A DNA stretch of 64,000 nt, from positions 682,001-746,000 of the forward strand of contig NZ_OY808998.1 of assembly GCF_963681195.1 (NCBI RefSeq). The letters are read 5' to 3'. The translations under genes and the position numbers were made by a program. The notes under the pieces are model-generated. The model saw nothing but the letters and a program-made list of their open reading frames with translations, ran no database searches and had not been told where the DNA came from. The stretch is from Vibrio sp. 16. GTDB lineage: Bacteria > Pseudomonadota > Gammaproteobacteria > Enterobacterales > Vibrionaceae. This document shows positions 1 through 64,000 of the stretch, in pieces (within the stretch, counting starts at the first letter, position 1; every line of letters starts with the position of its first letter).

Positions 1-375
1 CTCTGTACGCGCTACTTCTTTGATAAAGCTTTGCAGCAGCTCACTCGCGAGCCCTTTACCCCAACATTCTTCGCAGAGCAAGTAACCGATATGCGCAGCG
101 TTATTTTCGCTCTCTACATAGGCGAACAAGAAACCGATTAGCTCATTTGCCGTGGATTTCACCTGAAGTAAGCGACTCTCCAACAACATTTGATCGAGCC
201 AAACCTGCGCCAATTGGCGAGAAGTAATACTGTGAAAATAGGGAGGTAAGTTTTCAACAACGGGCGGCGTCAGAATAGTAGGTATCTGCTTTATCAGAAT
301 TGATTGCTCATCAGGGCTAAGATTCCCTGATATTTCCTCAACTCTCAATCTCTGAGTTTCAAACGCTATTGCCAT
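1..375 (-). CDS. GNAT family N-acetyltransferase (C-terminus cut by window edge)
   Basis: An open frame of 125 codons runs without a stop from an ATG at 375 to the first base of the window, so the C-terminus lies outside. The visible protein starts MAIAFETQRLRVEE, the usual opening strand of GNAT acetyltransferases. Near its end it has HIGYLLCEECWGKGLASELL, which fits motif A, the acetyl-CoA pyrophosphate-binding loop (Q/RxxGxG/A type, here CWGKGLA). It probably transfers an acetyl group from acetyl-CoA to an amine; the substrate cannot be told. It lies 22 bp downstream of the Nudix gene on the same strand, so the two are likely co-transcribed. Confidence 0.8.
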   Translation of the reverse strand, partial: MAIAFETQRLRVEEISGNLSPDEQSILIKQIPTILTPPVVENLPPYFHSITSRQLAQVWLDQMLLESRLLQVKSTANELIGFLFAYVESENNAAHIGYLLCEECWGKGLASELLQSFIKEVARTE

Positions 376-397
376 AGACTCTGCCTCAAATGGTTTG

Positions 398-796
398 TCA
401 GAACGAAAGGTATTGTCCAACTCTGAAAAACTCTGCTATCGCCAATCTGTCTGCATCAATACCCACAGGCGCTGACGATAATGGATACCAGTGCACGCTC
501 TCGGCTTCTTGGGCTGAAATTTCTCCTGTCCAGTGGTCAACGACATAGTAATGGATTAATTGCAGCTCGCGTGTGGGATGATAAAGCGAACAAAGATATT
601 GGTAGGATTCAGGGATCACATTCAACTCTTCATCCATTTCACGGAACAAGGCTTGGCGTTGGCTTTCACCTTCTTCAATATGACCGCCAGGAATGTTTAC
701 AATGCCCGCATCGGTTTCTCTGGTCTCGCTGCGTTTTTCGAGTAACACACGGTTGTTGTCGATCAACATAAAAGATACGCATTCGTGCACTTTCAT
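398..796 (-). CDS. Nudix hydrolase
   Basis: The 132-aa protein has a recognisable Nudix box at about residues 38-60: G-x5-E-x7-R-E-M-D-E-E, the Mg2+-binding diphosphatase signature. The usual glycine near the end of the box is replaced by Asn. Such enzymes hydrolyse nucleoside diphosphates linked to another moiety; the substrate is not predictable. The ATG at 796 is preferred over a TTG one codon upstream because a GGGA Shine-Dalgarno sequence sits seven bases before it. The GNAT gene follows closely on the same strand. Confidence 0.88.
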   Translation of the reverse strand: MKVHECVSFMLIDNNRVLLEKRSETRETDAGIVNIPGGHIEEGESQRQALFREMDEELNVIPESYQYLCSLYHPTRELQLIHYYVVDHWTGEISAQEAESVHWYPLSSAPVGIDADRLAIAEFFRVGQYLSF

Positions 797-847
797 CAAA
801 TGTCCCTATTAGTGTTAACGCCCAACTAAGTCGTCCATACTACACCG

Positions 848-871
848 ACCAAGCGGAGCATTCATCTTTAA
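848..871. repeat. 24-bp direct repeat, copy 1
   Basis: A 24-bp stretch beginning accaagcggagc and ending catctttaa is identical to 1994-2017. Flanking bases on either side do not match. On the minus strand it lies about 60 bp downstream of the lipoprotein gene at 932-1306. Confidence 0.85.
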
Positions 872-931
872 CCTCAACAGGGACGTAAAGTAGTAACAAT
901 CAGCGTTTTTTACGCCTTGCTTAAGCCACCT

Positions 932-1306
932 TTATGCTGGATTGCACGTGACTATCTTTTGACTGCTCGATGTTTTATCGAAACGACGATGACTTGAAAC
1001 AAACTTACGATGTTTCTCAGCAATCCAAGGAATCAGCTCGTTTGAATCGAGTTTTTCAACCTGATTGGATTTGCTGCGCCCGAAACTAAACCCATTGGTA
1101 CACAGTTCACTGGCTTTTTTATCGAATAGCTCAGTTAGTTTGTTTGAATCAGGCTTTACCTCGTCTGCATAGTAAACGGCGAGCAAAAGGTATGCCTCTG
1201 CAGATGGCAGACTCTTAGTATAAACATCCATTTTTACATCACTCGGCTTCTGAGATGCACAAGCACTCAGAAGAACAATAGACATAATGCTAAAAAACCG
1301 TTTCAT
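932..1306 (-). CDS. small lipoprotein, function unknown
   Basis: A 124-aa protein with a type II signal peptide: two basic residues, a hydrophobic stretch and lipobox LLSAC with the lipidated cysteine at residue 16. The mature part is hydrophilic, with a second and third Cys (in ELCTNG and near the C-terminus, TCNPA) that could pair. No family is recognised. It is expected at the inner face of the outer membrane or on the inner membrane. It is one of several small minus-strand genes in an accessory-looking stretch and has no clear operon partner. Confidence 0.7.
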   Translation of the reverse strand: MKRFFSIMSIVLLSACASQKPSDVKMDVYTKSLPSAEAYLLLAVYYADEVKPDSNKLTELFDKKASELCTNGFSFGRSKSNQVEKLDSNELIPWIAEKHRKFVSSHRRFDKTSSSQKIVTCNPA

Positions 1307-1346
1307 TTACCTCATACTCCTTGTGGTATAACGCTTATAGGTAGGG

Positions 1347-1697
1347 TTAAAGATAGATTCCAGAGCTTCTAAGCTGTGACTTAAGATCCAATAATTTAAT
1401 CTGAGTCACGAGTAGAATTAACGCATTGCTTAGCGCTGCGAAAACCAACAAACATACTGAAATCATGCCCAGAAATCCGCTGTTTGATATCAAGATTAAA
1501 GAGGCACCAAGAGTAATAAGGCAACTTGAAATTGCCAACGCAGTTTCTCCACTTTCGAGCGAACAATAATCACCATTGGGATTATATCGAATTCTAATTT
1601 TCAAACTCAAACCACCAAATTTGAGCTGGATTGAATGCCCATTTCGGGTGTGTTCAATTCTGTTCATCTTTAGTGTCTCTTCGACGCGATCTAACAT
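1347..1697 (-). CDS. hypothetical membrane protein, two TM segments
   Basis: A 116-aa protein with a basic N-terminal domain of about 50 residues, then two adjacent hydrophobic segments (about residues 53-72 and 76-96) and a short polar tail. The layout suggests a hairpin in the inner membrane with both ends in the cytoplasm. No family is recognised. It starts at ATG 1697 after a weak AGG. It lies 40 bp upstream of the lipoprotein gene and may be co-transcribed with it. Confidence 0.6.
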   Translation of the reverse strand: MLDRVEETLKMNRIEHTRNGHSIQLKFGGLSLKIRIRYNPNGDYCSLESGETALAISSCLITLGASLILISNSGFLGMISVCLLVFAALSNALILLVTQIKLLDLKSQLRSSGIYL

Positions 1698-1863
1698 GCT
1701 GTGACCTAGGATTGTTGAATTTGAAACGAGTCTAAATTCAACAAGTTAGTAAGCTAGTGTTCAGGCTCTATTTTTCGACCTAACTCTCGGAAACATAAGT
1801 ACATATTAATAGGCACAATCAGCGACATCTGCAAAAACCTAAAAACAGACACATTAATGGTTG

Positions 1864-1918
1864 ACTCTCCTCTATGCAGGAGAGTTTATCGTAGTACCTC
1901 AATCAACAGATATTGAGG
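1864..1918 (+). other. two tandem hairpins before a truncated secretory ORF
   Basis: ACTCTCCT (1864-1871) pairs with AGGAGAGT (1878-1885), and CCTCAAT (1897-1903) pairs with ATTGAGG (1912-1918). They form back-to-back stem-loops ending nine bases before the ATG at 1928. The second stem holds the only purine-rich ribosome-binding sequence for that ORF. This looks like the preserved 5' leader of a lost gene. Confidence 0.5.
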
Positions 1919-1927
1919 ATAAACACG

Positions 1928-2017
1928 ATGAAAACAGCATTCATCAGCGGCGCAACGCTGGCTTTGGCCTTCATGGTGAGCACTTGTTACTCAACCAAGC
2001 GGAGCATTCATCTTTAA
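1928..2017 (+). pseudogene. remnant of a secreted-protein gene (signal peptide only)
   Basis: A 29-codon ORF encodes a clear signal-peptide-like start (MKTAFISGATLALAFMVST) followed by CYSTKRSIHL and a stop. The ORF ends exactly in the 24-bp repeat at 1994-2017, so the body of the original gene appears to have been replaced by repeat-bearing DNA. An intact short peptide cannot be excluded, but a signal peptide with almost no mature part is more likely a remnant. Confidence 0.45.
1994..2017. repeat. 24-bp direct repeat, copy 2
   Basis: Identical to 848-871, 1146 bp away in the same orientation. It lies 30 bp downstream, on the minus strand, of the gene at 2048-2371. The two copies bracket the two small genes at 932-1697. 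Confidence 0.85.
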
Positions 2018-2047
2018 ACGCAGAGCATGAAACGCTGCGAATCACCC

Positions 2048-2371
2048 TTAAGCATCTCCTGACGAGATCGACTTAATGGCTTCGGCAATGGATAGGAACT
2101 GTATCTTGGTAAGGCACATTTCTGCTTTCGCAAACTCATGCTCTTGAACCAACTTGGTTACTTCCGACAAAGTAAGCATGACACCTTCAGGCTCAAACGC
2201 ATAACTATCGCTTTCTACACAGACTGAGTAACACTGCCCGTGACTGTCAATGAGACGGTCTGAGCTATCCCAAATTAAACCTTCTAATTCAGTAACTAAC
2301 TGATGGACGGAGTCCATATACAGTAGTTCTGAATCCCCATCTAACTTGAAAATACAAGGCCAAATAATCAT
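2048..2371 (-). CDS. hypothetical protein, DUF4144-like
   Basis: A 107-aa soluble acidic protein with no signal peptide. The start, with WPCIFKLDGDSELLY, resembles the small Vibrio family DUF4144 as remembered; this was not checked against a profile. Function is unknown. It begins at ATG 2371, is not overlapped by neighbours, and is transcribed in the same direction as the surrounding small genes. Confidence 0.6.
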   Translation of the reverse strand: MIIWPCIFKLDGDSELLYMDSVHQLVTELEGLIWDSSDRLIDSHGQCYSVCVESDSYAFEPEGVMLTLSEVTKLVQEHEFAKAEMCLTKIQFLSIAEAIKSISSGDA

Positions 2372-2506
2372 TTTCTATCCTGCTAACGTAGAGTTGTAGC
2401 CAACGCCATCACCTAATTGAACCATGGCGCCGACTGCATCAAACCCAACGATAGGACAAAATTTCTAACGTTGGGAATTTGATTTTAGTTCCTTGCTAGA
2501 TTGTAA

Positions 2507-2974
2507 TTACATTTCACCAGACTTTATTTTTGCTTGCGCTTCTTCCGGTGTTGATAGCGAGAATAGTAGATCCATCATGGCCATTATACGTTTGCGGTCG
2601 TCTCCCCACTTATCGGGGTTTGAGTTGTTTGCTGCTTTGAACTCGACATTACCAACTTTCTGATCATTCTTATATGCTTTAATATTTGCATCGGCAATAA
2701 AAGTACTAAAATCCCAACTCCACCGCGATATATAAGTTAGAGTCAACTCCGGAGCTTCAGGTGGCGTTCCATCATTAACAACTTTACATCTGTGGGCATT
2801 ATCAAGGCACCACTCCTGCATCGATTGTAAAAATATGTCTCGAGTAGCATCGTCTCTTACGATTGTAATATCTTTACTTTGCTTGTCTTGAGGAATCGGG
2901 TCTACCGTATATTTGGGTGCGGCACATGCTGCAAGTAAAAATGGAATAGCAACAATAGTAAGTTTCTTAAACAT
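2507..2974 (-). CDS. lipoprotein, Sbal_3080-like
   Basis: A 155-aa protein with lipobox LLAAC (Cys at 17). The segment LTYISRWSWDFSTFIADA and the pattern around TRDIFLQSMQEW match my memory of the Sbal_3080 family of small proteobacterial lipoproteins, whose function is unknown. The mature protein has one further Cys pair (EWCLDNAHRC) that could form a disulphide in the periplasm. It is monocistronic as far as can be seen. Confidence 0.65.
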   Translation of the reverse strand: MFKKLTIVAIPFLLAACAAPKYTVDPIPQDKQSKDITIVRDDATRDIFLQSMQEWCLDNAHRCKVVNDGTPPEAPELTLTYISRWSWDFSTFIADANIKAYKNDQKVGNVEFKAANNSNPDKWGDDRKRIMAMMDLLFSLSTPEEAQAKIKSGEM

Positions 2975-3267
2975 ATAAACAGCCTCTTACCTTATATTTT
3001 ATTTATGAAAAGCACATATCAAGTCCGCACAGCAGAATAATAATGCTATCTAAGCCAATAAAGCGTGATACCTATATGCATCACGCCGTCTTTATATGCC
3101 TTTTAAATTAATAATCAATAGCTTATTCACCACTATGTGAGCTTAAATGGCTATATAGTTTTACTGTTGTCGCCTGCGCAGAAGCCGAACGGAAGTCGTT
3201 ATGGGTGAGTTTGCTCTCAAATGAAGCAAGAGATGAAATGAATAGGATGTTGCGCGCAACTGGATAC

Positions 3268-3294
3268 AAAAATGCCTGCAGAGTTGCAGGCATT
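3268..3294 (-). terminator. rho-independent terminator
   Basis: AATGCCTGCA (3271-3280) pairs with TGCAGGCATT (3285-3294) around a 4-nt loop. In the minus direction the stem is followed by a T-run. It lies eight bases downstream of the stop of the 3302-3616 gene. Confidence 0.8.
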
Positions 3295-3301
3295 TATTCA
3301 A

Positions 3302-3616
3302 CTACAGACGATACTCTTTGAGTTCACCTTTGTCAGTAATGGTGGCATTAGCGAGCTTGTTGCCATAGATATCTTTAAAACCTATATCGATGGAGTTGCT
3401 CGCGTGAACAATTTTCGTAATCAAGATTTCGCCTACATCATTGCTAAGAGTGAGGTAGTAATGCACATTGCGGCTGCAAGGAATCACTTTTTCTTTAAAG
3501 GTTTTGCTGATGTAGTACATGGATTCGCTGTTTAGCTCTACGCCATGCTTTTTAACGATATCCACTAAGCTGCCAACGATAGTGCCGACTTTTTTCAATT
3601 CACCGGTTAAAATCAT
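3302..3616 (-). CDS. hypothetical protein, 104 aa
   Basis: A soluble protein without signal peptide or membrane segment; no family recognised. Among possible starts the ATG at 3616 has a GGAGG ribosome-binding site at good spacing, so the upstream TTG and the ATG at 3619 are rejected. Its own terminator follows at 3268-3294. The start overlaps the stop of a 47-codon ORF at 3616-3759, which may be translationally coupled to it. Confidence 0.55.
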   Translation of the reverse strand: MILTGELKKVGTIVGSLVDIVKKHGVELNSESMYYISKTFKEKVIPCSRNVHYYLTLSNDVGEILITKIVHASNSIDIGFKDIYGNKLANATITDKGELKEYRL

Positions 3617-3759
3617 CATTGCCTCCAATCTATTCTAGAGCCCAATCGCCCACCCAAGACCAAGCATGGATGCACTTGAGCACCGCGCTTGCTACTGCGA
3701 TAAGAAATAGACAACTCTGAAATCGTGGCCACAGCAGCGAGAACATTCTGTTTATTCAT
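3616..3759 (-). CDS. possible small ORF, 47 aa
   Basis: ATG at 3759 to a TGA at 3618-3616 that overlaps the start codon of the next gene. The peptide MNKQNVLAAVATISEL... has a mildly hydrophobic N-terminus and a basic middle. There is no obvious Shine-Dalgarno sequence. The stop-start overlap is the only real support, so it could be a leader peptide, a gene remnant or chance. Confidence 0.25.
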   Translation of the reverse strand: MNKQNVLAAVATISELSISYRSSKRGAQVHPCLVLGGRLGSRIDWRQ

Positions 3760-4203
3760 ATTTATATTGATAATTATGTTGTGTCCTCACCAAGCTATCT
3801 TGAGAGCATTTACCGAAAAAGTAATTTAAAGTTGCATTTTTACTCGGTATTTTCGAAGTGTTTACTCTAAATGATCAAATATCTTTAATTTTCAACCAGT
3901 AAGAAGGCCTCTTCTACTCCATTTATGGGGTAACCCCATGAGCAAGCGAATTTAAATAACTCACTTACCATGATCTAAATCAGACCTACAATTATTACTC
4001 TCATCGAAATAAAGTCTTTATATTCAATGATTAGAAGAAACAAGGCTAAGATTCGTTAAATCGACTTGGGCTAGAAAGGTTATCGGAAATAGGCAAAAAG
4101 TGCCGCTTAACAGACTTTAGTGAACTCAGCAGTTTAGGAAGCGGTTGAAATGGTACCACCCGCAATTTGAGGCGCGACGCATTGATGTGAATAGATTGGA
4201 ATA
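3760..4203. other. intergenic, no gene seen
   Basis: About 440 bp of AT-rich DNA between the small-gene cluster and the ectoine operon terminator. All frames are short and broken. A short hairpin of the form GGGGTAACCCC lies at about 3927-3937. No promoter, repeat or RNA gene could be supported. Confidence 0.5.
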
Positions 4204-4238
4204 AGCCCCTCTGCCGCGTTAATAGAAGCAGAGGGGCT
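4204..4238 (-). terminator. terminator of the ectoine operon
   Basis: An 11-bp perfect stem, AGCCCCTCTGC (4204-4214) with GCAGAGGGGCT (4228-4238), around a 13-nt loop, followed in the minus direction by TTATTCC. It lies 38 bp past the stop of the aspartokinase gene. Confidence 0.75.
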
Positions 4239-4276
4239 ATCTGTTTAATCTAGACTCAGTCATTTTGGAGTATTTG

Positions 4277-5701
4277 CTAGGCAACCTTAGTGGCGCTCGC
4301 TGGCTTGCTATCAAAAAATACACCGTGCAAGGCACAAATTGAGGATTGGTACTGGTTGTCATCAACAACAAACTGGACATTGACATTGCGCATTGATGAA
4401 TGAACCGCGATCGGAGTAATGTCCCTGTCCATCAAAGCCAGTACGCCTTTTGCCAGAGCTTCATTCGTATCAAACTGCGAACCAATCGCAGAGATCAAGG
4501 CAACCATTCGACCTTTGATGTTGGCCTGTGGGAATCGCTTCTCCGTCTTGTAGAGCACTTTATTTAACGCATCGGTACTGCCCGTTAAGTAGTAAGTCAT
4601 GGAGTTGGCATTCATCTCCTTTCCGACTAACCGAACGCGAGTATCTGTGATGATTTCCATCAAGTCATAGCTGACATTGTCCACACACCCGACCATCGCT
4701 TGGTCAAACAAATGCAGCGCGAATACTTTCTCTTTCCCCGCAATGATCTCCACTTTATCCATCGTTGGACGAAACTCCCCCGAGATCAGGGTGCCAGGAT
4801 GAAGAGGTTCGAACGTGTTTTTGATTTGTAACTCAATGCCGCTCTCTCTCAGACCCGCTGCTGCGTTCGGATGAATGGCTTCCATACCAAGGTTGGCAAG
4901 TTGATCGGCAACGTCGTAGTTTGTTTCTCCCAGAGGAAGCACTTTCTCAGACCCAACCACACGAGGATCCGCCGAACTGAGGTGGTACTCTTTGTGAATT
5001 ATGGCTAAGTCGGCACACGTTAGCGACGCAATTCGGCTAAACGTCATTTCACTGTAGCCACGGTCATAGGTCGACATCAGCCCTTCTTTGCATGACGCGT
5101 ATCCGGTCACGATCGGCAGTTCTTTGGTTGTGTCGATATCAGCAAAAGCTTTGAGAATGCATTCGTCCAAACTCGCTGGCACTTGCGTATCCCAACCGGA
5201 TAAGTCGACAAATCGCGCATTGTAGCCCATGTTTTTCAGCTTTAGCGCTGTGTTGTAGGCACTGTGCGCTTCACCAATGGAAGAGAGAAATTCTCGAACC
5301 TGAGGAAGATAGTGACGAAGTGAAAACTGCCCATACTGGCAGGTCTCTAATATATTCGAAATACACACTTTCGCTTCTGAAATCCGAGAGCGAATAAACT
5401 TATCCGCTCGCATGCGGTTCATTGGATCCGCAAAAATATTCTCGTTGGCGAGTAACATTCGCTGCTCAACGTAATCTAGTGCCTGTTGCCAGCTGTCATC
5501 TCGCTTGGCAACCAATTGATAGACGCCGGGTTTACTGGTTTTTTTGCATTCGAGTAAGGCATCAGTCATACCTGCGTAAGCCGATACGACAAACACTCGG
5601 TTGTACATTTCCTCTTCGCTATCTTTGATTAAAATATTATCTAGAACAGCATCGAATGCGGTCATGGAAGTACCGCCGATTTTCTCTACGGTATAAATCA
5701 T
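4277..5701 (-). CDS. ask: aspartate kinase of the ectoine pathway
   Basis: The 474-aa protein begins MIYTVEKIGGTSMTAFDAVL, the aspartokinase N-terminal KxGGTS signature, and ends in ACT-like regulatory repeats. It phosphorylates aspartate, the first step towards aspartate semialdehyde and so towards the ectoine precursor diaminobutyrate. It is the last gene of ectA-ectB-ectC-ask, 71 bp after ectC. Ectoine-linked aspartokinases form a distinct group (Ask_Ect) reported to escape normal lysine/threonine feedback inhibition. Its position fits that group; the property cannot be read from the sequence here. Confidence 0.93.
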   Translation of the reverse strand: MIYTVEKIGGTSMTAFDAVLDNILIKDSEEEMYNRVFVVSAYAGMTDALLECKKTSKPGVYQLVAKRDDSWQQALDYVEQRMLLANENIFADPMNRMRADKFIRSRISEAKVCISNILETCQYGQFSLRHYLPQVREFLSSIGEAHSAYNTALKLKNMGYNARFVDLSGWDTQVPASLDECILKAFADIDTTKELPIVTGYASCKEGLMSTYDRGYSEMTFSRIASLTCADLAIIHKEYHLSSADPRVVGSEKVLPLGETNYDVADQLANLGMEAIHPNAAAGLRESGIELQIKNTFEPLHPGTLISGEFRPTMDKVEIIAGKEKVFALHLFDQAMVGCVDNVSYDLMEIITDTRVRLVGKEMNANSMTYYLTGSTDALNKVLYKTEKRFPQANIKGRMVALISAIGSQFDTNEALAKGVLALMDRDITPIAVHSSMRNVNVQFVVDDNQYQSSICALHGVFFDSKPASATKVA

Positions 5702-5772
5702 GTTAAAGCCTTTTGTTTGGTTTTGAATTGTGTAGGTGGCTAGACGAACTCGCCTAGCCAGAGATCGTTTGT

Positions 5773-6159
5773 CTAGTCGATAAGTGGGTACACACCATTT
5801 TCATCGTGCGTCTCTTTACCGGTGATTGGCGGGTTAAACACACATGCCATCACCATCTCTTTACCTTCATAGGCGCGAAGATAGTGCTCATCATGCTTAT
5901 CTAAAATATAGAGCGTTCCCGGTTTGATCGGATAAGTCTTACCACCCACCACTTCAATTTCGCCCTCACCACTCATGCAGTAAACAGACTCCAAATGATT
6001 TTGATAGTGAATGTGTGTCTCGGTGTTTTCAAAAATGGTGGTGATATGAAATGAAAAGCCCATGTTGTCATCTTTCAACAACATGCGAACGCTCTCCCAC
6101 GTTTCGGACGCAACTCTGCGCTCACTGTCTCGACATTCATCTAATGTACGTACAATCAT
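5773..6159 (-). CDS. ectC: L-ectoine synthase
   Basis: A 128-aa cupin protein beginning [16 protein letters not shown], typical of EctC. Metal-ligand candidates lie in the cupin motif [10 protein letters not shown] and in [13 protein letters not shown]. It cyclises N-gamma-acetyl-diaminobutyrate to ectoine by loss of water, in the cytoplasm. It lies 14 bp after ectB, and length and order match the standard operon. Confidence 0.95.
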
Positions 6160-6173
6160 CTTGCTTCCCCTAG

Positions 6174-7442
6174 TTACGACGCTTTTTTAAATTGTTGTTC
6201 AACGACAGATTCAACCGCGTTTTTAAAGATATCTAGACCTTGTTGCAGCTCAGACTCTGTGATGGTTAGCGGCGCAAAGAACTTCACCACTTCATCGTTG
6301 GGGCCCGCAGTTTCAATAACTAAGCCGTTATCAAAACAGTTCTTGACGATGTCGCTAGCCAACTCACCACTGCGACATTCAATCCCCATCATCATCCCGC
6401 GGCCTTTGCGAGTGACGAACATCTCTGGGTAACGGAGCAACGTAGACTCAATCACCTCCGAAACCAGCAGTGAACAATTCGAAATATGCTCCTCGAACGG
6501 AGCGCTGTCGGCCCAATACGCCTCAATCGCCTTGGTCGCCGTGACAAACGCATGGTTGTTGCCTCGGAAGGTGCCGTTGTGTTCTCCGGGATTCCAAATA
6601 TCTAGCTCAGGTTTCATCAGAACAAGCGCCATTGGCGATCCATAACCGCCAATGGATTTCGATAGGGTCACCATATCCGGTTTGATGCCTGAAGATTCAA
6701 AACTAAAGAAGGTGCCAGTGCGCCCGCAACCTGCTTGAATATCATCCACAATCAGTAAAATATCGTGCTTCGAACAGAGGTTGCTCAGTCTCTTTAACCA
6801 ATCCTCAGAGGCGACATTCAAGCCACCTTCACCTTGCACCGTTTCAACCAGTACGGCAGCAGGTTTGTCGATCCCCGCAGAATTGTCATTCAACATGGTT
6901 TCAAATAATTTCAGCCCATCAATGTCGGCATAACCCTCAAACGGAATGCGCGTTACATCATTTAAACTTGTTCCTGCGCCTTGGCGATGGTGCTGGTTTC
7001 CTGTTGCGGCAAGGGCTCCCGCGGTACACCCGTGAAAACCGTTAGTAAACGCAACGATAGAACTGCGACCTTTGGCTTTTCTCGCCAGTTTGAGCGCGGC
7101 TTCTACCGCATTGGTTCCGGTAGGGCCTGTAAACTGGACTTTATAGTTCAGACCTCGTGGCTGAAATACATGCTTGTACAGCGCTTTCAAGAAGTCCGCT
7201 TTCGCAGCAGAATGCATGTCTAACCCGTGCGTAATACCATCAGACTCAATGTAGTTGAGCAACGTTTGTTTAAAAATCGGGTTGTTATGGCCGTAGTTAA
7301 GAGACCCAGCACCAGCAAGAAAGTCCAGGTACTTTTCACCTGATTCCGTCTCTAGCCAGCACCCTTTTGCTTTAGTGAATACGACTGGGAAGCTGTTGCA
7401 GTAAGAACGTACTTGTGATTCTTGTTTGTCAAAAATATCCAT
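6174..7442 (-). CDS. ectB: diaminobutyrate--2-oxoglutarate transaminase
   Basis: A 422-aa class III PLP aminotransferase. Visible signatures are the Gly/Thr phosphate-cup region [16 protein letters not shown] (about 106-121), the cofactor-contacting [11 protein letters not shown] (about 233-243) and the predicted Schiff-base lysine in TLSKSIGG (Lys about 262). It converts aspartate semialdehyde plus glutamate to 2,4-diaminobutyrate. It follows ectA by 15 bp and precedes ectC by 14 bp, so it is an operon member. Length is normal for EctB. Confidence 0.95.
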
Positions 7443-7457
7443 GATTAGACCGTTTAT

Positions 7458-8021
7458 CTATCCTGTGGTTTGAGTGGGTTTTAGCGGGATACGATACAAA
7501 TACTCCGTATCGTGCTTCCCTTTGAAGTGTGTTGTTTGGTCGAGAAATGTTGAAACACTGCCTTGCTGACCATTTTCTTTATCGATCTTTTTAAACAGCG
7601 CCCAAGAGGCACCATTTTCTTGCGTAATCGTGGTTTCAATGGCCGCTATATTTCGTAAAGCCTTTCTCGCGAACAGCGACTTAAGCATCTGATAAGCCAA
7701 TCCTTTCCCGCGGTGATTGGGAGAAACCGCCACCTGCCAAATAAATAGCGTCGTGGGATCGTCAGGCTTGAGGTATCCAGAAACAAAACCTGACACCTCA
7801 CCATCACAACGGGCAAGCAAACAAGTTTGGCTAAAGTGCGTTGATTGCAAAAAATTGCAGTAGGAAGAATTGGTGTCGAGTGGTGGACACTGGGCGATTA
7901 AGTTAAAAATCTCGTCGCCATCCTCTGCAGTTGGCTCTTCAAATGAACCATGAGAATGGGCTTGCTCATCAATTTCAGGGTAAGCAACCCAAGGTGCTGA
8001 TACGATCATAGGAATGTGCAT
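7458..8021 (-). CDS. ectA: diaminobutyrate acetyltransferase
   Basis: A 187-aa GNAT enzyme. The acetyl-CoA loop is RGKGLA at about residues 104-109, followed by Tyr-Gln as in EctA proteins. It acetylates 2,4-diaminobutyrate on the gamma-amino group, the committed step of ectoine synthesis. It is the first gene of the operon. The ATG at 8021 is used; an internal ATG four codons later (MIVSAPWV) is a plausible alternative. A CRP-type palindrome lies 89 bp upstream. Confidence 0.94.
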   Translation of the reverse strand: MHIPMIVSAPWVAYPEIDEQAHSHGSFEEPTAEDGDEIFNLIAQCPPLDTNSSYCNFLQSTHFSQTCLLARCDGEVSGFVSGYLKPDDPTTLFIWQVAVSPNHRGKGLAYQMLKSLFARKALRNIAAIETTITQENGASWALFKKIDKENGQQGSVSTFLDQTTHFKGKHDTEYLYRIPLKPTQTTG

Positions 8022-8623
8022 TTACTTCGAACTCTAAATAAACTTGCTATTTATTATCACGCAGAAAATGCCCCAAAAGGCAAATTTGACCTCAAAAAAG
8101 CCCAGTTTATGTGATGTAAATCACACAAAAGACCAGATTAACCAAACTGTCACTAATTCGACATCTAATATTTTGAGCAATAACCTTTAAAATCCAACCA
8201 AGTTAAACAGAACTAGAAATACGAACACTCGAATAAAATCTTATCTCTTACCAACAACCAAGAGATACTTAGAAAAACCCAAGTTAAATCATTAAAAATA
8301 AACAATTTAAATAAAGCCAGAATCACAAGGTAGAGGTTTAATTGTGTACAAACCTTACTATTCTTCGATCAAAAACCTCTCCAATTCATTTGAAATAGAT
8401 TTCTTTTTTATTTAGAGTACAAAGCAAAAATTAGGGTGAGTATCAGAAAAAGGACAATGACATGGCTCCCATACCGGACGATAAAGGGCTCTCTGGGAAG
8501 TTTGGAGAAGGGACCTAACGCGCAGGTTCTGTACTAGCCATTTTCGATAAGCGACCCTTTGTAGTTTGCCCCAAACATACATAGACTTAAGCTACTCTAC
8601 CTCCACGTTGTATTGACAAGCCA
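8022..8623. other. divergent regulatory region between ectA and the amidohydrolase gene
   Basis: About 600 bp of mostly AT-rich DNA. It holds the CRP-type site at 8110-8125 near ectA. From about 8450 it becomes more GC-balanced and contains two tiny overlapping plus-strand ORFs (8457-8537 and 8462-8518) after an AAAAAGGA sequence. Their coding status is unsupported. No further operator could be defined by eye; a CosR site would be expected near ectA on general grounds. Confidence 0.5.
8110..8125. promoter_or_regulatory. CRP-type binding site upstream of ectA
   Basis: The sequence is TGTGA-tgtaaa-TCACA, a full match to the CRP half-sites with the standard 6-bp spacer. It lies 89 bp before the ectA start codon, close to typical activator positions. 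Carbon control of ectoine synthesis is an inference. FNR or a CRP-family relative could also use such a palindrome. Confidence 0.7.
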
Positions 8624-10294
8624 ATGACCCGACTCTCTAACACCGCTCTCGCACTAAGCCTGATTTTGTCTAGCTGTGCCGCCTTTGCCCAAACCACTGA
8701 TATGCTGATCTCAAATGCAAAGATCTATCAGCATCCGGATGCCGACACCCTTGTGATTGCGCAAGGGAACATTGTTCATATTGGTACCAAACACTCAGCT
8801 GCTGTCTATAAAACGTCGACCACTCACATGATTGATGCTGAGCAAGCGTTTTTGATGCCAGGGTTTATCGACAATCACAATCATGTATTTGAAGCCGCCT
8901 CTGAAGCTGGCGGACAATGCGAGTTGAGCATGAGTGCCTCTCTGCAAGAGCAACGCCCTTATCTCGAAGCATGTAAAGCTCAGCACACTGGAGAGGGTTG
9001 GTTGATGGGCTATGGATTCTCATTAGAGGCGATTCTAGGTGAGCACAACCACGATACCCCACTCGACGTGATTGATTCTGTCTTCCCAAATCAACCTGTC
9101 ATCCTGATGGAGCAAACCTCGCACTCTATGTGGGTTAATTCTGCGGCGCTTGCCGAAGCGGGTATCACGTCGTCAACGCCAGATCCTCAAGGCGGAAGAA
9201 TACTCAAAGATGAGTACAGCCAAAAACCAAACGGCATCTTATTAGATAACGCAGGCGATCAAGTGATGGAGATAGCGTGGAATGCGTTGGAAAATCAGTT
9301 TGAGCAAAGCTATCAGGGATTAATGAATGGTCTGGAAGAAGCGGCGTCTCACGGCATTACCACCATAGGGGACGGGCGCCTATATTGGAAACGAAGCTGG
9401 TTTGATGTCTGGAAACAAGCAGAAAAAGAACAAGATCTAACCGCCAGAGTCTCATTACGTCCATGGATATATCCGGCAGATCCTGTGAAACCGCAACTTG
9501 ATTTCCTTAAACGAGTCCACTCTAACGATACCTCGCGTCGACTGCTGGTCAATCAGGTAAAAATGTACAGCGATGGCATCTTCATTAATGGCACCGCCAA
9601 GACTCTCGCGCCCTATTTAGACACTTACTTACCCAATGATCCGTACGGTATTAATTACATTCCACCAAAACAGATGAAAACGTGGCTCAATGAGCTAGAT
9701 CGAATCGGATATGGCGCTCACATTCATGCCATTGGCGATGGGGCGATCCGCGAATCATTGGACGCCATCGCCAGCGTTCGTCGCCAATCCCCTCATCGCC
9801 CTTACACACTGACTCATGTAGAACTGGTCAACGTAAAAGACAGCTCCCGCTTTAAGACACTTGATGTAACCGCGGATTTTCAGGTGGGATCGGATTACGT
9901 CGCCTACCACGATCACCAATGGGCGCAGGCGTTTTTGGGGGCGACACGGGCACGAGCGCTAATGAACCTAAGAGCCCTATTTAACGCAGGTGCTAACGTG
10001 ACATTAAGCAGCGATTGGAACGTGCACGATATCAACCCTCTCGTTGGTATCGCCAATAGCGTAAAAATGGGAGAGACCGGGCTGCCATCCGTAGATGCGG
10101 CGATAAAGGCTTACACCATAAACGCAGCGAAAAGCTTGGGAATCAGTGATATCACTGGCTCCATCGCAATCGGCAAATCCGCCGACTTGGTCCTAATCGA
10201 TGATGACATCACACAATTAATGCCCAATGACATCGCGAAAGCCACCGTGTTAATGACCATGCTGCAAGGTGAGATTGTCTATGAGGCTCAGTAA
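8624..10294 (+). CDS. exported amidohydrolase, YtcJ-like (amidohydrolase family 3)
   Basis: The 556-aa protein starts with a signal peptide. The cleavage could be AFA-Q (type I), or LSSC could act as a lipobox at Cys 18. The metal-dependent hydrolase fold is shown by DNHNHVF (HxH metal ligands), HAIGDGAI and LSSDWNVHDINP, where a late His/Asp pair sits. Such YtcJ-like enzymes hydrolyse amide or cyclic amide bonds outside the cytoplasm; the substrate is unknown. It is divergent from ectA with a weak ribosome-binding site and converges on the esterase gene. Confidence 0.85.
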   Translation: MTRLSNTALALSLILSSCAAFAQTTDMLISNAKIYQHPDADTLVIAQGNIVHIGTKHSAAVYKTSTTHMIDAEQAFLMPGFIDNHNHVFEAASEAGGQCELSMSASLQEQRPYLEACKAQHTGEGWLMGYGFSLEAILGEHNHDTPLDVIDSVFPNQPVILMEQTSHSMWVNSAALAEAGITSSTPDPQGGRILKDEYSQKPNGILLDNAGDQVMEIAWNALENQFEQSYQGLMNGLEEAASHGITTIGDGRLYWKRSWFDVWKQAEKEQDLTARVSLRPWIYPADPVKPQLDFLKRVHSNDTSRRLLVNQVKMYSDGIFINGTAKTLAPYLDTYLPNDPYGINYIPPKQMKTWLNELDRIGYGAHIHAIGDGAIRESLDAIASVRRQSPHRPYTLTHVELVNVKDSSRFKTLDVTADFQVGSDYVAYHDHQWAQAFLGATRARALMNLRALFNAGANVTLSSDWNVHDINPLVGIANSVKMGETGLPSVDAAIKAYTINAAKSLGISDITGSIAIGKSADLVLIDDDITQLMPNDIAKATVLMTMLQGEIVYEAQ

Positions 10295-10300
10295 ACACTC

Positions 10301-10353
10301 GACTCTATGCCGCAATCTGAGCGAGTTGACTTTCAGATGGTGGACATAGAGTC
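10301..10353. repeat. inverted repeat between convergent genes
   Basis: GACTCTATG (10301-10309) and CATAGAGTC (10345-10353) are a perfect 9-bp inverted repeat with a 35-bp spacer, filling the gap between two convergent stop codons. The long loop and lack of a T-run make it a doubtful terminator. Confidence 0.5.
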
Positions 10354-10360
10354 ATTATGA

Positions 10361-11260
10361 TTAATGAAGAGTTGGTAAGTATCGCTGTACAAATGTCACG
10401 ACATGGGGCACATACTTTTCGGTATCGAAAACTGGCGCACTATGGCCAACCCCCTCTTCAATCCACAGCTGATTCTCGACGCCAAATGCGTCCAACTTAG
10501 CTTTTAGCTGCTCACTCTGTGCTAGAGGCACGCGCTTATCTAGTGTGCCGTGAAGCTGAATGAATGGTGGCGTTTTTTCATTAACGTACGTCGTCGTCGA
10601 TGCCTGTTTCGCAATTTCTGGGATCACGCTAGGCGTATTGCCCAGGAAACGAGATACCGAGGATTTGTCACTAACCGCTTTCCCTCCTTTGTAACCCAAC
10701 GCCAGTAAATCCGTTGGTCCAAAGAAACTCACGACTGCGCTAACCTGATATCTCGGTTGGTGATAAAGCGAGAGGTTGTCTTGTGAGTTTGTCACACCAA
10801 TCAAGCCCGCCAAATGCCCACCAGCCGAGCGACCCATCATCACCACATTATCTGCAGCCACATTAAACAGCTCGGCGTGATCATGAAGGTAGTTTAGGGC
10901 ATCGTTGATATCCACAATGGCAGCCGGAAAGGTCGCTTCTCCACTTAACCGGTAGTCGATAGACGCCAACGCATAACCTTTTTGCATCATAGAGCGTAAA
11001 AGTAATGGATTCTTTGTCGGAATCGCGTCTTTACTGCCTCGTTTCCAAGCTCCACCGTGAACCCAAACTAGCAGTGGATAGGGTTGCTCTGCCATTTGCT
11101 TCGGTTTGTACAGGTCGAGCATAAGCGTACGACCATCAAGAGTCTTATAGACAATGTCTTTGGTGACTTCGAACTCATCACTTGCATGGGTGCTACTCAT
11201 ACCCAGCAATGATATGGCGAAGAGCGCGACTGCTCGATTCCAGCGTTTTAACTTCGACAT
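10361..11260 (-). CDS. periplasmic alpha/beta hydrolase (esterase)
   Basis: A 299-aa protein with a signal peptide ending near THA-S (residue 27). The oxyanion-hole motif HGGAW is at about 68-72, the nucleophile elbow GRSAGG at about 143-148 (Ser 145) and a late GVGHS supplies the His, as in the hormone-sensitive lipase/BD-FAE group. Its ATG overlaps the stop of the TonB-receptor gene by one base (TAATG), so the two are translationally coupled. Context suggests it acts on the ligand brought in by that receptor, for example cleaving a siderophore ester. This is inference. Confidence 0.85.
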   Translation of the reverse strand: MSKLKRWNRAVALFAISLLGMSSTHASDEFEVTKDIVYKTLDGRTLMLDLYKPKQMAEQPYPLLVWVHGGAWKRGSKDAIPTKNPLLLRSMMQKGYALASIDYRLSGEATFPAAIVDINDALNYLHDHAELFNVAADNVVMMGRSAGGHLAGLIGVTNSQDNLSLYHQPRYQVSAVVSFFGPTDLLALGYKGGKAVSDKSSVSRFLGNTPSVIPEIAKQASTTTYVNEKTPPFIQLHGTLDKRVPLAQSEQLKAKLDAFGVENQLWIEEGVGHSAPVFDTEKYVPHVVTFVQRYLPTLH

Positions 11261-13179
11261 TAGAATGACGCCTCTGCTGCAATCCAGTAACGACGACCAT
11301 CCTCAACATAGCCGTATTCATCGTAGCTTGTTTCTACATCAAAGACGTTATAGACGCCTGCCATTAGCTTAAGTTGTTGATGGACCTGCCAGTTTCCGCC
11401 GAAGTCGACATAGGTGATCGAAGGTGCAGAAACATTGCGCGAATCAACAGTAACAGGCTCCGACTCTTCACTGCGATAGGATGCACGTAACCAAGCGTTG
11501 ATGCCTTCGCGAATTACCCAATCTGAATTAATCGCTACAAGGTGCTTTGGCGCTTGCGTTAAAGGTTGCCCTTTGTCATCACCAGACAGCTTTTCACTGT
11601 AGGTATAGGTGTAAGTTGCTCCTAGACTAACCGTCTCTGTAATGGCTTTTTGAATCGAGCTTTCCGCACCATAGGTTTTCGCGTCTTCAATGTTTACATA
11701 CGTTGAGTCACATGCGCGTCCAGAGCAGTTTGGATCCAGCTTCACCTTGTCAATTTTGTCTTTAAACTCATTGTAAAACACCGTCAAACTAGAGTTGAGC
11801 TCATTGATACCCGTGTAGTAGAGGCCCAACTCGGTGTTCACCGAAGACTCTGGTTTAAGGTCTGCGTTGCCGTAGATCTCGCATCGCCCATTGCAACTCT
11901 CTTGCACCCACTCCTCTTCCATTTCCGTGAGACTCGGTGAGCGGTAGCCCGTTGACACTCCACCTTTCATTGTCCAGTCTGAACTCAAGCTCCAAACACC
12001 GTAAATACGTGGGCTCAAGTGAGAGTTGAATTGCTCATTGTCGTCATATCGTAAGCCGAGTGTCAGAGCAAAATCGTCGGCCAGATACCACTCATCTTCC
12101 GCAAAAAGAGACCACTGAGTATTATTGAAAACGAAATCGCCATTATCGAGCTCTTCACTCTGATACGCTGCGCCAAACGATACGTAATGCATGCCTAACG
12201 CTTTCGACCATTGTGTATTTGCGTTGATATTGTGTACGGCTAAATCGCGCCCAACATTCTCCACCTTCTCGCTACTCACGTAAGACGAACCCGTGATGGA
12301 TTCATAATTTGCGTCATGGGATAAGCCCAAAGATCGGCGGTTATTGGTCGTCTCGGAGCTCTTGGTGCGTGTTTTGCCTTCGGTATTAACGCGCTCTTGA
12401 TCGTGATATGTGTAATCGAGGGTAAAAGTATCAGTATCTGTCGGCGTTAGATAAACAGACGCACGATAGTTTTCTAGCGTTTTTCCGCCATTAGCATAAA
12501 GAATCTCATCTTCAATTCGCTCTTGGTACATACCTGAGATGGCCGTGCTGAGCAAACCATCGATCAGAGGCCCAGCCAAATAGACTTCACCTTGATAGAA
12601 ATGACCAGACTCGTCATTTTCTTGTAACGTGGCTTCCGCACGAACACTGCCTGTCCAACTTGGGAAATCCTTGCGCGTAATGATATTTATGACGCCGCCT
12701 ATCGCATCAGAGCCGTACAATGTCGACATTGGTCCGCGTACCACTTCTATCCGCTCAATCGCATTTAATGGTGGCAGCCAATCTTGCTCAAAGCCACCAC
12801 CACTGCTCACTTGTGTCTCTCGGCCAGATTGCTTGCGACCATCCACCAAAATAACTGTGTATTCAGACGGCATACCACGCAATGAAATCTCTTGACGCGA
12901 TCCTCCTCCCGTAACAACAACACCTGGAATGTCCTTCATAGCATCGGTGAGATCTTTATATGAACGTGTTTCAAGTTGCGCTCGGTCAATGACACTGATC
13001 GATGCGGGAGCTTCGAGCGTCGACTGTTCATAGCCAGAGGCGGTAACCACAACGGTTTCCATAGTGGTTGTATCGTTATCTGATGGAGATTGTGCAGAAG
13101 AAGCAAAAGGGGTCACAGCCGTGAAACTCAGCGCAGCATAGACGACTGAATTCACGTTTAAAGGAGGATTCTTGAGCAT
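11260..13179 (-). CDS. TonB-dependent outer-membrane receptor, CirA/IrgA-like
   Basis: The 639-aa protein has a signal peptide, a TonB box ETVVVTA at about residue 41, and a plug with SLRGMPSEYTVILVDGR and ERIEVVRGPMSTLYGSDAIG. It ends in a beta-barrel with C-terminal aromatic Phe. The plug resembles catecholate siderophore receptors such as CirA, FepA and Vibrio IrgA. The ligand is not certain. A Fur-type palindrome lies 23 bp upstream, supporting iron control. An AGGAGG-type sequence lies only about 15-20 bases inside the reading frame, not before the start, so the start is chosen by signal-peptide quality. The coupled esterase follows. Confidence 0.9.
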   Translation of the reverse strand: MLKNPPLNVNSVVYAALSFTAVTPFASSAQSPSDNDTTTMETVVVTASGYEQSTLEAPASISVIDRAQLETRSYKDLTDAMKDIPGVVVTGGGSRQEISLRGMPSEYTVILVDGRKQSGRETQVSSGGGFEQDWLPPLNAIERIEVVRGPMSTLYGSDAIGGVINIITRKDFPSWTGSVRAEATLQENDESGHFYQGEVYLAGPLIDGLLSTAISGMYQERIEDEILYANGGKTLENYRASVYLTPTDTDTFTLDYTYHDQERVNTEGKTRTKSSETTNNRRSLGLSHDANYESITGSSYVSSEKVENVGRDLAVHNINANTQWSKALGMHYVSFGAAYQSEELDNGDFVFNNTQWSLFAEDEWYLADDFALTLGLRYDDNEQFNSHLSPRIYGVWSLSSDWTMKGGVSTGYRSPSLTEMEEEWVQESCNGRCEIYGNADLKPESSVNTELGLYYTGINELNSSLTVFYNEFKDKIDKVKLDPNCSGRACDSTYVNIEDAKTYGAESSIQKAITETVSLGATYTYTYSEKLSGDDKGQPLTQAPKHLVAINSDWVIREGINAWLRASYRSEESEPVTVDSRNVSAPSITYVDFGGNWQVHQQLKLMAGVYNVFDVETSYDEYGYVEDGRRYWIAAEASF

Positions 13180-13201
13180 GGTGATAGTTAACTTACTTGC
13201 A

Positions 13202-13220
13202 ATTGATAATTGTTATCAAT
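13202..13220. promoter_or_regulatory. Fur box upstream of the TonB-dependent receptor
   Basis: The 19-bp sequence ATTGATAA-TTG-TTATCAAT is a perfect 8+3+8 palindrome closely matching the Fur consensus (GATAATGATAATCATTATC). It ends 23 bp from the receptor start codon, where bound Fur would block transcription or ribosome access. Confidence 0.85.
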
Positions 13221-13319
13221 TAGATGTTAATTACCCCACAGTTTCAATCAATAACGTATTCACAATGTAAAATCTCGCTATGCAGGATCTGAAACGTTGT
13301 CAGGATATCTTGTATCCAG

Positions 13320-14258
13320 TTAGGCAGACAACGCTTCTTCGTCAAACAATTCATTGATCAATTCACGCACCCAGACACACATAGGATCATCATGAAAACG
13401 CTTGTGCCAGTATAGATAAACCTGTGAAAAATCCAGACGCAATGGCTCTGGCACCTCTCGCGTAATCAAACGTTCATCTTGGCATGCAGCTTCTGCGAAC
13501 GGAGTGGGTAAATGGAAGATAATGTCTGTTTCCGCAGCAATGCTTGGCGCCGAAGTAAAGTTGGTAAGCTGCACTGGTGCCGACAAACGCTGCTTTTTGT
13601 TGGCAAGCCCAAGCTCAATGAACTTATGTTCGAAAGAGAGGGTTTTCTCTCCCTGTAATGAGATCTGCCCAAAATGGCAATTGCACAGTTTTTCCGCTGT
13701 CAGCTCTTGCTCAGCCAAAGGGTGATTACGGCTCATCAATAGGCGAAAGTCTCTCTTAGCTATCGCCTTTCGATAAATCGTATTTTCCGACGTAGGTGGC
13801 TGATGAGAAGAAAGTGAAAAATGAACATCACCCGATACAAGATCCTCAAAATGACGCTTTGGTGTGGTATCAATACTGACGACAAGATTCGGCGCCCGTT
13901 CACGTATGGCCGCCACAAGCCTAGGCATAATCGTATTGATTTGTGGTTGAAGGCCGTAAAAACGAAGGGTTCCTTCCACTTTACTCGGCTCGAAAGAGTT
14001 AGTGTTAGAAAGTTTTTCTAAGCTAATGATTAAAGAAGAAATATCCTTTTTGATGACTTCCGCTTTGGAAGTCAACTCATAGCCAAAACTGCTCCTAACC
14101 AAGAGCTCATCATCGAAAAAGACCCGCATTTTTTGCAATGCTCGACTGACTGAAGATTGACTGGTATTCAATAACAACGCCGTGTTAGACACATGTTTTT
14201 CTTCGAGTAAGTATTTCAAAATATAGAGGGATGTAACATCGACTTGAGGGATTTGCAT
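13320..14258 (-). CDS. LysR family transcriptional regulator
   Basis: A 312-aa regulator with the winged helix-turn-helix at the N-terminus (ALLLNTSQSSVSRALQKMR) and a substrate-binding effector domain. The ATG at 14258 (MQIPQVDV) is preferred to a GTG ten codons upstream because it matches the usual LysR N-terminal length. It lies 140 bp upstream of the Fur-boxed receptor, on the same strand, not divergent as irgB is from irgA in V. cholerae. It may regulate the receptor-esterase pair, but this is only positional. Confidence 0.85.
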   Translation of the reverse strand: MQIPQVDVTSLYILKYLLEEKHVSNTALLLNTSQSSVSRALQKMRVFFDDELLVRSSFGYELTSKAEVIKKDISSLIISLEKLSNTNSFEPSKVEGTLRFYGLQPQINTIMPRLVAAIRERAPNLVVSIDTTPKRHFEDLVSGDVHFSLSSHQPPTSENTIYRKAIAKRDFRLLMSRNHPLAEQELTAEKLCNCHFGQISLQGEKTLSFEHKFIELGLANKKQRLSAPVQLTNFTSAPSIAAETDIIFHLPTPFAEAACQDERLITREVPEPLRLDFSQVYLYWHKRFHDDPMCVWVRELINELFDEEALSA

Positions 14259-14418
14259 ACGCTGCTCTTGCTTCCAAAATGGGGTCACTGCTTAGCCAAA
14301 CACTCGGCTCACTATTCACTTTATCAATAAATAGTTTGCAGAGATAGCGCTGCTAATTCCGTCCATTTTGCAATCACTCGCTTACCACATATGTAAAGTC
14401 CCACTTGTGGTACGCAAC

Positions 14419-14594
14419 AAAAAAGCCAGCATGACAGACATACTGGCTTTTTGGACTGCTTAAACATACGTTAAGCTGGCTTGTGATTATATTGAGCCTT
14501 ACTTACCACCAATGCTCAAACGAGCAAAGCGAACGTCTGGCGAGAAGAAAGTGCGGCTATCGTTAATCTGCTGAGTATCACCCACAGCCACAAC
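14419..14594. repeat. duplicated 3' end of pmbA with its terminator, copy 1
   Basis: By eye this 176-bp stretch matches 21143-21318 with about nine differences and no gaps (offset 6724). It contains the last 32 or so codons of the PmbA reading frame (stop complement at 14499-14501), the spacer and the same terminator hairpin. Upstream of 14594 the sequence changes abruptly to an S66 peptidase remnant; below 14419 it is unrelated to the DNA beyond the other copy. Confidence 0.92.
14420..14452 (-). terminator. terminator hairpin, copy in the duplicated pmbA tail
   Basis: AAAAAGCCAG (14420-14429) pairs perfectly with CTGGCTTTTT (14443-14452) around a 13-nt loop, with T-runs in both directions. 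It is identical to the hairpin at 21144-21176. Confidence 0.85.
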
Positions 14595-15238
14595 GTACCC
14601 CACAGCCTCCAATCAGGTGCGCCTCAATCACCAAACTAGATTCAGGACTAGCCACCGCCAGTTTGAAGGCGTATCGGGTGCGATCCCATTCGCTGGGTTA
14701 TTCACAATGTCCGGCCATTGGCTTGCATACATACCCAATGCGTTTTGAGAAAAACTCTCACCGAATGGAGTAGCAAGGTAGTTGAGCGTGTTAGAGGTCA
14801 GCGCGTCTTTCGCTTCTGGGACTAAATCCATTAAGTTCAAGCAATGCCCTGTCGCCCAGCGAAGCTTACTGGTAAAAACTGCCGCCACCGTACTGATATC
14901 TGAAAAGCCTAAAATCCATTTTGGCCTTGTATGCTCTAGTTTGGCAAAATCAATGAGGGGTAACAGCTACATCTCCAACTCCCCCCCCAAGGTGGATAGA
15001 TAGCATCAATGTTGTCATCGAAAAGAAACGTCATCAGCTCTTCTAAACGCTGCTCAATGGGCGCACTCACATGCTTAAGTTCGCCATATTAACACTTGCC
15101 TACAACAACAGTGAAACCACAGGATTCAAGGTGCTGCTTAATGATGTCAAACCTAGGCTGGTGGGCTTTGGCTATCCCACACGAGAATGCCGTAATTGCA
15201 ATCGTGCTTCCTTGACGTAACGGATTAGGGTACTTCAT
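14595..15238 (-). pseudogene. decayed S66 LD-carboxypeptidase (MccF-like) fused to a pmbA tail
   Basis: Starting at ATG 15238, the reading begins MKYPNPLRQGSTIAITAFSC, typical of S66 peptidases. It then meets an in-frame TAA after VVVGKC, continues with LKHVSAP, EQRLEELMTFLFDDN and AIYPPWGG, loses frame at a run of eight C, and resumes with LLPLIDF and WILGFSDIS, the nucleophile-Ser motif. A further frame carries HLIGGC just before the pmbA-tail junction. At least one stop and two frame changes show it is dead. S66 enzymes cleave murein tetrapeptides or, as MccF, inactivate microcin C. The C-terminal part is missing. Confidence 0.85.
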
Positions 15239-15355
15239 TGTTTTTTCTCAGTAATTTAAGCCTGATATCAACGTACCTATTTCCAACCGCGATTTCAACG
15301 TTGCTTATTTAACCGACAAATCACATCCACTTTCGGAAGCCAACTTTGGAAAGCG

Positions 15356-16147
15356 TTACATTTTGTTTATCAAACGGTACTCGGAGTTGGAGAGAATCGC
15401 ATCCTCCAACACACCAATTCCTAGTGTGCTGTAACCAAAGAAGTTCGGCTTAACTGTGGAACGAAATGACTGGACAGCCTGGGCTAGATTATCATCCAGC
15501 ATGAGCGCATCTGCCACAGCAGACAACCGTGTTTGATTCGCAGGAGCTATGGGCGAAAGAAACTCACTGACACCACTAATCGAAGAGTATAAGAAGGCAA
15601 ATTCCCCGCCGTTATTCTCCTCAATATAGTAACTACCCGTGCGAGCATAAGCAGCGCGAACTTCATTGACACTCTCAATTGCGTTGATGTTGCGATCAAA
15701 AAACTGCGCTCCACCAGCATGTTCGATCGTTTCTGGTTTGAATCCATCGTTCGGGAAGACCAAATAAGCAACAATCGCATTATCTCGAGCGATAGCAGAT
15801 AAGACAAAGTTATCATCTTGGTAGTACTGAATTACATCACCTGTGGAAGAACGTTTAATATAGACTGGCGCCCCAAACGTTTGATCAAGCACTTGCGCCG
15901 AAGAACGAATGTAAATTTTATCGAGCTTATTGTGCGATGGAATATCCGTCATTTGAGACAGTCCGAAATTAACCATCTTGTTGATGGCATCAAAGCTGTC
16001 ATTAAAACCTCCCAGTGCAATCGACACCACAGAGGCTAAGCCGATCGCGCGGGCCCATCCTCCAGATAAAGCGCTACTGTTCACTTCTTCTGACGTAGAG
16101 GCTCGTACAGCGTCTCCGCTCACTTGATTTGTGTGATCTGTTGCCAT
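15356..16147 (-). CDS. 263-aa membrane-associated protein, possibly ETEC_3214-like
   Basis: A soluble Ser/Thr-rich N-terminus of about 30 residues is followed by one hydrophobic segment (GWARAIGLASVVSIALGGF) and a long extracytoplasmic or cytoplasmic domain with FGAPVYIKRSSTGDVIQYYQ. That segment resembles, from memory, the ETEC_3214 domain; unverified. It starts two bases after the stop of the 56-aa gene, with its AAGGATAA ribosome site inside that gene. It is the last gene of the envelope operon. Function unknown. Confidence 0.7.
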   Translation of the reverse strand: MATDHTNQVSGDAVRASTSEEVNSSALSGGWARAIGLASVVSIALGGFNDSFDAINKMVNFGLSQMTDIPSHNKLDKIYIRSSAQVLDQTFGAPVYIKRSSTGDVIQYYQDDNFVLSAIARDNAIVAYLVFPNDGFKPETIEHAGGAQFFDRNINAIESVNEVRAAYARTGSYYIEENNGGEFAFLYSSISGVSEFLSPIAPANQTRLSAVADALMLDDNLAQAVQSFRSTVKPNFFGYSTLGIGVLEDAILSNSEYRLINKM

Positions 16148-16149
16148 TG

Positions 16150-16320
16150 TTATCCTTTAAACTCATCGATCTTGTCTAGTAAGGCTTCTTTTCCTTCTTC
16201 AGCTTGCTCTTGAACCTGCTCAAATGCCTTGGTATCGGTAATTTGTTCTATCTCTTCTGAGTAATTGAAGCCGACATATATGCCAACAGCCACAAAGAAA
16301 ACAGCAAAAATCTTAAACAT
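16150..16320 (-). CDS. small single-pass membrane protein, 56 aa
   Basis: The ATG at 16320 gives MFKIFAVFFVAVGIYVGF, one N-terminal transmembrane segment, followed by an acidic, probably helical tail (EEIEQITDTKAFEQVQEQ). A TTG four codons upstream is rejected. It sits between the MltC-like gene and the 263-aa gene, with 2-bp spacing to the latter, so all three are likely co-translated. It could be an inner-membrane accessory subunit; no family recognised. Confidence 0.65.
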   Translation of the reverse strand: MFKIFAVFFVAVGIYVGFNYSEEIEQITDTKAFEQVQEQAEEGKEALLDKIDEFKG

Positions 16321-16377
16321 GGTTTTTCTCAATTGTTTTGGTCACAGTACAAATACACCCACGAGGTGTCTGAGCAA

Positions 16378-17844
16378 TCACTGATAAAGAGCGATGCGGC
16401 TCGTCACTTTTTTCAAATACCCTTTGGTCTCATCGTAGGGAAGCTCCTCCATCAACTGGTGATAGACTTGATCTGGGGACATAGCATTAATCACTGTCGC
16501 AGCTTTGTTGATGTTGGTCGAACGGTCTGCATTGAAGGCACGCGCAACATTTCCTGCCCCTGTGTTATAAGCAGCAATCATGCAATAAAGTCGACTCTCA
16601 TCATTCTCTATTTTTCTCAGATAGCGCCGATTTAAAATATCTAAATACGCCACTCCCGTTTCAACGTTGATCGTTGGTTTATACAGTTCCGAGGGCGTCA
16701 TAGGAGCGTCAATATTCCGAACTTGCTTATTGACGTCATGCCCTGCACTCGTCGGTACTACCTGCATCAAACCATAAGCTGGGATGTGGGATTTGGCGTC
16801 CGGGCGAAACGCCGACTCAGAGTGCATAATTGCCATAATCAGGGCAGCGTCAACTTGCCAGTTTTTACTCTCGTTTTGCGCTAGGGGCGCGTACTGACTG
16901 GCGCGTGTTTTGAGGCTATTTTCTGGGAGCGTCACCTTGTAGCTGACCACTTTTTGAGGGGCGGTCGGGGCACTTGCCACTCTTACATTTGGCGAAGTTG
17001 GGCGTTTTAACTCCTTTTCACTCGCCTCTGACTTTGAAGATGCTTTTTTAGGCTCTCCATGCACAACTTGATCACGAGCGACAAACTCAGGTTCAGACTC
17101 TGACAATTCTGGAGTTTCAGCATGTGCGACAACAATGCCATACTGAGCCCTCATCTTGGCGTAGAGTTCACTTTGCGCTTTTATGCGAGCTTGCGCTTGC
17201 TCTAAAAGCGCCATCTTTTTGGTATGCGCCCTCTGATAAATAAAAGCATCAGGGGCACCTGTCTTCGCGTTGATTAATCGCTCTGCTTGAACGTCCAACT
17301 CATTCATTTGACGTTGAGTTTGGGCAATGACAAACTGCTTCTCTGCTTGCTCTTTTTCCAGCGAATAGGTTATGGCGTGGTCTTGCCACTGCCCAGCGTC
17401 AATTTGTACTCCCTCACTAACAATGTCCTCAGGCAAAACACTGAGTAGTTCCTGCGACGTTTTGGCTGACGCATCCAGATCAACCAGAACAGAAACCGTC
17501 GCAACATTTGCTTCATAGTCGATACTCATTCTTGTCGAATCATTGTTGGAATAGCGCACATCTTTCGTTGCAGTCGAAACCGCCCCCTCACCCCACTTTG
17601 TAATCAAGTCAGCCCGTCGTTGATCAAGCGTTTTGGTATACTGATCTCGCCACGCTTCATACTCATCCAGATAGTGATTCACATAGGCATGAAACGCTTT
17701 TTTCTTGTCTTCTGGTGATTGATTCACCTTTGCTACCGCTTGGTTTAGTTGCGTTAACTGCTCATCGGAAATCGCCCATGCTGGTGTGCTAAACCAAGCT
17801 GATATGACAACGGCCAACACGCTTTTCGTTATATTTGAATACAT
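16378..17844 (-). CDS. lytic murein transglycosylase, MltC-like
   Basis: A 488-aa exported protein: type I signal peptide ending near AWA-I (residue 24), an N-terminal domain like that of MltC (DUF3393 type), a Lys/Ser/Pro-rich linker at about 250-300, and an SLT lysozyme-like domain with catalytic Glu at about 343 in MHSESAFRP, then IPAYGLMQVVPTSAG and AAYNTGAGNVARAF. It would cleave peptidoglycan with formation of 1,6-anhydro-muramyl ends in the periplasm. Unlike E. coli MltC there is no lipobox. A strong terminator-like hairpin lies just upstream, which may tune its expression. Confidence 0.88.
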   Translation of the reverse strand: MYSNITKSVLAVVISAWFSTPAWAISDEQLTQLNQAVAKVNQSPEDKKKAFHAYVNHYLDEYEAWRDQYTKTLDQRRADLITKWGEGAVSTATKDVRYSNNDSTRMSIDYEANVATVSVLVDLDASAKTSQELLSVLPEDIVSEGVQIDAGQWQDHAITYSLEKEQAEKQFVIAQTQRQMNELDVQAERLINAKTGAPDAFIYQRAHTKKMALLEQAQARIKAQSELYAKMRAQYGIVVAHAETPELSESEPEFVARDQVVHGEPKKASSKSEASEKELKRPTSPNVRVASAPTAPQKVVSYKVTLPENSLKTRASQYAPLAQNESKNWQVDAALIMAIMHSESAFRPDAKSHIPAYGLMQVVPTSAGHDVNKQVRNIDAPMTPSELYKPTINVETGVAYLDILNRRYLRKIENDESRLYCMIAAYNTGAGNVARAFNADRSTNINKAATVINAMSPDQVYHQLMEELPYDETKGYLKKVTSRIALYQ

Positions 17845-17866
17845 ATTTTTCCTTTAAGCCGATAAA

Positions 17867-17891
17867 AAAGACCGCCAGCATGGCGGCCTTT
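17867..17891 (-). terminator. intercistronic terminator or attenuator before the MltC-like gene
   Basis: In the minus direction the hairpin is GGCCGCCA-tgc-TGGCGGTC, followed by six T. It sits 30 bp after the stop of the 204-aa lipoprotein gene and only about 23 bp before the next start codon. This is inside an otherwise tight operon, so it likely gives partial read-through. Confidence 0.75.
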
Positions 17892-17920
17892 ATGTCCCCT
17901 AACATTTCATCAATGCTCGA

Positions 17921-18535
17921 TTATTTCTTCAAAGCTTCAAATGCTTCCGCCAAATCGGCGGCAGCTTGTTCATTGTTAAACTGATCCCAAAGCGCCGAGT
18001 CTTTGCCACTCACTTGATCAATTACGGTATTCATATTGGCATCAAAGGTCGCTTGATCCATTCCAACAAGGACATAAACACCACCAGTGGGGCTCGCTTG
18101 GCTAACGATCACGCGACTGTTGGTCAAACTTCGAGTCACCACACTTTTGGTGATGTTCTCAAATGTCTCTTGAACGTCTTCGGTGATCTCTGTTCCAGCC
18201 AGTGTTTCAGATGTAGTTACCGAGCTTTCAATCGCTTGCTGAAAAAGATTGTTAACGTCAGTCTGGAATTGGCTAGCCAAGTTGACTCGCGCATCATTCA
18301 CGGCAACCTTACGCATCACATTCAGTCCTGCAGGACTTTTTTTCGAATAGCCTGTTGCTCCAGCCGCAAGGCCAGTTGGCAGTACGTCGCATATCCACCC
18401 AGGCGCGGCGACAGTAGGCGCATCTGGAAATGTACACGGAGCAAAGTTCTGTGCCTGTTCTACGCTAATGGTATTCGTACTTTGGCATCCGGCAAGCAAC
18501 GTAACCAAAGAGACAGAAATCAGTGTTTTTTTCAT
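17921..18535 (-). CDS. LPP20 family lipoprotein (204 aa)
   Basis: Type II signal peptide with lipobox LLAGC (Cys 17). The mature part contains the LPP20/FlgP-type pattern: WICDVLP near the start, then AVNDARVNLASQFQTDVNN, a variable middle, and VIVSQASPTGGVYVLVGMD. FlgP and LPP20 proteins are outer-membrane lipoproteins. Here the neighbours are another LPP20 lipoprotein, a CsgG-like lipoprotein and a murein transglycosylase, suggesting a joint outer-membrane/peptidoglycan structure. It follows the CsgG-like gene by 19 bp. Confidence 0.8.
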   Translation of the reverse strand: MKKTLISVSLVTLLAGCQSTNTISVEQAQNFAPCTFPDAPTVAAPGWICDVLPTGLAAGATGYSKKSPAGLNVMRKVAVNDARVNLASQFQTDVNNLFQQAIESSVTTSETLAGTEITEDVQETFENITKSVVTRSLTNSRVIVSQASPTGGVYVLVGMDQATFDANMNTVIDQVSGKDSALWDQFNNEQAAADLAEAFEALKK

Positions 18536-18554
18536 GATAGGCCCCTTGCTATGG

Positions 18555-19538
18555 CTACTTCATCCAACATTCAATATCGCCTAGGCGGCATTTCTCTGGG
18601 ACCACTTTGCCCAATGACCCTTTTTGCACTTTCAGTGCTGTTTCTTCATCGATAGAAACCCAAGAGTATTTAGGAGTCACTGCATTGTGTTCATTTTTAA
18701 CCACATAGCCTGTACCTATAGGGAACACTTCAAGCTCACCATCCATCGACTTCATACCTTTCGTAAAGAGTACTTCCGCACCAGGCTCGATACGCTTGTT
18801 CTTACCCATGTTCAGACGAACCATACTGCCATGCTCACATTGGCGCAGCTCTAACACTGGAGCACTCGCAGCCAACATTTTTTTTAACTCGTAGGTATGT
18901 TCGACCGCTTCTGCGGCTGCTTTGCTTGCTAGGCTTTGGTACTGACCTACCGAAATAGGACAGTCAGAGCGACGCTCTTCTACTTCAATATCTTCATCAC
19001 CTTCCATTTCGATACGTTTCAGTAGTTCCATACTTGGAATAGAGACCACTTTAGCGACCGCTTTCACTTTGACTTTGAAATCACACTCTGCAGGGTAACG
19101 TTTCACTTCGCCATCCGCTTTCTCACGGGTACGGGCTTCTTTGTGCTTATAGGTGAGGTTTGATGCGGTAATTTCAGTGATGATGGCGATATCCGCGATG
19201 GAAGCACCTTTGGTACTAACGCGCCCACTATGCTCTGCAAGAATCAGTTCATTTTTGAGTTTATTGGCTAACGACCGATCAACCAGTTCAGCCCCCGACT
19301 TCGCAATCTGAGCTTCTAATGAATTTCGCATAGAACTCATCAGTTTTGTCGCAGCTTGATCGTGAAAAGAGATGCTTGGTGGCAACACAATCACTTTAGT
19401 ATCTTCCGTGGAAGGAATACTTATCTCCGTAGTATCAATCTCGACGCGTGTATCGGGAGTACAGACTTCATCTGCGATACGTGTACACCCCGACAAAGCG
19501 GTAATCAGCGCACTTGCCACCAACGTTTTTTTTAACAT
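18555..19538 (-). CDS. CsgG/LpoB-like lipoprotein (327 aa)
   Basis: Lipobox ALSGC with Cys at 18. The middle follows a CsgG/LpoB/FlgO-type layout: strand VIVLPPS, helix around SSMRNSLEAQIAKSGAELVD, then ADIAIITEITASN. The C-terminal part (VRLNMGKNKRIEPGAEVLFT) looks like a small beta domain such as that at the end of FlgT. Proteins of this fold form outer-membrane rings or activate cell-wall synthases from the outer membrane. It lies between two LPP20 lipoprotein genes with 19 bp and 46 bp gaps. Assignment is by pattern and context only. Confidence 0.7.
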   Translation of the reverse strand: MLKKTLVASALITALSGCTRIADEVCTPDTRVEIDTTEISIPSTEDTKVIVLPPSISFHDQAATKLMSSMRNSLEAQIAKSGAELVDRSLANKLKNELILAEHSGRVSTKGASIADIAIITEITASNLTYKHKEARTREKADGEVKRYPAECDFKVKVKAVAKVVSIPSMELLKRIEMEGDEDIEVEERRSDCPISVGQYQSLASKAAAEAVEHTYELKKMLAASAPVLELRQCEHGSMVRLNMGKNKRIEPGAEVLFTKGMKSMDGELEVFPIGTGYVVKNEHNAVTPKYSWVSIDEETALKVQKGSLGKVVPEKCRLGDIECWMK

Positions 19539-19584
19539 TCTTATCTCCGAATATTTTGTAGTCTATTGTTAAAGGAATACGGTG

Positions 19585-20568
19585 TTAATTATTTAAGCCC
19601 AACACATTCCATATTCCTTTTTCGTTAATTTGTTCATTTAGGTGCCTAGCAGCCCCTTCATCAGCATATTTATAGCTAAGAACCGAATTGCCGGTAGAAA
19701 TAATCTCATTGCTTGAAATTGTTCTATTCTTAATATCTTTAACTTTTATCTTATAAACAATGGTTGAAATATAGTTACCAGATAATTCACTGCTACGTTT
19801 TTCCCCAGTTACTTTAATGACATGAGTTTGACCACGTCGACGTAACTGATCCGTCGCAATATTAAACTCTGAAAGTTGCTCACCGATAAAACGCAAAGCG
19901 AGTCTAGACTGAGAATCGCTCTGCAACCCAAAGTAAAAAGAACTGACCACTTGTTCATACAGGGCTACATAATCAGACAGTTGTGAAATATTAGGTTGGA
20001 AGCTGGGGTCAAGTGGCGCTAGCATAGAAATACGCACGAGCGCATCACGGTGCAACTGACGCGCATCACTATTTTCAAGCCACCAAAGCAACCTATCTTG
20101 ACGGTCGAAACGAAGCAGTTGCATGGACGCTTTCTGGTTCATTTCGCGCAACTCACGTTTTAGCTGCTCAATTATCGAAGACTTTTTTATTCGAACTTCA
20201 ACAAATGATCCTAACTCATTCTCTTCAATTTTAACAAATTCTATACCATTCAGAGTTAGTGACTCTGTTTGGGTATTAATTTTGTTATCTACCAAGTTAT
20301 TAATAGAGGAATTATTACTCGACTCTTTAAATACTTCCCTGATATAAGTTGAAGAGTCAACTTGAGTCCACAAGCTTTCATTAATATTGCTTACTGCAAT
20401 TTTTTTAGCATGAGGTAAATTTCTTGCCTGCGCGACTGAGTATAAATATTGATCACTACTTACCTTCGGATTTAGATACCAATCAGGTTTAGTTGTTTGA
20501 CAGCCGGTTAAGAAAGAGGCAGAAGCAAGTTGAATTAGGACGAGAGTACGCCGCCTCATAAAAGACAT
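19585..20568 (-). CDS. LPP20 family lipoprotein (327 aa)
   Basis: The ATG at 20568 gives MSFMRRRTLVLIQLASASFLTGCQ, a lipoprotein signal with lipobox FLTGC. A TTG six codons upstream is rejected. The mature start DWYLNPKVSSDQYLYSVAQA is typical of LPP20-type lipoproteins, followed by the IAVSNINESLWTQVDSSTY helix. The C-terminal half is longer than usual and unassigned. It is the first gene of the envelope operon and is more AT-rich than its neighbours, as is the 570-bp leader before it, consistent with transfer from elsewhere. Confidence 0.75.
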   Translation of the reverse strand: MSFMRRRTLVLIQLASASFLTGCQTTKPDWYLNPKVSSDQYLYSVAQARNLPHAKKIAVSNINESLWTQVDSSTYIREVFKESSNNSSINNLVDNKINTQTESLTLNGIEFVKIEENELGSFVEVRIKKSSIIEQLKRELREMNQKASMQLLRFDRQDRLLWWLENSDARQLHRDALVRISMLAPLDPSFQPNISQLSDYVALYEQVVSSFYFGLQSDSQSRLALRFIGEQLSEFNIATDQLRRRGQTHVIKVTGEKRSSELSGNYISTIVYKIKVKDIKNRTISSNEIISTGNSVLSYKYADEGAARHLNEQINEKGIWNVLGLNN

Positions 20569-21142
20569 TTTTTGAACCAAAATCAAATAAATACGCCGAG
20601 AATACTATATGCCGATTTTTATAAATTCAAGGCAATGAAAATGAGTCTGTATATATTTCCTACATATTCGTTTTTATATTTTACAATATCCTGACACAAC
20701 TTCGATCAATAAATAGACAGGAGATTATAGCATTATCAATATAAGTCGTTGTTTTTAATGAAAACAAATCTATAAAACTCATTTAAAAATATTAATCAAT
20801 AGTATTTTTTGTTTTTTTATTTCATTATCAAAAATGTGACAGCAAACGTATTCCTATATGATACGGTCTAATCTTTATCGTACACAAATTACTCTAAGCA
20901 CAAACCGTCTCTCTATTTTTCCACACCTAATGTTGCGGGTTGACTATTATCCAAATGTTTCTTTTTCCAAATATACGTGGTTTGAAATTACCCTACGCAA
21001 GGGGCATGCTTCGTGTTGATGACACACTCTCATCCTCAGTCTACGGAACATCGACTATTAAACGCGTTTTTGATGCCAACTCTAAAGCAGAAAGGAAATA
21101 CGGGATTGTGTTTGGACAAAGACAATTACTCTCAAACAATCC
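20569..21142. other. AT-rich region upstream of the envelope operon
   Basis: About 570 bp. Positions 20620-20880 are very AT-rich with A and T tracts, as expected of an H-NS-bound promoter of horizontally acquired genes. The more balanced part at 20930-21142 has only overlapping short plus-strand frames that resemble nothing known. The promoter of the LPP20 gene should lie here but no clear -35/-10 pair is claimed. Confidence 0.5.
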
Positions 21143-21318
21143 AAAAAAGCCAGCATGACAGACATACTGGCTTTTTGGGCTGTTTAAACATACGTTAAAC
21201 TGGCTTGTGATTATTTTGAGCCTTACTTACCACCAATGCTCAAACGGGCAAAGCGAACGTCTGGCGAGAAGAAAGTGCGGCTATCGTTAATTAGCTGAGT
21301 ATCACCCACTGCCTCAAC
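21143..21318. repeat. 3' end of pmbA with its terminator, copy 2 (attached to the intact gene)
   Basis: This is the native-looking copy: it ends the intact 447-aa PmbA reading frame at 21223 and includes the terminator at 21144-21176. It is the partner of 14419-14594, in the same orientation 6724 bp away. Confidence 0.92.
21144..21176 (-). terminator. terminator of the tldD-pmbA pair
   Basis: AAAAAGCCAG (21144-21153) with CTGGCTTTTT (21167-21176), loop 13 nt, T-run on both strands. It lies 47 bp past the pmbA stop. Confidence 0.85.
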
Positions 21319-22566
21319 TTCTTGCAGCATCTTGTAGAAGTTACCCGCAACCGTGATACCACGCACTGGTTGAATGCGCTCACCATCACGGCACAAGAAG
21401 CCACTCGCACCAAACGAGAAATCACCACTCACTGCATCCGCACCAGAATGGACACCTTGAAGTTCGACTAACTCTAGGTACTCACCCGCTTTTACTTCTG
21501 ACGCACTGCTGTTACCTGTCGCAATCACTTTGTGATTCGCTGATACGTCTAGGCTCGATTTTGCACCGCGAGCGGCACTTGCTGTCGAGACTGCGCCCAA
21601 GTAACTTGCGGTCTGGCTGTTGTGTAGCAAGGTTTTCAAATCACCATTAGCAATCATCACATTGTCTTGAGTTGCAAAGCCTTCACTATCAAAACTCGCG
21701 ATTGCCATACCATTTGGCATGTAAGCCGTATCAGTAAAGGTAATCAAATCACTCGCAACACGTTGACCAAGCTTGTCACCCAGTGGCGTAATGCCTTTCA
21801 TCGCGCTTACGCCAGAGAAAGCACTGCCGAAAGCACCGAATAAACTTGCTAGCGCATTGATGTGGAAGATAGCAGGGTAGTTACCCGTCGCAACCGGAGC
21901 ACCTTCCAGAAGATCGCGAGCAAGGTTGTAGCCACCCTCGATACAGTAAGTTGGATTCAACTCATCAAAACGGCGACCCAGTGACATTCTACCCGCCATC
22001 GACTGTTTACCGTCTTTTTCAAACAAGGTATACGCGTAACAAGTGAACGAGCGCTCGAAGTGTTGACACAATGTACCTTGAGTATTGGCAATGATCAGTT
22101 GTGTTTCGCCATCGCTGTAACCATTGTAAGGTGCGCTAGAAGCGTGAGGTAGCGCTACTACGCCTTGCTCAAGAGCGAGAGACAGTTCAATTTTTTCATC
22201 AACCGAAGTTGTGTCTTCTTGCGCAATCGCAGCTACGTCAGTCGTGATTTGGCTGTTCACGCAGCTAATGGTCTGATGTTCGTCTTGCTTGGAAAAGCGA
22301 GCGCTTTGTAGTGCGTTGGTCAGCATCAAATCTAAGCTTGGTTGCTCTAACGACTCAGAATAGCTTGTTGCAACACGCGCATCTTTCACAACACGAACAC
22401 CCAGAACTTGGCTTGAGCTTACTTTGTACTCATCCAGCTTTCCTTGGTTCGCTTTCAAAGAAAAGCTACTGTTGCGGTTTACAATGACGTCCGCTTCTGC
22501 ACCTTGGCGTTTTGCTTCTGATAGGACGTAATCAACCGCATTAAGAAGTTGTTGTTCTTGGCTCAT
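21223..22566 (-). CDS. pmbA: PmbA/TldE-type metalloprotease subunit
   Basis: A 447-aa protein of the TldD/PmbA family (U62). It lacks the HExxxH zinc motif, as TldE/PmbA subunits do, and has the C-terminal features FGASGFLCRDGERIQPV and ITVAGNFYKML. TldD and TldE together form a heterodimeric zinc protease that trims peptides such as the microcin B17 leader and CcdA. Its ATG overlaps the tldD stop by one base (TAATG), so the subunits are made together. Its last 32 codons are duplicated at 14499-14594. Confidence 0.85.
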   Translation of the reverse strand: MSQEQQLLNAVDYVLSEAKRQGAEADVIVNRNSSFSLKANQGKLDEYKVSSSQVLGVRVVKDARVATSYSESLEQPSLDLMLTNALQSARFSKQDEHQTISCVNSQITTDVAAIAQEDTTSVDEKIELSLALEQGVVALPHASSAPYNGYSDGETQLIIANTQGTLCQHFERSFTCYAYTLFEKDGKQSMAGRMSLGRRFDELNPTYCIEGGYNLARDLLEGAPVATGNYPAIFHINALASLFGAFGSAFSGVSAMKGITPLGDKLGQRVASDLITFTDTAYMPNGMAIASFDSEGFATQDNVMIANGDLKTLLHNSQTASYLGAVSTASAARGAKSSLDVSANHKVIATGNSSASEVKAGEYLELVELQGVHSGADAVSGDFSFGASGFLCRDGERIQPVRGITVAGNFYKMLQEVEAVGDTQLINDSRTFFSPDVRFARLSIGGK

Positions 22567-23951
22567 TAGTTACCGCCTCCTACCAGAATGTTATCGACTT
22601 TCAGCGTTGGCTGACCGACTGTTGTTGGTACAGAACCACTTACTGAACCACACATGCCCGGCGCAAGCGCCATGTCTTTGCCGACCATGCTGATTTCTTT
22701 CAACACTTTTGGACCCGTGCTGATCAGCGTTGCAGTTTTCAGAGGTTTGGTGATTTTGCCATTTTCAATGAGGTAAGCTTCACGAACAGCAAAGTTAAAC
22801 TCCCCCGTACCCGGTTGAACCGAGCCGCCGCCCATCTTCTTCGCATAGATACCGCGTTCGATGCCAGCCAGCATGTCATCGAGTGAATGCTCGCCTTCTT
22901 CGATAAAGGTGTTACGCATGCGTGAGGTTGGTGCGAATTTGTAGTTTTGACGACGACCAGAACCCGTAGGTTCGTAACCTGTCTTCATGCCACCCATTTT
23001 ATCGACCATAAAGCTGGTTAGCTTACCGTCTTTGATCAATTGAGTGCGCTGAGTCTTCATACCTTCGTCATCAACGTGAATCGAGCCCCATTCGTTGGTC
23101 ATGGTGCCATCATCGACAGCATTCACAGCGGTGTGAGCAATCATTTCGCCCATCTTGTCGTGGAATACGGACGCTTTCTTTGCAACCGAAGTGGTTTCTA
23201 GTAAGTGGCCACACGCTTCATGGAAGATTACGCCGCCAAAGCCGTTACCAATGACTACTGGCATTTCACCCGATGGGCACGCATCCGCGCCAAGTTTTAC
23301 TAGCGCTTGCTGCGCGATAGTTTGACCTAGCTCTTTCGCATCAAGCTGTTCACTGAACTCCCAACCAGCAAGAGCGCCAGGACCTTCCATACCTGAAGAC
23401 TGCTCACTACCTTTTTGCGCGACAGTATTACCCGCAACTCGGATGTAGTGACGAGTATCGTCAACGTGTAGACCTTCTGAGTTGAAGATAGAGACTTGCT
23501 GTTCGCGCTGAAGTACGCTGCCGATGAACTGGCTGATATGTTCACTCTCTGCACGTGCGGCTTTATCAACTTGTAATAAGAAAGCGATTTTAGAATCTAG
23601 ATTGGCGTCTTTGCTAAGTGGCAGACGACAATCATGTTGAATTGGGTAGCGGTTCAGATTGAGAGAACCTGCTGACACGATTTGCTCACGCTTGTCTTTT
23701 GCTGCAAGCAGTGAGGTTACGCGTTTTAGTTCGGATTCATCGGTGCTGTTGGTGTAACCGTAAAGCACTTTATGACCGAAGAAGAGACGAATACCGATGC
23801 CAAAATCGATACCCGAGTTCACCTTGTCCACCTCGCCAGAGGCAATCTGGACAGTGTTGGTTTGATGGTGTTCAACGAATAGCTCAGCGAAATCAGCCCC
23901 TAAAAAGAGGGCATGATCGATCACCGCTTTCGCTGTTACAGAATTAAGCAT
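22566..23951 (-). CDS. tldD: TldD-type metalloprotease subunit
   Basis: The ATG at 23951 (MLNSVTAKAV) is chosen because AAGGAG lies at the right spacing; an ATG 11 codons upstream has none. The 461-aa protein has the zinc-binding HEACGH (HExxxH) in VIFHEACGHLLE and the late MCGSVSGSVPTTVGQP segment. It is the catalytic partner of the coupled pmbA product. In E. coli and, as far as I know, the usual Vibrio loci, tldD and pmbA are unlinked, so this adjacent pair may be a paralogous set. Confidence 0.88.
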   Translation of the reverse strand: MLNSVTAKAVIDHALFLGADFAELFVEHHQTNTVQIASGEVDKVNSGIDFGIGIRLFFGHKVLYGYTNSTDESELKRVTSLLAAKDKREQIVSAGSLNLNRYPIQHDCRLPLSKDANLDSKIAFLLQVDKAARAESEHISQFIGSVLQREQQVSIFNSEGLHVDDTRHYIRVAGNTVAQKGSEQSSGMEGPGALAGWEFSEQLDAKELGQTIAQQALVKLGADACPSGEMPVVIGNGFGGVIFHEACGHLLETTSVAKKASVFHDKMGEMIAHTAVNAVDDGTMTNEWGSIHVDDEGMKTQRTQLIKDGKLTSFMVDKMGGMKTGYEPTGSGRRQNYKFAPTSRMRNTFIEEGEHSLDDMLAGIERGIYAKKMGGGSVQPGTGEFNFAVREAYLIENGKITKPLKTATLISTGPKVLKEISMVGKDMALAPGMCGSVSGSVPTTVGQPTLKVDNILVGGGN

Positions 23952-24185
23952 GAAATCTCCTTGCTTGTTGAGCGTCCTAGCCACCGCTTTTTTAAACTAT
24001 GTGGTGTGAGATTGATGATACAGTCCACATCTTCGACACTGGGTGGCAATGCAGGCGATTTTACCATTTTTTAACGTCTTCGACTCGATGATAAATTGTA
24101 TGAAACAGTGACCAACAATCCATCCACCAAAGAAATAGCAATAGATTCACTCAACAGTGTCGCCACGGGCGTTTTTGCTTGTCCC

Positions 24186-25115
24186 CTATTGGGGCGTCGG
24201 CAATTGCGTCTCAAGCCATTCAATAAATGCCGCATTCTTTGGTCTGTGTTGCTGCCCGTTTAGGCAGATCAAATCGTAACCTCGCTCTGCATTTACACGC
24301 TCAAAAGGGGCGACGAGTTCACCGTTTTCTAGGCTGCTTTTCACTAAAGATTCACGGGCAATCCCCAGCCCCATTCCGTTCTTAGCTGCTGTCATTGCCA
24401 TATCGGCGTGATTAAACAAGTACGTTCTGTCCATCACATTAAGTGTGTTGAGTAGCGGCTTAGATTGCTTGGCTAACCACATCGCCCACTCTTGATTGGG
24501 TTCACTCGCCTCCAATGATTCAGAGCAGTGAATAAAAGTCACGCCAGCCAACTGCTCAAGCAATGGCGTTTGACTGGCGAAATGATCGTCAAAGTACTTC
24601 GGGCTACACACCGGCAGTAGTACCTCATCAAATAAACGCTGATGGTAGAAACCGGGATGTTCGCTATCGCTGTAGTAAATCGCGATATCGACGGGCTCAT
24701 GTTGAAAGTCCAAACGGCTCGCTTTCACCCTCAGTTTAATATTGAGATACGGATACAAACGTTGGAAATCTGGCAACCTTGGCAAAAGCCAACTCTGGGC
24801 GAACGTCGGCGCTGCTCCAATATATAACTCACCGCGCAGTTCATTGAACTTGATGTCTTCGAGCTCAGAGAAAATAACGTCGAACGATTGGTTTAATGCA
24901 TGCAGTAATCGCTCACCTTCTTTGGTCAGTTCTAGCCGTCTCGTCATGCGCACAAACAAACTGAAGCCCAGTTGCTCTTCTAACGATTTGATTCGCTGGC
25001 TCACCGCCCCTTGGGTAATGAAGAGCTCTTCCGCTGCTTTGGTAAAGCTAAGAAACTTACCTGCAATCGCAAAAGTGTACATATTGGAGAGCATCTGCTG
25101 CTTTCTGTCCATCAT
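24186..25115 (-). CDS. LysR family transcriptional regulator, GcvA-like
   Basis: N-terminal helix-turn-helix AAEELFITQGAVSQRIKSLE followed by a LysR effector domain; about 309 aa. The start at 25115 is supported by AAAGG five bases upstream. It is transcribed divergently from the GH4 gene across about 110 bp, the usual layout for a LysR regulator and its target, so control of the glycosidase is likely but unproven. Confidence 0.85.
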   Translation of the reverse strand: MMDRKQQMLSNMYTFAIAGKFLSFTKAAEELFITQGAVSQRIKSLEEQLGFSLFVRMTRRLELTKEGERLLHALNQSFDVIFSELEDIKFNELRGELYIGAAPTFAQSWLLPRLPDFQRLYPYLNIKLRVKASRLDFQHEPVDIAIYYSDSEHPGFYHQRLFDEVLLPVCSPKYFDDHFASQTPLLEQLAGVTFIHCSESLEASEPNQEWAMWLAKQSKPLLNTLNVMDRTYLFNHADMAMTAAKNGMGLGIARESLVKSSLENGELVAPFERVNAERGYDLICLNGQQHRPKNAAFIEWLETQLPTPQ

Positions 25116-25226
25116 TCGACCTTTCATAAATTAGCTGTACTAATCCATAGCAAGATTTGTTTGGTTTGTGAAGCAAATCAGGATGCTTTTAAATCAAACT
25201 GTCTTATCCATAACGAGAACATCACG

Positions 25227-26540
25227 ATGAAAAATAATCTTAAAATTACCATCATTGGCGCAGGATCTAGCTACACACCAGAGCTGATCGAAGGTTTGAT
25301 CAAACGCAATCATGAACTGCCAATTGGCGAGTTGTGGTTGGTTGATATCGAAGATGGCGCAGAGAAAGTCAGCATCATTGGCGATTTAACACGTCGCATG
25401 TTGGCTAAAAACGACATGTCGCATATTGATGTGCACGTCACCTTGGATCGCAAACCTGCTTTGAAAGACGCAGACTTTGTCTGTTCTCAATTTCGCGCTG
25501 GCTGTTTGGAAGGTCGAATCCGTGATGAACGTATCTCACTGAAGTACGGCATGATCGGTCAGGAGACCAACGGGTTAGGCGGCTTTGCCAATGCCTGTCG
25601 CACCATTCCTATCGCGCTGGAAATCTGTAAAGAGATGGAAGTGTTGTGTCCAGATGCTTGGTTGCTCAACTTTACCAACCCATCAGGCATGGTGACAGAA
25701 GCGATTCTCAAACACACTAAAGTGAAAGCAGTCGGTTTATGTAACGTGCCAGTGATCATGCAAAAAGGCATCGCCCAAATGCTCGGTGCTAACGAGCAAG
25801 AGTTCGTATTGCAAGTTGCGGGTTTGAACCACTTTATCTGGGCACGCCAGATCCTGCACGAAGGTCGCGACAAACTGCAAGAAGTGGTCGAAGAGATCCT
25901 ATCTGGCAACGATCCTTTGGTGCCGCAAAACATTCCTCCATTCGACTGGCCACAAGAGCTGCTGCGTAATATGGGGATGATCCCTTGTGCTTACCTACGC
26001 TATTACTACACCAGCGAAGACATCATGAGCCAAGAGATTGAAGAAGCGAACGGCGAAGGCACACGCGGTGAAGTGGTCAAAGCTATGGAGAAACGACTGT
26101 TTGATATCTACCGCAATCCAGAGCTCAGCGAGAAACCAAAAGAGCTCGAAAAGCGTGGTGGTCAATACTACTCAGAAGCTGCCTGCGAGCTGATGAGCTC
26201 TATCTACAACGATAAGCGCACCATTATGCACGTTAACACCCGTAACAACGGTGCCATTGCAGGCTTACCGGATGATTGCGCGGTGGAAGTCAGCTGCATG
26301 ATCACAAAATCGGGACCTGTGGCGTTAAACGTAGCGCCATTCCCAAGTGACACACTGCGCTTGATTCAATTGATGAAAGACTTTGAATCACTCACGGTAG
26401 AAGCGGCAGTCACGGGCGATCGCAATGCCGCGCATCGAGCCTTAATTTTGAACCCGCTCGTGACCACCGGGACGATTCTAGAAAAGGCGCTAGAGGAGAC
26501 GATTGAAGCCAACCTCGACTACATGCCACAGTTCCGTTAG
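25227..26540 (+). CDS. 6-phospho-glycosidase, glycoside hydrolase family 4
   Basis: The 437-aa protein starts MKNNLKITIIGAGSSYTPEL, the N-terminal NAD-binding GxGSxxxP motif of GH4. Further family features are GLGGFANACRTIP, LLNFTNPSGMVTEA and the metal-site segment VGLCNVP. GH4 enzymes use NAD+ and Mn2+ in a redox-elimination mechanism to split phosphorylated disaccharides such as cellobiose-6-phosphate; LicH/CelF is the closest group by pattern. No PTS transporter is adjacent. The ATG at 25227 is chosen because the NAD motif normally lies at the very N-terminus. Confidence 0.88.
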   Translation: MKNNLKITIIGAGSSYTPELIEGLIKRNHELPIGELWLVDIEDGAEKVSIIGDLTRRMLAKNDMSHIDVHVTLDRKPALKDADFVCSQFRAGCLEGRIRDERISLKYGMIGQETNGLGGFANACRTIPIALEICKEMEVLCPDAWLLNFTNPSGMVTEAILKHTKVKAVGLCNVPVIMQKGIAQMLGANEQEFVLQVAGLNHFIWARQILHEGRDKLQEVVEEILSGNDPLVPQNIPPFDWPQELLRNMGMIPCAYLRYYYTSEDIMSQEIEEANGEGTRGEVVKAMEKRLFDIYRNPELSEKPKELEKRGGQYYSEAACELMSSIYNDKRTIMHVNTRNNGAIAGLPDDCAVEVSCMITKSGPVALNVAPFPSDTLRLIQLMKDFESLTVEAAVTGDRNAAHRALILNPLVTTGTILEKALEETIEANLDYMPQFR

Positions 26541-26550
26541 TCCGAACGAA

Positions 26551-26576
26551 AAAGGGATGGTGGATGCCATCCCTTT
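26551..26576. terminator. bidirectional terminator between GH4 and LysE genes
   Basis: AAAGGGATGG (26551-26560) and CCATCCCTTT (26567-26576) form a 10-bp stem with a 6-nt loop. A five-T run follows in the minus direction and a shorter T-run in the plus direction, between converging stop codons. Confidence 0.85.
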
Positions 26577-26589
26577 ACAAGACTCACGC

Positions 26590-27189
26590 TTAAACCGGCT
26601 GGCTCAGCATAAACACCACCACTAACGCGAGGCTGCTGCCCATACAGCGGTTTACCCACACCACCTTTTGTGGTGACTGAATAAAGCGGTTCAATACGGT
26701 GCCAAAGTACGCCCACGCAAACATCCCCAACACACCCGTTCCCACCATCACGCTAATAATGATCACCACCTGTGTCAGGTAATCATTGTTTGGCGAGATA
26801 AATTGAGCGAACACCGTCAGCGAGGCAACCCAACTTTTCGGATTAAGAATTTGCACCCAAACGCCAGATAAAAAACCGGACTTTTTCGCATTCGAATCAT
26901 TGTCGACTTCCATTGTGGCAATCGACCATGCGAGATACAAAAGGTACGCCGCACCAATCCACTTCAACGCCGTGTACAAGTCTGGGTAAAGGGTAAACAA
27001 ACTGACAAGCCCCACACTTGCACCAACCAACATGATGATCACCCCGACGGCATTACCCAACACAAACGGAACCGTCGCAGAAAACCCATATCGGCTCGAA
27101 ATACCTAACAGCGCGACGTTACCTGCTCCCGGCGTTAAAGAAATAGAAACGGCAAACAACAAAAATGCCGCCAACAATTGAGCACTCAT
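26590..27189 (-). CDS. LysE/RhtB family amino-acid exporter
   Basis: A 199-aa inner-membrane protein with about six transmembrane segments. The N-terminal LTPGAGNVALLGISSRYGF is the LysE/RhtB signature (SLTPGPxN type), and the middle NPKSWVASL is also characteristic. It likely exports an amino acid by proton exchange. It is divergent from the Lrp/AsnC gene across about 120 bp, a common exporter-regulator pairing. Confidence 0.88.
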   Translation of the reverse strand: MSAQLLAAFLLFAVSISLTPGAGNVALLGISSRYGFSATVPFVLGNAVGVIIMLVGASVGLVSLFTLYPDLYTALKWIGAAYLLYLAWSIATMEVDNDSNAKKSGFLSGVWVQILNPKSWVASLTVFAQFISPNNDYLTQVVIIISVMVGTGVLGMFAWAYFGTVLNRFIQSPQKVVWVNRCMGSSLALVVVFMLSQPV

Positions 27190-27309
27190 GCACTCTCTCC
27201 CAAAAACTAATCAACGAATATGGCAACAGTCTAACGATTTGGGTAGAAAGAAAATTGCTATCTGCGCTACGATAAAAGCCAATTTGAGCAGACTACTCCC
27301 AAAACAATT

Positions 27310-27792
27310 ATGAAAAAGAAAGAATCCACCAATTTTGAATTAGATAGTACCGATTTCGCCATTCTTGACCATATTCAGAAAGATGGTCGCATGAGTAATT
27401 CCAAACTCGCCGAGACGGTTAACCTAAGTGAAACGCCCTGCTGGCGACGCTGGAAAAAGATGGAAGAGGAAGGCTACATTGAGGGTTACGCCGCAAAGCT
27501 GAACCGTAAAAAGCTCGGCTTCCAAGTCTCTGGTTTTACGCTAGTGACCCTTGGCAGCCATGAAGTAGAAAACACCGAGCCTTTTGAAGACTTTGTCGCC
27601 GATGCAAACTGGATTCTCATGTGTCATTGCATCGCGGGCGGTGCTGACTACATTGTCCAAGTCGTCGCGCATGATCTCGACGAATATTTTGAACGCATAA
27701 GCTCGATGAGACGGGTAAAAGGCGTCAGCGCGATTCAATCCAACGTATCCGTCAAAGAGATCAAAAGCACTTTTCAATTGCCATTGGAGTAG
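27310..27792 (+). CDS. Lrp/AsnC family transcriptional regulator
   Basis: A 160-aa regulator: helix-turn-helix MSNSKLAETVNLSETPCWRR at about 30-50 (LDxxDxxILxxLQxDGR start as LDSTDFAILDHIQKDGR), then an AsnC/RAM ligand-binding domain with GGADYIVQVVAHDLDEY. It probably senses an amino acid and controls the divergent LysE exporter. Confidence 0.9.
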   Translation: MKKKESTNFELDSTDFAILDHIQKDGRMSNSKLAETVNLSETPCWRRWKKMEEEGYIEGYAAKLNRKKLGFQVSGFTLVTLGSHEVENTEPFEDFVADANWILMCHCIAGGADYIVQVVAHDLDEYFERISSMRRVKGVSAIQSNVSVKEIKSTFQLPLE

Positions 27793-27905
27793 TCTAGCAA
27801 GGGCACTAAATCCATTAGCCATTGGCTAAAGAATCAAAGAGGCAAAGAGAGCAAGATTAAGGGAGATATTCTGCAAAACATGATAAGAAGGTTCATAAGA
27901 TATCG

Positions 27906-28492
27906 TCACTTGCAGTCATCTCCTGTAGGCTCTGTACCCTCAATTCCAGTTCCATCTAACGCTTTACTGTAGTATGCATAATGCTGGCGTCTTAGCTTTG
28001 TATTTAAAGTAAATGCAAAGACCATGTCCTGAGCGTCACTAGCATCATCCCAATCAAGATTCAGTTGCTCCATGCAGTGAATAACCGGTTCAAACGTCAT
28101 CACGTGTGCATGTGCAATCTCCGTATCTATTTCCGTTCCTCCTGAGTAGTCGTAGTCAAATACCGTTTGTATATGCCTTGCACTTTGCCGATAGAAGCCT
28201 CGCTCATTTTCTGGGATCATCAATGCATTAATAAACTCATCAACATCATCTCGGATGCCATTTTCATCGGCATCGACACCTTTCAACGTGTCATCGCGAT
28301 TAAGGATGGGCTCAAAATGCTGAAGAAGATACGCTAATTGCGCCTTGGTGGTTGATGCGCTCTCTAGGGCTTGGCGGTCTTGCTCTGAAAGCACAATTTT
28401 ATCTTCAATGTTTCTCGCATTACCCTGCGAGATCCCCCAACCAACAATAAACACCCAACTAGGGCTGCAACCGTTTTGTCCATATTAGTCAT
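27906..28492 (-). pseudogene. 182-aa hypothetical protein with a probable N-terminal frameshift
   Basis: The open frame 27906-28454 starts only at a GTG with MFIVGWGISQGN, a poor N-terminus. An upstream ATG at 28492 opens a different frame, MTNMDKTVAALVGCLLLVGG, which looks like a membrane anchor or signal peptide and then runs into nonsense. Adding one G to the five-G run at 28434-28438 joins them as ...LLLVGGISQGNARN. The body contains an acidic DADENGIRDDVDEF segment resembling a calcium-binding loop. It may be a one-base deletion, phase variation or a sequence error; function is unknown. Confidence 0.55.
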
Positions 28493-28640
28493 TCTAAATT
28501 CCATTGAATCAATGTACTGGGTTGAAAATATAACCTATTTGGATTCTCTCAATTTAGACAGGGGGTCGTTGAAATAACTAGATTACCAAAGTGTGAGTAA
28601 GTGCAAGTGAACGTGTCCAATCGCTGATAAGGAGGTAAAA

Positions 28641-28665
28641 TTAAACCACCAAAATGGTGGTTTAA
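28641..28665. terminator. hairpin terminator after the DEAD-box helicase
   Basis: TTAAACCACCA (28641-28651) pairs with TGGTGGTTTAA (28655-28665), an 11-bp stem with a 3-nt loop, followed in the minus direction by TTTTA. It lies 35 bp beyond the helicase stop codon. Confidence 0.75.
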
Positions 28666-28699
28666 TTGAGGCTGATTTTTTTGGATGTCACTCAGTAGT

Positions 28700-29938
28700 C
28701 TATCTCTTTGCACTGGAATTTGGGCGCTTCCCCTGAAACTGCTTAATACTCTTTTTACTGTTAGTACGGCGGTTGGCTTTTTTATCACGTGGGGCGCGTT
28801 TGCTCTCGCCTGTGGAGGGTTTATCGGTAACAGGAAAACCATCTAACTCTTGAACCGGTAACTCACGCTGAGTCAGGCTACGAATGGCATTTAATGCTTC
28901 TGTTTCGCCATGACAGACCAGCGACATTGCAACACCTTGCTCGCCTGCACGGGCTGTACGCCCAACTCGGTGAACGTAAGTCTCTGCGTGCATTGGCAAC
29001 TCAAAGTTAATCACTACTGGTAGTTGTTCGATGTGAATACCACGGGCGAGCAAGTCTGTAGCAATCAACACTTGAGTCTGACCAGATTTGAATTGTGCTA
29101 GCGTCTCTTCACGCTCAGATTGACTCTTATTGCCATGCAAAGCACTGGTGGTAATGGCGGCTTTATTAAGCTTTTTCGCCAAGCTATCGGCATTCTCTTT
29201 TGCGCCAATAAATACCAGCGCTTGAGACCAGTGATTCTGTTTAATCAGCTCAATCAGCGCTTTCGCTTTACTGCCTTTGTTGACCAAATAAAGCGTCTCC
29301 GCAATGTCTTTGTTGGTGCTGTTTTCTTGGTGAGCCGTCAACGCAACAGGCGCACTCATCAAAGCCGTCGCTTTTTGTTTTAATGCGTCAGAGAAGGTGG
29401 CAGAGAACATCGCCGTTTGTCGTTGTGCAGGTAGTTTTTCCGCAATCGCTTGGACATCTGGCCAAAAGCCCATATCCAATAGACGGTCCGCCTCATCCAA
29501 GATTAGCGTCTTCACCCGCTTTAGCGACAGCTCTTCAGCGCTTAGCAAATCTAACAGTCGCCCCGTCGTGGCTATCAGTATATTTGGTCTCTTCGCTAAC
29601 TTAGCTTGCTGCTGCGCTTTATCGACACCGCCACACAATACGACCGAACTCAAACCAAGCGGCTGAGTGATTTCACCTACCGAATCATTGACTTGAAAAG
29701 CCAGTTCGCGAGTTGGGACTAAGACTAAAGCTTGGTGATCAGGATTTGGCAACAGGCGTTGCAACAGTGGCAATAGGTAAGCAAGTGTTTTACCACTGCC
29801 CGTATTAGCCTGCGCGAGCACGTCTTTCTCTGCCAACATTTGTGGAATCACCAAAGCTTGTATATCCGTCGGTTTGACCACGTTTTGCGGCAGCGCCTGA
29901 ACAAGTTTTGGAACAAGAGATAAGGAAGAAAAAGACAT
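28700..29938 (-). CDS. DEAD-box ATP-dependent RNA helicase, RhlE-like
   Basis: A 412-aa helicase with all core motifs in order: Q-motif region (PTDIQALVIP), ANTGSGKT (motif I), PTRELAFQ (Ia), LDEADRLLDMG (II), FSATF (III), ATDLLARGIH and HRVGRTARAG (VI), then a short basic tail rich in Lys/Arg. It would unwind short RNA duplexes, for example in ribosome assembly or cold adaptation. It appears monocistronic with a terminator behind it. Confidence 0.93.
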   Translation of the reverse strand: MSFSSLSLVPKLVQALPQNVVKPTDIQALVIPQMLAEKDVLAQANTGSGKTLAYLLPLLQRLLPNPDHQALVLVPTRELAFQVNDSVGEITQPLGLSSVVLCGGVDKAQQQAKLAKRPNILIATTGRLLDLLSAEELSLKRVKTLILDEADRLLDMGFWPDVQAIAEKLPAQRQTAMFSATFSDALKQKATALMSAPVALTAHQENSTNKDIAETLYLVNKGSKAKALIELIKQNHWSQALVFIGAKENADSLAKKLNKAAITTSALHGNKSQSEREETLAQFKSGQTQVLIATDLLARGIHIEQLPVVINFELPMHAETYVHRVGRTARAGEQGVAMSLVCHGETEALNAIRSLTQRELPVQELDGFPVTDKPSTGESKRAPRDKKANRRTNSKKSIKQFQGKRPNSSAKR

Positions 29939-30298
29939 CGAGTGGATTCCTAGATAAAAGTTAACAGGCTAACGGACGCGGTGACTTGACCACATAACCG
30001 AATGCCGAAGTGAGTCGACTTGGGGAGTATATCATTGAGCGCGCCCCAAAAGCCGTTAAAGAATGTAGTGCAGAAGATCGGCGGCTAAAATCGCATCAAA
30101 AAGGCGTTTCCATCTAGCGCGATTTACACTGTAATTTCTCCAGTAGCGGGCTGAAAAAAACGAGATTCATTTCCCAACAATAGGAAGAAGTCAGAGCATT
30201 CACTCAGAAATATAAAACTAAATTGCTAATAAATTGAAATGGTTAAAACCTAGTCTATGTTTAGATATAAAAGTTTGTTCATATAACAAGGACTAGGT
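29939..30298. promoter_or_regulatory. divergent promoter region, helicase and alkylsulfatase genes
   Basis: About 360 bp. The last 60 bp are AT-rich and include an 8-bp inverted repeat: ACCTAGTC (30248-30255) and GACTAGGT (30291-30298). Its right arm covers the end of the ribosome-binding region AAGGACTAGGT and abuts the alkylsulfatase ATG at 30299. Such a fold could hide the ribosome site. No protein-binding motif was recognised. Confidence 0.5.
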
Positions 30299-32257
30299 AT
30301 GAAACGTTTCACCCTCTCCCTTCTAACCATTGCAATGTCAGTCAATAGTTATGCCGCTGTCGACTCTAAACCTGCGACTCAGGCAACCATCGAAGCCAAC
30401 CAAGCTCTCTATAAAGCCTTGCCGTTTAACGACACAAAAGATTTTGAACGCGCGCAGAAAGGCTTTATTGCCAAGCAAGATGTCGTGACCATCACTAATG
30501 ACAAAGGCGATGTCGTTTGGGATCTCGAAGAGTACAAGAAGTTCATTACTCTTGACGCAAAAGCACCTGATAGCGTTAACCCTAGTCTTTGGCGAAATGC
30601 TCAGCTCAACGTGATCAATGGTCTTTTCAAAGTCACGGATGGAATCTACCAAGTACGTGGCTACGACTTAACCAATATCACTTTCGTAGAGGGTAAAACT
30701 GGATGGATTGTGTTTGACCCACTGATCTCGCAAGAAACCGCCAAAGCGGCACTCGATTTTATCAACTCGGAGTTAGGGGAAAGACCTGTCACCGCTGTGA
30801 TCTACAGCCATAGCCATATCGACCACTTTGGCGGCGTGCGTGGCATTGTCGACGAAGCAGACGTGACCGCCGGTAAAGTACAAATCATTGCTTCCCACGG
30901 GTTCACAGAACACGCCGTATCTGAAAACGTGATTGCAGGTAACGCAATGGGTCGACGCGCCATCTATATGTACGGAGCCTTATTGCCTAGAAATGCGCAG
31001 GGAGGCGTCAATGGTGGCTTAGGACAAACAACGTCGACGGGGCTAGCAACGCTCATTAGACCCACACTCGTCATCGAAAAGACGGGCGAAGAGCACATTG
31101 TTGATGGCGTCAAAATGGTATTCCAATACACGCCGGGGTCGGAAGCACCTACTGAAATTAATACCTGGCTACCAGAGAAGAAAGCACTCTGGATGGCAGA
31201 AAACAGTACCAATACCATGCACAATATCCTCACTCTACGCGGTGCTCAGGTGCGCGATGCGCTGAAGTGGTCATCGTATTTGAATGAAACTATCGAAATG
31301 TGGGGCGACGAAGTCGAGGTCAAATTCCAAAGTCACCATTGGCCGATGTGGGGGCAAGAAGAGATTGTCGATTACTTCAAACTTCAACGTGATATGTACA
31401 AATACACTCACGATCAAACGGTTCGACTCATGAACCAAGGCTACATCGGTTCCGAAATTTCCGAGATTATTCAGTTCCCGAAAGAGATCGATCAGAACTG
31501 GAATACTCGTGGTTACTACGGCACGCTCCGACACAATAGTCGCGCGGTCTATCAACGTTACATGGGTTGGTATAGCGGTAACCCATCCGATCTGAACAAT
31601 CTTCCACCAACCAACGCTGCCGTCAAATACGTTGAATACATGGGCGGTGAAAATGCGGTCATCGATAAAGCGCAACAAGACTTCGACAAAGGAAACTACC
31701 GCTGGGTGGCTGAAGCGCTTAAACACGTCGTCTTTGCCAATCCACAAAGCAAAAAAGGCAAACTGCTGCTCGCTGATACCTATGAACAGCTAGGTTACCA
31801 AGCAGAGTCTGGACCTTGGCGCTCGGTCTACCTCCAAGGTGCCTATGAGCTGCGCAATGGTACACCTTCTTCTGGTGGCACCAATACCGCGTCTCCAGAC
31901 ATCATCAAAAACATGCCACCAGAAATGCTGTTTGACTACTTAGCAGTACGTCTGCTCCCAGAAAAAGCGGCGGGCAAAGACTACACCATCAACATAAACT
32001 TCACTGACCTTGATGAGCAGTACACGCTTTACATCGAAAACTCGGTATTAAACCACACCACCAAACAGTCGGACGATCCGGACGTCTCTTTAACCTTAAC
32101 AAAAGAAGCGTTAGACAAGGTACAGCTTGGCGAGATGACGCTTGAGCAAGCCATTTCAAGCGGTGATTTAAAACTGAAAGGCGACAAACAAGTGTTCAAA
32201 GACTTTGTGGGCATGCTAGATACCTTCAACTTCTGGTTTAACATCGTCACGCCATAG
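30299..32257 (+). CDS. alkyl/aryl sulfatase, SdsA1/YjcS type
   Basis: The 652-aa protein has a signal peptide ending near SYA-A (residue 19) and a metallo-beta-lactamase domain with the zinc motif HSHIDH at about 171-176. A helical dimerisation region follows (VKYVEYMGGENAV ... FDKGNYRWVAEAL), and the C-terminus is an SCP2-like domain that binds hydrophobic chains (DVSLTLTKEALDKVQLGEMT). This three-domain order is that of class III alkylsulfatases, which cleave primary alkyl sulfates such as SDS to alcohol and sulfate in the periplasm. A small exported protein gene follows after 9 bp. Confidence 0.93.
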   Translation: MKRFTLSLLTIAMSVNSYAAVDSKPATQATIEANQALYKALPFNDTKDFERAQKGFIAKQDVVTITNDKGDVVWDLEEYKKFITLDAKAPDSVNPSLWRNAQLNVINGLFKVTDGIYQVRGYDLTNITFVEGKTGWIVFDPLISQETAKAALDFINSELGERPVTAVIYSHSHIDHFGGVRGIVDEADVTAGKVQIIASHGFTEHAVSENVIAGNAMGRRAIYMYGALLPRNAQGGVNGGLGQTTSTGLATLIRPTLVIEKTGEEHIVDGVKMVFQYTPGSEAPTEINTWLPEKKALWMAENSTNTMHNILTLRGAQVRDALKWSSYLNETIEMWGDEVEVKFQSHHWPMWGQEEIVDYFKLQRDMYKYTHDQTVRLMNQGYIGSEISEIIQFPKEIDQNWNTRGYYGTLRHNSRAVYQRYMGWYSGNPSDLNNLPPTNAAVKYVEYMGGENAVIDKAQQDFDKGNYRWVAEALKHVVFANPQSKKGKLLLADTYEQLGYQAESGPWRSVYLQGAYELRNGTPSSGGTNTASPDIIKNMPPEMLFDYLAVRLLPEKAAGKDYTININFTDLDEQYTLYIENSVLNHTTKQSDDPDVSLTLTKEALDKVQLGEMTLEQAISSGDLKLKGDKQVFKDFVGMLDTFNFWFNIVTP

Positions 32258-32266
32258 GAAGCAACA

Positions 32267-32731
32267 ATGAAGCAACTCAATATGCTGGTTGCGATTTGCC
32301 TGAGCAGTGTCAGCCTCGCTGCTCAGGCATGTACCTACGATGGTCAATTTAGCAATCCATTTACCGAAAGTTACCCGGGCTCTCTAGATGTCGCGTTGTC
32401 AACGTACGACGCGCTAGACAGCCAGACAATTGATACGATTTCGTCTCTCAACGGGCCTTCTGGTTTACGAAGAGCCAGTTGGTGGCTGAAACTAATGGCG
32501 GACAAATACGCCAGTGAGTTGCAGTCAGTTAGTTACATTTATCTTGTCGACAGTCATTTATGGAGCAAGGTTGAACATGGTCAATCCATTACCGTTCACT
32601 CGGCTCCAAGTGATGAGTCTTCATCAAATCGTGTTCTTCTCCTCAGTGAAGCAGCTCTTAACGCGCTTGTTCAGGGGAAAGTCAGCTTTGAGCAAGGCGT
32701 CACTCTTGGCGTCATCCACAAGGCGGGTTAA
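32267..32731 (+). CDS. small exported protein of unknown function, 154 aa
   Basis: Signal peptide MKQLNMLVAICLSSVSLAAQA, probably cut before CTYD at residue 21-22. The mature protein has no other Cys and no recognised family. It begins nine bases after the alkylsulfatase stop, so it is very likely in the same transcript and periplasmic, possibly an accessory or folding partner of the sulfatase. The near identity of compartment and the tight spacing are the only basis for that. Confidence 0.7.
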   Translation: MKQLNMLVAICLSSVSLAAQACTYDGQFSNPFTESYPGSLDVALSTYDALDSQTIDTISSLNGPSGLRRASWWLKLMADKYASELQSVSYIYLVDSHLWSKVEHGQSITVHSAPSDESSSNRVLLLSEAALNALVQGKVSFEQGVTLGVIHKAG

Positions 32732-32976
32732 CAAAGGCTGCCCTGCGGAAAGTGTAAACATTTTGCCCCACATGGTGTGTTCTATGTGGGTGCATTTTGG
32801 TCCGAGAAGCCGCAGAACATAGGGTTATAATGCGTCTTATTCTCGACAAATACATACGATGTTCGTAGAGTGGGATTTACAACTCACGACAATATGGATC
32901 TCGCCTATCACTCCTAACGCTCTCTAAAGCGTGCGATAATGACCTGTTTTTTATCGTACACATTTGAAGGAACCAA

Positions 32977-34824
32977 ATGACCGCTACAGAATATCTCAAC
33001 GACCTGAATCAACGTTACCTCACCATCCACCGAACTAAAGAAGACTTTTTCTGGGAGACTTACATGGGCATCAGTGATGATCATGACGGGTCGACCAAAG
33101 CGCAAACCGAGTGGATCAACTTTCTTAGCAATGCCGATCAAATCGCTGAGATCAAACACCAGTTGGAAGCAGCCGAATCTATTACCGATGATACCGAGAA
33201 AAAGGCGACCCAAACCGGACTAAATGGCTGGTTAAACACATTCCAAGCACACGCGATTGAAGGGAATGAAGCGCAAGCTCTAAAAAATCAGTTGATTGAG
33301 TTCGAAGCAGGACTGTTTGAACGAAAGCAGAACCATGTACTCACTTTTACCGATGAGCATGGCAAACAAGTTGAAGGCTCACTGCCTGTATTGGCCTCAA
33401 CCATTCGTACCAACAACCATGAAGACGTCCGCAAATCGGCGCACCAAGCACTACTTGGACTAGAGCAGTGGTTGCTACAAAATGGCTTCATTGAGCTGAT
33501 CAAACTGCGCAATCAATTTGCGCGTTCTTTAGGTTACGACACATTCTTCGATTACTCCGTCGTTAAAACGGAGAAAATGACCTCAGATGAGCTGTTTGCC
33601 ATTCTTGACGATTTTGAAGCTCGCACTCGTGATACTAACCTTGCTAGCCTCGTCAATCTTGCTAAAGAAAAAGGTGACAACGCACTGACGGGCCATAACT
33701 TCGTGTACTCATACTCAGGTGACGCAATGCGTGATCTGGACCCGTATGTGCCCTTCTCCAAGTCACTTCGCCGCTGGGTTGAATCGTTTGGTCGTTTGAA
33801 CATTGACTATTCTGGCGCAGAGCTCACGCTGGATCTGCTCGACAGAAAAGGCAAATACCCGAACGGCTTCTGCCACGGTCCTATTCCTTCGTTCTATAAC
33901 CAAAACGAGTGGGTTGCAGCCAAGGTTAACTTCACCAGCAACGCCAAGCCAGACCAAGTTGGCAGCGGTTATTCTGGTATCAACACCTTGTTCCATGAAG
34001 GCGGTCACGCTGCGCACTTTGCAAACGTCAAAATGAACGCGCCGTGTTTCTCTCAAGAATTTGCGCCTACCTCTATGGCCTACGCAGAAACACAATCAAT
34101 GTTCTGTGATAGCTTGCTCAACGATGCAGACTGGTTAAAACAGTACGCACTGGACGCACAAGGCAACCCTGTCCCTGACGACGTGATTAAGGCAATGATC
34201 AACAGTCGTCAGCCGTTTGCTGCTTTCTCAGAACGTAGCATCTTGGTTGTGCCTTACTTTGAACGCGCGCTGTATCAACTGAGCGATGAAGAGCTTACTC
34301 CTGAGCGCATTACCGCTCTTGCGCGCCAGTGTGAAAAACAGATTCTTGGTCTAGAGTGCAGCCCGCGCCCGCTTATGGCAATCCCTCACCTAGTGTCAGA
34401 TGAAGCTGCTTGTGCCTATCACGGCTACCTGCTAGCACATATGGCGGTGTACCAGACGCGTGCTTACTTCCTCGATAAGTTTGGCTACCTAACCGACAAC
34501 CCTGAAATCGGCCCTCTGCTTGCTCAGCACTATTGGCATTCAGGCAACCAGCTTTCTCATAACGAAACCATTGTGAGCTTAACGGGTGAAGGATTTAACG
34601 CTAAGTATTTGGCGGATGCATGTAACCTCTCTTCAGAAGAGGCTTGGGCAGCGCAGCAAGAAAAAATTGCCAGCTTAGCGACGCGCCAACAAGCGGAAGT
34701 TGCGTCATTAAACGCGACCATTAAAGTCGTCGATGGCAGCAAAGAGTTGGCAAGCAACCAAGAGTCTGATGAGGCGATGTGCGATCAATTTGAAGCCTAC
34801 ATCAAAGAGACTTACGGCTGTTAA
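32977..34824 (+). CDS. M3-type zinc oligopeptidase
   Basis: A 615-aa cytoplasmic protein with HEGGH at about residues 340-344 inside TLFHEGGHAAHF, the HExxH zinc motif of gluzincin peptidases, and a downstream acidic segment AYAETQSMFCDSLL that can supply the third ligand. The all-helical remainder and length fit the M3/M2 oligopeptidase group. It would cut short peptides. A GAAGGA ribosome site precedes the ATG, and a strong terminator follows, so it is monocistronic. Confidence 0.85.
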   Translation: MTATEYLNDLNQRYLTIHRTKEDFFWETYMGISDDHDGSTKAQTEWINFLSNADQIAEIKHQLEAAESITDDTEKKATQTGLNGWLNTFQAHAIEGNEAQALKNQLIEFEAGLFERKQNHVLTFTDEHGKQVEGSLPVLASTIRTNNHEDVRKSAHQALLGLEQWLLQNGFIELIKLRNQFARSLGYDTFFDYSVVKTEKMTSDELFAILDDFEARTRDTNLASLVNLAKEKGDNALTGHNFVYSYSGDAMRDLDPYVPFSKSLRRWVESFGRLNIDYSGAELTLDLLDRKGKYPNGFCHGPIPSFYNQNEWVAAKVNFTSNAKPDQVGSGYSGINTLFHEGGHAAHFANVKMNAPCFSQEFAPTSMAYAETQSMFCDSLLNDADWLKQYALDAQGNPVPDDVIKAMINSRQPFAAFSERSILVVPYFERALYQLSDEELTPERITALARQCEKQILGLECSPRPLMAIPHLVSDEAACAYHGYLLAHMAVYQTRAYFLDKFGYLTDNPEIGPLLAQHYWHSGNQLSHNETIVSLTGEGFNAKYLADACNLSSEEAWAAQQEKIASLATRQQAEVASLNATIKVVDGSKELASNQESDEAMCDQFEAYIKETYGC

Positions 34825-34846
34825 CTAGCTCACGACTCAACTCCCC

Positions 34847-34873
34847 AAGGCCGCGACGATTCGCGGCCTTTTT
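34847..34873 (+). terminator. rho-independent terminator
   Basis: AAGGCCGCG (34847-34855) with CGCGGCCTT (34862-34870) around a 6-nt loop, followed by a T-run. It lies 23 bp after the peptidase stop codon. Confidence 0.9.
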
Positions 34874-35026
34874 GATCAAGCGCTTTATTGAGCGCCCCAC
34901 CAAACAGCAGACGCCCGCAGTAAACCAATGATTTATAAAATGGATTTGTAGAAAAACGCGCCTCTGTGTCATTATGCATCCAAAGCAATTCGTTGCCCTA
35001 TTCAATCGCTATTCAAGGAAGAACGC

Positions 35027-35494
35027 ATGATAGAGATCCGCAAAGCCAATGCGTCTGATGTTCAGCCTATCTACGATTTGCGCAAGCGCTCCATTCTTGC
35101 CAAATGCGCAGACCACTATCAACCAGAGCAGCTCGCCCTTTGGACGCAAGGTGGCGTGTCCGAACAGCTGAAAAAGGACATTGTCGCGACCTTTTACGTT
35201 TCTGAGGTAGATGGCAACGTAGTGGGGTGTGGCAAACTCAACACCGAGACAGGCATGGTCGATGCCATATTTGTCGATCCGCCTTATTTTGGTTTGGGCG
35301 CAGCAAAGAAGATGCTGGCTTTTCTTGAGCAAATGGCTAGAGAGCACAAACTGGAAAAAATGGTCTTAGAGGCAACCCTAAATGCTGCTCCTTTCTATCG
35401 CTCTTGCGGATTTCATGGGGAGGAAATCTCGACCTATCACTCTCCACGAGGAGTGAGCTTAGATTGCGTCGTGATGGAAAAGACTCTGACATAG
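35027..35494 (+). CDS. GNAT family N-acetyltransferase
   Basis: A 155-aa acetyltransferase starting MIEIRKANASDVQPIYDLR. The acetyl-CoA loop is in DPPYFGLGAAKKML (motif A, GLGAAK) and the late APFYRSCGFHGEE is the GNAT C-terminal YxxxGF motif. Substrate unknown. It starts the short plus-strand series GNAT, RDD, VOC. Confidence 0.87.
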   Translation: MIEIRKANASDVQPIYDLRKRSILAKCADHYQPEQLALWTQGGVSEQLKKDIVATFYVSEVDGNVVGCGKLNTETGMVDAIFVDPPYFGLGAAKKMLAFLEQMAREHKLEKMVLEATLNAAPFYRSCGFHGEEISTYHSPRGVSLDCVVMEKTLT

Positions 35495-35588
35495 TCTCTC
35501 GACCTATGCATCTAGTGATCTTTTCAGCGCACTAGCTGCAAGCAAAACACATCATTTTTCAAACTCTTTAAAAAGGTAAACTCTACTC

Positions 35589-36050
35589 ATGCTTTGGCGC
35601 CGATTTTTCGCATATCTCATTGATGTACTCCCCATATTTTTCATCACTTTTGGCTTCTTTTGGTTCTTTATGGGTTATGACATTATTTTTAAAGGATTTT
35701 TAGACGGGACGATTGAGCGAACAGAATTCTACCCACACCGAAACCAAGTCAGAGACTTTTCCGCTCTACTTTGTTTTATCTACTTTGTCATCTTTGAGTG
35801 CCGAGGAGGGTTCAATACGGTCGGTAAATCGGCATTGAAGATAAAAGTCGTCGACAAAGAGGGGGGAGACATCTCTTTGTGGCAATCTTGCGAACGCAAC
35901 TTTCTCAAATTTTTCACCGTAGCGACAGTGGGACTTGGCTTTCTGTACGTATTCTTTAACAAAGATCGTCTATTCCTGCATGATAAAATTGCAGGCACTC
36001 GATTGATTGCTTTGAGCGAAAGACCGACTGCCGAGGAAGAACTACAATGA
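35589..36050 (+). CDS. RDD family membrane protein
   Basis: A 153-aa protein with three hydrophobic segments. It opens LWRRFFAYLIDVLPIFFI, which fits the RDD family start (xRxxAxxxD), and has GKSALKIKVVDKEGG and a late DRLFLHDKIAGTRLI, the conserved RDD C-terminal motif (LHDxxAGT). Role unknown; transport or ion functions have been proposed for the family. Its stop overlaps the VOC start by four bases. Confidence 0.85.
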   Translation: MLWRRFFAYLIDVLPIFFITFGFFWFFMGYDIIFKGFLDGTIERTEFYPHRNQVRDFSALLCFIYFVIFECRGGFNTVGKSALKIKVVDKEGGDISLWQSCERNFLKFFTVATVGLGFLYVFFNKDRLFLHDKIAGTRLIALSERPTAEEELQ

Positions 36051-36415
36051 TAAGCCATATCGACCATATTGTTCTCACCGTCTCGGACATTGCCCATTCT
36101 ATAGCGTTTTACCAACGGGTTCTGTTGATGGAAGAGGTCACCTTCGCCAACGGTCGCAAAGCGCTAAAGTTTGGAAACCAGAAGATTAATTTACAACTGT
36201 TAGGTCAGGAGTCGAGAAACCGAGCGCAAGTTGGCTCAGGAGATCTTTGTTTGATAACACGTTGGCCACTCGAGGAAGTGATTACTCACTTAACTAAAGA
36301 GCAGGTAGAGATCATCGAAGGGCCAGTTGAGAAATCTGGAGCCCAAGGCCCTATTCAGTCAGTCTACTTTCTAGATCCAGACTCTAATCTGATTGAGATT
36401 AGCGTTTACTGTTAA
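36047..36415 (+). CDS. VOC family protein (glyoxalase/dioxygenase fold)
   Basis: A 122-aa protein beginning ISHIDHIVLTVSDIAHSIAF, the vicinal-oxygen-chelate start with its first metal-ligand His. The C-terminal SVYFLDPDSNLIEIS is the second half of the fold with the DPDGNxIE-like motif. Substrate unknown. It is translationally coupled to the RDD gene by a 4-bp overlap and followed by a strong bidirectional terminator. Confidence 0.87.
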   Translation: MISHIDHIVLTVSDIAHSIAFYQRVLLMEEVTFANGRKALKFGNQKINLQLLGQESRNRAQVGSGDLCLITRWPLEEVITHLTKEQVEIIEGPVEKSGAQGPIQSVYFLDPDSNLIEISVYC

Positions 36416-36442
36416 ACTAATGCGAATAGAAAACTATGAATG

Positions 36443-36473
36443 AAAAAATGACCGCACTATGCGGTCATTTTTT
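36443..36473. terminator. bidirectional terminator between VOC and glycerate kinase genes
   Basis: AAAAAATGACCGCA (36443-36456) and TGCGGTCATTTTTT (36460-36473) make a perfect 14-bp stem with a 3-nt loop, giving T-runs on both strands between convergent genes. Confidence 0.93.
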
Positions 36474-36494
36474 ACTTTGTTTAATTGAAGACGG

Positions 36495-37631
36495 TTAACG
36501 AAAACGCATCGCGAGCGTAGCGGCCACATTGCGCGCCGTCATCTCCACGTTAAATGCCGCCTCTTTCAGCGCGGTGGGTAGATCTGTTGCCCCCAACACC
36601 ACACTGAACACCGCATCAATGCCGTGATCATGGACCACGCGACAATCTTGCGCAGTACTGCCCGCAATGCCAATCACAGGTAACTGATAGAGCTTCGCGG
36701 TACGTGCCACGCCAATTGGTGTTTTACCATGAATGGTTTGGCTATCAATGCGCCCTTCACCCGTAATCACTAGGTCGGCATCTTTCACAACTTCAGCAAG
36801 GTTAACCGCATCCATCACTATGTTAATGCCGGGGCGAAGTGTTGCATCAAATAAGCCCAAAAGCGCCGCGCCCAGTCCACCAGCAGCTCCTGCACCCGCT
36901 TGACTGATCACATCCTTACCATTGGTTTGATGGATCATAGCAGCGTAGTGCGCGAGGTTTTGGTCAAGCTGTTCAACCATTTCAGGGGTTGCGCCCTTTT
37001 GCGGGCCAAACACATGAGAGGCGCCTTTGGGGCCACACAAAGGATTATCAACATCACAAGCGACTTCGAGTTGAATCTTTGCTAAACGAGGATCCAAACC
37101 AGACAAATCAATCTTAGCTAAACGCGCTATGGCGCCACCACCAAAAGGCAAGTCGGCTCCCTCAGCGTCGACCAGTTTCGCGCCAAGAGCTTGTGCCATT
37201 CCCACCCCACCATCATTGGTCGAGCTACCACCAATACCGATGATAATGTGGTTCACACCTTTATCGAGTGCCGCTTTGATAAGCTGGCCAGTACCGTAGG
37301 TTGTGGTAAGGAGCGGGTTTCGCTCACTTGGATCCACTAAGTGCAGCCCTGACGCTGCGGCCATTTCAATCACCGCAGTAGAGCCATCACCCAACAAACC
37401 ATAAAACCCTTCCACAGGTTGGCCTAACGGACCGGTGACTTCCACCGTCACGATATCGCCGCCCGTGGCATCCACTAGGGACTGTACGGTACCTTCTCCT
37501 CCATCAGCCATCGGCAGTTTGATGTACTCTGCGTCAGGCATGATTTCTTTAAAGCCATTTTCAATCGCAGTTGCCACTTCCATAGCGGTTAAACTTTCTT
37601 TGTAAGAATCTGGAGCGATAACTACTTTCAT
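36495..37631 (-). CDS. glycerate kinase (GarK/GlxK type)
   Basis: A 378-aa type I glycerate kinase: it begins MKVVIAPDSYKESLTAMEVA, has LPMADGGEGTVQSLVDAT and GIGGSSTNDGGVGMAQALGA, and the late ITGEGRIDSQTIHGK, all family signatures. It phosphorylates D-glycerate to 2-phosphoglycerate (or 3-phosphoglycerate) with ATP, feeding lower glycolysis. It lies 22 bp after the GntP permease and below a CdaR-type regulator, so the unit looks like glycerate or sugar-acid uptake and use. Confidence 0.93.
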   Translation of the reverse strand: MKVVIAPDSYKESLTAMEVATAIENGFKEIMPDAEYIKLPMADGGEGTVQSLVDATGGDIVTVEVTGPLGQPVEGFYGLLGDGSTAVIEMAAASGLHLVDPSERNPLLTTTYGTGQLIKAALDKGVNHIIIGIGGSSTNDGGVGMAQALGAKLVDAEGADLPFGGGAIARLAKIDLSGLDPRLAKIQLEVACDVDNPLCGPKGASHVFGPQKGATPEMVEQLDQNLAHYAAMIHQTNGKDVISQAGAGAAGGLGAALLGLFDATLRPGINIVMDAVNLAEVVKDADLVITGEGRIDSQTIHGKTPIGVARTAKLYQLPVIGIAGSTAQDCRVVHDHGIDAVFSVVLGATDLPTALKEAAFNVEMTARNVAATLAMRFR

Positions 37632-37653
37632 ATTGGTTTCCTATATTGGCTTG

Positions 37654-39006
37654 CTACAGCAGAACAAGACTTAGAATGTAAACTAGCGTCATGGCTGTCA
37701 CGCCTTGTACCAAAGTGGCCATGGTTTGCGCGCGATACGCCAAGCCAACCGACATACGGCTAAACTGAGATACCACCCAGAAGAAGCTGTCATTGGCATG
37801 CGATACCGTCATCGCACCGGCACCAATCGCCATCACCGTTAGCACTCGTCCCATTTCAGAGTCTAGCCCGAGTTGTGCCAACATTGGAGCCACCAAAGCG
37901 GAAGTCGTAACCAGCGCAACCGTTGATGAGCCCTGCGCTGACTTCAATGCAGCCGCCACAATAAACGGCATGAAGATACCAACGCCCAACGCCGATAACG
38001 TCGTACCCAAGTACTCGCCGAGCGGCGTCGCTTTCAACACAGCGCCAAATGCACCACCCGCACCAGTAATGAGTAGAATTGGCGCTGCTGACGTAATTCC
38101 TTGGCTAATACGCTCGCCAAACTCTTCCACCTTGTTGTCACTTTTTAGCAAGCGAACCGACAGGAACAGACCAATAATCAGCGCCGTCAGTGGTTGGCCT
38201 AAGAAAGAGAGAACATCAAACATAGTGCCATCGCCTAACGGCAGGCTTGGGAACTTAGCGATAGAGCCTAAACAGATCAGAAGAATAGGGACGAAAATGG
38301 GTGCGAACGCTTGGCCCGCTGTCGGCAGTTCACCATACGAAGCCTTGAGCTCTTTCCAATCTTGTTTTGCTTCAGCTAACTGATCACCGCCATCAGGCTC
38401 CACATCTTTGAATCGATTTGCCCACAACATACCTGCAATCGCAGCGGTCGCGGCCACAAAGATACCGACACCAATCACCAAACCCAGATTAGATTCAAGG
38501 CCTAGGTTACCCGCTGCCGCGATTGGACCCGGTGTTGGCGGAACGAAGGTGTGTGTCGCATAGAGACCCGTCGCCAATGCCACACTCATCGCCACGCTGG
38601 AGGTTTTTAAACGGTTCGCGAGCGACTCTTTTAGCGAGTTCAAAATCACGTATCCCGAATCACAAAACACAGGCACCGAAACGATGTAGCCAATGATGCT
38701 CATGGTGAGTGTTGGTGAGCGTTCGCCAAGCACTTTAATCACCGTATCGGCCATGGTAATGGCTGCGCCACTTTTTTCTAAGATGACACCAATGATGGTG
38801 CCCAAAACAATGACTAAGCCGATATAGCCCAAAATACCGCCAAAGCCGGAAGCGATGGTTTTTGCGATGCTATCTGCCGGTAATCCATAGGCAAATGCAG
38901 CTAAAAAGGCGGCAACGATGAGTGCTAAAAAGGGGTGTAACTTAAATTTGGTGGTTGCGAGGACGATAAAGGCTATCACCCCCAGCAAGATTAGGATAAG
39001 ACTCAT
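37654..39006 (-). CDS. GntP family permease
   Basis: A 450-aa inner-membrane protein with about 12 hydrophobic segments. SGYVILNSLKESLA and THTFVPPTPGPIAAAGNLG are GntP-family motifs. The ATG at 39006 is chosen over an upstream one because ACGGAG precedes it and the family begins MSLILIL. It likely imports glycerate, gluconate or a related sugar acid by proton symport; pairing with glycerate kinase makes glycerate the best guess. Confidence 0.9.
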   Translation of the reverse strand: MSLILILLGVIAFIVLATTKFKLHPFLALIVAAFLAAFAYGLPADSIAKTIASGFGGILGYIGLVIVLGTIIGVILEKSGAAITMADTVIKVLGERSPTLTMSIIGYIVSVPVFCDSGYVILNSLKESLANRLKTSSVAMSVALATGLYATHTFVPPTPGPIAAAGNLGLESNLGLVIGVGIFVAATAAIAGMLWANRFKDVEPDGGDQLAEAKQDWKELKASYGELPTAGQAFAPIFVPILLICLGSIAKFPSLPLGDGTMFDVLSFLGQPLTALIIGLFLSVRLLKSDNKVEEFGERISQGITSAAPILLITGAGGAFGAVLKATPLGEYLGTTLSALGVGIFMPFIVAAALKSAQGSSTVALVTTSALVAPMLAQLGLDSEMGRVLTVMAIGAGAMTVSHANDSFFWVVSQFSRMSVGLAYRAQTMATLVQGVTAMTLVYILSLVLL

Positions 39007-39040
39007 GATAACTCCGTTTATTATTGGTTTACTCAGGGTA

Positions 39041-39057
39041 TGTGAAGTCGTTTCACA
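39041..39057. promoter_or_regulatory. candidate operator before gntP
   Basis: TGTGAA-GTCGT-TTCACA is a 6+5+6 palindrome 35 bp before the gntP start. The spacing is one base off the standard CRP site, so it may be a CdaR-type or CRP-like operator. An ACTCAGGGT direct repeat flanks it (39031 and about 39058). Confidence 0.45.
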
Positions 39058-39186
39058 CACTCAGGGTGTCTGTAGGGACGGGGCTATTATTGAGCGATTC
39101 GAGCCACATTCCTTTATGCAAGGTGACAAATTTATCAATTCAAAAGGCAACATAAACTGTCAACTTGCACAAAAACCTAATGGTAA

Positions 39187-40329
39187 TCACAAGCATTTTA
39201 AGGCTAGATATAACTGCACCTTATGATCTAACTTGTTGATTTTTAGATTAGTCACCTCTTCTATCTTTTCCAATCGGTAACGGAGTGTATTTCGGTGAAT
39301 ATGTAGCGCTGCACAAGTTTGAGCTAGATCGCAATCTTGGTCAAAAAACACGCGGAGTGTTTTAAGTAATGCGCCCTTGCTGTCTTGTTGTTGGAGCTTG
39401 ACCAGTGGTTCTAGTAGCTGTGCTTGCCTCCACTCGTCTTGTTTTAAGCCCCCCACTAACACCGATAGCTTATGATCTTGATAGAAAAGAATGGCGTCTT
39501 TGCTCTGCTTTGCGCCATCTAGCGTTGCTTTGGCGGTATCGTAAGAACGCGCTAAACCTGCCAGCCCCGGGAAATACTGCCCCATCGCAATCTGGATCGA
39601 AAAGTCCGATTCTTGCTCTACGCGCTTAAGAAGCTTTTTCACACGGCGCCGCTCTTCCATGTGATTCCAGACACCACCAACCAGCGTAACGGGTTTGAGC
39701 ACTACCACTTCATTCATCGATACCGACACGATACCAACGATATTGTTTCGCTCTGGATACTCGAGCAAGTGGACCAATTTCTGAAGATGCTCCAGCGTTA
39801 AAGGCTGCCCTTTTTTTGGGATCACTTTCACTGCGGCGGCAATTCGGGGTTGAGAAAGGTTGAGATCCAAACGCTCAGCAATCGATAGCAGTTGGTTTTC
39901 GTTTAATGTAGAGCCTTGAATAAGCTGGATAAGTAACTCTTCACGATGACGTTTGTTCCACTGAATCTGCGCCATCATGGCTTCTTGTTCGACAATCAGT
40001 TCAGCGGTCATTTTGACAAGCTCACCATAGCGCCTGACTTCATCGGGTTGACCTGATATGCCCACCACACCAATGACCAACTCTTGGTGAAGAATAGGGA
40101 GGTTGATCCCCTCTTTGACGCCATTTAGTGTGCTGGCTACGGTCTTGTTGATTTCAACCGTACGATTGTCGTGGATCGCTAACAGCGCGCCTTCATGAGT
40201 GCGGTGCAAACGGGAGGGATCACTAGAGCCGATGATCTGTCCGTTTTCATCCATCACGTTAACGGGAAATTGAATAATTTTTGTCGCTCGCTCTACGATT
40301 TGGCGAGCAATTAGCGTGTTTAACTGCAT
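39187..40329 (-). CDS. sugar-diacid regulator, CdaR family
   Basis: A 380-aa regulator. The N-terminal sugar-diacid recognition domain starts LIARQIVERATKIIQFPVNVMD and the C-terminal PucR-type helix-turn-helix is in TCAALHIHRNTLRYRLEKIE. CdaR activates glucarate/galactarate/glycerate genes in E. coli. Here it lies 180 bp upstream of gntP-glycerate kinase on the same strand, and probably activates them in response to glycerate. Confidence 0.9.
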   Translation of the reverse strand: MQLNTLIARQIVERATKIIQFPVNVMDENGQIIGSSDPSRLHRTHEGALLAIHDNRTVEINKTVASTLNGVKEGINLPILHQELVIGVVGISGQPDEVRRYGELVKMTAELIVEQEAMMAQIQWNKRHREELLIQLIQGSTLNENQLLSIAERLDLNLSQPRIAAAVKVIPKKGQPLTLEHLQKLVHLLEYPERNNIVGIVSVSMNEVVVLKPVTLVGGVWNHMEERRRVKKLLKRVEQESDFSIQIAMGQYFPGLAGLARSYDTAKATLDGAKQSKDAILFYQDHKLSVLVGGLKQDEWRQAQLLEPLVKLQQQDSKGALLKTLRVFFDQDCDLAQTCAALHIHRNTLRYRLEKIEEVTNLKINKLDHKVQLYLALKCL

Positions 40330-40473
40330 TAGTGCGCCTTATGATCACCCACTATCGGTATTTTGCTTAACATATCACAAGGGCACCTTGAATCACGCAG
40401 GGCAAATTCGACCCGCTCACAGAGAGAATAAAAAAATGCCCGAGGCTCTCCCTCAGGCACAATTTAGTTCAGG

Positions 40474-40956
40474 TTATTCATACTGGGCCAGCCAGTGTTT
40501 TAACAGCAGATTGAGCTCAGTCTGTTGCTCATGACTCAGTCCGGCGACTAACTGAGTCTGCACGCCCACATGCTCCTCAATGATTTGGTCAATCAACTTC
40601 AGCCCCTCTTGAGTCAGCTCAACGGTCACACTGCGACGGTCTTCTTTGCTGTGCTGGCGGCTGATCAAACTTTTGGCTTCTAACTTGTCGAGCCGATTGG
40701 TCATGGCGCCTGATGTCAGCATCATGGAATTAATCAGCTCTGAAGGCGTTAAACGAAACGGCGCGCCACTTCGACGCAAAGTCGCGAGCACATCAAACTC
40801 ACCGAGCTTTAAGTCATATCGCTTATGCAGCTCTGCAACCTCAGACTCCATGTACTTTGCAATTCGCATTAAGCGACCCATGATCGCCATAGGCTGAGTA
40901 TCCAAATCTGGCTTCTCATCGGCCCACTGGCTCACCACTTTATCTATCGCATCCAT
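40474..40956 (-). CDS. MarR family transcriptional regulator
   Basis: A 160-aa winged-helix protein: LGEFDVLATLRRSG, SELINSMMLTSGAMTNRLDKLE (recognition helix) and SKEDRRSVTVELT (wing with the DRR signature). The ATG at 40956 is preferred over upstream ATGs because one of them falls inside the operator palindrome at 40988-41011. It is divergent from the EamA exporter, and two matching operators lie between, so it most likely represses both genes until a small ligand binds. Confidence 0.9.
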   Translation of the reverse strand: MDAIDKVVSQWADEKPDLDTQPMAIMGRLMRIAKYMESEVAELHKRYDLKLGEFDVLATLRRSGAPFRLTPSELINSMMLTSGAMTNRLDKLEAKSLISRQHSKEDRRSVTVELTQEGLKLIDQIIEEHVGVQTQLVAGLSHEQQTELNLLLKHWLAQYE

Positions 40957-40987
40957 GAATCTCTCTCTTACTCCCATAGCAAACTCG

Positions 40988-41011
40988 AAGTATCTTAACA
41001 TAAAGATACTT
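40988..41011. promoter_or_regulatory. MarR operator 1
   Basis: AAGTATCTT-aacata-AAGATACTT, a perfect 9+6+9 palindrome 32 bp upstream of the MarR start. Confidence 0.8.
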
Positions 41012-41045
41012 TACAAACAGCAATGTGAGGAGTAAGTTTAACTTA

Positions 41046-41069
41046 AAGTATCTTAATATGAAGATAAAT
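41046..41069. promoter_or_regulatory. MarR operator 2
   Basis: AAGTATCTT-aatatg-AAGATA-aat repeats the first operator's left arm and spacing, with an imperfect right arm. It runs into the start codon of the EamA gene at 41068, 58 bp from operator 1. Confidence 0.7.
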
Positions 41070-41967
41070 GATGAACATATTGCTTGCGATGATCCCCGCC
41101 TTCTTTTGGGGAACCACTTATGCCGTTACCCAATACACACTCGCGGATTGGCCGCCATTGTTGTTAGGGGCGATAAGAGCGCTCCCTGCTGGTCTGCTGC
41201 TTCTGGCATTCAAACCCAGTTTACCTAAGGCGCAAGATTGGGGCGTTCTTGTTCGCTTGGGCTTTATCAACATTGCCACCTTCTTTGTTCTGATCTTTGT
41301 TATGGCGCTCACGCTGCCATCAGCCATTTCTGGGGTGGGAATGATTTCAGTGCCCGTATTCGCGATGCTCTACACTTGGTTGCGATACAAAAAACGCCCG
41401 GGTCGACTGCAGGCGGTCAGTGGGGCGGCACTGATTGCTCTAGCTTGGATGCTGTTTGATCCGCGCTCCATCAGCTTAAACCCCGTTGGTTTGGCGGCGA
41501 TGCTTGGCGCGATCAGCTGCATTATTGTCGGCAGTTCATTAACCAAGTCACTAGGTGAGCGTATTCACTGGTGGACAGTATTGAGCTGGCAACTGATTCT
41601 AGGCGGCGCAATCCTAACGCTTGCTGCCATCATCCATAGCATGATTCAACCCGCCCAATACATCGCGGCGATTGAGCAGCTCTCGATGACCAACGTGTTG
41701 GGGCTACTTTGGGTTGTTCTACTCAATACTGCGCTGGGCTACGGTCTGTATGTGTGGTTGTTGCAACGCATGTCTGTGGTCGATTTTACCTTTGGCGGTA
41801 TTGCTAACCCTGTGGCGGGGATCGTATCTGGGCTGCTATTGCTCGGTGAGTCTTTTACCCCCGTGCAATACAGCTTAATGGTAGGCATGATCGCGATGTC
41901 GCTGTTACCCCAAGTGGTAGACAGCTTGCGCTCCCAAGCCAAAGCACAAAGGCATGCAGAAATTTAG
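41068..41967 (+). CDS. EamA/DMT family transporter
   Basis: A 299-aa inner-membrane protein with ten predicted hydrophobic segments in two EamA repeats; it begins MMNILLAMIPAFFWGTTYAV, a typical DMT start. It likely exports a metabolite or drug. Its divergent MarR regulator and the paired operators suggest induction by its substrate. Confidence 0.88.
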   Translation: MMNILLAMIPAFFWGTTYAVTQYTLADWPPLLLGAIRALPAGLLLLAFKPSLPKAQDWGVLVRLGFINIATFFVLIFVMALTLPSAISGVGMISVPVFAMLYTWLRYKKRPGRLQAVSGAALIALAWMLFDPRSISLNPVGLAAMLGAISCIIVGSSLTKSLGERIHWWTVLSWQLILGGAILTLAAIIHSMIQPAQYIAAIEQLSMTNVLGLLWVVLLNTALGYGLYVWLLQRMSVVDFTFGGIANPVAGIVSGLLLLGESFTPVQYSLMVGMIAMSLLPQVVDSLRSQAKAQRHAEI

Positions 41968-41981
41968 AGTGGTAAGCGTCA

Positions 41982-43370
41982 TCAACAAGGCGTGCAAGTG
42001 GATACAGCGCGGTTTTCTATCGCTTTCGGGATAGTGATGGAAAACTTTGCACCGCCTAGTTGGCTTTGGCTGACGGCCAATCGCCAGCCAAGATTCTTCG
42101 CTGCTTGATTGGCGATCGCCAAACCTAAACCAAAGCCGCCTTGATTTAAGTTTCGGCTCGCATCCAAGCGAGAAAAGGCGATGAAGATTTCTTCTTGTTT
42201 CTCTTCAGGTATCCCTTCACCGTTGTCTTCAACATGGATCAGGTAGCAGGTTTGGTCCTGCTCGATCGACACTTCAACTTTGCCATTACCATATTTGTTC
42301 GCGTTCTTGATCAAATTATCGAGCACCAATTTAGCGTAGCAATCGCAGCCATAGACCTTAGGGTTATCCAATTCGTGTTGAATAACAAACGTCGCGCTGC
42401 CCGGCTCCGCGGTAACTTGGATGCGATCTTGGCAGAGCTCAACCAACGAAAAACAAGTCGGCTCTAGCTGCATTTCTCCATGCTGGTTGGTCAGCTTTGC
42501 CAGTTTGAGGATGTCTGACGTTAACAGTGAAATATCGCCAATATAACGGTCTATTTGATCAAATAGGTCGTTTTTATCGACGGTATCCTCTCGCCTTAGC
42601 AGATCACTGGCCATCTGAATACGCGTCAACGGCGTTCGAATCTCATGAGGAATGGCGTAAGAGAAGATTTGCGCCTGTTTGACGCGAGCTTCAATATCGT
42701 CCGCCATGTAATTGAAACTCTCAACAATCTCTTTCATCGGTGACAGAGCACTCGGCTCAGCGCGCACGCTCAGATCTCCCTGACCAAAAACGCGCTGCGT
42801 GTGGAGTAGCTTTTTGACACGTCGATTAATCATCACAAGCGGCGTGTATATCAGAAGCCCGATCACCAAACCAATCAAAGTAAACAAGGCGGTAAAAAAC
42901 TGTGTATCTTCATCCTCATACCACTCTTCGTGAGTGTGAGAGGGCTCTTCAATTTCAGTCAGCAGTAAAAACTTGTCGCTGTTGGGAATGGGTAACGCAG
43001 AAGAGAAATAGTCGTCGTCACGCACGTACACCTTGGGTCCTGTGTCACTGACAAGCATCACGCACTCTTTACACCGCTCGCCCGCCACCTCACTGTTGTC
43101 CACCAATGAGAGCGTGTAGTTATAGAACACCAACTCGTCTTGACTGTTTAGCCTTTCGTATAGCCCATCTGGCTCGCCCTCAGTTTCGAGGTAACGCTTT
43201 ACATGAATGGCAGAGCTCTCAACAAACGAATCAATGTCTCCTTGTAGCATGTAGCCGTCAGTAAGTTTGGTAAACAAGGTAATGGTACCCAGAATACTGA
43301 CCACTCCCGTGAGGTAGAGATAGGTGAAGATTGAGCGACTTTTTTTGCGTTTTACCATCATGGGAGCCAT
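41982..43370 (-). CDS. orphan sensor histidine kinase
   Basis: About 462 aa. The first transmembrane segment is near YLYLTGVVSILGTITLF, then a periplasmic sensor of about 140 residues containing CKEC, then a second segment (FTALFTLIGLVIGLLIY), a HAMP-like linker, HisKA with PHEIRTPL (phospho-His), and an ATPase with DNLIKNANKYG (N box), DNGEGIP (G1) and GGFGLGLAI (G2). The ATG at 43370 is chosen over an ORF start 32 codons upstream because that extension is implausible. No response-regulator gene is adjacent, so it must signal to one elsewhere. Confidence 0.87.
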   Translation of the reverse strand: MAPMMVKRKKSRSIFTYLYLTGVVSILGTITLFTKLTDGYMLQGDIDSFVESSAIHVKRYLETEGEPDGLYERLNSQDELVFYNYTLSLVDNSEVAGERCKECVMLVSDTGPKVYVRDDDYFSSALPIPNSDKFLLLTEIEEPSHTHEEWYEDEDTQFFTALFTLIGLVIGLLIYTPLVMINRRVKKLLHTQRVFGQGDLSVRAEPSALSPMKEIVESFNYMADDIEARVKQAQIFSYAIPHEIRTPLTRIQMASDLLRREDTVDKNDLFDQIDRYIGDISLLTSDILKLAKLTNQHGEMQLEPTCFSLVELCQDRIQVTAEPGSATFVIQHELDNPKVYGCDCYAKLVLDNLIKNANKYGNGKVEVSIEQDQTCYLIHVEDNGEGIPEEKQEEIFIAFSRLDASRNLNQGGFGLGLAIANQAAKNLGWRLAVSQSQLGGAKFSITIPKAIENRAVSTCTPC

Positions 43371-43498
43371 TGAATCCAAAGCATCAGTCAAAATATTATC
43401 GAGCTGGCAGCAGAAAAAACACGCTTGATTGCACGCCAGCGCAACGAAAAGTGGACAACCTAGCACAACCGGCGGGCGTTTTATATCTTAGAAATGAA

Positions 43499-43527
43499 AA
43501 AGCCTGCTGTGAGGGGCTGCAGGCTTT
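43499..43527 (-). terminator. terminator after the acetyltransferase gene
   Basis: AAAGCCTGC (43499-43507) pairs with GCAGGCTTT (43519-43527). In the minus direction the stem is followed by TTTTTC. It ends the large sugar operon, about 86 bp past the stop. Confidence 0.8.
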
Positions 43528-43613
43528 AAAGAGAAAGAGACGTCTTCCGCCAACATGCTGAAGGCTGTCTTATCATCTAGGCAGTGTTGCGGGTAGGCTC
43601 TCCTAGCAGAACT

Positions 43614-44180
43614 CTAGAGATCACCTTGATCAATCGAACGGATAACACGGCACGGGTTACCCGCCGCGACAACATTCGCAGGAATATCTTTCGTCACTAC
43701 GCTACCGGCACCAATGACACTGTTAGCACCAATGGTAACGCCCGGACAAACGATAACACCGCCGCCAAGCCACACGTTATCACCAATCGTAATCGGTGTA
43801 CCAAACTCAACGCCATCTTCTACGCGCCCTTTTACATCTAATGGGTGGCCTGCCGTGTAAATTTGTACATTCGGCGCGAACAGCACATTATCACCAATGT
43901 GCACCTCTGCCACATCGAGCACCACGCAGTTAAAGTTAGCGTAAAAGTTTTTGCCAAGTTTTATGTTCGAGCCGTAATCACAACGAAATGGCGGCTCGAG
44001 ATACGCCCCCTCGGAATCCGGAATCAAACGGTCAACAGCGCTTCGCCACTCTGGGCTATTTGGAATGCTATTGTTCAGTGTTTGCAACACCTTACGGCAC
44101 TCAATACGTTCGTTGAACAGTTCTTCGTCCCACGCTTCATAAGGCTCACCTGCGAGCATTTTCTCTTTTTCGCTTCTCAT
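43614..44180 (-). CDS. maltose O-acetyltransferase type (LacA/Maa/NodL)
   Basis: A 188-aa protein with the N-terminal Maa domain (SEKEKMLAGEPYEAWDEEL) and a left-handed parallel beta-helix of hexapeptide repeats (IGDNVWLGGGVIVCPGVTIG). The catalytic His lies in TAGHPLD. It acetylates sugar hydroxyls with acetyl-CoA, perhaps to detoxify surplus oligosaccharides. Its ATG overlaps the preceding GH13 stop by one base (TGATG), so a GTG one codon earlier is not used. It is the last gene of the sugar operon. Confidence 0.9.
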   Translation of the reverse strand: MRSEKEKMLAGEPYEAWDEELFNERIECRKVLQTLNNSIPNSPEWRSAVDRLIPDSEGAYLEPPFRCDYGSNIKLGKNFYANFNCVVLDVAEVHIGDNVLFAPNVQIYTAGHPLDVKGRVEDGVEFGTPITIGDNVWLGGGVIVCPGVTIGANSVIGAGSVVTKDIPANVVAAGNPCRVIRSIDQGDL

Positions 44181-46105
44181 CACTCAGTTACCTTTAACCA
44201 CAGCACATCATAGGCTGCCAGCAAAATATCTTCACCGACCAGTTCCTTACCAGATAGTAAGTCTCGGGTTCGCCTTGACCCCAAAATATCGCATATCGAC
44301 GCCGGAATTGATTGCGAGGATTCGGCGAAATTACAGAGAGCGAGAAGTTGCTCACCCTTTGCGTTAGTTCGGCAGTAGGCAAAAAGTTGCGAACGATAAG
44401 TTTCTAAAATCTCAGTCTTTGCATTACCAAACTCAGGGTGATTTCTACGCAGTGCAATCATCTGTTTAAGATCTTGGTTGATGCGATGCTGATAACTGCC
44501 TTTGCTTTCTGCCAATGCGACCGCTTCTGCGCTAATTTGAGGGCGGTTCACCCAGCGCGCATCTTCGCGTTTAAACTCATCATTCAAGTAGCTGTGATCG
44601 TTCAACATACCTAGCTCATCACCTTGATAAATCAGCGGAATACCACCGATGCTCAAGTTGATGCTATTAAGCAGACGAATACGCTTCAATGCGTGCTCAA
44701 TCGCTTGTGAATCATCTGCTTCTATCGCTTTTTCTAACCCCGCAAGAGAGGCCAAAGAGCCACATACTCGGCAATCACCCGTAGTTGGGTTTTCTTGGAA
44801 TGGCACTCCTTGAGAGAATGAGCCGTCGAATTTGCCAGTGTAGAACTGATTCAAAAAGCGGCGATGCTCATAGCCATTAATGCCAAGCTGCTCAGCGACT
44901 GCATCATCAAACGTCCAGCCAATATCGTCGTGACAACGAATGTAGTTCACCCATGAACACTGGTCTGAAATCTCAAAGCTTTTCTTTAATGATGCTGTCA
45001 GTAACTTGGTTTCACGTGTTGCCAAACTTTCCCACATCAGCGCCATCATCAGTGGGTTGTAGGACAACTGACACTCATCTTTGTCGATGTACTGTGCCAC
45101 CTCATCTGGGTGCACAATCGCTTCAGATTTGAATAACACGGCAGGCGCTGCAATCTGCAAACAGGTGTTGAAACACTGAATCAGAGTATGCGCCTTCGGC
45201 AAGCTTTCACATTGGGTCCATTTCTCTTTCCAAATAAACGCCAAGGCGTCCAAACGCAGACCTTCACAACCGATGTTAGCTAGAAACAGCATCTCATCAG
45301 TAATCGCGTTAAATACTGCAGGATTTGAGTAATTGAGATCCCATTGGAAGCTGTTGAATGTCGTCCAAACGTACTTCTCTACATCTTCTAAGAAAGTGAA
45401 GCTGCCACGACGAACGGTTGGGAAGATCTCGCGGCAAGTTTGATTGTACTCATCCACTTCTTGCTTATCCGTGAAGAAGTAATAAAAGTCTTCAAACTCA
45501 GGGTTGCCTTTACGCGCTTGCTCCGCCCAGTGGTGTTCATCTGAGGTGTGGTTGAACACGAAATCCAGCACTAGGCTGATGCCTTCATCACTCAATGCCT
45601 CTGCTAACTGCGCCAGATCTTTCTCTGTGCCTAGCTTTGGATCGACCTTGCGGTAATCCGACACGGCATAGCCGCCATCACTGTCCCCTTCTGGTGCTTT
45701 GTAAAGCGGCATCAGGTGCAGATAGTTAATCCCCAGAGACTTGAGGTACGGGATCTTCATTTGTAGCTTTTTCAAATCACCCGCAAACAAGTCGACATAC
45801 ACCGCCATGCCGAGCATTTTTTCACTGCGGTACCAACTTGGATTACCGAGGCGCTTCTCATCCAAGTTCTTCCATTTGCGTTTGCGACCTGCAAAGGCTT
45901 TGGCAAGCACAACCACCAGCTTTTGTAGATGCAAGAAGAAGTCATAACGTTCACCATAAAGCGAGTGCAGTTGCCCAACTAAAGATGGAAAATGCTGCGC
46001 CAAACGTTCAAGAAACACCTTTTCATCTTTTTTGGTTAGCTTTGGCAATTCAACCGAATCAAGAACTTGCTGCAGTGCTTGCTGGGTTTGTCGTTCGTTT
46101 AACAT
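44180..46105 (-). CDS. amylosucrase/sucrose hydrolase-like GH13 enzyme
   Basis: A 641-aa GH13 protein with the N-terminal helical domain usual in amylosucrases (GH13_4). Catalytic residues are visible: nucleophile Asp in EGLRLDALAF, acid Glu in LFKSEAIVH, stabilising Asp in IRCHDDIGW. No signal peptide, so it acts in the cytoplasm. Amylosucrases move glucose from sucrose to a glucan; relatives only hydrolyse sucrose. Which applies here cannot be told. It overlaps the GH32 stop by seven bases and the acetyltransferase start by one, so it is tightly coupled in the operon. Confidence 0.85.
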   Translation of the reverse strand: MLNERQTQQALQQVLDSVELPKLTKKDEKVFLERLAQHFPSLVGQLHSLYGERYDFFLHLQKLVVVLAKAFAGRKRKWKNLDEKRLGNPSWYRSEKMLGMAVYVDLFAGDLKKLQMKIPYLKSLGINYLHLMPLYKAPEGDSDGGYAVSDYRKVDPKLGTEKDLAQLAEALSDEGISLVLDFVFNHTSDEHHWAEQARKGNPEFEDFYYFFTDKQEVDEYNQTCREIFPTVRRGSFTFLEDVEKYVWTTFNSFQWDLNYSNPAVFNAITDEMLFLANIGCEGLRLDALAFIWKEKWTQCESLPKAHTLIQCFNTCLQIAAPAVLFKSEAIVHPDEVAQYIDKDECQLSYNPLMMALMWESLATRETKLLTASLKKSFEISDQCSWVNYIRCHDDIGWTFDDAVAEQLGINGYEHRRFLNQFYTGKFDGSFSQGVPFQENPTTGDCRVCGSLASLAGLEKAIEADDSQAIEHALKRIRLLNSINLSIGGIPLIYQGDELGMLNDHSYLNDEFKREDARWVNRPQISAEAVALAESKGSYQHRINQDLKQMIALRRNHPEFGNAKTEILETYRSQLFAYCRTNAKGEQLLALCNFAESSQSIPASICDILGSRRTRDLLSGKELVGEDILLAAYDVLWLKVTE

Positions 46106-47580
46106 GTTTTCTCTCCTGCCAAGCTAGACACTTGAACGTTGCGCAGTGCCAGCGAGCCGCTATCCACGTTTAGGGCGACACTTGCTTGTGTCTCTTTGGC
46201 GTAAACAAGGTTGGTAAAGCTGTATTGGCCAGCATTGATCAGCAACTCGACTGAGCCTTTGTCGATCAACACTTCGACTTGGAATTCATTCTCAATCGGT
46301 AAGGTCACGCGATAGTCGTGTGGGAAGTGTTCATCAATGCGTTCCGAGCCGAACTGACCGCGACGTACAGAGCGCACTTCTATCCCTTGTTCGACACCAG
46401 CAAACTCAAAGTAAGCCGGATTGTCTTGGTACACATTCAGGTGCAACGTTTGGATATCTTGTAGCGTCACATCAGCGCTGAACTTCATGACTTCTTGCAG
46501 GCTGTAAAGGCTAATCGCTTGTTCGTCACTTGGCTCTGGCGTTTGCACATCAAGACTTAACGCCTGATTAAGCTCTTTCACAAAGCGTTGTCCAACACGT
46601 AACCCTGCTTTACCTTCAAACAGGAACAGCTCACGAGGCATGGCCATCGAACTGCGAAACTCTTGGGTTGGTAACTCAAGCGAGTACTGATGATTACTCA
46701 TCCATGTACTGACGATACGGCGACCGTCTTCAACTGGGATGTCAGAGAAAGACTGAGTCGCGTAGTAATCACGACCGAAATCGAGCCACAATACGGTCTC
46801 TGGATGATTGTGATTGATGAAGGTTTCGCCATCAAAGTCGCCAATGAAATACTGCGTACCAGCACCGCCACAGTGCGCACCCTCACCAATGCCAACCACC
46901 AAGACCCAACGTGTTTCTTGCGAGCCTTCGATAGGCAGTTCAAACAAGTCTGGGCATTCCCACGGGCCTTTGCTGTGCGCACCATGACGGTAGCCAAACT
47001 CGCTCACTAAACGCCAGTCCAATAGGTTGGTCGAACGGTAGAACTCGATATGTTGACCACAAGACACCACCATCACCCACGCTTGGCTTTGCTCATGCCA
47101 AATCACCTTGGGATCACGGAAATCCGGATTACCACGTGCAGTAATGATCGGTGCACCGTTGGCGAACTTCTTCCACGTCATGCCATCTTGGCTATAAGCG
47201 AGAGATTGCTGCTGAATTGGATCTTCTACTTCAGTGCCATCAGCCAGTATCACTTTAGGTTGAATGAACGAGGTGTAGAACGCCAATAAGCCAGGTTTGT
47301 CGGCCTCAAATAAACCTGAGGTGTTATGCCAATCGACAATCGCACTGCCCGAGAAGCACATGCCAGATTCATCTGGATACAGTGCAGGCTCAAGCTCTTG
47401 CCAATCTATCAGGTTGGTACTGATTTTGTGTCCCCAGTGCATTGGTCCCCAAACCGTATCGCTTGGGTAATACTGGTAAAACTGGTGATAATGACCATTA
47501 AAGAACACCAATCCGTTTGGATCGTTCATCCAACCTGAGTTAGGCGTCATATGCAATAAAGGGCGATACTGTTCGCTCAT
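46099..47580 (-). CDS. GH32 beta-fructosidase (sucrose or sucrose-6-phosphate hydrolase)
   Basis: The 493-aa cytoplasmic protein starts at ATG 47580; an ORF start 35 codons upstream is not credible because the family motif WMNDPNG must lie near the N-terminus (here residue about 18). Other catalytic motifs are FRDPKV (transition-state Asp) and WECPDLF (acid Glu). It releases fructose from sucrose-type sugars. No PTS lies nearby and the operon uses an ABC importer, so unphosphorylated substrate is likely. A beta-sandwich domain closes the protein. Confidence 0.9.
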   Translation of the reverse strand: MSEQYRPLLHMTPNSGWMNDPNGLVFFNGHYHQFYQYYPSDTVWGPMHWGHKISTNLIDWQELEPALYPDESGMCFSGSAIVDWHNTSGLFEADKPGLLAFYTSFIQPKVILADGTEVEDPIQQQSLAYSQDGMTWKKFANGAPIITARGNPDFRDPKVIWHEQSQAWVMVVSCGQHIEFYRSTNLLDWRLVSEFGYRHGAHSKGPWECPDLFELPIEGSQETRWVLVVGIGEGAHCGGAGTQYFIGDFDGETFINHNHPETVLWLDFGRDYYATQSFSDIPVEDGRRIVSTWMSNHQYSLELPTQEFRSSMAMPRELFLFEGKAGLRVGQRFVKELNQALSLDVQTPEPSDEQAISLYSLQEVMKFSADVTLQDIQTLHLNVYQDNPAYFEFAGVEQGIEVRSVRRGQFGSERIDEHFPHDYRVTLPIENEFQVEVLIDKGSVELLINAGQYSFTNLVYAKETQASVALNVDSGSLALRNVQVSSLAGEKTC

Positions 47581-47602
47581 AAGCCAATCCAATGTTGTAG
47601 TG

Positions 47603-47698
47603 AATATTTCTAGGTTTGGACGCGACGAAAAATGGAGCTGGAACAGGCTCCCAAAACGGACGCTACGCTGCCAATGCTGGTCCAAAACTAGAAATATT
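47603..47698. repeat. long inverted repeat between ompG and GH32 genes
   Basis: A 19-nt arm at 47603-47621 (AATATTTCTAGgTTTGGAC) is the reverse complement, with one mismatch, of 47680-47698. The 58-bp spacer holds a smaller hairpin, GGAGC (47634-47638) with GCTCC (47647-47651). It is transcribed between two operon genes, just before the GH32 start. Confidence 0.75.
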
Positions 47699-47749
47699 GA
47701 AAAAGAGTGGGGTTCCCCCCTTACGACGAAGGAGGGATTTCTTGCGCGG

Positions 47750-48760
47750 TTAGAAGCTGTAGTTCACACCTAAGATAAATAGAGGAATGTAACCATCGAA
47801 CTCATCACGTTGCGGGCCGCTAGCGAAGTCAATTTTCTTATAGCTTGCCTCACCAAACATGCGCCAGCTCTTTGAAAGTGGGTAGTTGGCAGATACGCCT
47901 AGCTTAGAGTAGTCTTCTGTCCACGCATGAGCGCCTGTTGAATCAACACTCTTTTCGAATGAACCAAACTCCCCCCACAATGACGCAGAAAGTTTACCGA
48001 AGTTATGCCAAATACCTGGTTTAATGATCCACTCAGTCTCTGTTTCAGAGTAACCATCTTTTGCCTTCCACTGACCTTCTTGGTAACGGAAATTCAACCA
48101 TGCGCCCGTGTTGTCATTGATTTTGTAGCTAAAGCCTGGCTCAACTTCCCAGTACGGGAACTCCCCCGTGCCACGCTTGTATTCCACGTGGTAAAGCGCG
48201 TAACCATGCATACCTAAACGATCTGTCAGTTGGTAAGAACCAAACACTTTACCGCCCGGAGTAGTGCGTTGGTCAATACTCTCACCGGCTAACTTCAAAC
48301 CCCAACCAATATTACCTTTTTCATGGTTGTAACTACGGTTAACATAGATTTCTTGGATTGAGTTTACGCCTCGGTTGTAGTCGGCATGCTTCAGGTTACC
48401 AGTAAACAACTCTTCACGACCTGAGTAGAAACCAAAATCCCAACCTGGTAAGTCGTCGTGTCGGAAGCTACCTTGCGCAATGGTGTATTTAACTTTACCT
48501 TCGTTAACACCGTCATCGCGGATCAAACGCTCAACTTCAACGTTAGAACCTAGCGTACCATGGAACTTACTTTCTTCTTGTTGAGGAACACTTAGAGCAG
48601 TTAATAACTCAGCATTAGAGTATTCCGACTTCAATTGCTCTACGGCCGCTGCAAGTTTTGCATCTTTCTCTGCTTGAGGTTCTGTTAAGTCTTCAGCAAA
48701 TGAAACACCTGAAAAAGCAAGGGTTAAAAGTACAGAAGATGCCACTACTGTTTTTTTCAT
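47750..48760 (-). CDS. ompG: OmpG-type outer-membrane porin
   Basis: The 336-aa precursor has a signal peptide cut near SFA-E (residue 22), a short helical N-terminus (about 25-60), and then alternating beta strands ending in VNYSF with the C-terminal Phe required for barrel insertion. Aromatic-rich strands (WDFGFYSG, IGWGLKLAG) fit the monomeric porin OmpG, whose E. coli gene also lies beside the ycj sugar genes. It would admit oligosaccharides too large for general porins. The start follows AAGGTAAT. Confidence 0.75.
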   Translation of the reverse strand: MKKTVVASSVLLTLAFSGVSFAEDLTEPQAEKDAKLAAAVEQLKSEYSNAELLTALSVPQQEESKFHGTLGSNVEVERLIRDDGVNEGKVKYTIAQGSFRHDDLPGWDFGFYSGREELFTGNLKHADYNRGVNSIQEIYVNRSYNHEKGNIGWGLKLAGESIDQRTTPGGKVFGSYQLTDRLGMHGYALYHVEYKRGTGEFPYWEVEPGFSYKINDNTGAWLNFRYQEGQWKAKDGYSETETEWIIKPGIWHNFGKLSASLWGEFGSFEKSVDSTGAHAWTEDYSKLGVSANYPLSKSWRMFGEASYKKIDFASGPQRDEFDGYIPLFILGVNYSF

Positions 48761-48792
48761 GATTATTACCTTATTATCACATTGTTACTGTC

Positions 48793-48911
48793 GCCCCCTT
48801 GGGGGGCAATTCGATGCCTGCTGCAACAGGCGTTAATGTCACGCTCAAACGGGCTGCAACCCGAATTTTGAGCGCAGTAATCCTTAAGCCCGCCTCATGG
48901 TGGGCTTTTTT
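48793..48911 (-). other. four consecutive hairpins between the ABC-ATPase and porin genes
   Basis: In transcript order: AAGCCCaCC/GGcGGGCTT (48886-48911), an extended stem with CGCTCAAA/TTTGAGCG plus CGGG/CCCG (48842-48874), GCCTG/CAGGC (48816-48831) and GCCCCC/GGGGGC (48793-48807). Such arrays protect upstream mRNA ends or cause differential expression in an operon, as in malE-malF. The porin ribosome site lies just after the last hairpin. Confidence 0.7.
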
Positions 48912-48940
48912 ATAGTTTTTAGAATTGTGAGCGAGAGCGG

Positions 48941-50074
48941 TTAACTCGCTTGCTGCACCTGAGGTGGTAGCGTAATTAAATCATTAAGGGTATGACCTCG
49001 CTCGTAGGCTTTACCTTTACTGTCAAATAGGTGACATTTCTCAGCCGGAATGCGGATGTTCAAACGCTGGCCGATTTCGACATGCACAGTACCTGGTACG
49101 CGAACCAATACTTCCTGGCCACCGCGTACTAGCGTGGTGTAAAGCAGTGATTCTGTCCCTAGGCGTTCGAAGCCCTCAACAATCACACCCACACCTTCTT
49201 CGTCAAGGTGGATGTCTTCAGGACGGATACCAAGCGTCATCAATGCGCCTTGTGTCGCGCCTTTTGCGTTTACGTCCGCTTGGAAGGTGTAGTCACCCAC
49301 TTCTACCGTTGCTTTTTCATCGCAAGCAGAAACCAGTGTCGCTGGCAGCAGGTTCATTTTTGGAGAGCCGATAAAACCTGCTACGAACAGTGTTTGAGGG
49401 AAGTAGTACAGCTCCAGAGGCGAGCCAACTTGCTCTACAACGCCAGCACGAAGTACCACGATTTTGTCGGCTAGGGTCATGGCTTCAACCTGATCGTGGG
49501 TTACGTAAATCACGGTAGATTTGAGTTTTTTGTGGTATTCCGCTAGCTGCAAACGCATACGAACACGTAGTGATGCGTCTAGGTTAGATAGCGGCTCATC
49601 AAGTAGGAACAACTTCGGATTGCGAACAATCGCACGACCAATCGCCACACGCTGACGCTGACCACCCGATAGTTGACTTGGTTTTTGTTTCAGAAGGTTT
49701 GTCAGTTCTAGCATTTCCGCTACCTGACGTACTGCTGAATCAATGTCGTCTTTGCTTTTCTTCGCCAGTTTTAGGCCAAAAGCGATGTTTTCGTAGACCG
49801 TCATGTGCGGGTAAAGCGCATAAGATTGGAATACCATGCCAATCCCACGATCGGTTGGTGAAAGGTTGTTAACCACCTCACCGTCTAAGCACATGTCCCC
49901 TGATGAAATCTCTTCCAAACCTGCGACCATACGCAGCATGGTTGACTTACCACAGCCTGATGGCCCAACGAATACCGTGAATTCACCGTCTTCAATGGTC
50001 AGGTTGGCATCCTTGATGATGTGTGCACCATCAGGATAAATTTTGTTGATGTTCTTCAGTTCTAAACGTGCCAT
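48941..50074 (-). CDS. ABC transporter ATPase, MalK/UgpC/YcjV type
   Basis: A 377-aa ATPase: Walker A GPSGCGKST (about 38-46), signature LSGGQRQRVAIGRAI, Walker B LFLLDEPLSNLDA, followed by an extra C-terminal TOBE/regulatory domain as in MalK. It powers the sugar importer encoded upstream (permeases 53159-55664, binding protein 55676-56914). The equivalent E. coli gene is ycjV. The ompG gene follows after a hairpin-rich 180-bp gap. Confidence 0.93.
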   Translation of the reverse strand: MARLELKNINKIYPDGAHIIKDANLTIEDGEFTVFVGPSGCGKSTMLRMVAGLEEISSGDMCLDGEVVNNLSPTDRGIGMVFQSYALYPHMTVYENIAFGLKLAKKSKDDIDSAVRQVAEMLELTNLLKQKPSQLSGGQRQRVAIGRAIVRNPKLFLLDEPLSNLDASLRVRMRLQLAEYHKKLKSTVIYVTHDQVEAMTLADKIVVLRAGVVEQVGSPLELYYFPQTLFVAGFIGSPKMNLLPATLVSACDEKATVEVGDYTFQADVNAKGATQGALMTLGIRPEDIHLDEEGVGVIVEGFERLGTESLLYTTLVRGGQEVLVRVPGTVHVEIGQRLNIRIPAEKCHLFDSKGKAYERGHTLNDLITLPPQVQQAS

Positions 50075-50169
50075 TGTTCTACCTATAATTCTTTAAGAGT
50101 CTGGGCTTTAGGTGATTCGGGGCAGCACGCCGATATCAACGACTGCCCCACCACACTTCTTATTTTGGA

Positions 50170-50805
50170 TTAACCTAGGATCTCGCCCAAGTTGATGCCT
50201 TTGGTGTCATCGAAGCGCCATGTCGCGTGACCAACACGGTCGTTAGGACCAATGCCCACTACGCGCATGCCTGCTTCTTTTGCTGCGTCTACACCCGCTT
50301 CTGCGTCTTCAACTACGATGCACTCGTCAGCGTTTACGCCCACTTGGCCTGCTGCGTGGATGAACACGTCCGGTGCTGGCTTAGAACGGTTAACTGACCA
50401 ACCATCACCGATAGCATCAAACAGTGGTGTTAAGCCAAGACGGTGCAGGATAGGACGAGCATTCTTACTTGCTGACGCCAGTGCCACTTTGATGCCACGT
50501 GCGTTTAGCTCAAGTAGGAATTGCTCAATACCCGGTAGAACGTCTTTCGCAGAAATCGTGTTCAGCAGATCCACGTAGTAATCGTTCTTACGCTTCATTA
50601 GCTCAGCAAACTTCTCTTCGCTGATCTCTTTGCCGTTCAAGATGATGTTCAGCGACGCTTGACGAGATACGCCACGTAACTGCTCATTGATTTCACGGTC
50701 GAAGTAGTAACCTTCTTCGTTCGCCATACGTTGCCACGCTTGGTAGTGCAGCTCAGCCGTATCCGTGATTACGCCATCTAGGTCGAAAATGAATGCCTTA
50801 CACAT
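50170..50805 (-). CDS. pgmB: beta-phosphoglucomutase
   Basis: A 211-aa HAD-superfamily protein. The nucleophile motif is FDLDGVITDTAELHYQAW (Asp about 8 and 10), and the late VVEDAEAGVDAAKEAGM is the HAD motif IV. It turns beta-glucose-1-phosphate, the product of GH65 phosphorylases, into glucose-6-phosphate. The start overlaps the GH65 stop by eight bases, confirming that the two act together. Confidence 0.93.
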   Translation of the reverse strand: MCKAFIFDLDGVITDTAELHYQAWQRMANEEGYYFDREINEQLRGVSRQASLNIILNGKEISEEKFAELMKRKNDYYVDLLNTISAKDVLPGIEQFLLELNARGIKVALASASKNARPILHRLGLTPLFDAIGDGWSVNRSKPAPDVFIHAAGQVGVNADECIVVEDAEAGVDAAKEAGMRVVGIGPNDRVGHATWRFDDTKGINLGEILG

Positions 50806-53140
50806 TGAATGTCACCTCTGTTGAATCGATAACACGTGGCTCACCTGCAACTTCGATGTTTAACGCTTGGCCGTTGAACTCTGGACGCTCGATGCGAACT
50901 TGCTCTTGGTCAACGGTCACTTCGAGGCGCTCACCTTTCCAGTAGATTGGGAAGTTCAGGCTATCCCACTCTTTAGGAAGGTTAGGGTTGATACGCAGGT
51001 TGCCACCTAGCATACGAACGCCACCGAAGCCGTAAACCACACACTGCCACATGCCACCGATAGACGCCGCGTGAATGCCGTGATCTGAGCTCTTCATGTT
51101 CTGACCGATGTCGATAGACGCAGCTTGTTGGAACAGGTCGTAAGACAGCTCTGGGTTACCAACATCTGACGCTAACACCGAGTGCGTAGACAGACTTAGC
51201 GACGAATCGTGCAGTGTCTTCGGCTCGTAGTAGTTCCAGTTAGCCAGTTTGGTTTCTAGGTCAAACTTATCTTCCTGCTGTAGGAACAGCACCATGATGT
51301 CCGCCTGCTTAGAAACCTGCATCTCGTTAACCTGTTCTAGGTTGTAGTCTTGGAACAGACCACCAACGAATGGCTGCTCTTTGTACTTAGTCAGGTCGAT
51401 GATTTCTTTCTGTAGGTAAGTGTCATCCTGTGGGATTACCTTATCTTCAGCACGTGGCTTCGGTAGGTAGATGTTGTCTACGCGGTCTAGCCACATTTGA
51501 CGAGCTTCCACTAGGTTTAGCTTGTCAGACAGCTTAGCCAGTAGCTCTGGGTTCGACGCTTCTAGATCCTCGTAGTAACGAATCGCTAGTTTGATGTTCT
51601 CTACCGCCATGTAGTTAGTGAACGCGTTGTTGTCGATGTGCTCTTTGTACTCATCAGGACCGATTACGTCACAGATACCCCACATGTTGCGGTCTTCTAG
51701 CCAATCTAGTCGGCTTGTCCAGAATGTTGCTGTGTCGAACATGATCTCGTAGCCCATGTCGTCCATGAACTTCTGGTCGCCAGTGATTTGGTAGTACTGC
51801 CACAGTGCGTAAGTGATGTCACACGTGATGTGCTGCTCAATAAAGCCAGACCAAATCTTCGTCGACTTACCCGTGATGATGTCTACTGCACCCCATACTG
51901 GCGTTACTTCTTCACCTGTTAGTGCCGATTCCCATGGGAACTGTGCACCGATGTAGCCGTTGTCTTTCGCTTTCTTACGAGCGCCATCTAGCGTCTTAAA
52001 GCGGTACTCAAGTAGGCTGCGCGCCACTTCAGGCATGGTGTAGATGAAGAACGGAAGCATGAATACTTCTGTATCCCAGAACGAGTGACCTTTGTAGCCT
52101 TCGCCAGATAGACCTTTCGCACCGATACCGAAGCGAGAGTCGTGCATTGGCGTAAAGATGTTCAGCTGGTATTGCGCAAAACGAATTGCAAGTTGGTCGA
52201 AATCGCTACCACCGATGGTGATGTTCATGCCTGCCCAACGCTTATCCCACTCTGCTGCACTCTCTCCTAGAAGTTCATCGAAGCTGCGGTCAGCGTTATT
52301 TTTTAGGTTCGTCAGAGCGTGGTCACGAAGTGCTTGAAGCTCGTAACCTTCCACATCGAACTGCTTGTCGCGAGACGTATGAACCACACCGACTTTTTCT
52401 GTGCCGAACGTTTCGCCCGCTTTCAGATCGTAGTTGATGTTTACCCATACTTTACGACGGTCCATCGCAAGTGAAGGGTCGATTTCTGTCTCTTGGCCGT
52501 CAACTAGGTAGCGGTGAGACGTTAGGAATACAAAGTCTACTTTGCTCTCTGTTGTGTGTTGTAGAAGCTCGATAAAACGCTTGTCGTAGATACGCTTTTC
52601 GCCTTCGTGGAAGTGCTGTGCACCTGAGTTAGAAAGCTGCGCATCCACACCAGAGCGGATTTCGATTTTCGCATCGCTGTTCAGTGCTTTTACTTGAACG
52701 TCAAATGCCATTAGGTGAAGGTTTGCTTGCGAGAAGAAGCGACGGAAACGCATCTCAAAGCTCTTACCTTCGTTATTTGTCCATGTGAATTCACGGATTA
52801 GCTCACCGTTTTTCACGTTTAGGCGACGAGAGTAGTTGCTCACTTCACCGGTTTCTAGGTGGAAACGGCGACCATCGATGAAGATTTCAATCGAGCTCAT
52901 GTCTGCAGAGTTTGGCAGCTCGGTGACTTCGTCTGCATCAAACTTGTTGTAAGTACCAGCAACGAAAAGGTTGCGAACTTGGCCCACGTATTTTTCTTCC
53001 GTTGCACTACGCGCACCCATGTAGCCATTACCTTGGCTCATTACCACTTCACATTTGCCTTGGAAAGCTGAGTCAAACGCCGTCTCTTCAACGATCCAGT
53101 TTTTTAGTTCGCCTTGACCAGCGTTGTAGTTCATAAACAT
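50798..53140 (-). CDS. GH65 disaccharide phosphorylase (maltose/kojibiose type)
   Basis: The 780-aa protein has a GH65 N-terminal beta-sandwich, an (alpha/alpha)6 barrel with SFWDTEVFMLPFF and the general-acid Glu in DVIGPDEYKEHIDNNAF, and the substrate motif KQADI (VSKQADIMVLF). It splits an alpha-glucosidic disaccharide with phosphate to beta-glucose-1-phosphate plus the released unit. Neighbour arrangement matches E. coli ycjT, a kojibiose phosphorylase, but maltose- or trehalose-type activity is equally possible from sequence alone. Confidence 0.9.
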   Translation of the reverse strand: MFMNYNAGQGELKNWIVEETAFDSAFQGKCEVVMSQGNGYMGARSATEEKYVGQVRNLFVAGTYNKFDADEVTELPNSADMSSIEIFIDGRRFHLETGEVSNYSRRLNVKNGELIREFTWTNNEGKSFEMRFRRFFSQANLHLMAFDVQVKALNSDAKIEIRSGVDAQLSNSGAQHFHEGEKRIYDKRFIELLQHTTESKVDFVFLTSHRYLVDGQETEIDPSLAMDRRKVWVNINYDLKAGETFGTEKVGVVHTSRDKQFDVEGYELQALRDHALTNLKNNADRSFDELLGESAAEWDKRWAGMNITIGGSDFDQLAIRFAQYQLNIFTPMHDSRFGIGAKGLSGEGYKGHSFWDTEVFMLPFFIYTMPEVARSLLEYRFKTLDGARKKAKDNGYIGAQFPWESALTGEEVTPVWGAVDIITGKSTKIWSGFIEQHITCDITYALWQYYQITGDQKFMDDMGYEIMFDTATFWTSRLDWLEDRNMWGICDVIGPDEYKEHIDNNAFTNYMAVENIKLAIRYYEDLEASNPELLAKLSDKLNLVEARQMWLDRVDNIYLPKPRAEDKVIPQDDTYLQKEIIDLTKYKEQPFVGGLFQDYNLEQVNEMQVSKQADIMVLFLQQEDKFDLETKLANWNYYEPKTLHDSSLSLSTHSVLASDVGNPELSYDLFQQAASIDIGQNMKSSDHGIHAASIGGMWQCVVYGFGGVRMLGGNLRINPNLPKEWDSLNFPIYWKGERLEVTVDQEQVRIERPEFNGQALNIEVAGEPRVIDSTEVTFNV

Positions 53141-53158
53141 CTTAAATATCCCCGAAAT

Positions 53159-54577
53159 TTAACCTTTAACAGCGGAAGAAATGTCGTTACCCACGAAGTA
53201 ACGTTGGAAAACCATAAATACAATCAGTACTGGGATTGTTGACAGGAAAGCCCCCGCCAAGATCAGGTTCCAGTCACCTGCTACGCCATAGGCGTTACGT
53301 AAACTCAATAGACCAACAGGGAGCGTGAACGCGTCAGCTGGGCTGTTAATCACCACAAGCGGCCAGAAGAAGTCGTTCCAAGCACCTTGGAAACCAAGGA
53401 TGGTGACCGACAAGATGGCTGGCTTCGCCAGTGGCATAAATACCTTCCAAAGAATCACAGCAGGGCTTGCGCCATCTACGATTGCGGCTTCTTCCAGTTC
53501 TTTCGGAATGTTCTCGAAGAACTGTTTCATGATCAGAACCTGACCCGAAGCAACGACCGCGGTGATGACCGCCCATGGTGTGTTCAATAAGCCGATATCT
53601 TTATAAATTAGGTAGTTAGAGATGAACGTCACTTGGCCCGGAATCATCATGCTGAACAACATGAAAGCAAACACAGCACGCGCACCAGTGAACTTCAATC
53701 GAGCTAAGGCATAACCCGCAGTACATGCAAAGAATAGGGTCAGAATCACCTTACCAATCGCAATGAAGAACGAGTTGATGGTCCAGCTCATGAACAAGCT
53801 CTTACCTGTATCTAGGCTCACCGACTCGGTGTACACGCGAACGTAAGACTTAAATACATAACCAATCAAACCCGGCGTTGCGTTATCCCATGCCGCGACA
53901 CGGCCACGACGTTCCATCTTGCTTGGCGCTAGCGTGCTATCAATCAGCACTTGGCCGCGCGGCGCTTCTACCGTTAGTGGTAGCGTTGCAATCTCAGGAC
54001 CTTGCCCTTGATACTTGATGGAAAATGCCCACGTTTGGCTGTGACCTTGCTTAGTAAGTTCACGACGACCACGCTTCTCTACAAACGTCACGTTGTCGTT
54101 AGTGTCTACCAGCACTGGCTCGCTGACTTGTGCGTAATCGGCAGCAAAGTCGGTCACGATAGCCGCAGCCATACCTGTACCTGGACGACGGCGTGGCACT
54201 TCAATCTCTGGCGTTGCCAGCTCTTTGCCGTCTTCCACCGCGTAAGTCACAGTGAAGTTCACTTCTGCGCCCGGAGCAAAACCACCGAACATTGGCGCAT
54301 CGTTACCTTCTTTACCGAGTTGGTAAGCGGCACCCCAGTTGCTTGGTTGAACCTGTGCAAAGTTGAACTTAAATGGCTGCTCTAGTGGGTCATCTTTCAA
54401 ACTCGCTAAGAAAGCCACCACGAACGTACCTAACATGACAGTCGCAACCAGTAGCAACGCACTGTAAACCCACGCCACTTTTGCCCAGCGACGGCGCGCT
54501 TGGAACTTGGAAATCTCTTCCATTGATGCCATAGGTTTCGCATCATCGTGATTCATGGTTGAAACGGGATTAGTCAT
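53159..54577 (-). CDS. ABC sugar permease, MalG-like, with a large periplasmic insert
   Basis: A 472-aa inner-membrane protein; MalG-type subunits are normally about 280-300 aa. The first transmembrane segment is at about 36-59 and the second only at about 264-285, leaving about 200 residues outside the membrane. The permease core has the EAA loop EEAAIVDGASPAVILWKVF that docks to the ATPase. It overlaps the upstream permease by eight bases. The insert resembles the role of the P2 loop in E. coli MalF, which contacts the binding protein, but it is on the other subunit here. Confidence 0.88.
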   Translation of the reverse strand: MTNPVSTMNHDDAKPMASMEEISKFQARRRWAKVAWVYSALLLVATVMLGTFVVAFLASLKDDPLEQPFKFNFAQVQPSNWGAAYQLGKEGNDAPMFGGFAPGAEVNFTVTYAVEDGKELATPEIEVPRRRPGTGMAAAIVTDFAADYAQVSEPVLVDTNDNVTFVEKRGRRELTKQGHSQTWAFSIKYQGQGPEIATLPLTVEAPRGQVLIDSTLAPSKMERRGRVAAWDNATPGLIGYVFKSYVRVYTESVSLDTGKSLFMSWTINSFFIAIGKVILTLFFACTAGYALARLKFTGARAVFAFMLFSMMIPGQVTFISNYLIYKDIGLLNTPWAVITAVVASGQVLIMKQFFENIPKELEEAAIVDGASPAVILWKVFMPLAKPAILSVTILGFQGAWNDFFWPLVVINSPADAFTLPVGLLSLRNAYGVAGDWNLILAGAFLSTIPVLIVFMVFQRYFVGNDISSAVKG

Positions 54578-55664
54578 CTGCTTTCTCCTTCACACCAAAG
54601 ATTTTCTGCAGATAAACCACTGCCAACGTGATGAATGCCAATACCAATGCTGCCGCGCTTGCCATGCCGATTTGCGGCGTGCCACCTGGTGGGAAGGCGT
54701 TGTGGTAAACGTAGTAAGCCAGCGTAATACGTGATTCGAGCGGTGCTGCCGAGCCAAGCAGTGCTACTTGGTCAAACATTTGTAGCGTACCGATAATCGA
54801 GAAAGTCACGACCACGAACGTCACCGGTGCCAACTGAGGAATCGTAATGTTCCAGTGTTGTTGCCACTTGTTCGCACCATCAATGTGCGCCGCTTCGTAA
54901 AGCTCACCCGGAATGCCTTGTAAGCCCGCTAGGAACAGCAGCATGAAGGTCGGGATAGTGGTGTAAATGTTCTGAATCACGATTGCCCAAAGTGTTAAAG
55001 GCATTGGCCCCACATTGTCACGTGTGTTCAACCAGTTCACTTCCACGATTTGGTCCGTCACTTCTACCCAGCCCATTGCGCTGGCTACGAAAGTCGCCAC
55101 ACCCGCAACGATGAAAGAGAGAATGCCCCATGCTGGATCCAACCAACCAACCGGTAAGCCTTTCAAACTGTCTTTGGTTACCAACACAAACTGAGTAGCG
55201 ATAGCGACAAGCACAAAGCAGCTCAAGTGCGGGTAATGGTTCACCACATCGGTGACAAAGCCGTTCAGATAACCGTTCTTTTGGTAGAACCAAATGAAGA
55301 TCAGTGTCACCGCGGCACTCGACAAAATACTTGGTAAGTAAAATGCGGTTCTAAAGAAGCTTTTTGCGCGAATTTTAGAGTTCACTAAAATCGCTAAGCC
55401 AAGTGCTAACACGGTTTGCACACAGGTCACGATCAACGAGAACCAAATGGTGTTTGCCAGTGAAAGCAGGAATAAGTCGTCAGTAAGCAGAGCTTTAAAG
55501 TTCGCTAAACCAACCCAGATTGCATCGCTGAACAAGTCGTACTCGGTAAAGCTGAAGTAAACCGTTCTGATCAATGCGTATAGAAAAAACACCACCAAAG
55601 TCAGTACAAATGGCCCAGCTAGGAGCCATCCGTAAACTTGTTGGCGTAAACGTAAAGAGTTCAT
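54570..55664 (-). CDS. ABC sugar permease, MalF-like
   Basis: A 364-aa inner-membrane subunit with an EAA loop (EAAHIDGANKWQQHW) near residue 255. It begins RLRQQVYGWLLAGPFVLTLVV. About 100 residues in the middle (about 145-230) include an additional hydrophobic pair not found in standard 290-aa subunits, so both permeases carry extra sequence. It begins 11 bp after the binding-protein gene and overlaps the next permease by eight bases. Confidence 0.9.
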   Translation of the reverse strand: MNSLRLRQQVYGWLLAGPFVLTLVVFFLYALIRTVYFSFTEYDLFSDAIWVGLANFKALLTDDLFLLSLANTIWFSLIVTCVQTVLALGLAILVNSKIRAKSFFRTAFYLPSILSSAAVTLIFIWFYQKNGYLNGFVTDVVNHYPHLSCFVLVAIATQFVLVTKDSLKGLPVGWLDPAWGILSFIVAGVATFVASAMGWVEVTDQIVEVNWLNTRDNVGPMPLTLWAIVIQNIYTTIPTFMLLFLAGLQGIPGELYEAAHIDGANKWQQHWNITIPQLAPVTFVVVTFSIIGTLQMFDQVALLGSAAPLESRITLAYYVYHNAFPPGGTPQIGMASAAALVLAFITLAVVYLQKIFGVKEKADD

Positions 55665-55675
55665 CCCTCGCCCCG

Positions 55676-56914
55676 TTATTTCGCCATCAGTGCATCGTAT
55701 TTAGCTTGCGCCATCTTGATCGCTTCTTTCTGCGTCATCTGACCAAGCAACACTGAGTTCAATGCTTCATTAATCGGAGTCATCCATGCTGTGCCGTAGT
55801 TACCAAATGCGAATGGCTCTACATTTCCTTCAAGAGCACCTTCAAACACTTGTTTTGCCAGTTCGTTTTCTGCTTTTTGCTGTGCAAAGAACTCTGACTT
55901 ACCAAGCGCTTCACGGCTTGGCAGAGCAAGACCTGAATCCAACACCCATTCTTGTGCTTTTTGGCTAGTTAGGATCTCGACCGCTTTTTGCGTCGCTTCA
56001 ATGTTCTTACCATCTGCATTGACGCCCCAAGCAACAGTAAACAGTAGGTTGCCACGTTCACCGCTTACTGGATCTTTTGGCATCAACGTTGTGCCATAAG
56101 GCAGGTTTGGCGCTTTATCGCGTAAGTAACCACTGATCCAGTTACCTTCTAGAGCGATTGCTGTTTCTTCCGTACCGAAACAGCCGCCGCCCCAGCCTTG
56201 ACCAAGGTCAGTCGCCAAGATGCCCACTTTGTCTTCGGTAACTAAGCCAGTGTAGAAGTTAAATGCACGCTCGAAGTTCTCATCCAGAACGGTTTTGCCT
56301 TCAGCGTTGAATGGCGTCCAGCCTGTTGCGAGCGCAAAGGGTGCAAAACGCGCGTAATCAGGCATAACACAGATACCAGAGACTTCATCTGCTAGCGCAT
56401 TTTTCACATCCAGTAGTTTTTTACGTAAATCTTCCCAAGAGTCTCGATTGGTTGGGTAAGCGACTTCAGCATCATCAAAAATGTCTTTGTTGTACTGCAG
56501 TGCAATTGTGTTGAAATCCTTAGCCACGCCGTACTGTTTACCTTTAAACGTAAACGCCGAGTTCAAGCTTGGAATCATGTTGGCCGCGACTTTTTCTAAG
56601 CTGCTGTTATTTTGAGAAACTTTGCCAGAGTTAACTAACGTGTTAGCGAACACAACATCAACGTAAAACGCATCCGGTGCAGTGCCCGCTGAAAGGGAGT
56701 TGGTAATAAATTGAGAGAAGTCACCCTCTACTGCTAGGTACTTAACCTCTAAGCCGGCTTTTGCGAAATCATCTGCCAGTACGTCATTAACCAGTTTGTT
56801 CAGTACGACTACGTCGTTCCCTCCCCAACCAGCAATGGTTACTTCGGTATTTGCAACAGCCTGAGTAGATAGGCCGGCAGCAAGTAGGGATACTGCCAAT
56901 ATTGTTTTTTTCAT
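55676..56914 (-). CDS. ABC sugar-binding protein, extracellular
   Basis: A 412-aa protein with a signal peptide cut near AVA-N (residue 21) and the MalE-type fold: EVTIAGWGGN at the mature start, AGTAPDAFYVDVVFANTLV and the late WVLDSGLALPSREAL. It captures an alpha-glucoside or related oligosaccharide in the periplasm for the permeases encoded just downstream. It is the first gene of the operon, preceded by a LacI-type operator at 56965-56980. Confidence 0.9.
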   Translation of the reverse strand: MKKTILAVSLLAAGLSTQAVANTEVTIAGWGGNDVVVLNKLVNDVLADDFAKAGLEVKYLAVEGDFSQFITNSLSAGTAPDAFYVDVVFANTLVNSGKVSQNNSSLEKVAANMIPSLNSAFTFKGKQYGVAKDFNTIALQYNKDIFDDAEVAYPTNRDSWEDLRKKLLDVKNALADEVSGICVMPDYARFAPFALATGWTPFNAEGKTVLDENFERAFNFYTGLVTEDKVGILATDLGQGWGGGCFGTEETAIALEGNWISGYLRDKAPNLPYGTTLMPKDPVSGERGNLLFTVAWGVNADGKNIEATQKAVEILTSQKAQEWVLDSGLALPSREALGKSEFFAQQKAENELAKQVFEGALEGNVEPFAFGNYGTAWMTPINEALNSVLLGQMTQKEAIKMAQAKYDALMAK

Positions 56915-56964
56915 GTTGCCCTCAATTCCTTCATTTCAAAATCTGAGGGTATTATGCGCAATTT

Positions 56965-56980
56965 ACGTAAACGCTTACGT
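56965..56980. promoter_or_regulatory. LacI-type operator of the sugar operon
   Basis: ACGTAA-acgc-TTACGT, an inverted repeat 51 bp before the binding-protein start. The ACGTAA arm recurs in the palindromes before the adjacent lacI gene at 58075-58091 and 58126-58137, which supports shared recognition by that regulator. Confidence 0.75.
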
Positions 56981-57020
56981 TAAGTTGATCACATTACGCT
57001 TTTATGACGTGGAGAAACAA

Positions 57021-57048
57021 AAAAAGCATGACTGAAGTCATGCTTTTT
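57021..57048 (-). terminator. terminator of the LacI regulator gene
   Basis: AAAAAGCATGACT (57021-57033) pairs with AGTCATGCTTTTT (57036-57048), a 13-bp stem with T-runs, 30 bp past the regulator stop. It separates regulator transcription from the operon. Confidence 0.9.
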
Positions 57049-57077
57049 GAGGTTATTGTTAATTATATGATCGTTTT

Positions 57078-58055
57078 TTACGTTGTTTTGCCCAATTTTA
57101 AGCTTACCTCAACCACCGAACCCACGGGCTGTTCACGTAAAATGGCTTGCTCGAGCATAGATGCAACGCGCGCAGCAATCTTATCGGTATCTTGCACTAT
57201 GGTGGTTAAATCTTTAGAAATACCCGGCAAACCATCGTAACCTACAACGGAGAAATCCTGAGGAAGCTCATACCCTCTATCTTTTAGAGCGGCGATAACA
57301 CCAAGCGCCGTTTCGTCACACTCACAAACAAAGCCTTGATAGCCCTCAAGCTGCTTTTTATCAATATTCATGAAGTAACGATAAGCAGCGATTTCTCCCA
57401 AAGGATCAGCGCCAGTACGTAACTCTCGAACAGGTAAGGCATTGCTGGCCATCACCGACATATAGCCTTGATGACGGAACTGATAGCCATCACCATAAGT
57501 GGTTGGAGTCACAAAGCAAATGTCCGTTAAGCCTTTATCTACAAGGTGTTGCGTTGCTTCTCGACCACCATTGAAATCATCCGGTGCCACCCAAAACGAG
57601 CCTTCACTCATGCCAATACAAACAAAAGGAAGATCTAACTGTTGGCAAGTTTTAATGCGCTCATCATCGGTTGTAATACCGAGTAACACAGCGCCGCCAA
57701 CCTGCTCTAAATCCACTTCACCAAAGCTCACGGGTAATAAGTTTCGGCCTGAGTTTTTAATTGCCGCCGACAGTGAAGGCCATAGCATTCCTAGATATCG
57801 AGAAGCGTAAAAGTCATGGGGACCCAGTGAGATCGCAATCGTGTTCTTATGACTGCCGCTTAGTTCACGGGCCGACGTGCTTGGAACATAACCAAGGTCT
57901 TTACAGATATCGAGAATTTTCTTTCTGGTTTTCTCGCTAATACCAGGCTTGTTATTTAAGGCTCGACTAACGGAAGCAATTGAAACACCAGCGATTTTTG
58001 CTGCTTCATGTATAGTTGCTTTCTTTAGTTCCGCGTCAGTTTTTGGTGCACTCAC
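57078..58055 (-). CDS. LacI family regulator of the alpha-glucoside operon
   Basis: A 325-aa repressor: HTH ATIHEAAKIAGVSIASVSRA at about 13-32, hinge LSGSHKNTIAI, and a periplasmic-binding-protein-like effector domain. The GTG start at 58055 is supported by GGAG seven bases upstream; no ATG lies before the HTH. It lies 163 bp upstream of the binding-protein gene. ACGTAA-type palindromes in its own promoter and before the operon indicate autoregulation. Confidence 0.9.
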   Translation of the reverse strand: MSAPKTDAELKKATIHEAAKIAGVSIASVSRALNNKPGISEKTRKKILDICKDLGYVPSTSARELSGSHKNTIAISLGPHDFYASRYLGMLWPSLSAAIKNSGRNLLPVSFGEVDLEQVGGAVLLGITTDDERIKTCQQLDLPFVCIGMSEGSFWVAPDDFNGGREATQHLVDKGLTDICFVTPTTYGDGYQFRHQGYMSVMASNALPVRELRTGADPLGEIAAYRYFMNIDKKQLEGYQGFVCECDETALGVIAALKDRGYELPQDFSVVGYDGLPGISKDLTTIVQDTDKIAARVASMLEQAILREQPVGSVVEVSLKLGKTT

Positions 58056-58074
58056 TCGCGCTCTCCTACCGCAA

Positions 58075-58091
58075 AACGTAAAATTTACGTT
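58075..58091. promoter_or_regulatory. LacI operator, autoregulatory, proximal
   Basis: AACGTAAA-A-TTTACGTT is a perfect 8+1+8 palindrome 20 bp before the lacI start. Confidence 0.75.
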
Positions 58092-58125
58092 TATTATCTA
58101 GTAAGAAAAGAAAAACTCAACTCTC

Positions 58126-58137
58126 ATTTACGTAAAT
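58126..58137. promoter_or_regulatory. LacI operator, autoregulatory, distal
   Basis: ATTTACGTAAAT, a perfect 12-bp palindrome that shares the TTTACGTAAA core of the other sites, 71 bp before the lacI start. Confidence 0.6.
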
Positions 58138-58207
58138 TAGGATTGTCGTCAACCAAATTCGTTAATTTTTCGCTCGTTCAGTTAACTTTCTCACTCTCGC
58201 AACATAC

Positions 58208-59095
58208 TCATTGGGCCGTTTTCCGTAAGAAATCATAAAAGCAAAGGGCAGCCGGGCCCGTTTTAGCTCCCTTAGGTAGGGTGATATGCAGCGGCACTTG
58301 ATACTTTTCATTGTGCTCGACTTTAAGCACCTTTAACTGGCCTGTGTTTCTTGACTTGATGATGTGCTCTGGCAAGCGGCAAAACCCGACACCTTGCTCC
58401 ACCGCCCGAAATGCATGATCAAAATTATCAACGGTAATCCGCTGATTCGCCTTTAACCAGCCGACATTTTGCTCTTTGTTCTCAACCTGAGTCGCCCCCA
58501 GATCGCGAATGACAACTTGGCAATGAGTGGCAAAATCCGACATACAAACCTGACTTTGACTTGCGAGTGGGTGCTTACTTGAGACAACGGGCAACATACT
58601 CGTCATCGAAAAAGCTTCGGCAGGATAGTTAGTCACCGGCAAAGTAATTATTGCAATATCCGCTTGCTCGCTGGTCACCATTTCTGCCGTTTTAGAAAGC
58701 GAAGTCTCTACAACTTGAATGGAGGTGGTACTGTTTTGACTAAGATACTCTGCCATCGGTTGATAGAGCAGGCTCGGGTCGCAGAGGTGATCCATCGCGA
58801 CGGTAATCTCTGACTCGACACCCGCTGAAATTTGTTGGCTTAAGTCTTCTAGCTCTCTGGCCTGTTCAAGCATACTGCTCGCTCTTCTAAGCAGTGAACG
58901 GCCATGCTCAGTCACTGTGGCACGTCTTCCCTTCACCTCCACCAGCTTAACGCCCAGTTGATCTTCTAACTTTTTGATCGAGTAAATCAGGGTGGTATGG
59001 CTTTTGTTTAAAGCCGAAGCTGCGGCTTGAATACTGCCCGCTCTATCCACTTCCTTCAGCGTAACCCATTGCTCAAGTGTACTTTTCAACCTCAT
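58208..59095 (-). CDS. LysR family transcriptional regulator
   Basis: A 295-aa LysR protein with HTH IQAAASALNKSHTTLIYSIKKLE at about 20-42. The ATG at 59095 (MRLKSTLEQW) is chosen over one nine codons upstream to match family length. Divergent from the YdhR-like gene across about 130 bp, so it probably controls that gene and the membrane protein after it. Confidence 0.85.
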   Translation of the reverse strand: MRLKSTLEQWVTLKEVDRAGSIQAAASALNKSHTTLIYSIKKLEDQLGVKLVEVKGRRATVTEHGRSLLRRASSMLEQARELEDLSQQISAGVESEITVAMDHLCDPSLLYQPMAEYLSQNSTTSIQVVETSLSKTAEMVTSEQADIAIITLPVTNYPAEAFSMTSMLPVVSSKHPLASQSQVCMSDFATHCQVVIRDLGATQVENKEQNVGWLKANQRITVDNFDHAFRAVEQGVGFCRLPEHIIKSRNTGQLKVLKVEHNEKYQVPLHITLPKGAKTGPAALCFYDFLRKTAQ

Positions 59096-59226
59096 CACAC
59101 AACCTGTCAGTTTTTTAGACATTAAAGCGCAATATTATGAACTTTTCTGTTTAATTTATATAGACAACAATATCTCCATCGAACAGCGACACGCGTTCAC
59201 AACAGACAACAATTGGAGAAACTAAG

Positions 59227-59532
59227 ATGAAATTACTGCAAGTCGATTTTGAATATCATGGCCCTATGGGCGAAGAGATGTCTCGCGCATTGGTAGGTCT
59301 AGCGGAGTCAATTAATCAAGAACCCGGCATGATGTGGAAAATCTGGACAGAAAACGGATCTGAAAAGCGAGGTGGAGGTATCTATCTTTTCCAAGATGAG
59401 ACCAGCGTACAAAATTACCTAGACATGCATGCCGCTCGACTAAAAGAAATGGGAGTTGCAGAAGTGCGTGGCGTTATTTTTGACATCAATCAGCCACTGA
59501 CTGAAATCAATCGTGGGCCAGTTGGCCTGTAA
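59227..59532 (+). CDS. YdhR-like putative monooxygenase
   Basis: A 101-aa dimeric alpha-beta barrel type protein: MKLLQVDFEYHGPMGEEMSR and GGGIYLFQDETSVQNYLDMH match the YdhR family, linked to aromatic metabolism without proven activity. Preceded by GGAGAAACTAAG. The nine-base gap to the next gene indicates co-transcription with it, under the divergent LysR. Confidence 0.82.
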   Translation: MKLLQVDFEYHGPMGEEMSRALVGLAESINQEPGMMWKIWTENGSEKRGGGIYLFQDETSVQNYLDMHAARLKEMGVAEVRGVIFDINQPLTEINRGPVGL

Positions 59533-59541
59533 GGAACCGCT

Positions 59542-59916
59542 ATGACCAATAGACTGTTTTTAACCTTACACGGCAGCATCTACACTGTGTTTGCATTCGC
59601 ACTGTTTTTTCTGCCGACCATGATGTGGCCAATGTATGGTGTAGAGATTAACGATAAGTACGCTTACTTTCTGTCTCAGCACACAAGTATCTTTCTCGGT
59701 GGTGTAGCGGCAGCAAGCCTGTTTCTAAGAACAATTGAGCACAAAGAGACAATGCAACAGCTACTCAAAGCACTGCTTGTCACCAACCTGCTTGGTGTCG
59801 TAATAACTGGCTATGCTGGATTGACAGGGATCTTTGTCGGCTTCGGTTGGAGCGATCCTGCCTTCTTCGCTCTGTTGTCTTTGCTTAGCTATAGACAGCT
59901 AATCAAACAATCATAA
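59542..59916 (+). CDS. hypothetical membrane protein, four TM segments
   Basis: A 124-aa protein with four hydrophobic segments (about 5-25, 47-62, 77-97, 103-118) and no recognised family. It starts nine bases after the YdhR-like stop with AAGGA as ribosome site. Possibly a quinone- or aromatic-compound-related membrane partner; that is a guess from context. Confidence 0.7.
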   Translation: MTNRLFLTLHGSIYTVFAFALFFLPTMMWPMYGVEINDKYAYFLSQHTSIFLGGVAAASLFLRTIEHKETMQQLLKALLVTNLLGVVITGYAGLTGIFVGFGWSDPAFFALLSLLSYRQLIKQS

Positions 59917-59923
59917 TTCCAAC

Positions 59924-59957
59924 GCCTATTTGCGCCTGTGACTAAGCGCAGATAGGC
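59924..59957. terminator. hairpin after the YdhR-like operon
   Basis: GCCTATTTGCGC (59924-59935) pairs with GCGCAGATAGGC (59946-59957), 12 bp with one G-T pair and a 10-nt loop. No T-run follows directly, so it may act as a weak terminator or an mRNA end protector. Confidence 0.5.
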
Positions 59958-60033
59958 CCACCTCGCCTTTTGTATCCAACCTGCGTAGAATACGCGCTCT
60001 TTTCCTATTCACGAGCACTTATAGGCAGTCAGT

Positions 60034-61281
60034 TTGCATACAGTAGAACAACTCAAACGCGGCGAGTTACGCGGCATACATCGGCTTAAACTCTCAGAGC
60101 AGCTTACCGAGCTACCCGACGAGATCCTCTCTTTGGCCGATTCACTCGAAATCTTAGACGTATCAAACAACTTACTGACCGACCTCCCTGACTGGTTAAC
60201 CGAACTGCCTAAACTGACCATTGTTTTCGCCTCCCAAAACCGTTTTACGCATTTACCTTTGGTGCTCGGACGTTGTAAGCAGCTTGAGATGGTTGGCTTC
60301 AAAAGTAACAAGATCGCCCGCGTATCAGGCGATGCATTACCTCTGCAGCTACGTTGGCTGATTTTGACCGACAACCAAATTGAGCAACTTCCAGAAGCGC
60401 TCGGTCATCGACCACGTCTGCAAAAACTGGCGCTTGCTGGAAACATGATCAAGGTATTGCCCACCAGTTTTGACAAGCTCGAAAACCTTGAACTGGTGAG
60501 ACTGTCCGCCAATCAGCTCACCCACTTCCCTGATGTCTTGTTGACTCTGCCTAAACTGGCGTGGATGGCGTTTGCTGGCAACCCGTTCTGTGAGCGAACC
60601 ATGACAACCGCCACGGTTCCGCGAGTCTCGCCTGACGCTTACCGACTCAACCATGTGTTAGGTCAGGGCGCTTCTGGTGTGATCTCGCACGCCGATTGGC
60701 TGGATCGCCGTTACGATTTTCCAGATCAAGTCGCAGTCAAAGTGTTTAAAGGCGAAGTCACGAGCGACGGCTACCCACAAGATGAGTTACAAGCCTGCCT
60801 ACAAACGGGGTCGCATGACAATTTAGTGGCGTCGATCGGTTTGGTGGATGACACTGAATCTCTCGCTTTGGTGATGAAACTAATCCCTGATAACTACGTC
60901 AACCTTGGTTTGCCACCCACACTGGAAACTTGCACTCGCGATGTGTTCAAACCAGAGTTTCGCTTGTCGGTCAGACAAATTGAGAAGATCGTCGATCAAA
61001 TGGTGGACGTGTTCAATCACATGCACGACAACAAGGTTTGCCATGGCGATCTCTATGCCCACAACGTATTAATCAATCAAGAGTGTGAGATGATTTTCGG
61101 CGATTTTGGCGCGGCGTCGGTTTATGACTACCTGACCGAAACGCAGCAAAGAGGGGTAAGAAAAGTGGAGGCCAGAGCGCTGAGCCATTTTATTGATGAC
61201 CTACTTTCAGTTTGCCAAGCAAAAGAGCAGCAAACGGCGGCGTATCAATCACTGCGAAAGCTCACAAAATTGATCGCCTAA
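60034..61281 (+). CDS. leucine-rich repeat protein kinase
   Basis: The 415-aa protein joins an N-terminal LRR domain (about 15-185, repeats of the type LxxLxLxxNxLxxLP) to a protein-kinase-like domain: glycine loop LGQGASGVI (about 209-217), lysine in VAVKVF (236), catalytic loop HGDLYAHN (about 337-344, HGD in place of HRD) and GDFGAAS (DFG 357-359). The start is a TTG at 60034 after AGGCAG; no ATG lies upstream of the first repeat. It could phosphorylate protein targets selected by the LRR. No signal peptide or TM. Substrate and role are unknown. Confidence 0.87.
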   Translation: MHTVEQLKRGELRGIHRLKLSEQLTELPDEILSLADSLEILDVSNNLLTDLPDWLTELPKLTIVFASQNRFTHLPLVLGRCKQLEMVGFKSNKIARVSGDALPLQLRWLILTDNQIEQLPEALGHRPRLQKLALAGNMIKVLPTSFDKLENLELVRLSANQLTHFPDVLLTLPKLAWMAFAGNPFCERTMTTATVPRVSPDAYRLNHVLGQGASGVISHADWLDRRYDFPDQVAVKVFKGEVTSDGYPQDELQACLQTGSHDNLVASIGLVDDTESLALVMKLIPDNYVNLGLPPTLETCTRDVFKPEFRLSVRQIEKIVDQMVDVFNHMHDNKVCHGDLYAHNVLINQECEMIFGDFGAASVYDYLTETQQRGVRKVEARALSHFIDDLLSVCQAKEQQTAAYQSLRKLTKLIA

Positions 61282-61303
61282 TCCTCCTCACGCTTTACAG
61301 TGT

Positions 61304-61333
61304 AAAGAGCCACCTCGCAAGGTGGCTCTTTTT
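61304..61333. terminator. bidirectional terminator
   Basis: AAAGAGCCACCT (61304-61315) and AGGTGGCTCTTT (61320-61331) form a perfect 12-bp stem with a 4-nt loop and T-run, between the convergent kinase and GH13 genes. Confidence 0.93.
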
Positions 61334-61335
61334 GG

Positions 61336-63021
61336 TTATGCCAGTTCAATCACCAAAGCTTGGTAAGGCTTTAATGCCATTTCCGTTAGGCTCTCAACAG
61401 TCTCTGGGTAATTGTTGATTACTTGCTGTTTGACACTGCCGGGATAACTTCTCACCACACTATTACCACTAAAGTTTGCAATGGTCAGCAGAGATTCGCC
61501 TTGATGACTGCGGATGTAGGCGTAGACTTCACTGTCTTGCGGGTCCAGCAATTGATGCTCGCCATACACAATCACGTCACCGTACTGCTCTCCTTGGCGC
61601 AAAGCAATCAAGCGGCGGTAGTGATGATAAATGGAGTCATCGTCATTCACCGCCTGTTCCGCGTTGATCTCTGAATAGTTGTCATTGACGGGCAGCCATG
61701 GCGTCCCCGAGGTGAAGCCAGCGTTTAATTGATCGTTCCACTGCACAGGGACTCGAGCGTGATCGCGTGAAAAATCGTTCAAAAAGGCCACCGCATCCGC
61801 ATCACTTACTCCTCTGTCACGCATTTTTTGATAGTGGAATTTCGCCATCAAATCATTGAACTCGTCAATAGAGTCAAAGTGCTTGTTGGTCATGCCAATC
61901 TCTTCACCTTGGTAGATGTACGGCGTACCACTCATCATATGCAGTACCGTGCCGAGCATTTTCGCACTCACCACGCGGTACTTTGCAGAGTCACATCCAT
62001 AGCGCGAAACCGTGCGAGGCTGATCGTGGTTGCTCCAATAGAGACTATTCCAGCCTTTCTGATACAAGTCTTCTTGCCAGCGAGTCATGATCTCTTTGTA
62101 TTGAACCAAATCGAACGGTTTTTTCACCGCATTGTGCTCTTCCCTATCGATACTGACGTGCTCGAACTGGAATATCATGCTGATTTCGTTGCGATCAGGA
62201 TGCGAATAATAACGCCCATCAAGGGTGGTAGTGAAAGGCGTTTCTCCCACGGTTAACACATCATAATGTTTGAGGACTTTGTCGTGCATTTCACGCAGGT
62301 ATTGGTGAACCAACAAGTTATTGGACCAATGCTCCCACCCCGCAACCCCTTGATCGAAGATCGTCGCATCGGGGTAATCGGAGGGTTTACCAATCATGTT
62401 GATGACATCCATACGAAAACCACCCAATCCTTTTTTCAGCCAGAAATGCATCATGTCGTAGACGGCTTCACGCACTTCTGGATTCGCCCAATTGAGATCA
62501 GGCTGCTTGTTGCTGAACAGATGCAGGTAATACTGCCCAGTGTTCTCATCAAGCGTCCAAGCCTTAGGTTTGAAAAAAGACTCCCAGTTGTTTGGCTCAC
62601 TGCCATCAGGCTTAGGGTCTTTCCAAATATACCAATCCCGTTTGGGGCTATCTTTGCTGCTGCGTGATTCAATAAACCAAGGGTGTTCGTCTGAGGTATG
62701 GTTGACCACCAAATCCATCACAATCTTGATACCGCGCTTGTCCGCTTCAGCGATCAGCCTATCCATATCGGCCATGGTGCCAAATTCAGGAGCAATTTTC
62801 TGATAGTCGGAGATGTCATAGCCGTTGTCGTCCATCGGCGATTGATACACAGGACTCAACCAGATGACATTGGCACCCAGCTCCGCAATGTAGTCGAGTT
62901 TGTCGATGATACCAGGAATATCACCGATCCCATCGCCATTCGCATCATTGAAGCTTCGCGGGTAAATTTGGTAGACAACCGAATTGTGCCACCAGCGCTT
63001 ATCGAGTTGCTGCGTACTCAT
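61336..63021 (-). CDS. GH13 alpha-glucosidase (oligo-1,6-glucosidase type)
   Basis: A 561-aa cytoplasmic GH13 enzyme: WWHNSVVYQIYPRSFNDANG start, DLVVNHTSDEHPWF, nucleophile Asp in GFRMDVINMI, acid Glu in VGETPFT, and Asp in WSNHDQPRTVSR. This pattern fits MalL/DexB-like enzymes that remove glucose from isomaltose- or short alpha-glucosides; the residue after the HTSDEHPWF motif and the VINMI segment favour alpha-1,6 action. It starts 31 bp after the lacI stop, so the two form one unit. Confidence 0.9.
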   Translation of the reverse strand: MSTQQLDKRWWHNSVVYQIYPRSFNDANGDGIGDIPGIIDKLDYIAELGANVIWLSPVYQSPMDDNGYDISDYQKIAPEFGTMADMDRLIAEADKRGIKIVMDLVVNHTSDEHPWFIESRSSKDSPKRDWYIWKDPKPDGSEPNNWESFFKPKAWTLDENTGQYYLHLFSNKQPDLNWANPEVREAVYDMMHFWLKKGLGGFRMDVINMIGKPSDYPDATIFDQGVAGWEHWSNNLLVHQYLREMHDKVLKHYDVLTVGETPFTTTLDGRYYSHPDRNEISMIFQFEHVSIDREEHNAVKKPFDLVQYKEIMTRWQEDLYQKGWNSLYWSNHDQPRTVSRYGCDSAKYRVVSAKMLGTVLHMMSGTPYIYQGEEIGMTNKHFDSIDEFNDLMAKFHYQKMRDRGVSDADAVAFLNDFSRDHARVPVQWNDQLNAGFTSGTPWLPVNDNYSEINAEQAVNDDDSIYHHYRRLIALRQGEQYGDVIVYGEHQLLDPQDSEVYAYIRSHQGESLLTIANFSGNSVVRSYPGSVKQQVINNYPETVESLTEMALKPYQALVIELA

Positions 63022-63052
63022 GATCGTTGCTCCTTAAACGGGTTATACAGGC

Positions 63053-64000
63053 CTAACTGGTACGTCGAATCATCAACTCGGTGTCGAGTACCATGGTTTG
63101 GTATGGGATGTGTCCCATCGCCATTTGGGCGGCAAGCTGCCCTTTATGCATAATCGGCTGTCTGACCGTGGTTAATCCGGCTGACTCTGCAGCAGGAATA
63201 TCATCAAATCCGACAATACGAATCTCATCTGGAACGATTAATCCGAGCTCTTGGGTCACCTCAAGGGCTGCGAGAGCAATCTTGTCACTCATACACAGCA
63301 GCACTTGGGGACACTGCGGTGAGGTCAACGCGCCTCTCAACATGGTTTTTAGAACCGGTTTCTCAAGCTCATGGATTTGCCACACATTATCCACATCCAG
63401 CGTAGCCCCCTTGTCGTGAATCGCCCGTTTGTAGCCTTCAAAGCGGCATCTCGACACCGATTCTTCCTCTGTGTACAGGTTGTCTAGATTGGCCAGTGCC
63501 AGTGCATTGGTCGATTCCAAGCGCAAACCAAGGATCAAGATATGGTCATCAGGGCTGTGAATAGCGTGGCTTGCGATGTCATAACAGGCTTGTTCGTTAT
63601 CAACGTTAATCGAGGGAATGTCTGGCCAACAAAAATCGACCGTCACTAAAGGTTTGCGCTGACGCGTAATCAAGTTCATGACGTTGGCGTCCATCGGTTT
63701 GCCATACACAATAAAGCTGTCTGGAATCGTCTCGACTTGAGTGTTCTGATAATTCTCAGTATTGGACGGCAGCATCAACATGTTGACGTGCTCTTGGTCA
63801 AGCAATTGAGAAATCCCCGCAAGAAACTCCGTCGCAACAGGATCGGTAAAGTTGAACGCAAGGTTGTCAGCCAATAACAGCCCAATCACCCCTGTTTTAC
63901 CAGTACGAAGGCTGCGCGCAGTGATGCTTGGTCCACTGTAACCGAGGTTTTCGCACTCTGAGAGAATCTTCTCTCGCAGCGATTTAGAGAGCTGGTTTGG
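63053..64000 (-). CDS. LacI family regulator (N-terminus beyond window)
   Basis: The reading frame is open from 63053 to the window end, 316 codons, so the start and most of the HTH lie outside. The visible N-terminal part NQLSKSLREKILSECENLGYS is the end of the LacI DNA-binding domain and LRTGKTGVIGLLLADN begins the effector domain. An internal GTG at 63889 is not the start. It heads the alpha-glucosidase gene and presumably represses it until an alpha-glucoside binds. Confidence 0.9.
   Translation of the reverse strand, partial: PNQLSKSLREKILSECENLGYSGPSITARSLRTGKTGVIGLLLADNLAFNFTDPVATEFLAGISQLLDQEHVNMLMLPSNTENYQNTQVETIPDSFIVYGKPMDANVMNLITRQRKPLVTVDFCWPDIPSINVDNEQACYDIASHAIHSPDDHILILGLRLESTNALALANLDNLYTEEESVSRCRFEGYKRAIHDKGATLDVDNVWQIHELEKPVLKTMLRGALTSPQCPQVLLCMSDKIALAALEVTQELGLIVPDEIRIVGFDDIPAAESAGLTTVRQPIMHKGQLAAQMAMGHIPYQTMVLDTELMIRRTS

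Follow-up and report, generated by a model that had tools for sequence, protein, structure and literature searches.

A strain-variable Vibrio operon for three predicted outer-membrane lipoproteins, an MltC-type lytic transglycosylase and two predicted inner-membrane proteins

In the window analyzed here, i.e., a 64-kb stretch of DNA from Vibrio sp. 16, six open reading frames, termed A to F, form an operon for what are predicted to be three outer-membrane lipoproteins, an enzyme that cuts the cell wall and two proteins of the inner membrane. The gene set is conserved as a unit, and in related bacteria its lipoprotein half is swapped for other lipoproteins. We propose, as a quite possible reading that is still short of probable, that the products work together as one self-contained unit across the envelope: a dedicated lytic transglycosylase, with a partner in the inner membrane, would be positioned or gated by outer-membrane lipoproteins that can be exchanged. 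Literature searches returned no description of this six-gene set. A cell has to restrain its lytic transglycosylases, and the role of outer-membrane lipoproteins in that control is still under study. Here one such enzyme and its likely partners are packed in a small transferable operon, and the natural swaps of the lipoprotein half make partner specificity directly testable. The operon is also a genetic handle on the LPP20 proteins, which are abundant Helicobacter pylori antigens.

Gene layout and the strain-variable insert

As the original prediction had it, the six genes lie on one strand: the open reading frame list of the window contains A to F, in this order, on the minus strand, separated from A to F by 46, 19, 76, 57 and 2 nt (Table 1). 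Hydropathy analysis detected a single N-terminal hydrophobic segment in each product, and an extra weak one at residue 115 of F, in agreement with the earlier description of E as a single-pass and F as a membrane-associated protein. The statement that no flagellar genes accompany the operon also holds among the flanking window genes scanned.

Table 1. Operon genes and flanking features, in coordinates of the 64-kb window
Feature	Positions	Strand	Description
gene A	19585..20568	-	327 aa LPP20-domain lipoprotein; HP1454-like N-terminal half; fold of C-terminal half unassigned
gene B	18555..19538	-	327 aa lipoprotein; family without named domain; C-terminus weakly FlgT_C-like
gene C	17921..18535	-	204 aa Lpp20-like lipoprotein
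gene D	16378..17844	-	488 aa MltC-type lytic transglycosylase; signal peptide, no lipobox; long variable linker
gene E	16150..16320	-	56-aa single-pass protein, acidic tail
gene F	15356..16147	-	263 aa, N-terminally anchored, ETEC_3214 domain
strain-variable insert carrying the operon	14595..21141		6547 bp; missing in same-species genome G072
177-bp repeat copy 1	14418..14594		pmbA 3' end and terminator; 95% identity to copy 2
177-bp repeat copy 2	21142..21318		final 96 nt of the pmbA coding sequence, plus terminator

The operon had been suspected to sit on an island, and this was borne out by an empty site in G072, whose flanks align up to position 14594 and then from 21142 onward, and by the 177-bp repeats that bound the insert. 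The second repeat copy has a terminator-like stem at 21144-21176. A 175-bp segment that appeared to replace the insert at the empty site was rejected, since both alignments overlap on one repeat copy. No integrase was found among the open reading frames listed across the insert, so that, despite its repeats and strain variability, it is not classed as an integrase-type genomic island. The open reading frame at 15089-15238, considered as an LD-carboxypeptidase start, was dropped: it has no Pfam match, and hence that identity is not claimed.

Conservation and exchange of the gene set

The conserved co-occurrence on which the original prediction had staked its case was found: the genes are together in many genomes and in several gene orders. 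Two samples were analyzed: 196 genomes of the genus, which contain 31 close loci, and an order-wide sample of 394 genomes. Genes A-B-C-D-F are intact and collinear in 22 of the 31 close loci, and D is on the same strand as C in 30 of them; in the remaining locus D is upstream, on the opposite strand. An E homologue is present in 19 of the 22 intact Vibrio loci. Comparison with V. hepatarius revealed purifying constraint, with a dN/dS of 0.080 for E. In the order sample all 15 genomes with a strong B match also have a strong C match, and 14 of them have F, across seven families; F adjoins a D-type enzyme in 25 of the 29 F-positive genomes. The operon genes have been shuffled into at least four different arrangements and were still found together. 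Furthermore, at one chromosomal site A-B is exchanged for unrelated lipoproteins, and the C, D, E and F genes there are still 81-88% identical.

The set is not invariably complete. Three genomes from beyond the order (G580, G755 and G791) have B at loci with neither D nor F, and a C-like protein lacks D in three of the seven distant Vibrio loci examined (L085, L086 and L088) and in two order loci (L075 and L076). In the other four F-positive genomes of the order sample F is away from D, and genome G349 has A-B-C-D and no F.

The transglycosylase and its putative partners

The product of gene D carries an SLT domain (E 2.5e-26). Its alignment with the source genome's own MltC has an hhalign probability of 100 over 306 columns that span the catalytic and N-terminal parts, i.e., an MltC-type architecture, and solved MltC entries were matched at 1e-68 or better. 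The SLT residues are kept, with Glu343 invariant across 19 aligned rows. In single-sequence Pfam searches Mltc_N was absent for D, and the G190 homologue gave a weak match under the cut-off (0.0024). By eye D has an ordinary signal peptide and no lipobox, so that it is not a membrane lipoprotein of the MltC kind, and the earlier call of an MltC-like transglycosylase without lipobox is confirmed. D thus resembles MltC in the catalytic domain and the N-terminal region, but it differs from it in the missing lipobox, in a longer variable linker and in being encoded within a lipoprotein operon. The source genome keeps a separate ordinary MltC, whose score against the D profile is 238 bits. The transglycosylases of loci L156 and L157 (226 and 228 bits) were not counted as D, because they score at about that ordinary MltC level.

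Lipoboxes were recognized by eye in A (LTGC), B (LSGC) and C (LAGC). The LPP20 type that had been assigned to A and C was recovered directly for A, a member of the Pfam family (31.9 bits, cut-off 25.9; E 1.9e-7) whose profile has H. pylori HP1454 (4kzs) as best solved relative (E 7.3e-21, profile positions 27-151). The single C sequence remained under the cut-off (15.6 bits, E 0.022), but when 13 C proteins were combined in a profile, the best solved relative, H. pylori Lpp20 (5ok8), was reached at E=0.0011, and hhalign related C to A. The CsgG/LpoB-like fold proposed for B was not upheld. B gave no useful match in Pfam, 16 of its homologues gave scattered weak matches, none of them to CsgG, and nothing useful was found among solved structures. 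Profile-profile comparison of B with CsgG (19 CsgG-set proteins) and FlgO gave nothing above controls, and no match to the LpoB profile was obtained; the source genome also has no CsgG match. AlphaFold models built from two-sequence alignments reached a pLDDT of 44 for A and 39 for B, and Foldseek searches with these low-confidence models returned nothing that reached an E value of 0.001. F belongs to the ETEC_3214 family (NCBIfam NF043066, 60.3 bits, cut-off 35; E 1.6e-16), and its search against solved structures gave nothing useful.

Proposed role and alternatives

In the proposed unit, A, B and C would be sorted to the outer membrane and face inward, D would cut peptidoglycan in the periplasm, and E and F would be anchored in the inner membrane, with the F domain in the periplasm. 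By contacting D, the lipoproteins would place it and set the site or the timing of its cutting. If they do control D, the wall would be opened or remodelled only where the outer- and inner-membrane parts meet. The reading is supported by the co-occurrence of the set, the shuffling of its genes without separation, the F-D adjacency, the A-B swap, the SLT and MltC features of D and the purifying constraint. By analogy, it may also draw on a precedent in H. pylori, in which the lipoprotein HP0018 is reported to have pulled down MltD and AmiA, its gene being described as a neighbour of the gene for hp1457, an LpoB homologue, in many enterohepatic Helicobacter (PMC11394524). It is weakened by B without D or F, C without D, F away from D, the lack of F in G349 and the genome's own MltC. 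A wider claim, which we consider rather unlikely, is that the operon represents an unrecognised gammaproteobacterial class of trans-envelope machine, with an Lpp20-like, MltC-type and ETEC_3214 core and exchangeable lipoprotein front ends, some kin having exported caspase-fold proteases, in which outer-membrane sensing would license local wall cutting.

The original prediction had drawn a parallel with FlgP, FlgO and FlgT, and an accessory ring that serves the polar flagellum or some other appendage, in which A and C would form FlgP/FlgT-like outer-membrane rings and D would open the wall, has to be weighed; we regard it as improbable. The operon and the Vibrio FlgT-FlgO-FlgP rings have the LPP20/SHS2-like family in common at the fold level. 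HH probabilities of up to ~80% between A, B or C and FlgO, FlgP or FlgT disappeared once the signal peptides were removed, except for the C-terminus of B against that of FlgT (hhalign probability 49.5%, score 34.2; 22.2 or less for the other different pairs compared and 19.1 or less with one side reversed). After peptide removal the matches of A and C to FlgP, FlgO and FlgT did not rise above the control level, and the two proteins are nearer to HP1454 and Lpp20; the parallel is a loose one, and of the sequence matches the weak one of B stands. A ring-forming hairpin insert in the SHS2 fold, which a figure presents as unique to FlgP, with inserts also linked to FlgT rings (PMC12222027), was sought in A, whose model reaches just pLDDT 44, and in C, which aligns to Lpp20 with short gaps. 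HP1454 and HP1456 are reported to interact with FlgP and FapH, but deletion of hp1456 is reported to leave motility and flagellar number of H. pylori unchanged (PMC11756786). In addition, the source genome has its flgT region, as separate genes, on another contig, and C is present in just 36 of the 196 genus genomes, whereas a 31-genome sample included 19 members of the genus, and FlgT_N was detected in 17 of these.

A similarly low probability is given to Lpo-like control of a peptidoglycan synthase, in which a class A PBP would be switched on by the lipoproteins and D would clear space for the strands to be added. The sharing of one operon by a wall-cutting enzyme and lipoproteins fits this scheme, as does HP1457, which is encoded in the H. 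pylori operon together with A- and C-like proteins and is termed an LpoB homologue (PMC11394524); against it, B has no LpoB profile match, no PBP gene was found among the genes typed in the loci, and strain-variable presence would be odd in a synthase regulator.

The strain-variable, repeat-flanked and modular locus, and the exported caspase-domain or CHAT proteins found beside LPP20 proteins in related loci, could also suggest an envelope defence or conflict unit, with D as a latent autolysin freed upon envelope attack. This is quite improbable, since none of the six operon proteins matched PADLOC at E 1, of the 130 flanking proteins taken from 25 loci no more than 6 did so, and no copy of C, B or F was found on plasmids and none of C in phages or viral contigs.

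The predicted location of the parts fits the trans-envelope or cell-wall-linked unit of the original prediction, but nothing found supports its export pore. An export conduit that B and the LPP20 proteins would build across the outer membrane had in its favour the fold first suggested for B and a wall-cutting enzyme of the sort often seen in secretion systems. It is very improbable given the lack of a CsgG match, a block without substrate, outer-membrane barrel or energising protein, and flanking genes that vary widely between loci (first 25 of 133 families listed).

For the trans-envelope unit that we prefer, two known operons offer a comparison. The hp1454-hp1457 operon of H. pylori encodes the best solved relatives of A (HP1454) and of C (HP1456/Lpp20), and HP1457 may be a counterpart of B; to our knowledge, the operon contains no lytic transglycosylase or ETEC_3214 protein. 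The cj0089-cj0090-cj0091 operon of Campylobacter jejuni likewise encodes three lipoproteins, which were studied as adhesion and colonisation factors in a work whose abstract reports no wall-cutting enzyme (PMC3100323), and Cj0091 is described as the HP1457 orthologue (PMC11394524).

The six-gene set and its conservation

Genes A to F lie between a LysR-type gene and pmbA, all on the minus strand (ORF listing, Pfam), and follow one another in transcription as A (327 aa), B (327 aa), C (204 aa), D (488 aa), E (56 aa) and F (263 aa). Because the gaps between them are short (46, 19, 76, 57 and 2 nt, in order), they likely form a single operon. Consensus scans yielded 9 promoter-like sites against a shuffle mean of 12.4; since such sites were no commoner than in shuffled DNA, none is put forward as a promoter. 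The organism is a Vibrio to judge by its nearest named relative, V. hepatarius HF70, in which all six genes occur (B at 81% identity). At the sequence level the comparison with it shows constraint on A to F: dN/dS was 0.129 for A and 0.080 for E, and with synonymous sites saturated in B, C, D and F, pN was 0.11-0.20.

Co-occurrence elsewhere, the lack of which would have counted against the original prediction, was observed, and the set is conserved. A search of 196 genus genomes found C in 36, with 39 matches in all, 31 of them close (43-100% identity; 31 loci, 30 genomes) and eight distant (26-31%); long stretches were compared for every close locus and for seven distant ones (G078:C17 was left out). 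A-B-C-D-F were intact and collinear in 22 of the 31 close loci, 19 of which also had E, and in four more C-D-E-F stood with other lipoproteins replacing A-B. The remaining five were irregular: D was in two pieces (G063), E and F were missing (G183), D and F lay upstream on the opposite strand (G078), only C-D-E were present (second G116 copy), or A was in two pieces and C shortened (G010). Since A is split there and C is cut short by an in-frame stop, the G010 locus may be decaying.

In the order sample (394 genomes, likewise for the B, C and F searches), strong C matches (E<1e-25) occurred in 19 genomes and strong B matches (E<1e-100) in 15, all among those 19; both thresholds were chosen after viewing the lists. 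The 15 genomes span seven families, and 14 have F (exception G349). Totals including weak matches were 44 for C, 18 for B and 29 for F. Outside the genus the orders F-C-D-A-B, F-A-B-C-D and B-C-D-F with A divergent were found. A D-type enzyme adjoined F in 25 of the 29 F-positive genomes, the exceptions being G267, G278, G331 and G553.

Other results speak against a tight linkage of the genes. B was present in 5 of 369 class-sample genomes, the window's own included. In G580 it lay beside A with C nearby, and D and F were not found there; in G755 and G791 no other member of the set was found next to B. Three of the seven examined distant Vibrio loci had C-like proteins without D, as had G398 and G380. 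Because they occur without D or other members, B and C also serve elsewhere.

Coordinates of the features discussed (window or named locus)
Feature	Stretch	Position	Remark
LysR-type gene	window	13320-14288	one flank of the block
Repeat copy 1	window	14418-14594	
Short ORF	window	14628-14888	
Short ORF	window	15089-15238	
F	window	15356-16147	minus
E	window	16150-16320	minus
D	window	16378-17844	minus
C	window	17921-18535	minus
B	window	18555-19538	minus
A	window	19585-20568	minus
Repeat copy 2	window	21142-21318	
pmbA	window	21223-22566	other flank
A and C	L012 (G010)	8920-11624	A as two ORFs
CHAT-domain protein	L085	2608-4965	7.5e-64
CHAT-domain protein	L075	5431-7908	3.2e-75
C-like LPP20 protein	L089	8001-8606	other family
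~600-aa protein	L232	4415-6220	caspase domain PF00656, 1.7e-11
~600-aa protein	L233	3111-4991	compared by eye with L232 copy
~600-aa protein	L234	12598-14535	compared by eye with L232 copy
F-type protein	L235	8479-9255	away from any D
F-type protein	L236	7917-8693	away from any D

A strain-variable insert at pmbA

The suspicion that the operon sits on an island was borne out by G072, a genome labelled as the same species that is without C. Against the window, G072 DNA aligns over 3187-14594 (97.6%) and over 21142-23196 (95.1%), and the two matching segments overlap on a single 177-bp stretch of G072. In the window this stretch occurs twice (95% identical), the second copy comprising the final 96 nt of pmbA with the terminator-like stem of that gene, and the 6547 bp between the copies are missing from G072. 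Loss from G072 through recombination between the repeats is the alternative to a gain in the window lineage; gain is favoured because most relatives lack the insert genes (B in 6 of 61 genomes, C in 36 of the 196). No integrase was seen among the listed ORFs of the insert. Its non-operon part (14595-15355) holds short ORFs only; two of these, with no Pfam match, may be gene remnants.

Protein families and the flagellar comparison

A scored above the Pfam LPP20 cut-off, and a 17-row A profile matched over its N-terminal half the solved structure 4kzs (E 7.3e-21), titled H. pylori secreted protein HP1454. C alone fell below the LPP20 cut-off, its profile reached H. pylori Lpp20 (5ok8, E 0.0011), and A and C were related at 97.5% probability (profile-profile, signal peptides left in). 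B gave no usable family match in Pfam, NCBIfam and solved-structure searches, homologues included. The lipid cysteine is followed by Q in A, T in B and Q in C, from which, by the usual sorting rule, an outer-membrane location is predicted. D carries an SLT domain (Pfam) and aligned across 306 columns with the MltC that the genome has of its own, N-terminal region included (100% probability); its Glu343 is invariant in 19 of 19 aligned rows, in an ES motif that we take to be catalytic. The short protein E has a single membrane pass and an acidic tail. F exceeded the NCBIfam ETEC_3214 cut-off, and by general topology rules its domain is presumably periplasmic.

A to C had been likened to FlgP, FlgO and FlgT. 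The genome's one FlgT_N match lies on contig C1, beside genes that we take, by position, to be flgO and flgP; the putative flgP product scored 18.9 bits against LPP20, below the cut-off. With signal peptides removed, the C-termini of B and FlgT matched at 49.5% probability (score 34.2; other pairs <=22.2, one side reversed <=19.1), whereas A and C against the three proteins stayed at noise level (profile-profile). Since FlgP, Lpp20 and FlgT are described as sharing an SHS2-like fold (PMC12222027), the parallel is one of fold. H. pylori HP1456 and HP1454 are reported to contact FapH and FlgP, with motility normal after hp1456 deletion (PMC11756786). At L089 a distant C-like protein adjoins FliE and FliF (named by eye) and is a possible flagellar relative of C.

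Front-end exchange and a candidate function

In G011 (L010) and G170 (L144) the upstream flanking proteins are 97.8% and the downstream ones 84.6% identical, as are C, D, E and F at 85.7, 81.1, 88.3 and 86.2%; no alignment was obtained between A and B of one and their counterpart lipoproteins in the other (E 0.096 and 2.3). The G011 upstream flank recurs in G018 and G199 (97.8 and 96.3%), which have the replaced lipoprotein set. Replacement of A-B at one site while C-D-E-F are kept marks the latter as the core and the remainder as exchangeable. In larger relatives (L082-L084, L155) there are in addition a lipoprotein that we label LpoB-like, a protein whose FlgT_N match is sub-threshold (20.4 against 28.8 bits) and a further family, one member of which (L084) matches DUF6844.

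The best-supported picture of A to F is a local, licensed wall cutter, in which lipoproteins would stand at the outer membrane, the wall-cutting enzyme between the two membranes and an anchor at the inner one. Contact of a lipoprotein with such enzymes has a published precedent in HP0018, reported to pull down MltD and AmiA, a result that its authors wish to see confirmed; in many enterohepatic Helicobacter the HP0018 gene lies next to an hp1457 homologue (PMC11394524). The opening could serve an appendage, vesicle release, wall repair or a response to attack. Searches of an open-access library gave no paper that, judged by its listing, describes this gene set. Its parts belong to known families; what is new is that they are combined with a lytic transglycosylase and an ETEC_3214 protein, that the combination is transferred and that its modules are exchanged.

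CHAT-domain proteins with lipoprotein-like N-termini adjoin C-like LPP20 proteins (L085, L075), and similar ones were found at L086 and L076 with a profile built in part from the L086 protein. Three other loci (L232-L234), which have F, a D-type enzyme and small LPP20 proteins, contain in addition a ~600-aa protein with an apparent signal peptide; the caspase-domain match is that of the L232 copy, and the other two were compared by eye. The two F-type proteins away from any D (L235, L236) have nearby a zinc-type ABC transporter set and a molybdopterin oxidoreductase (Pfam, L236 only).
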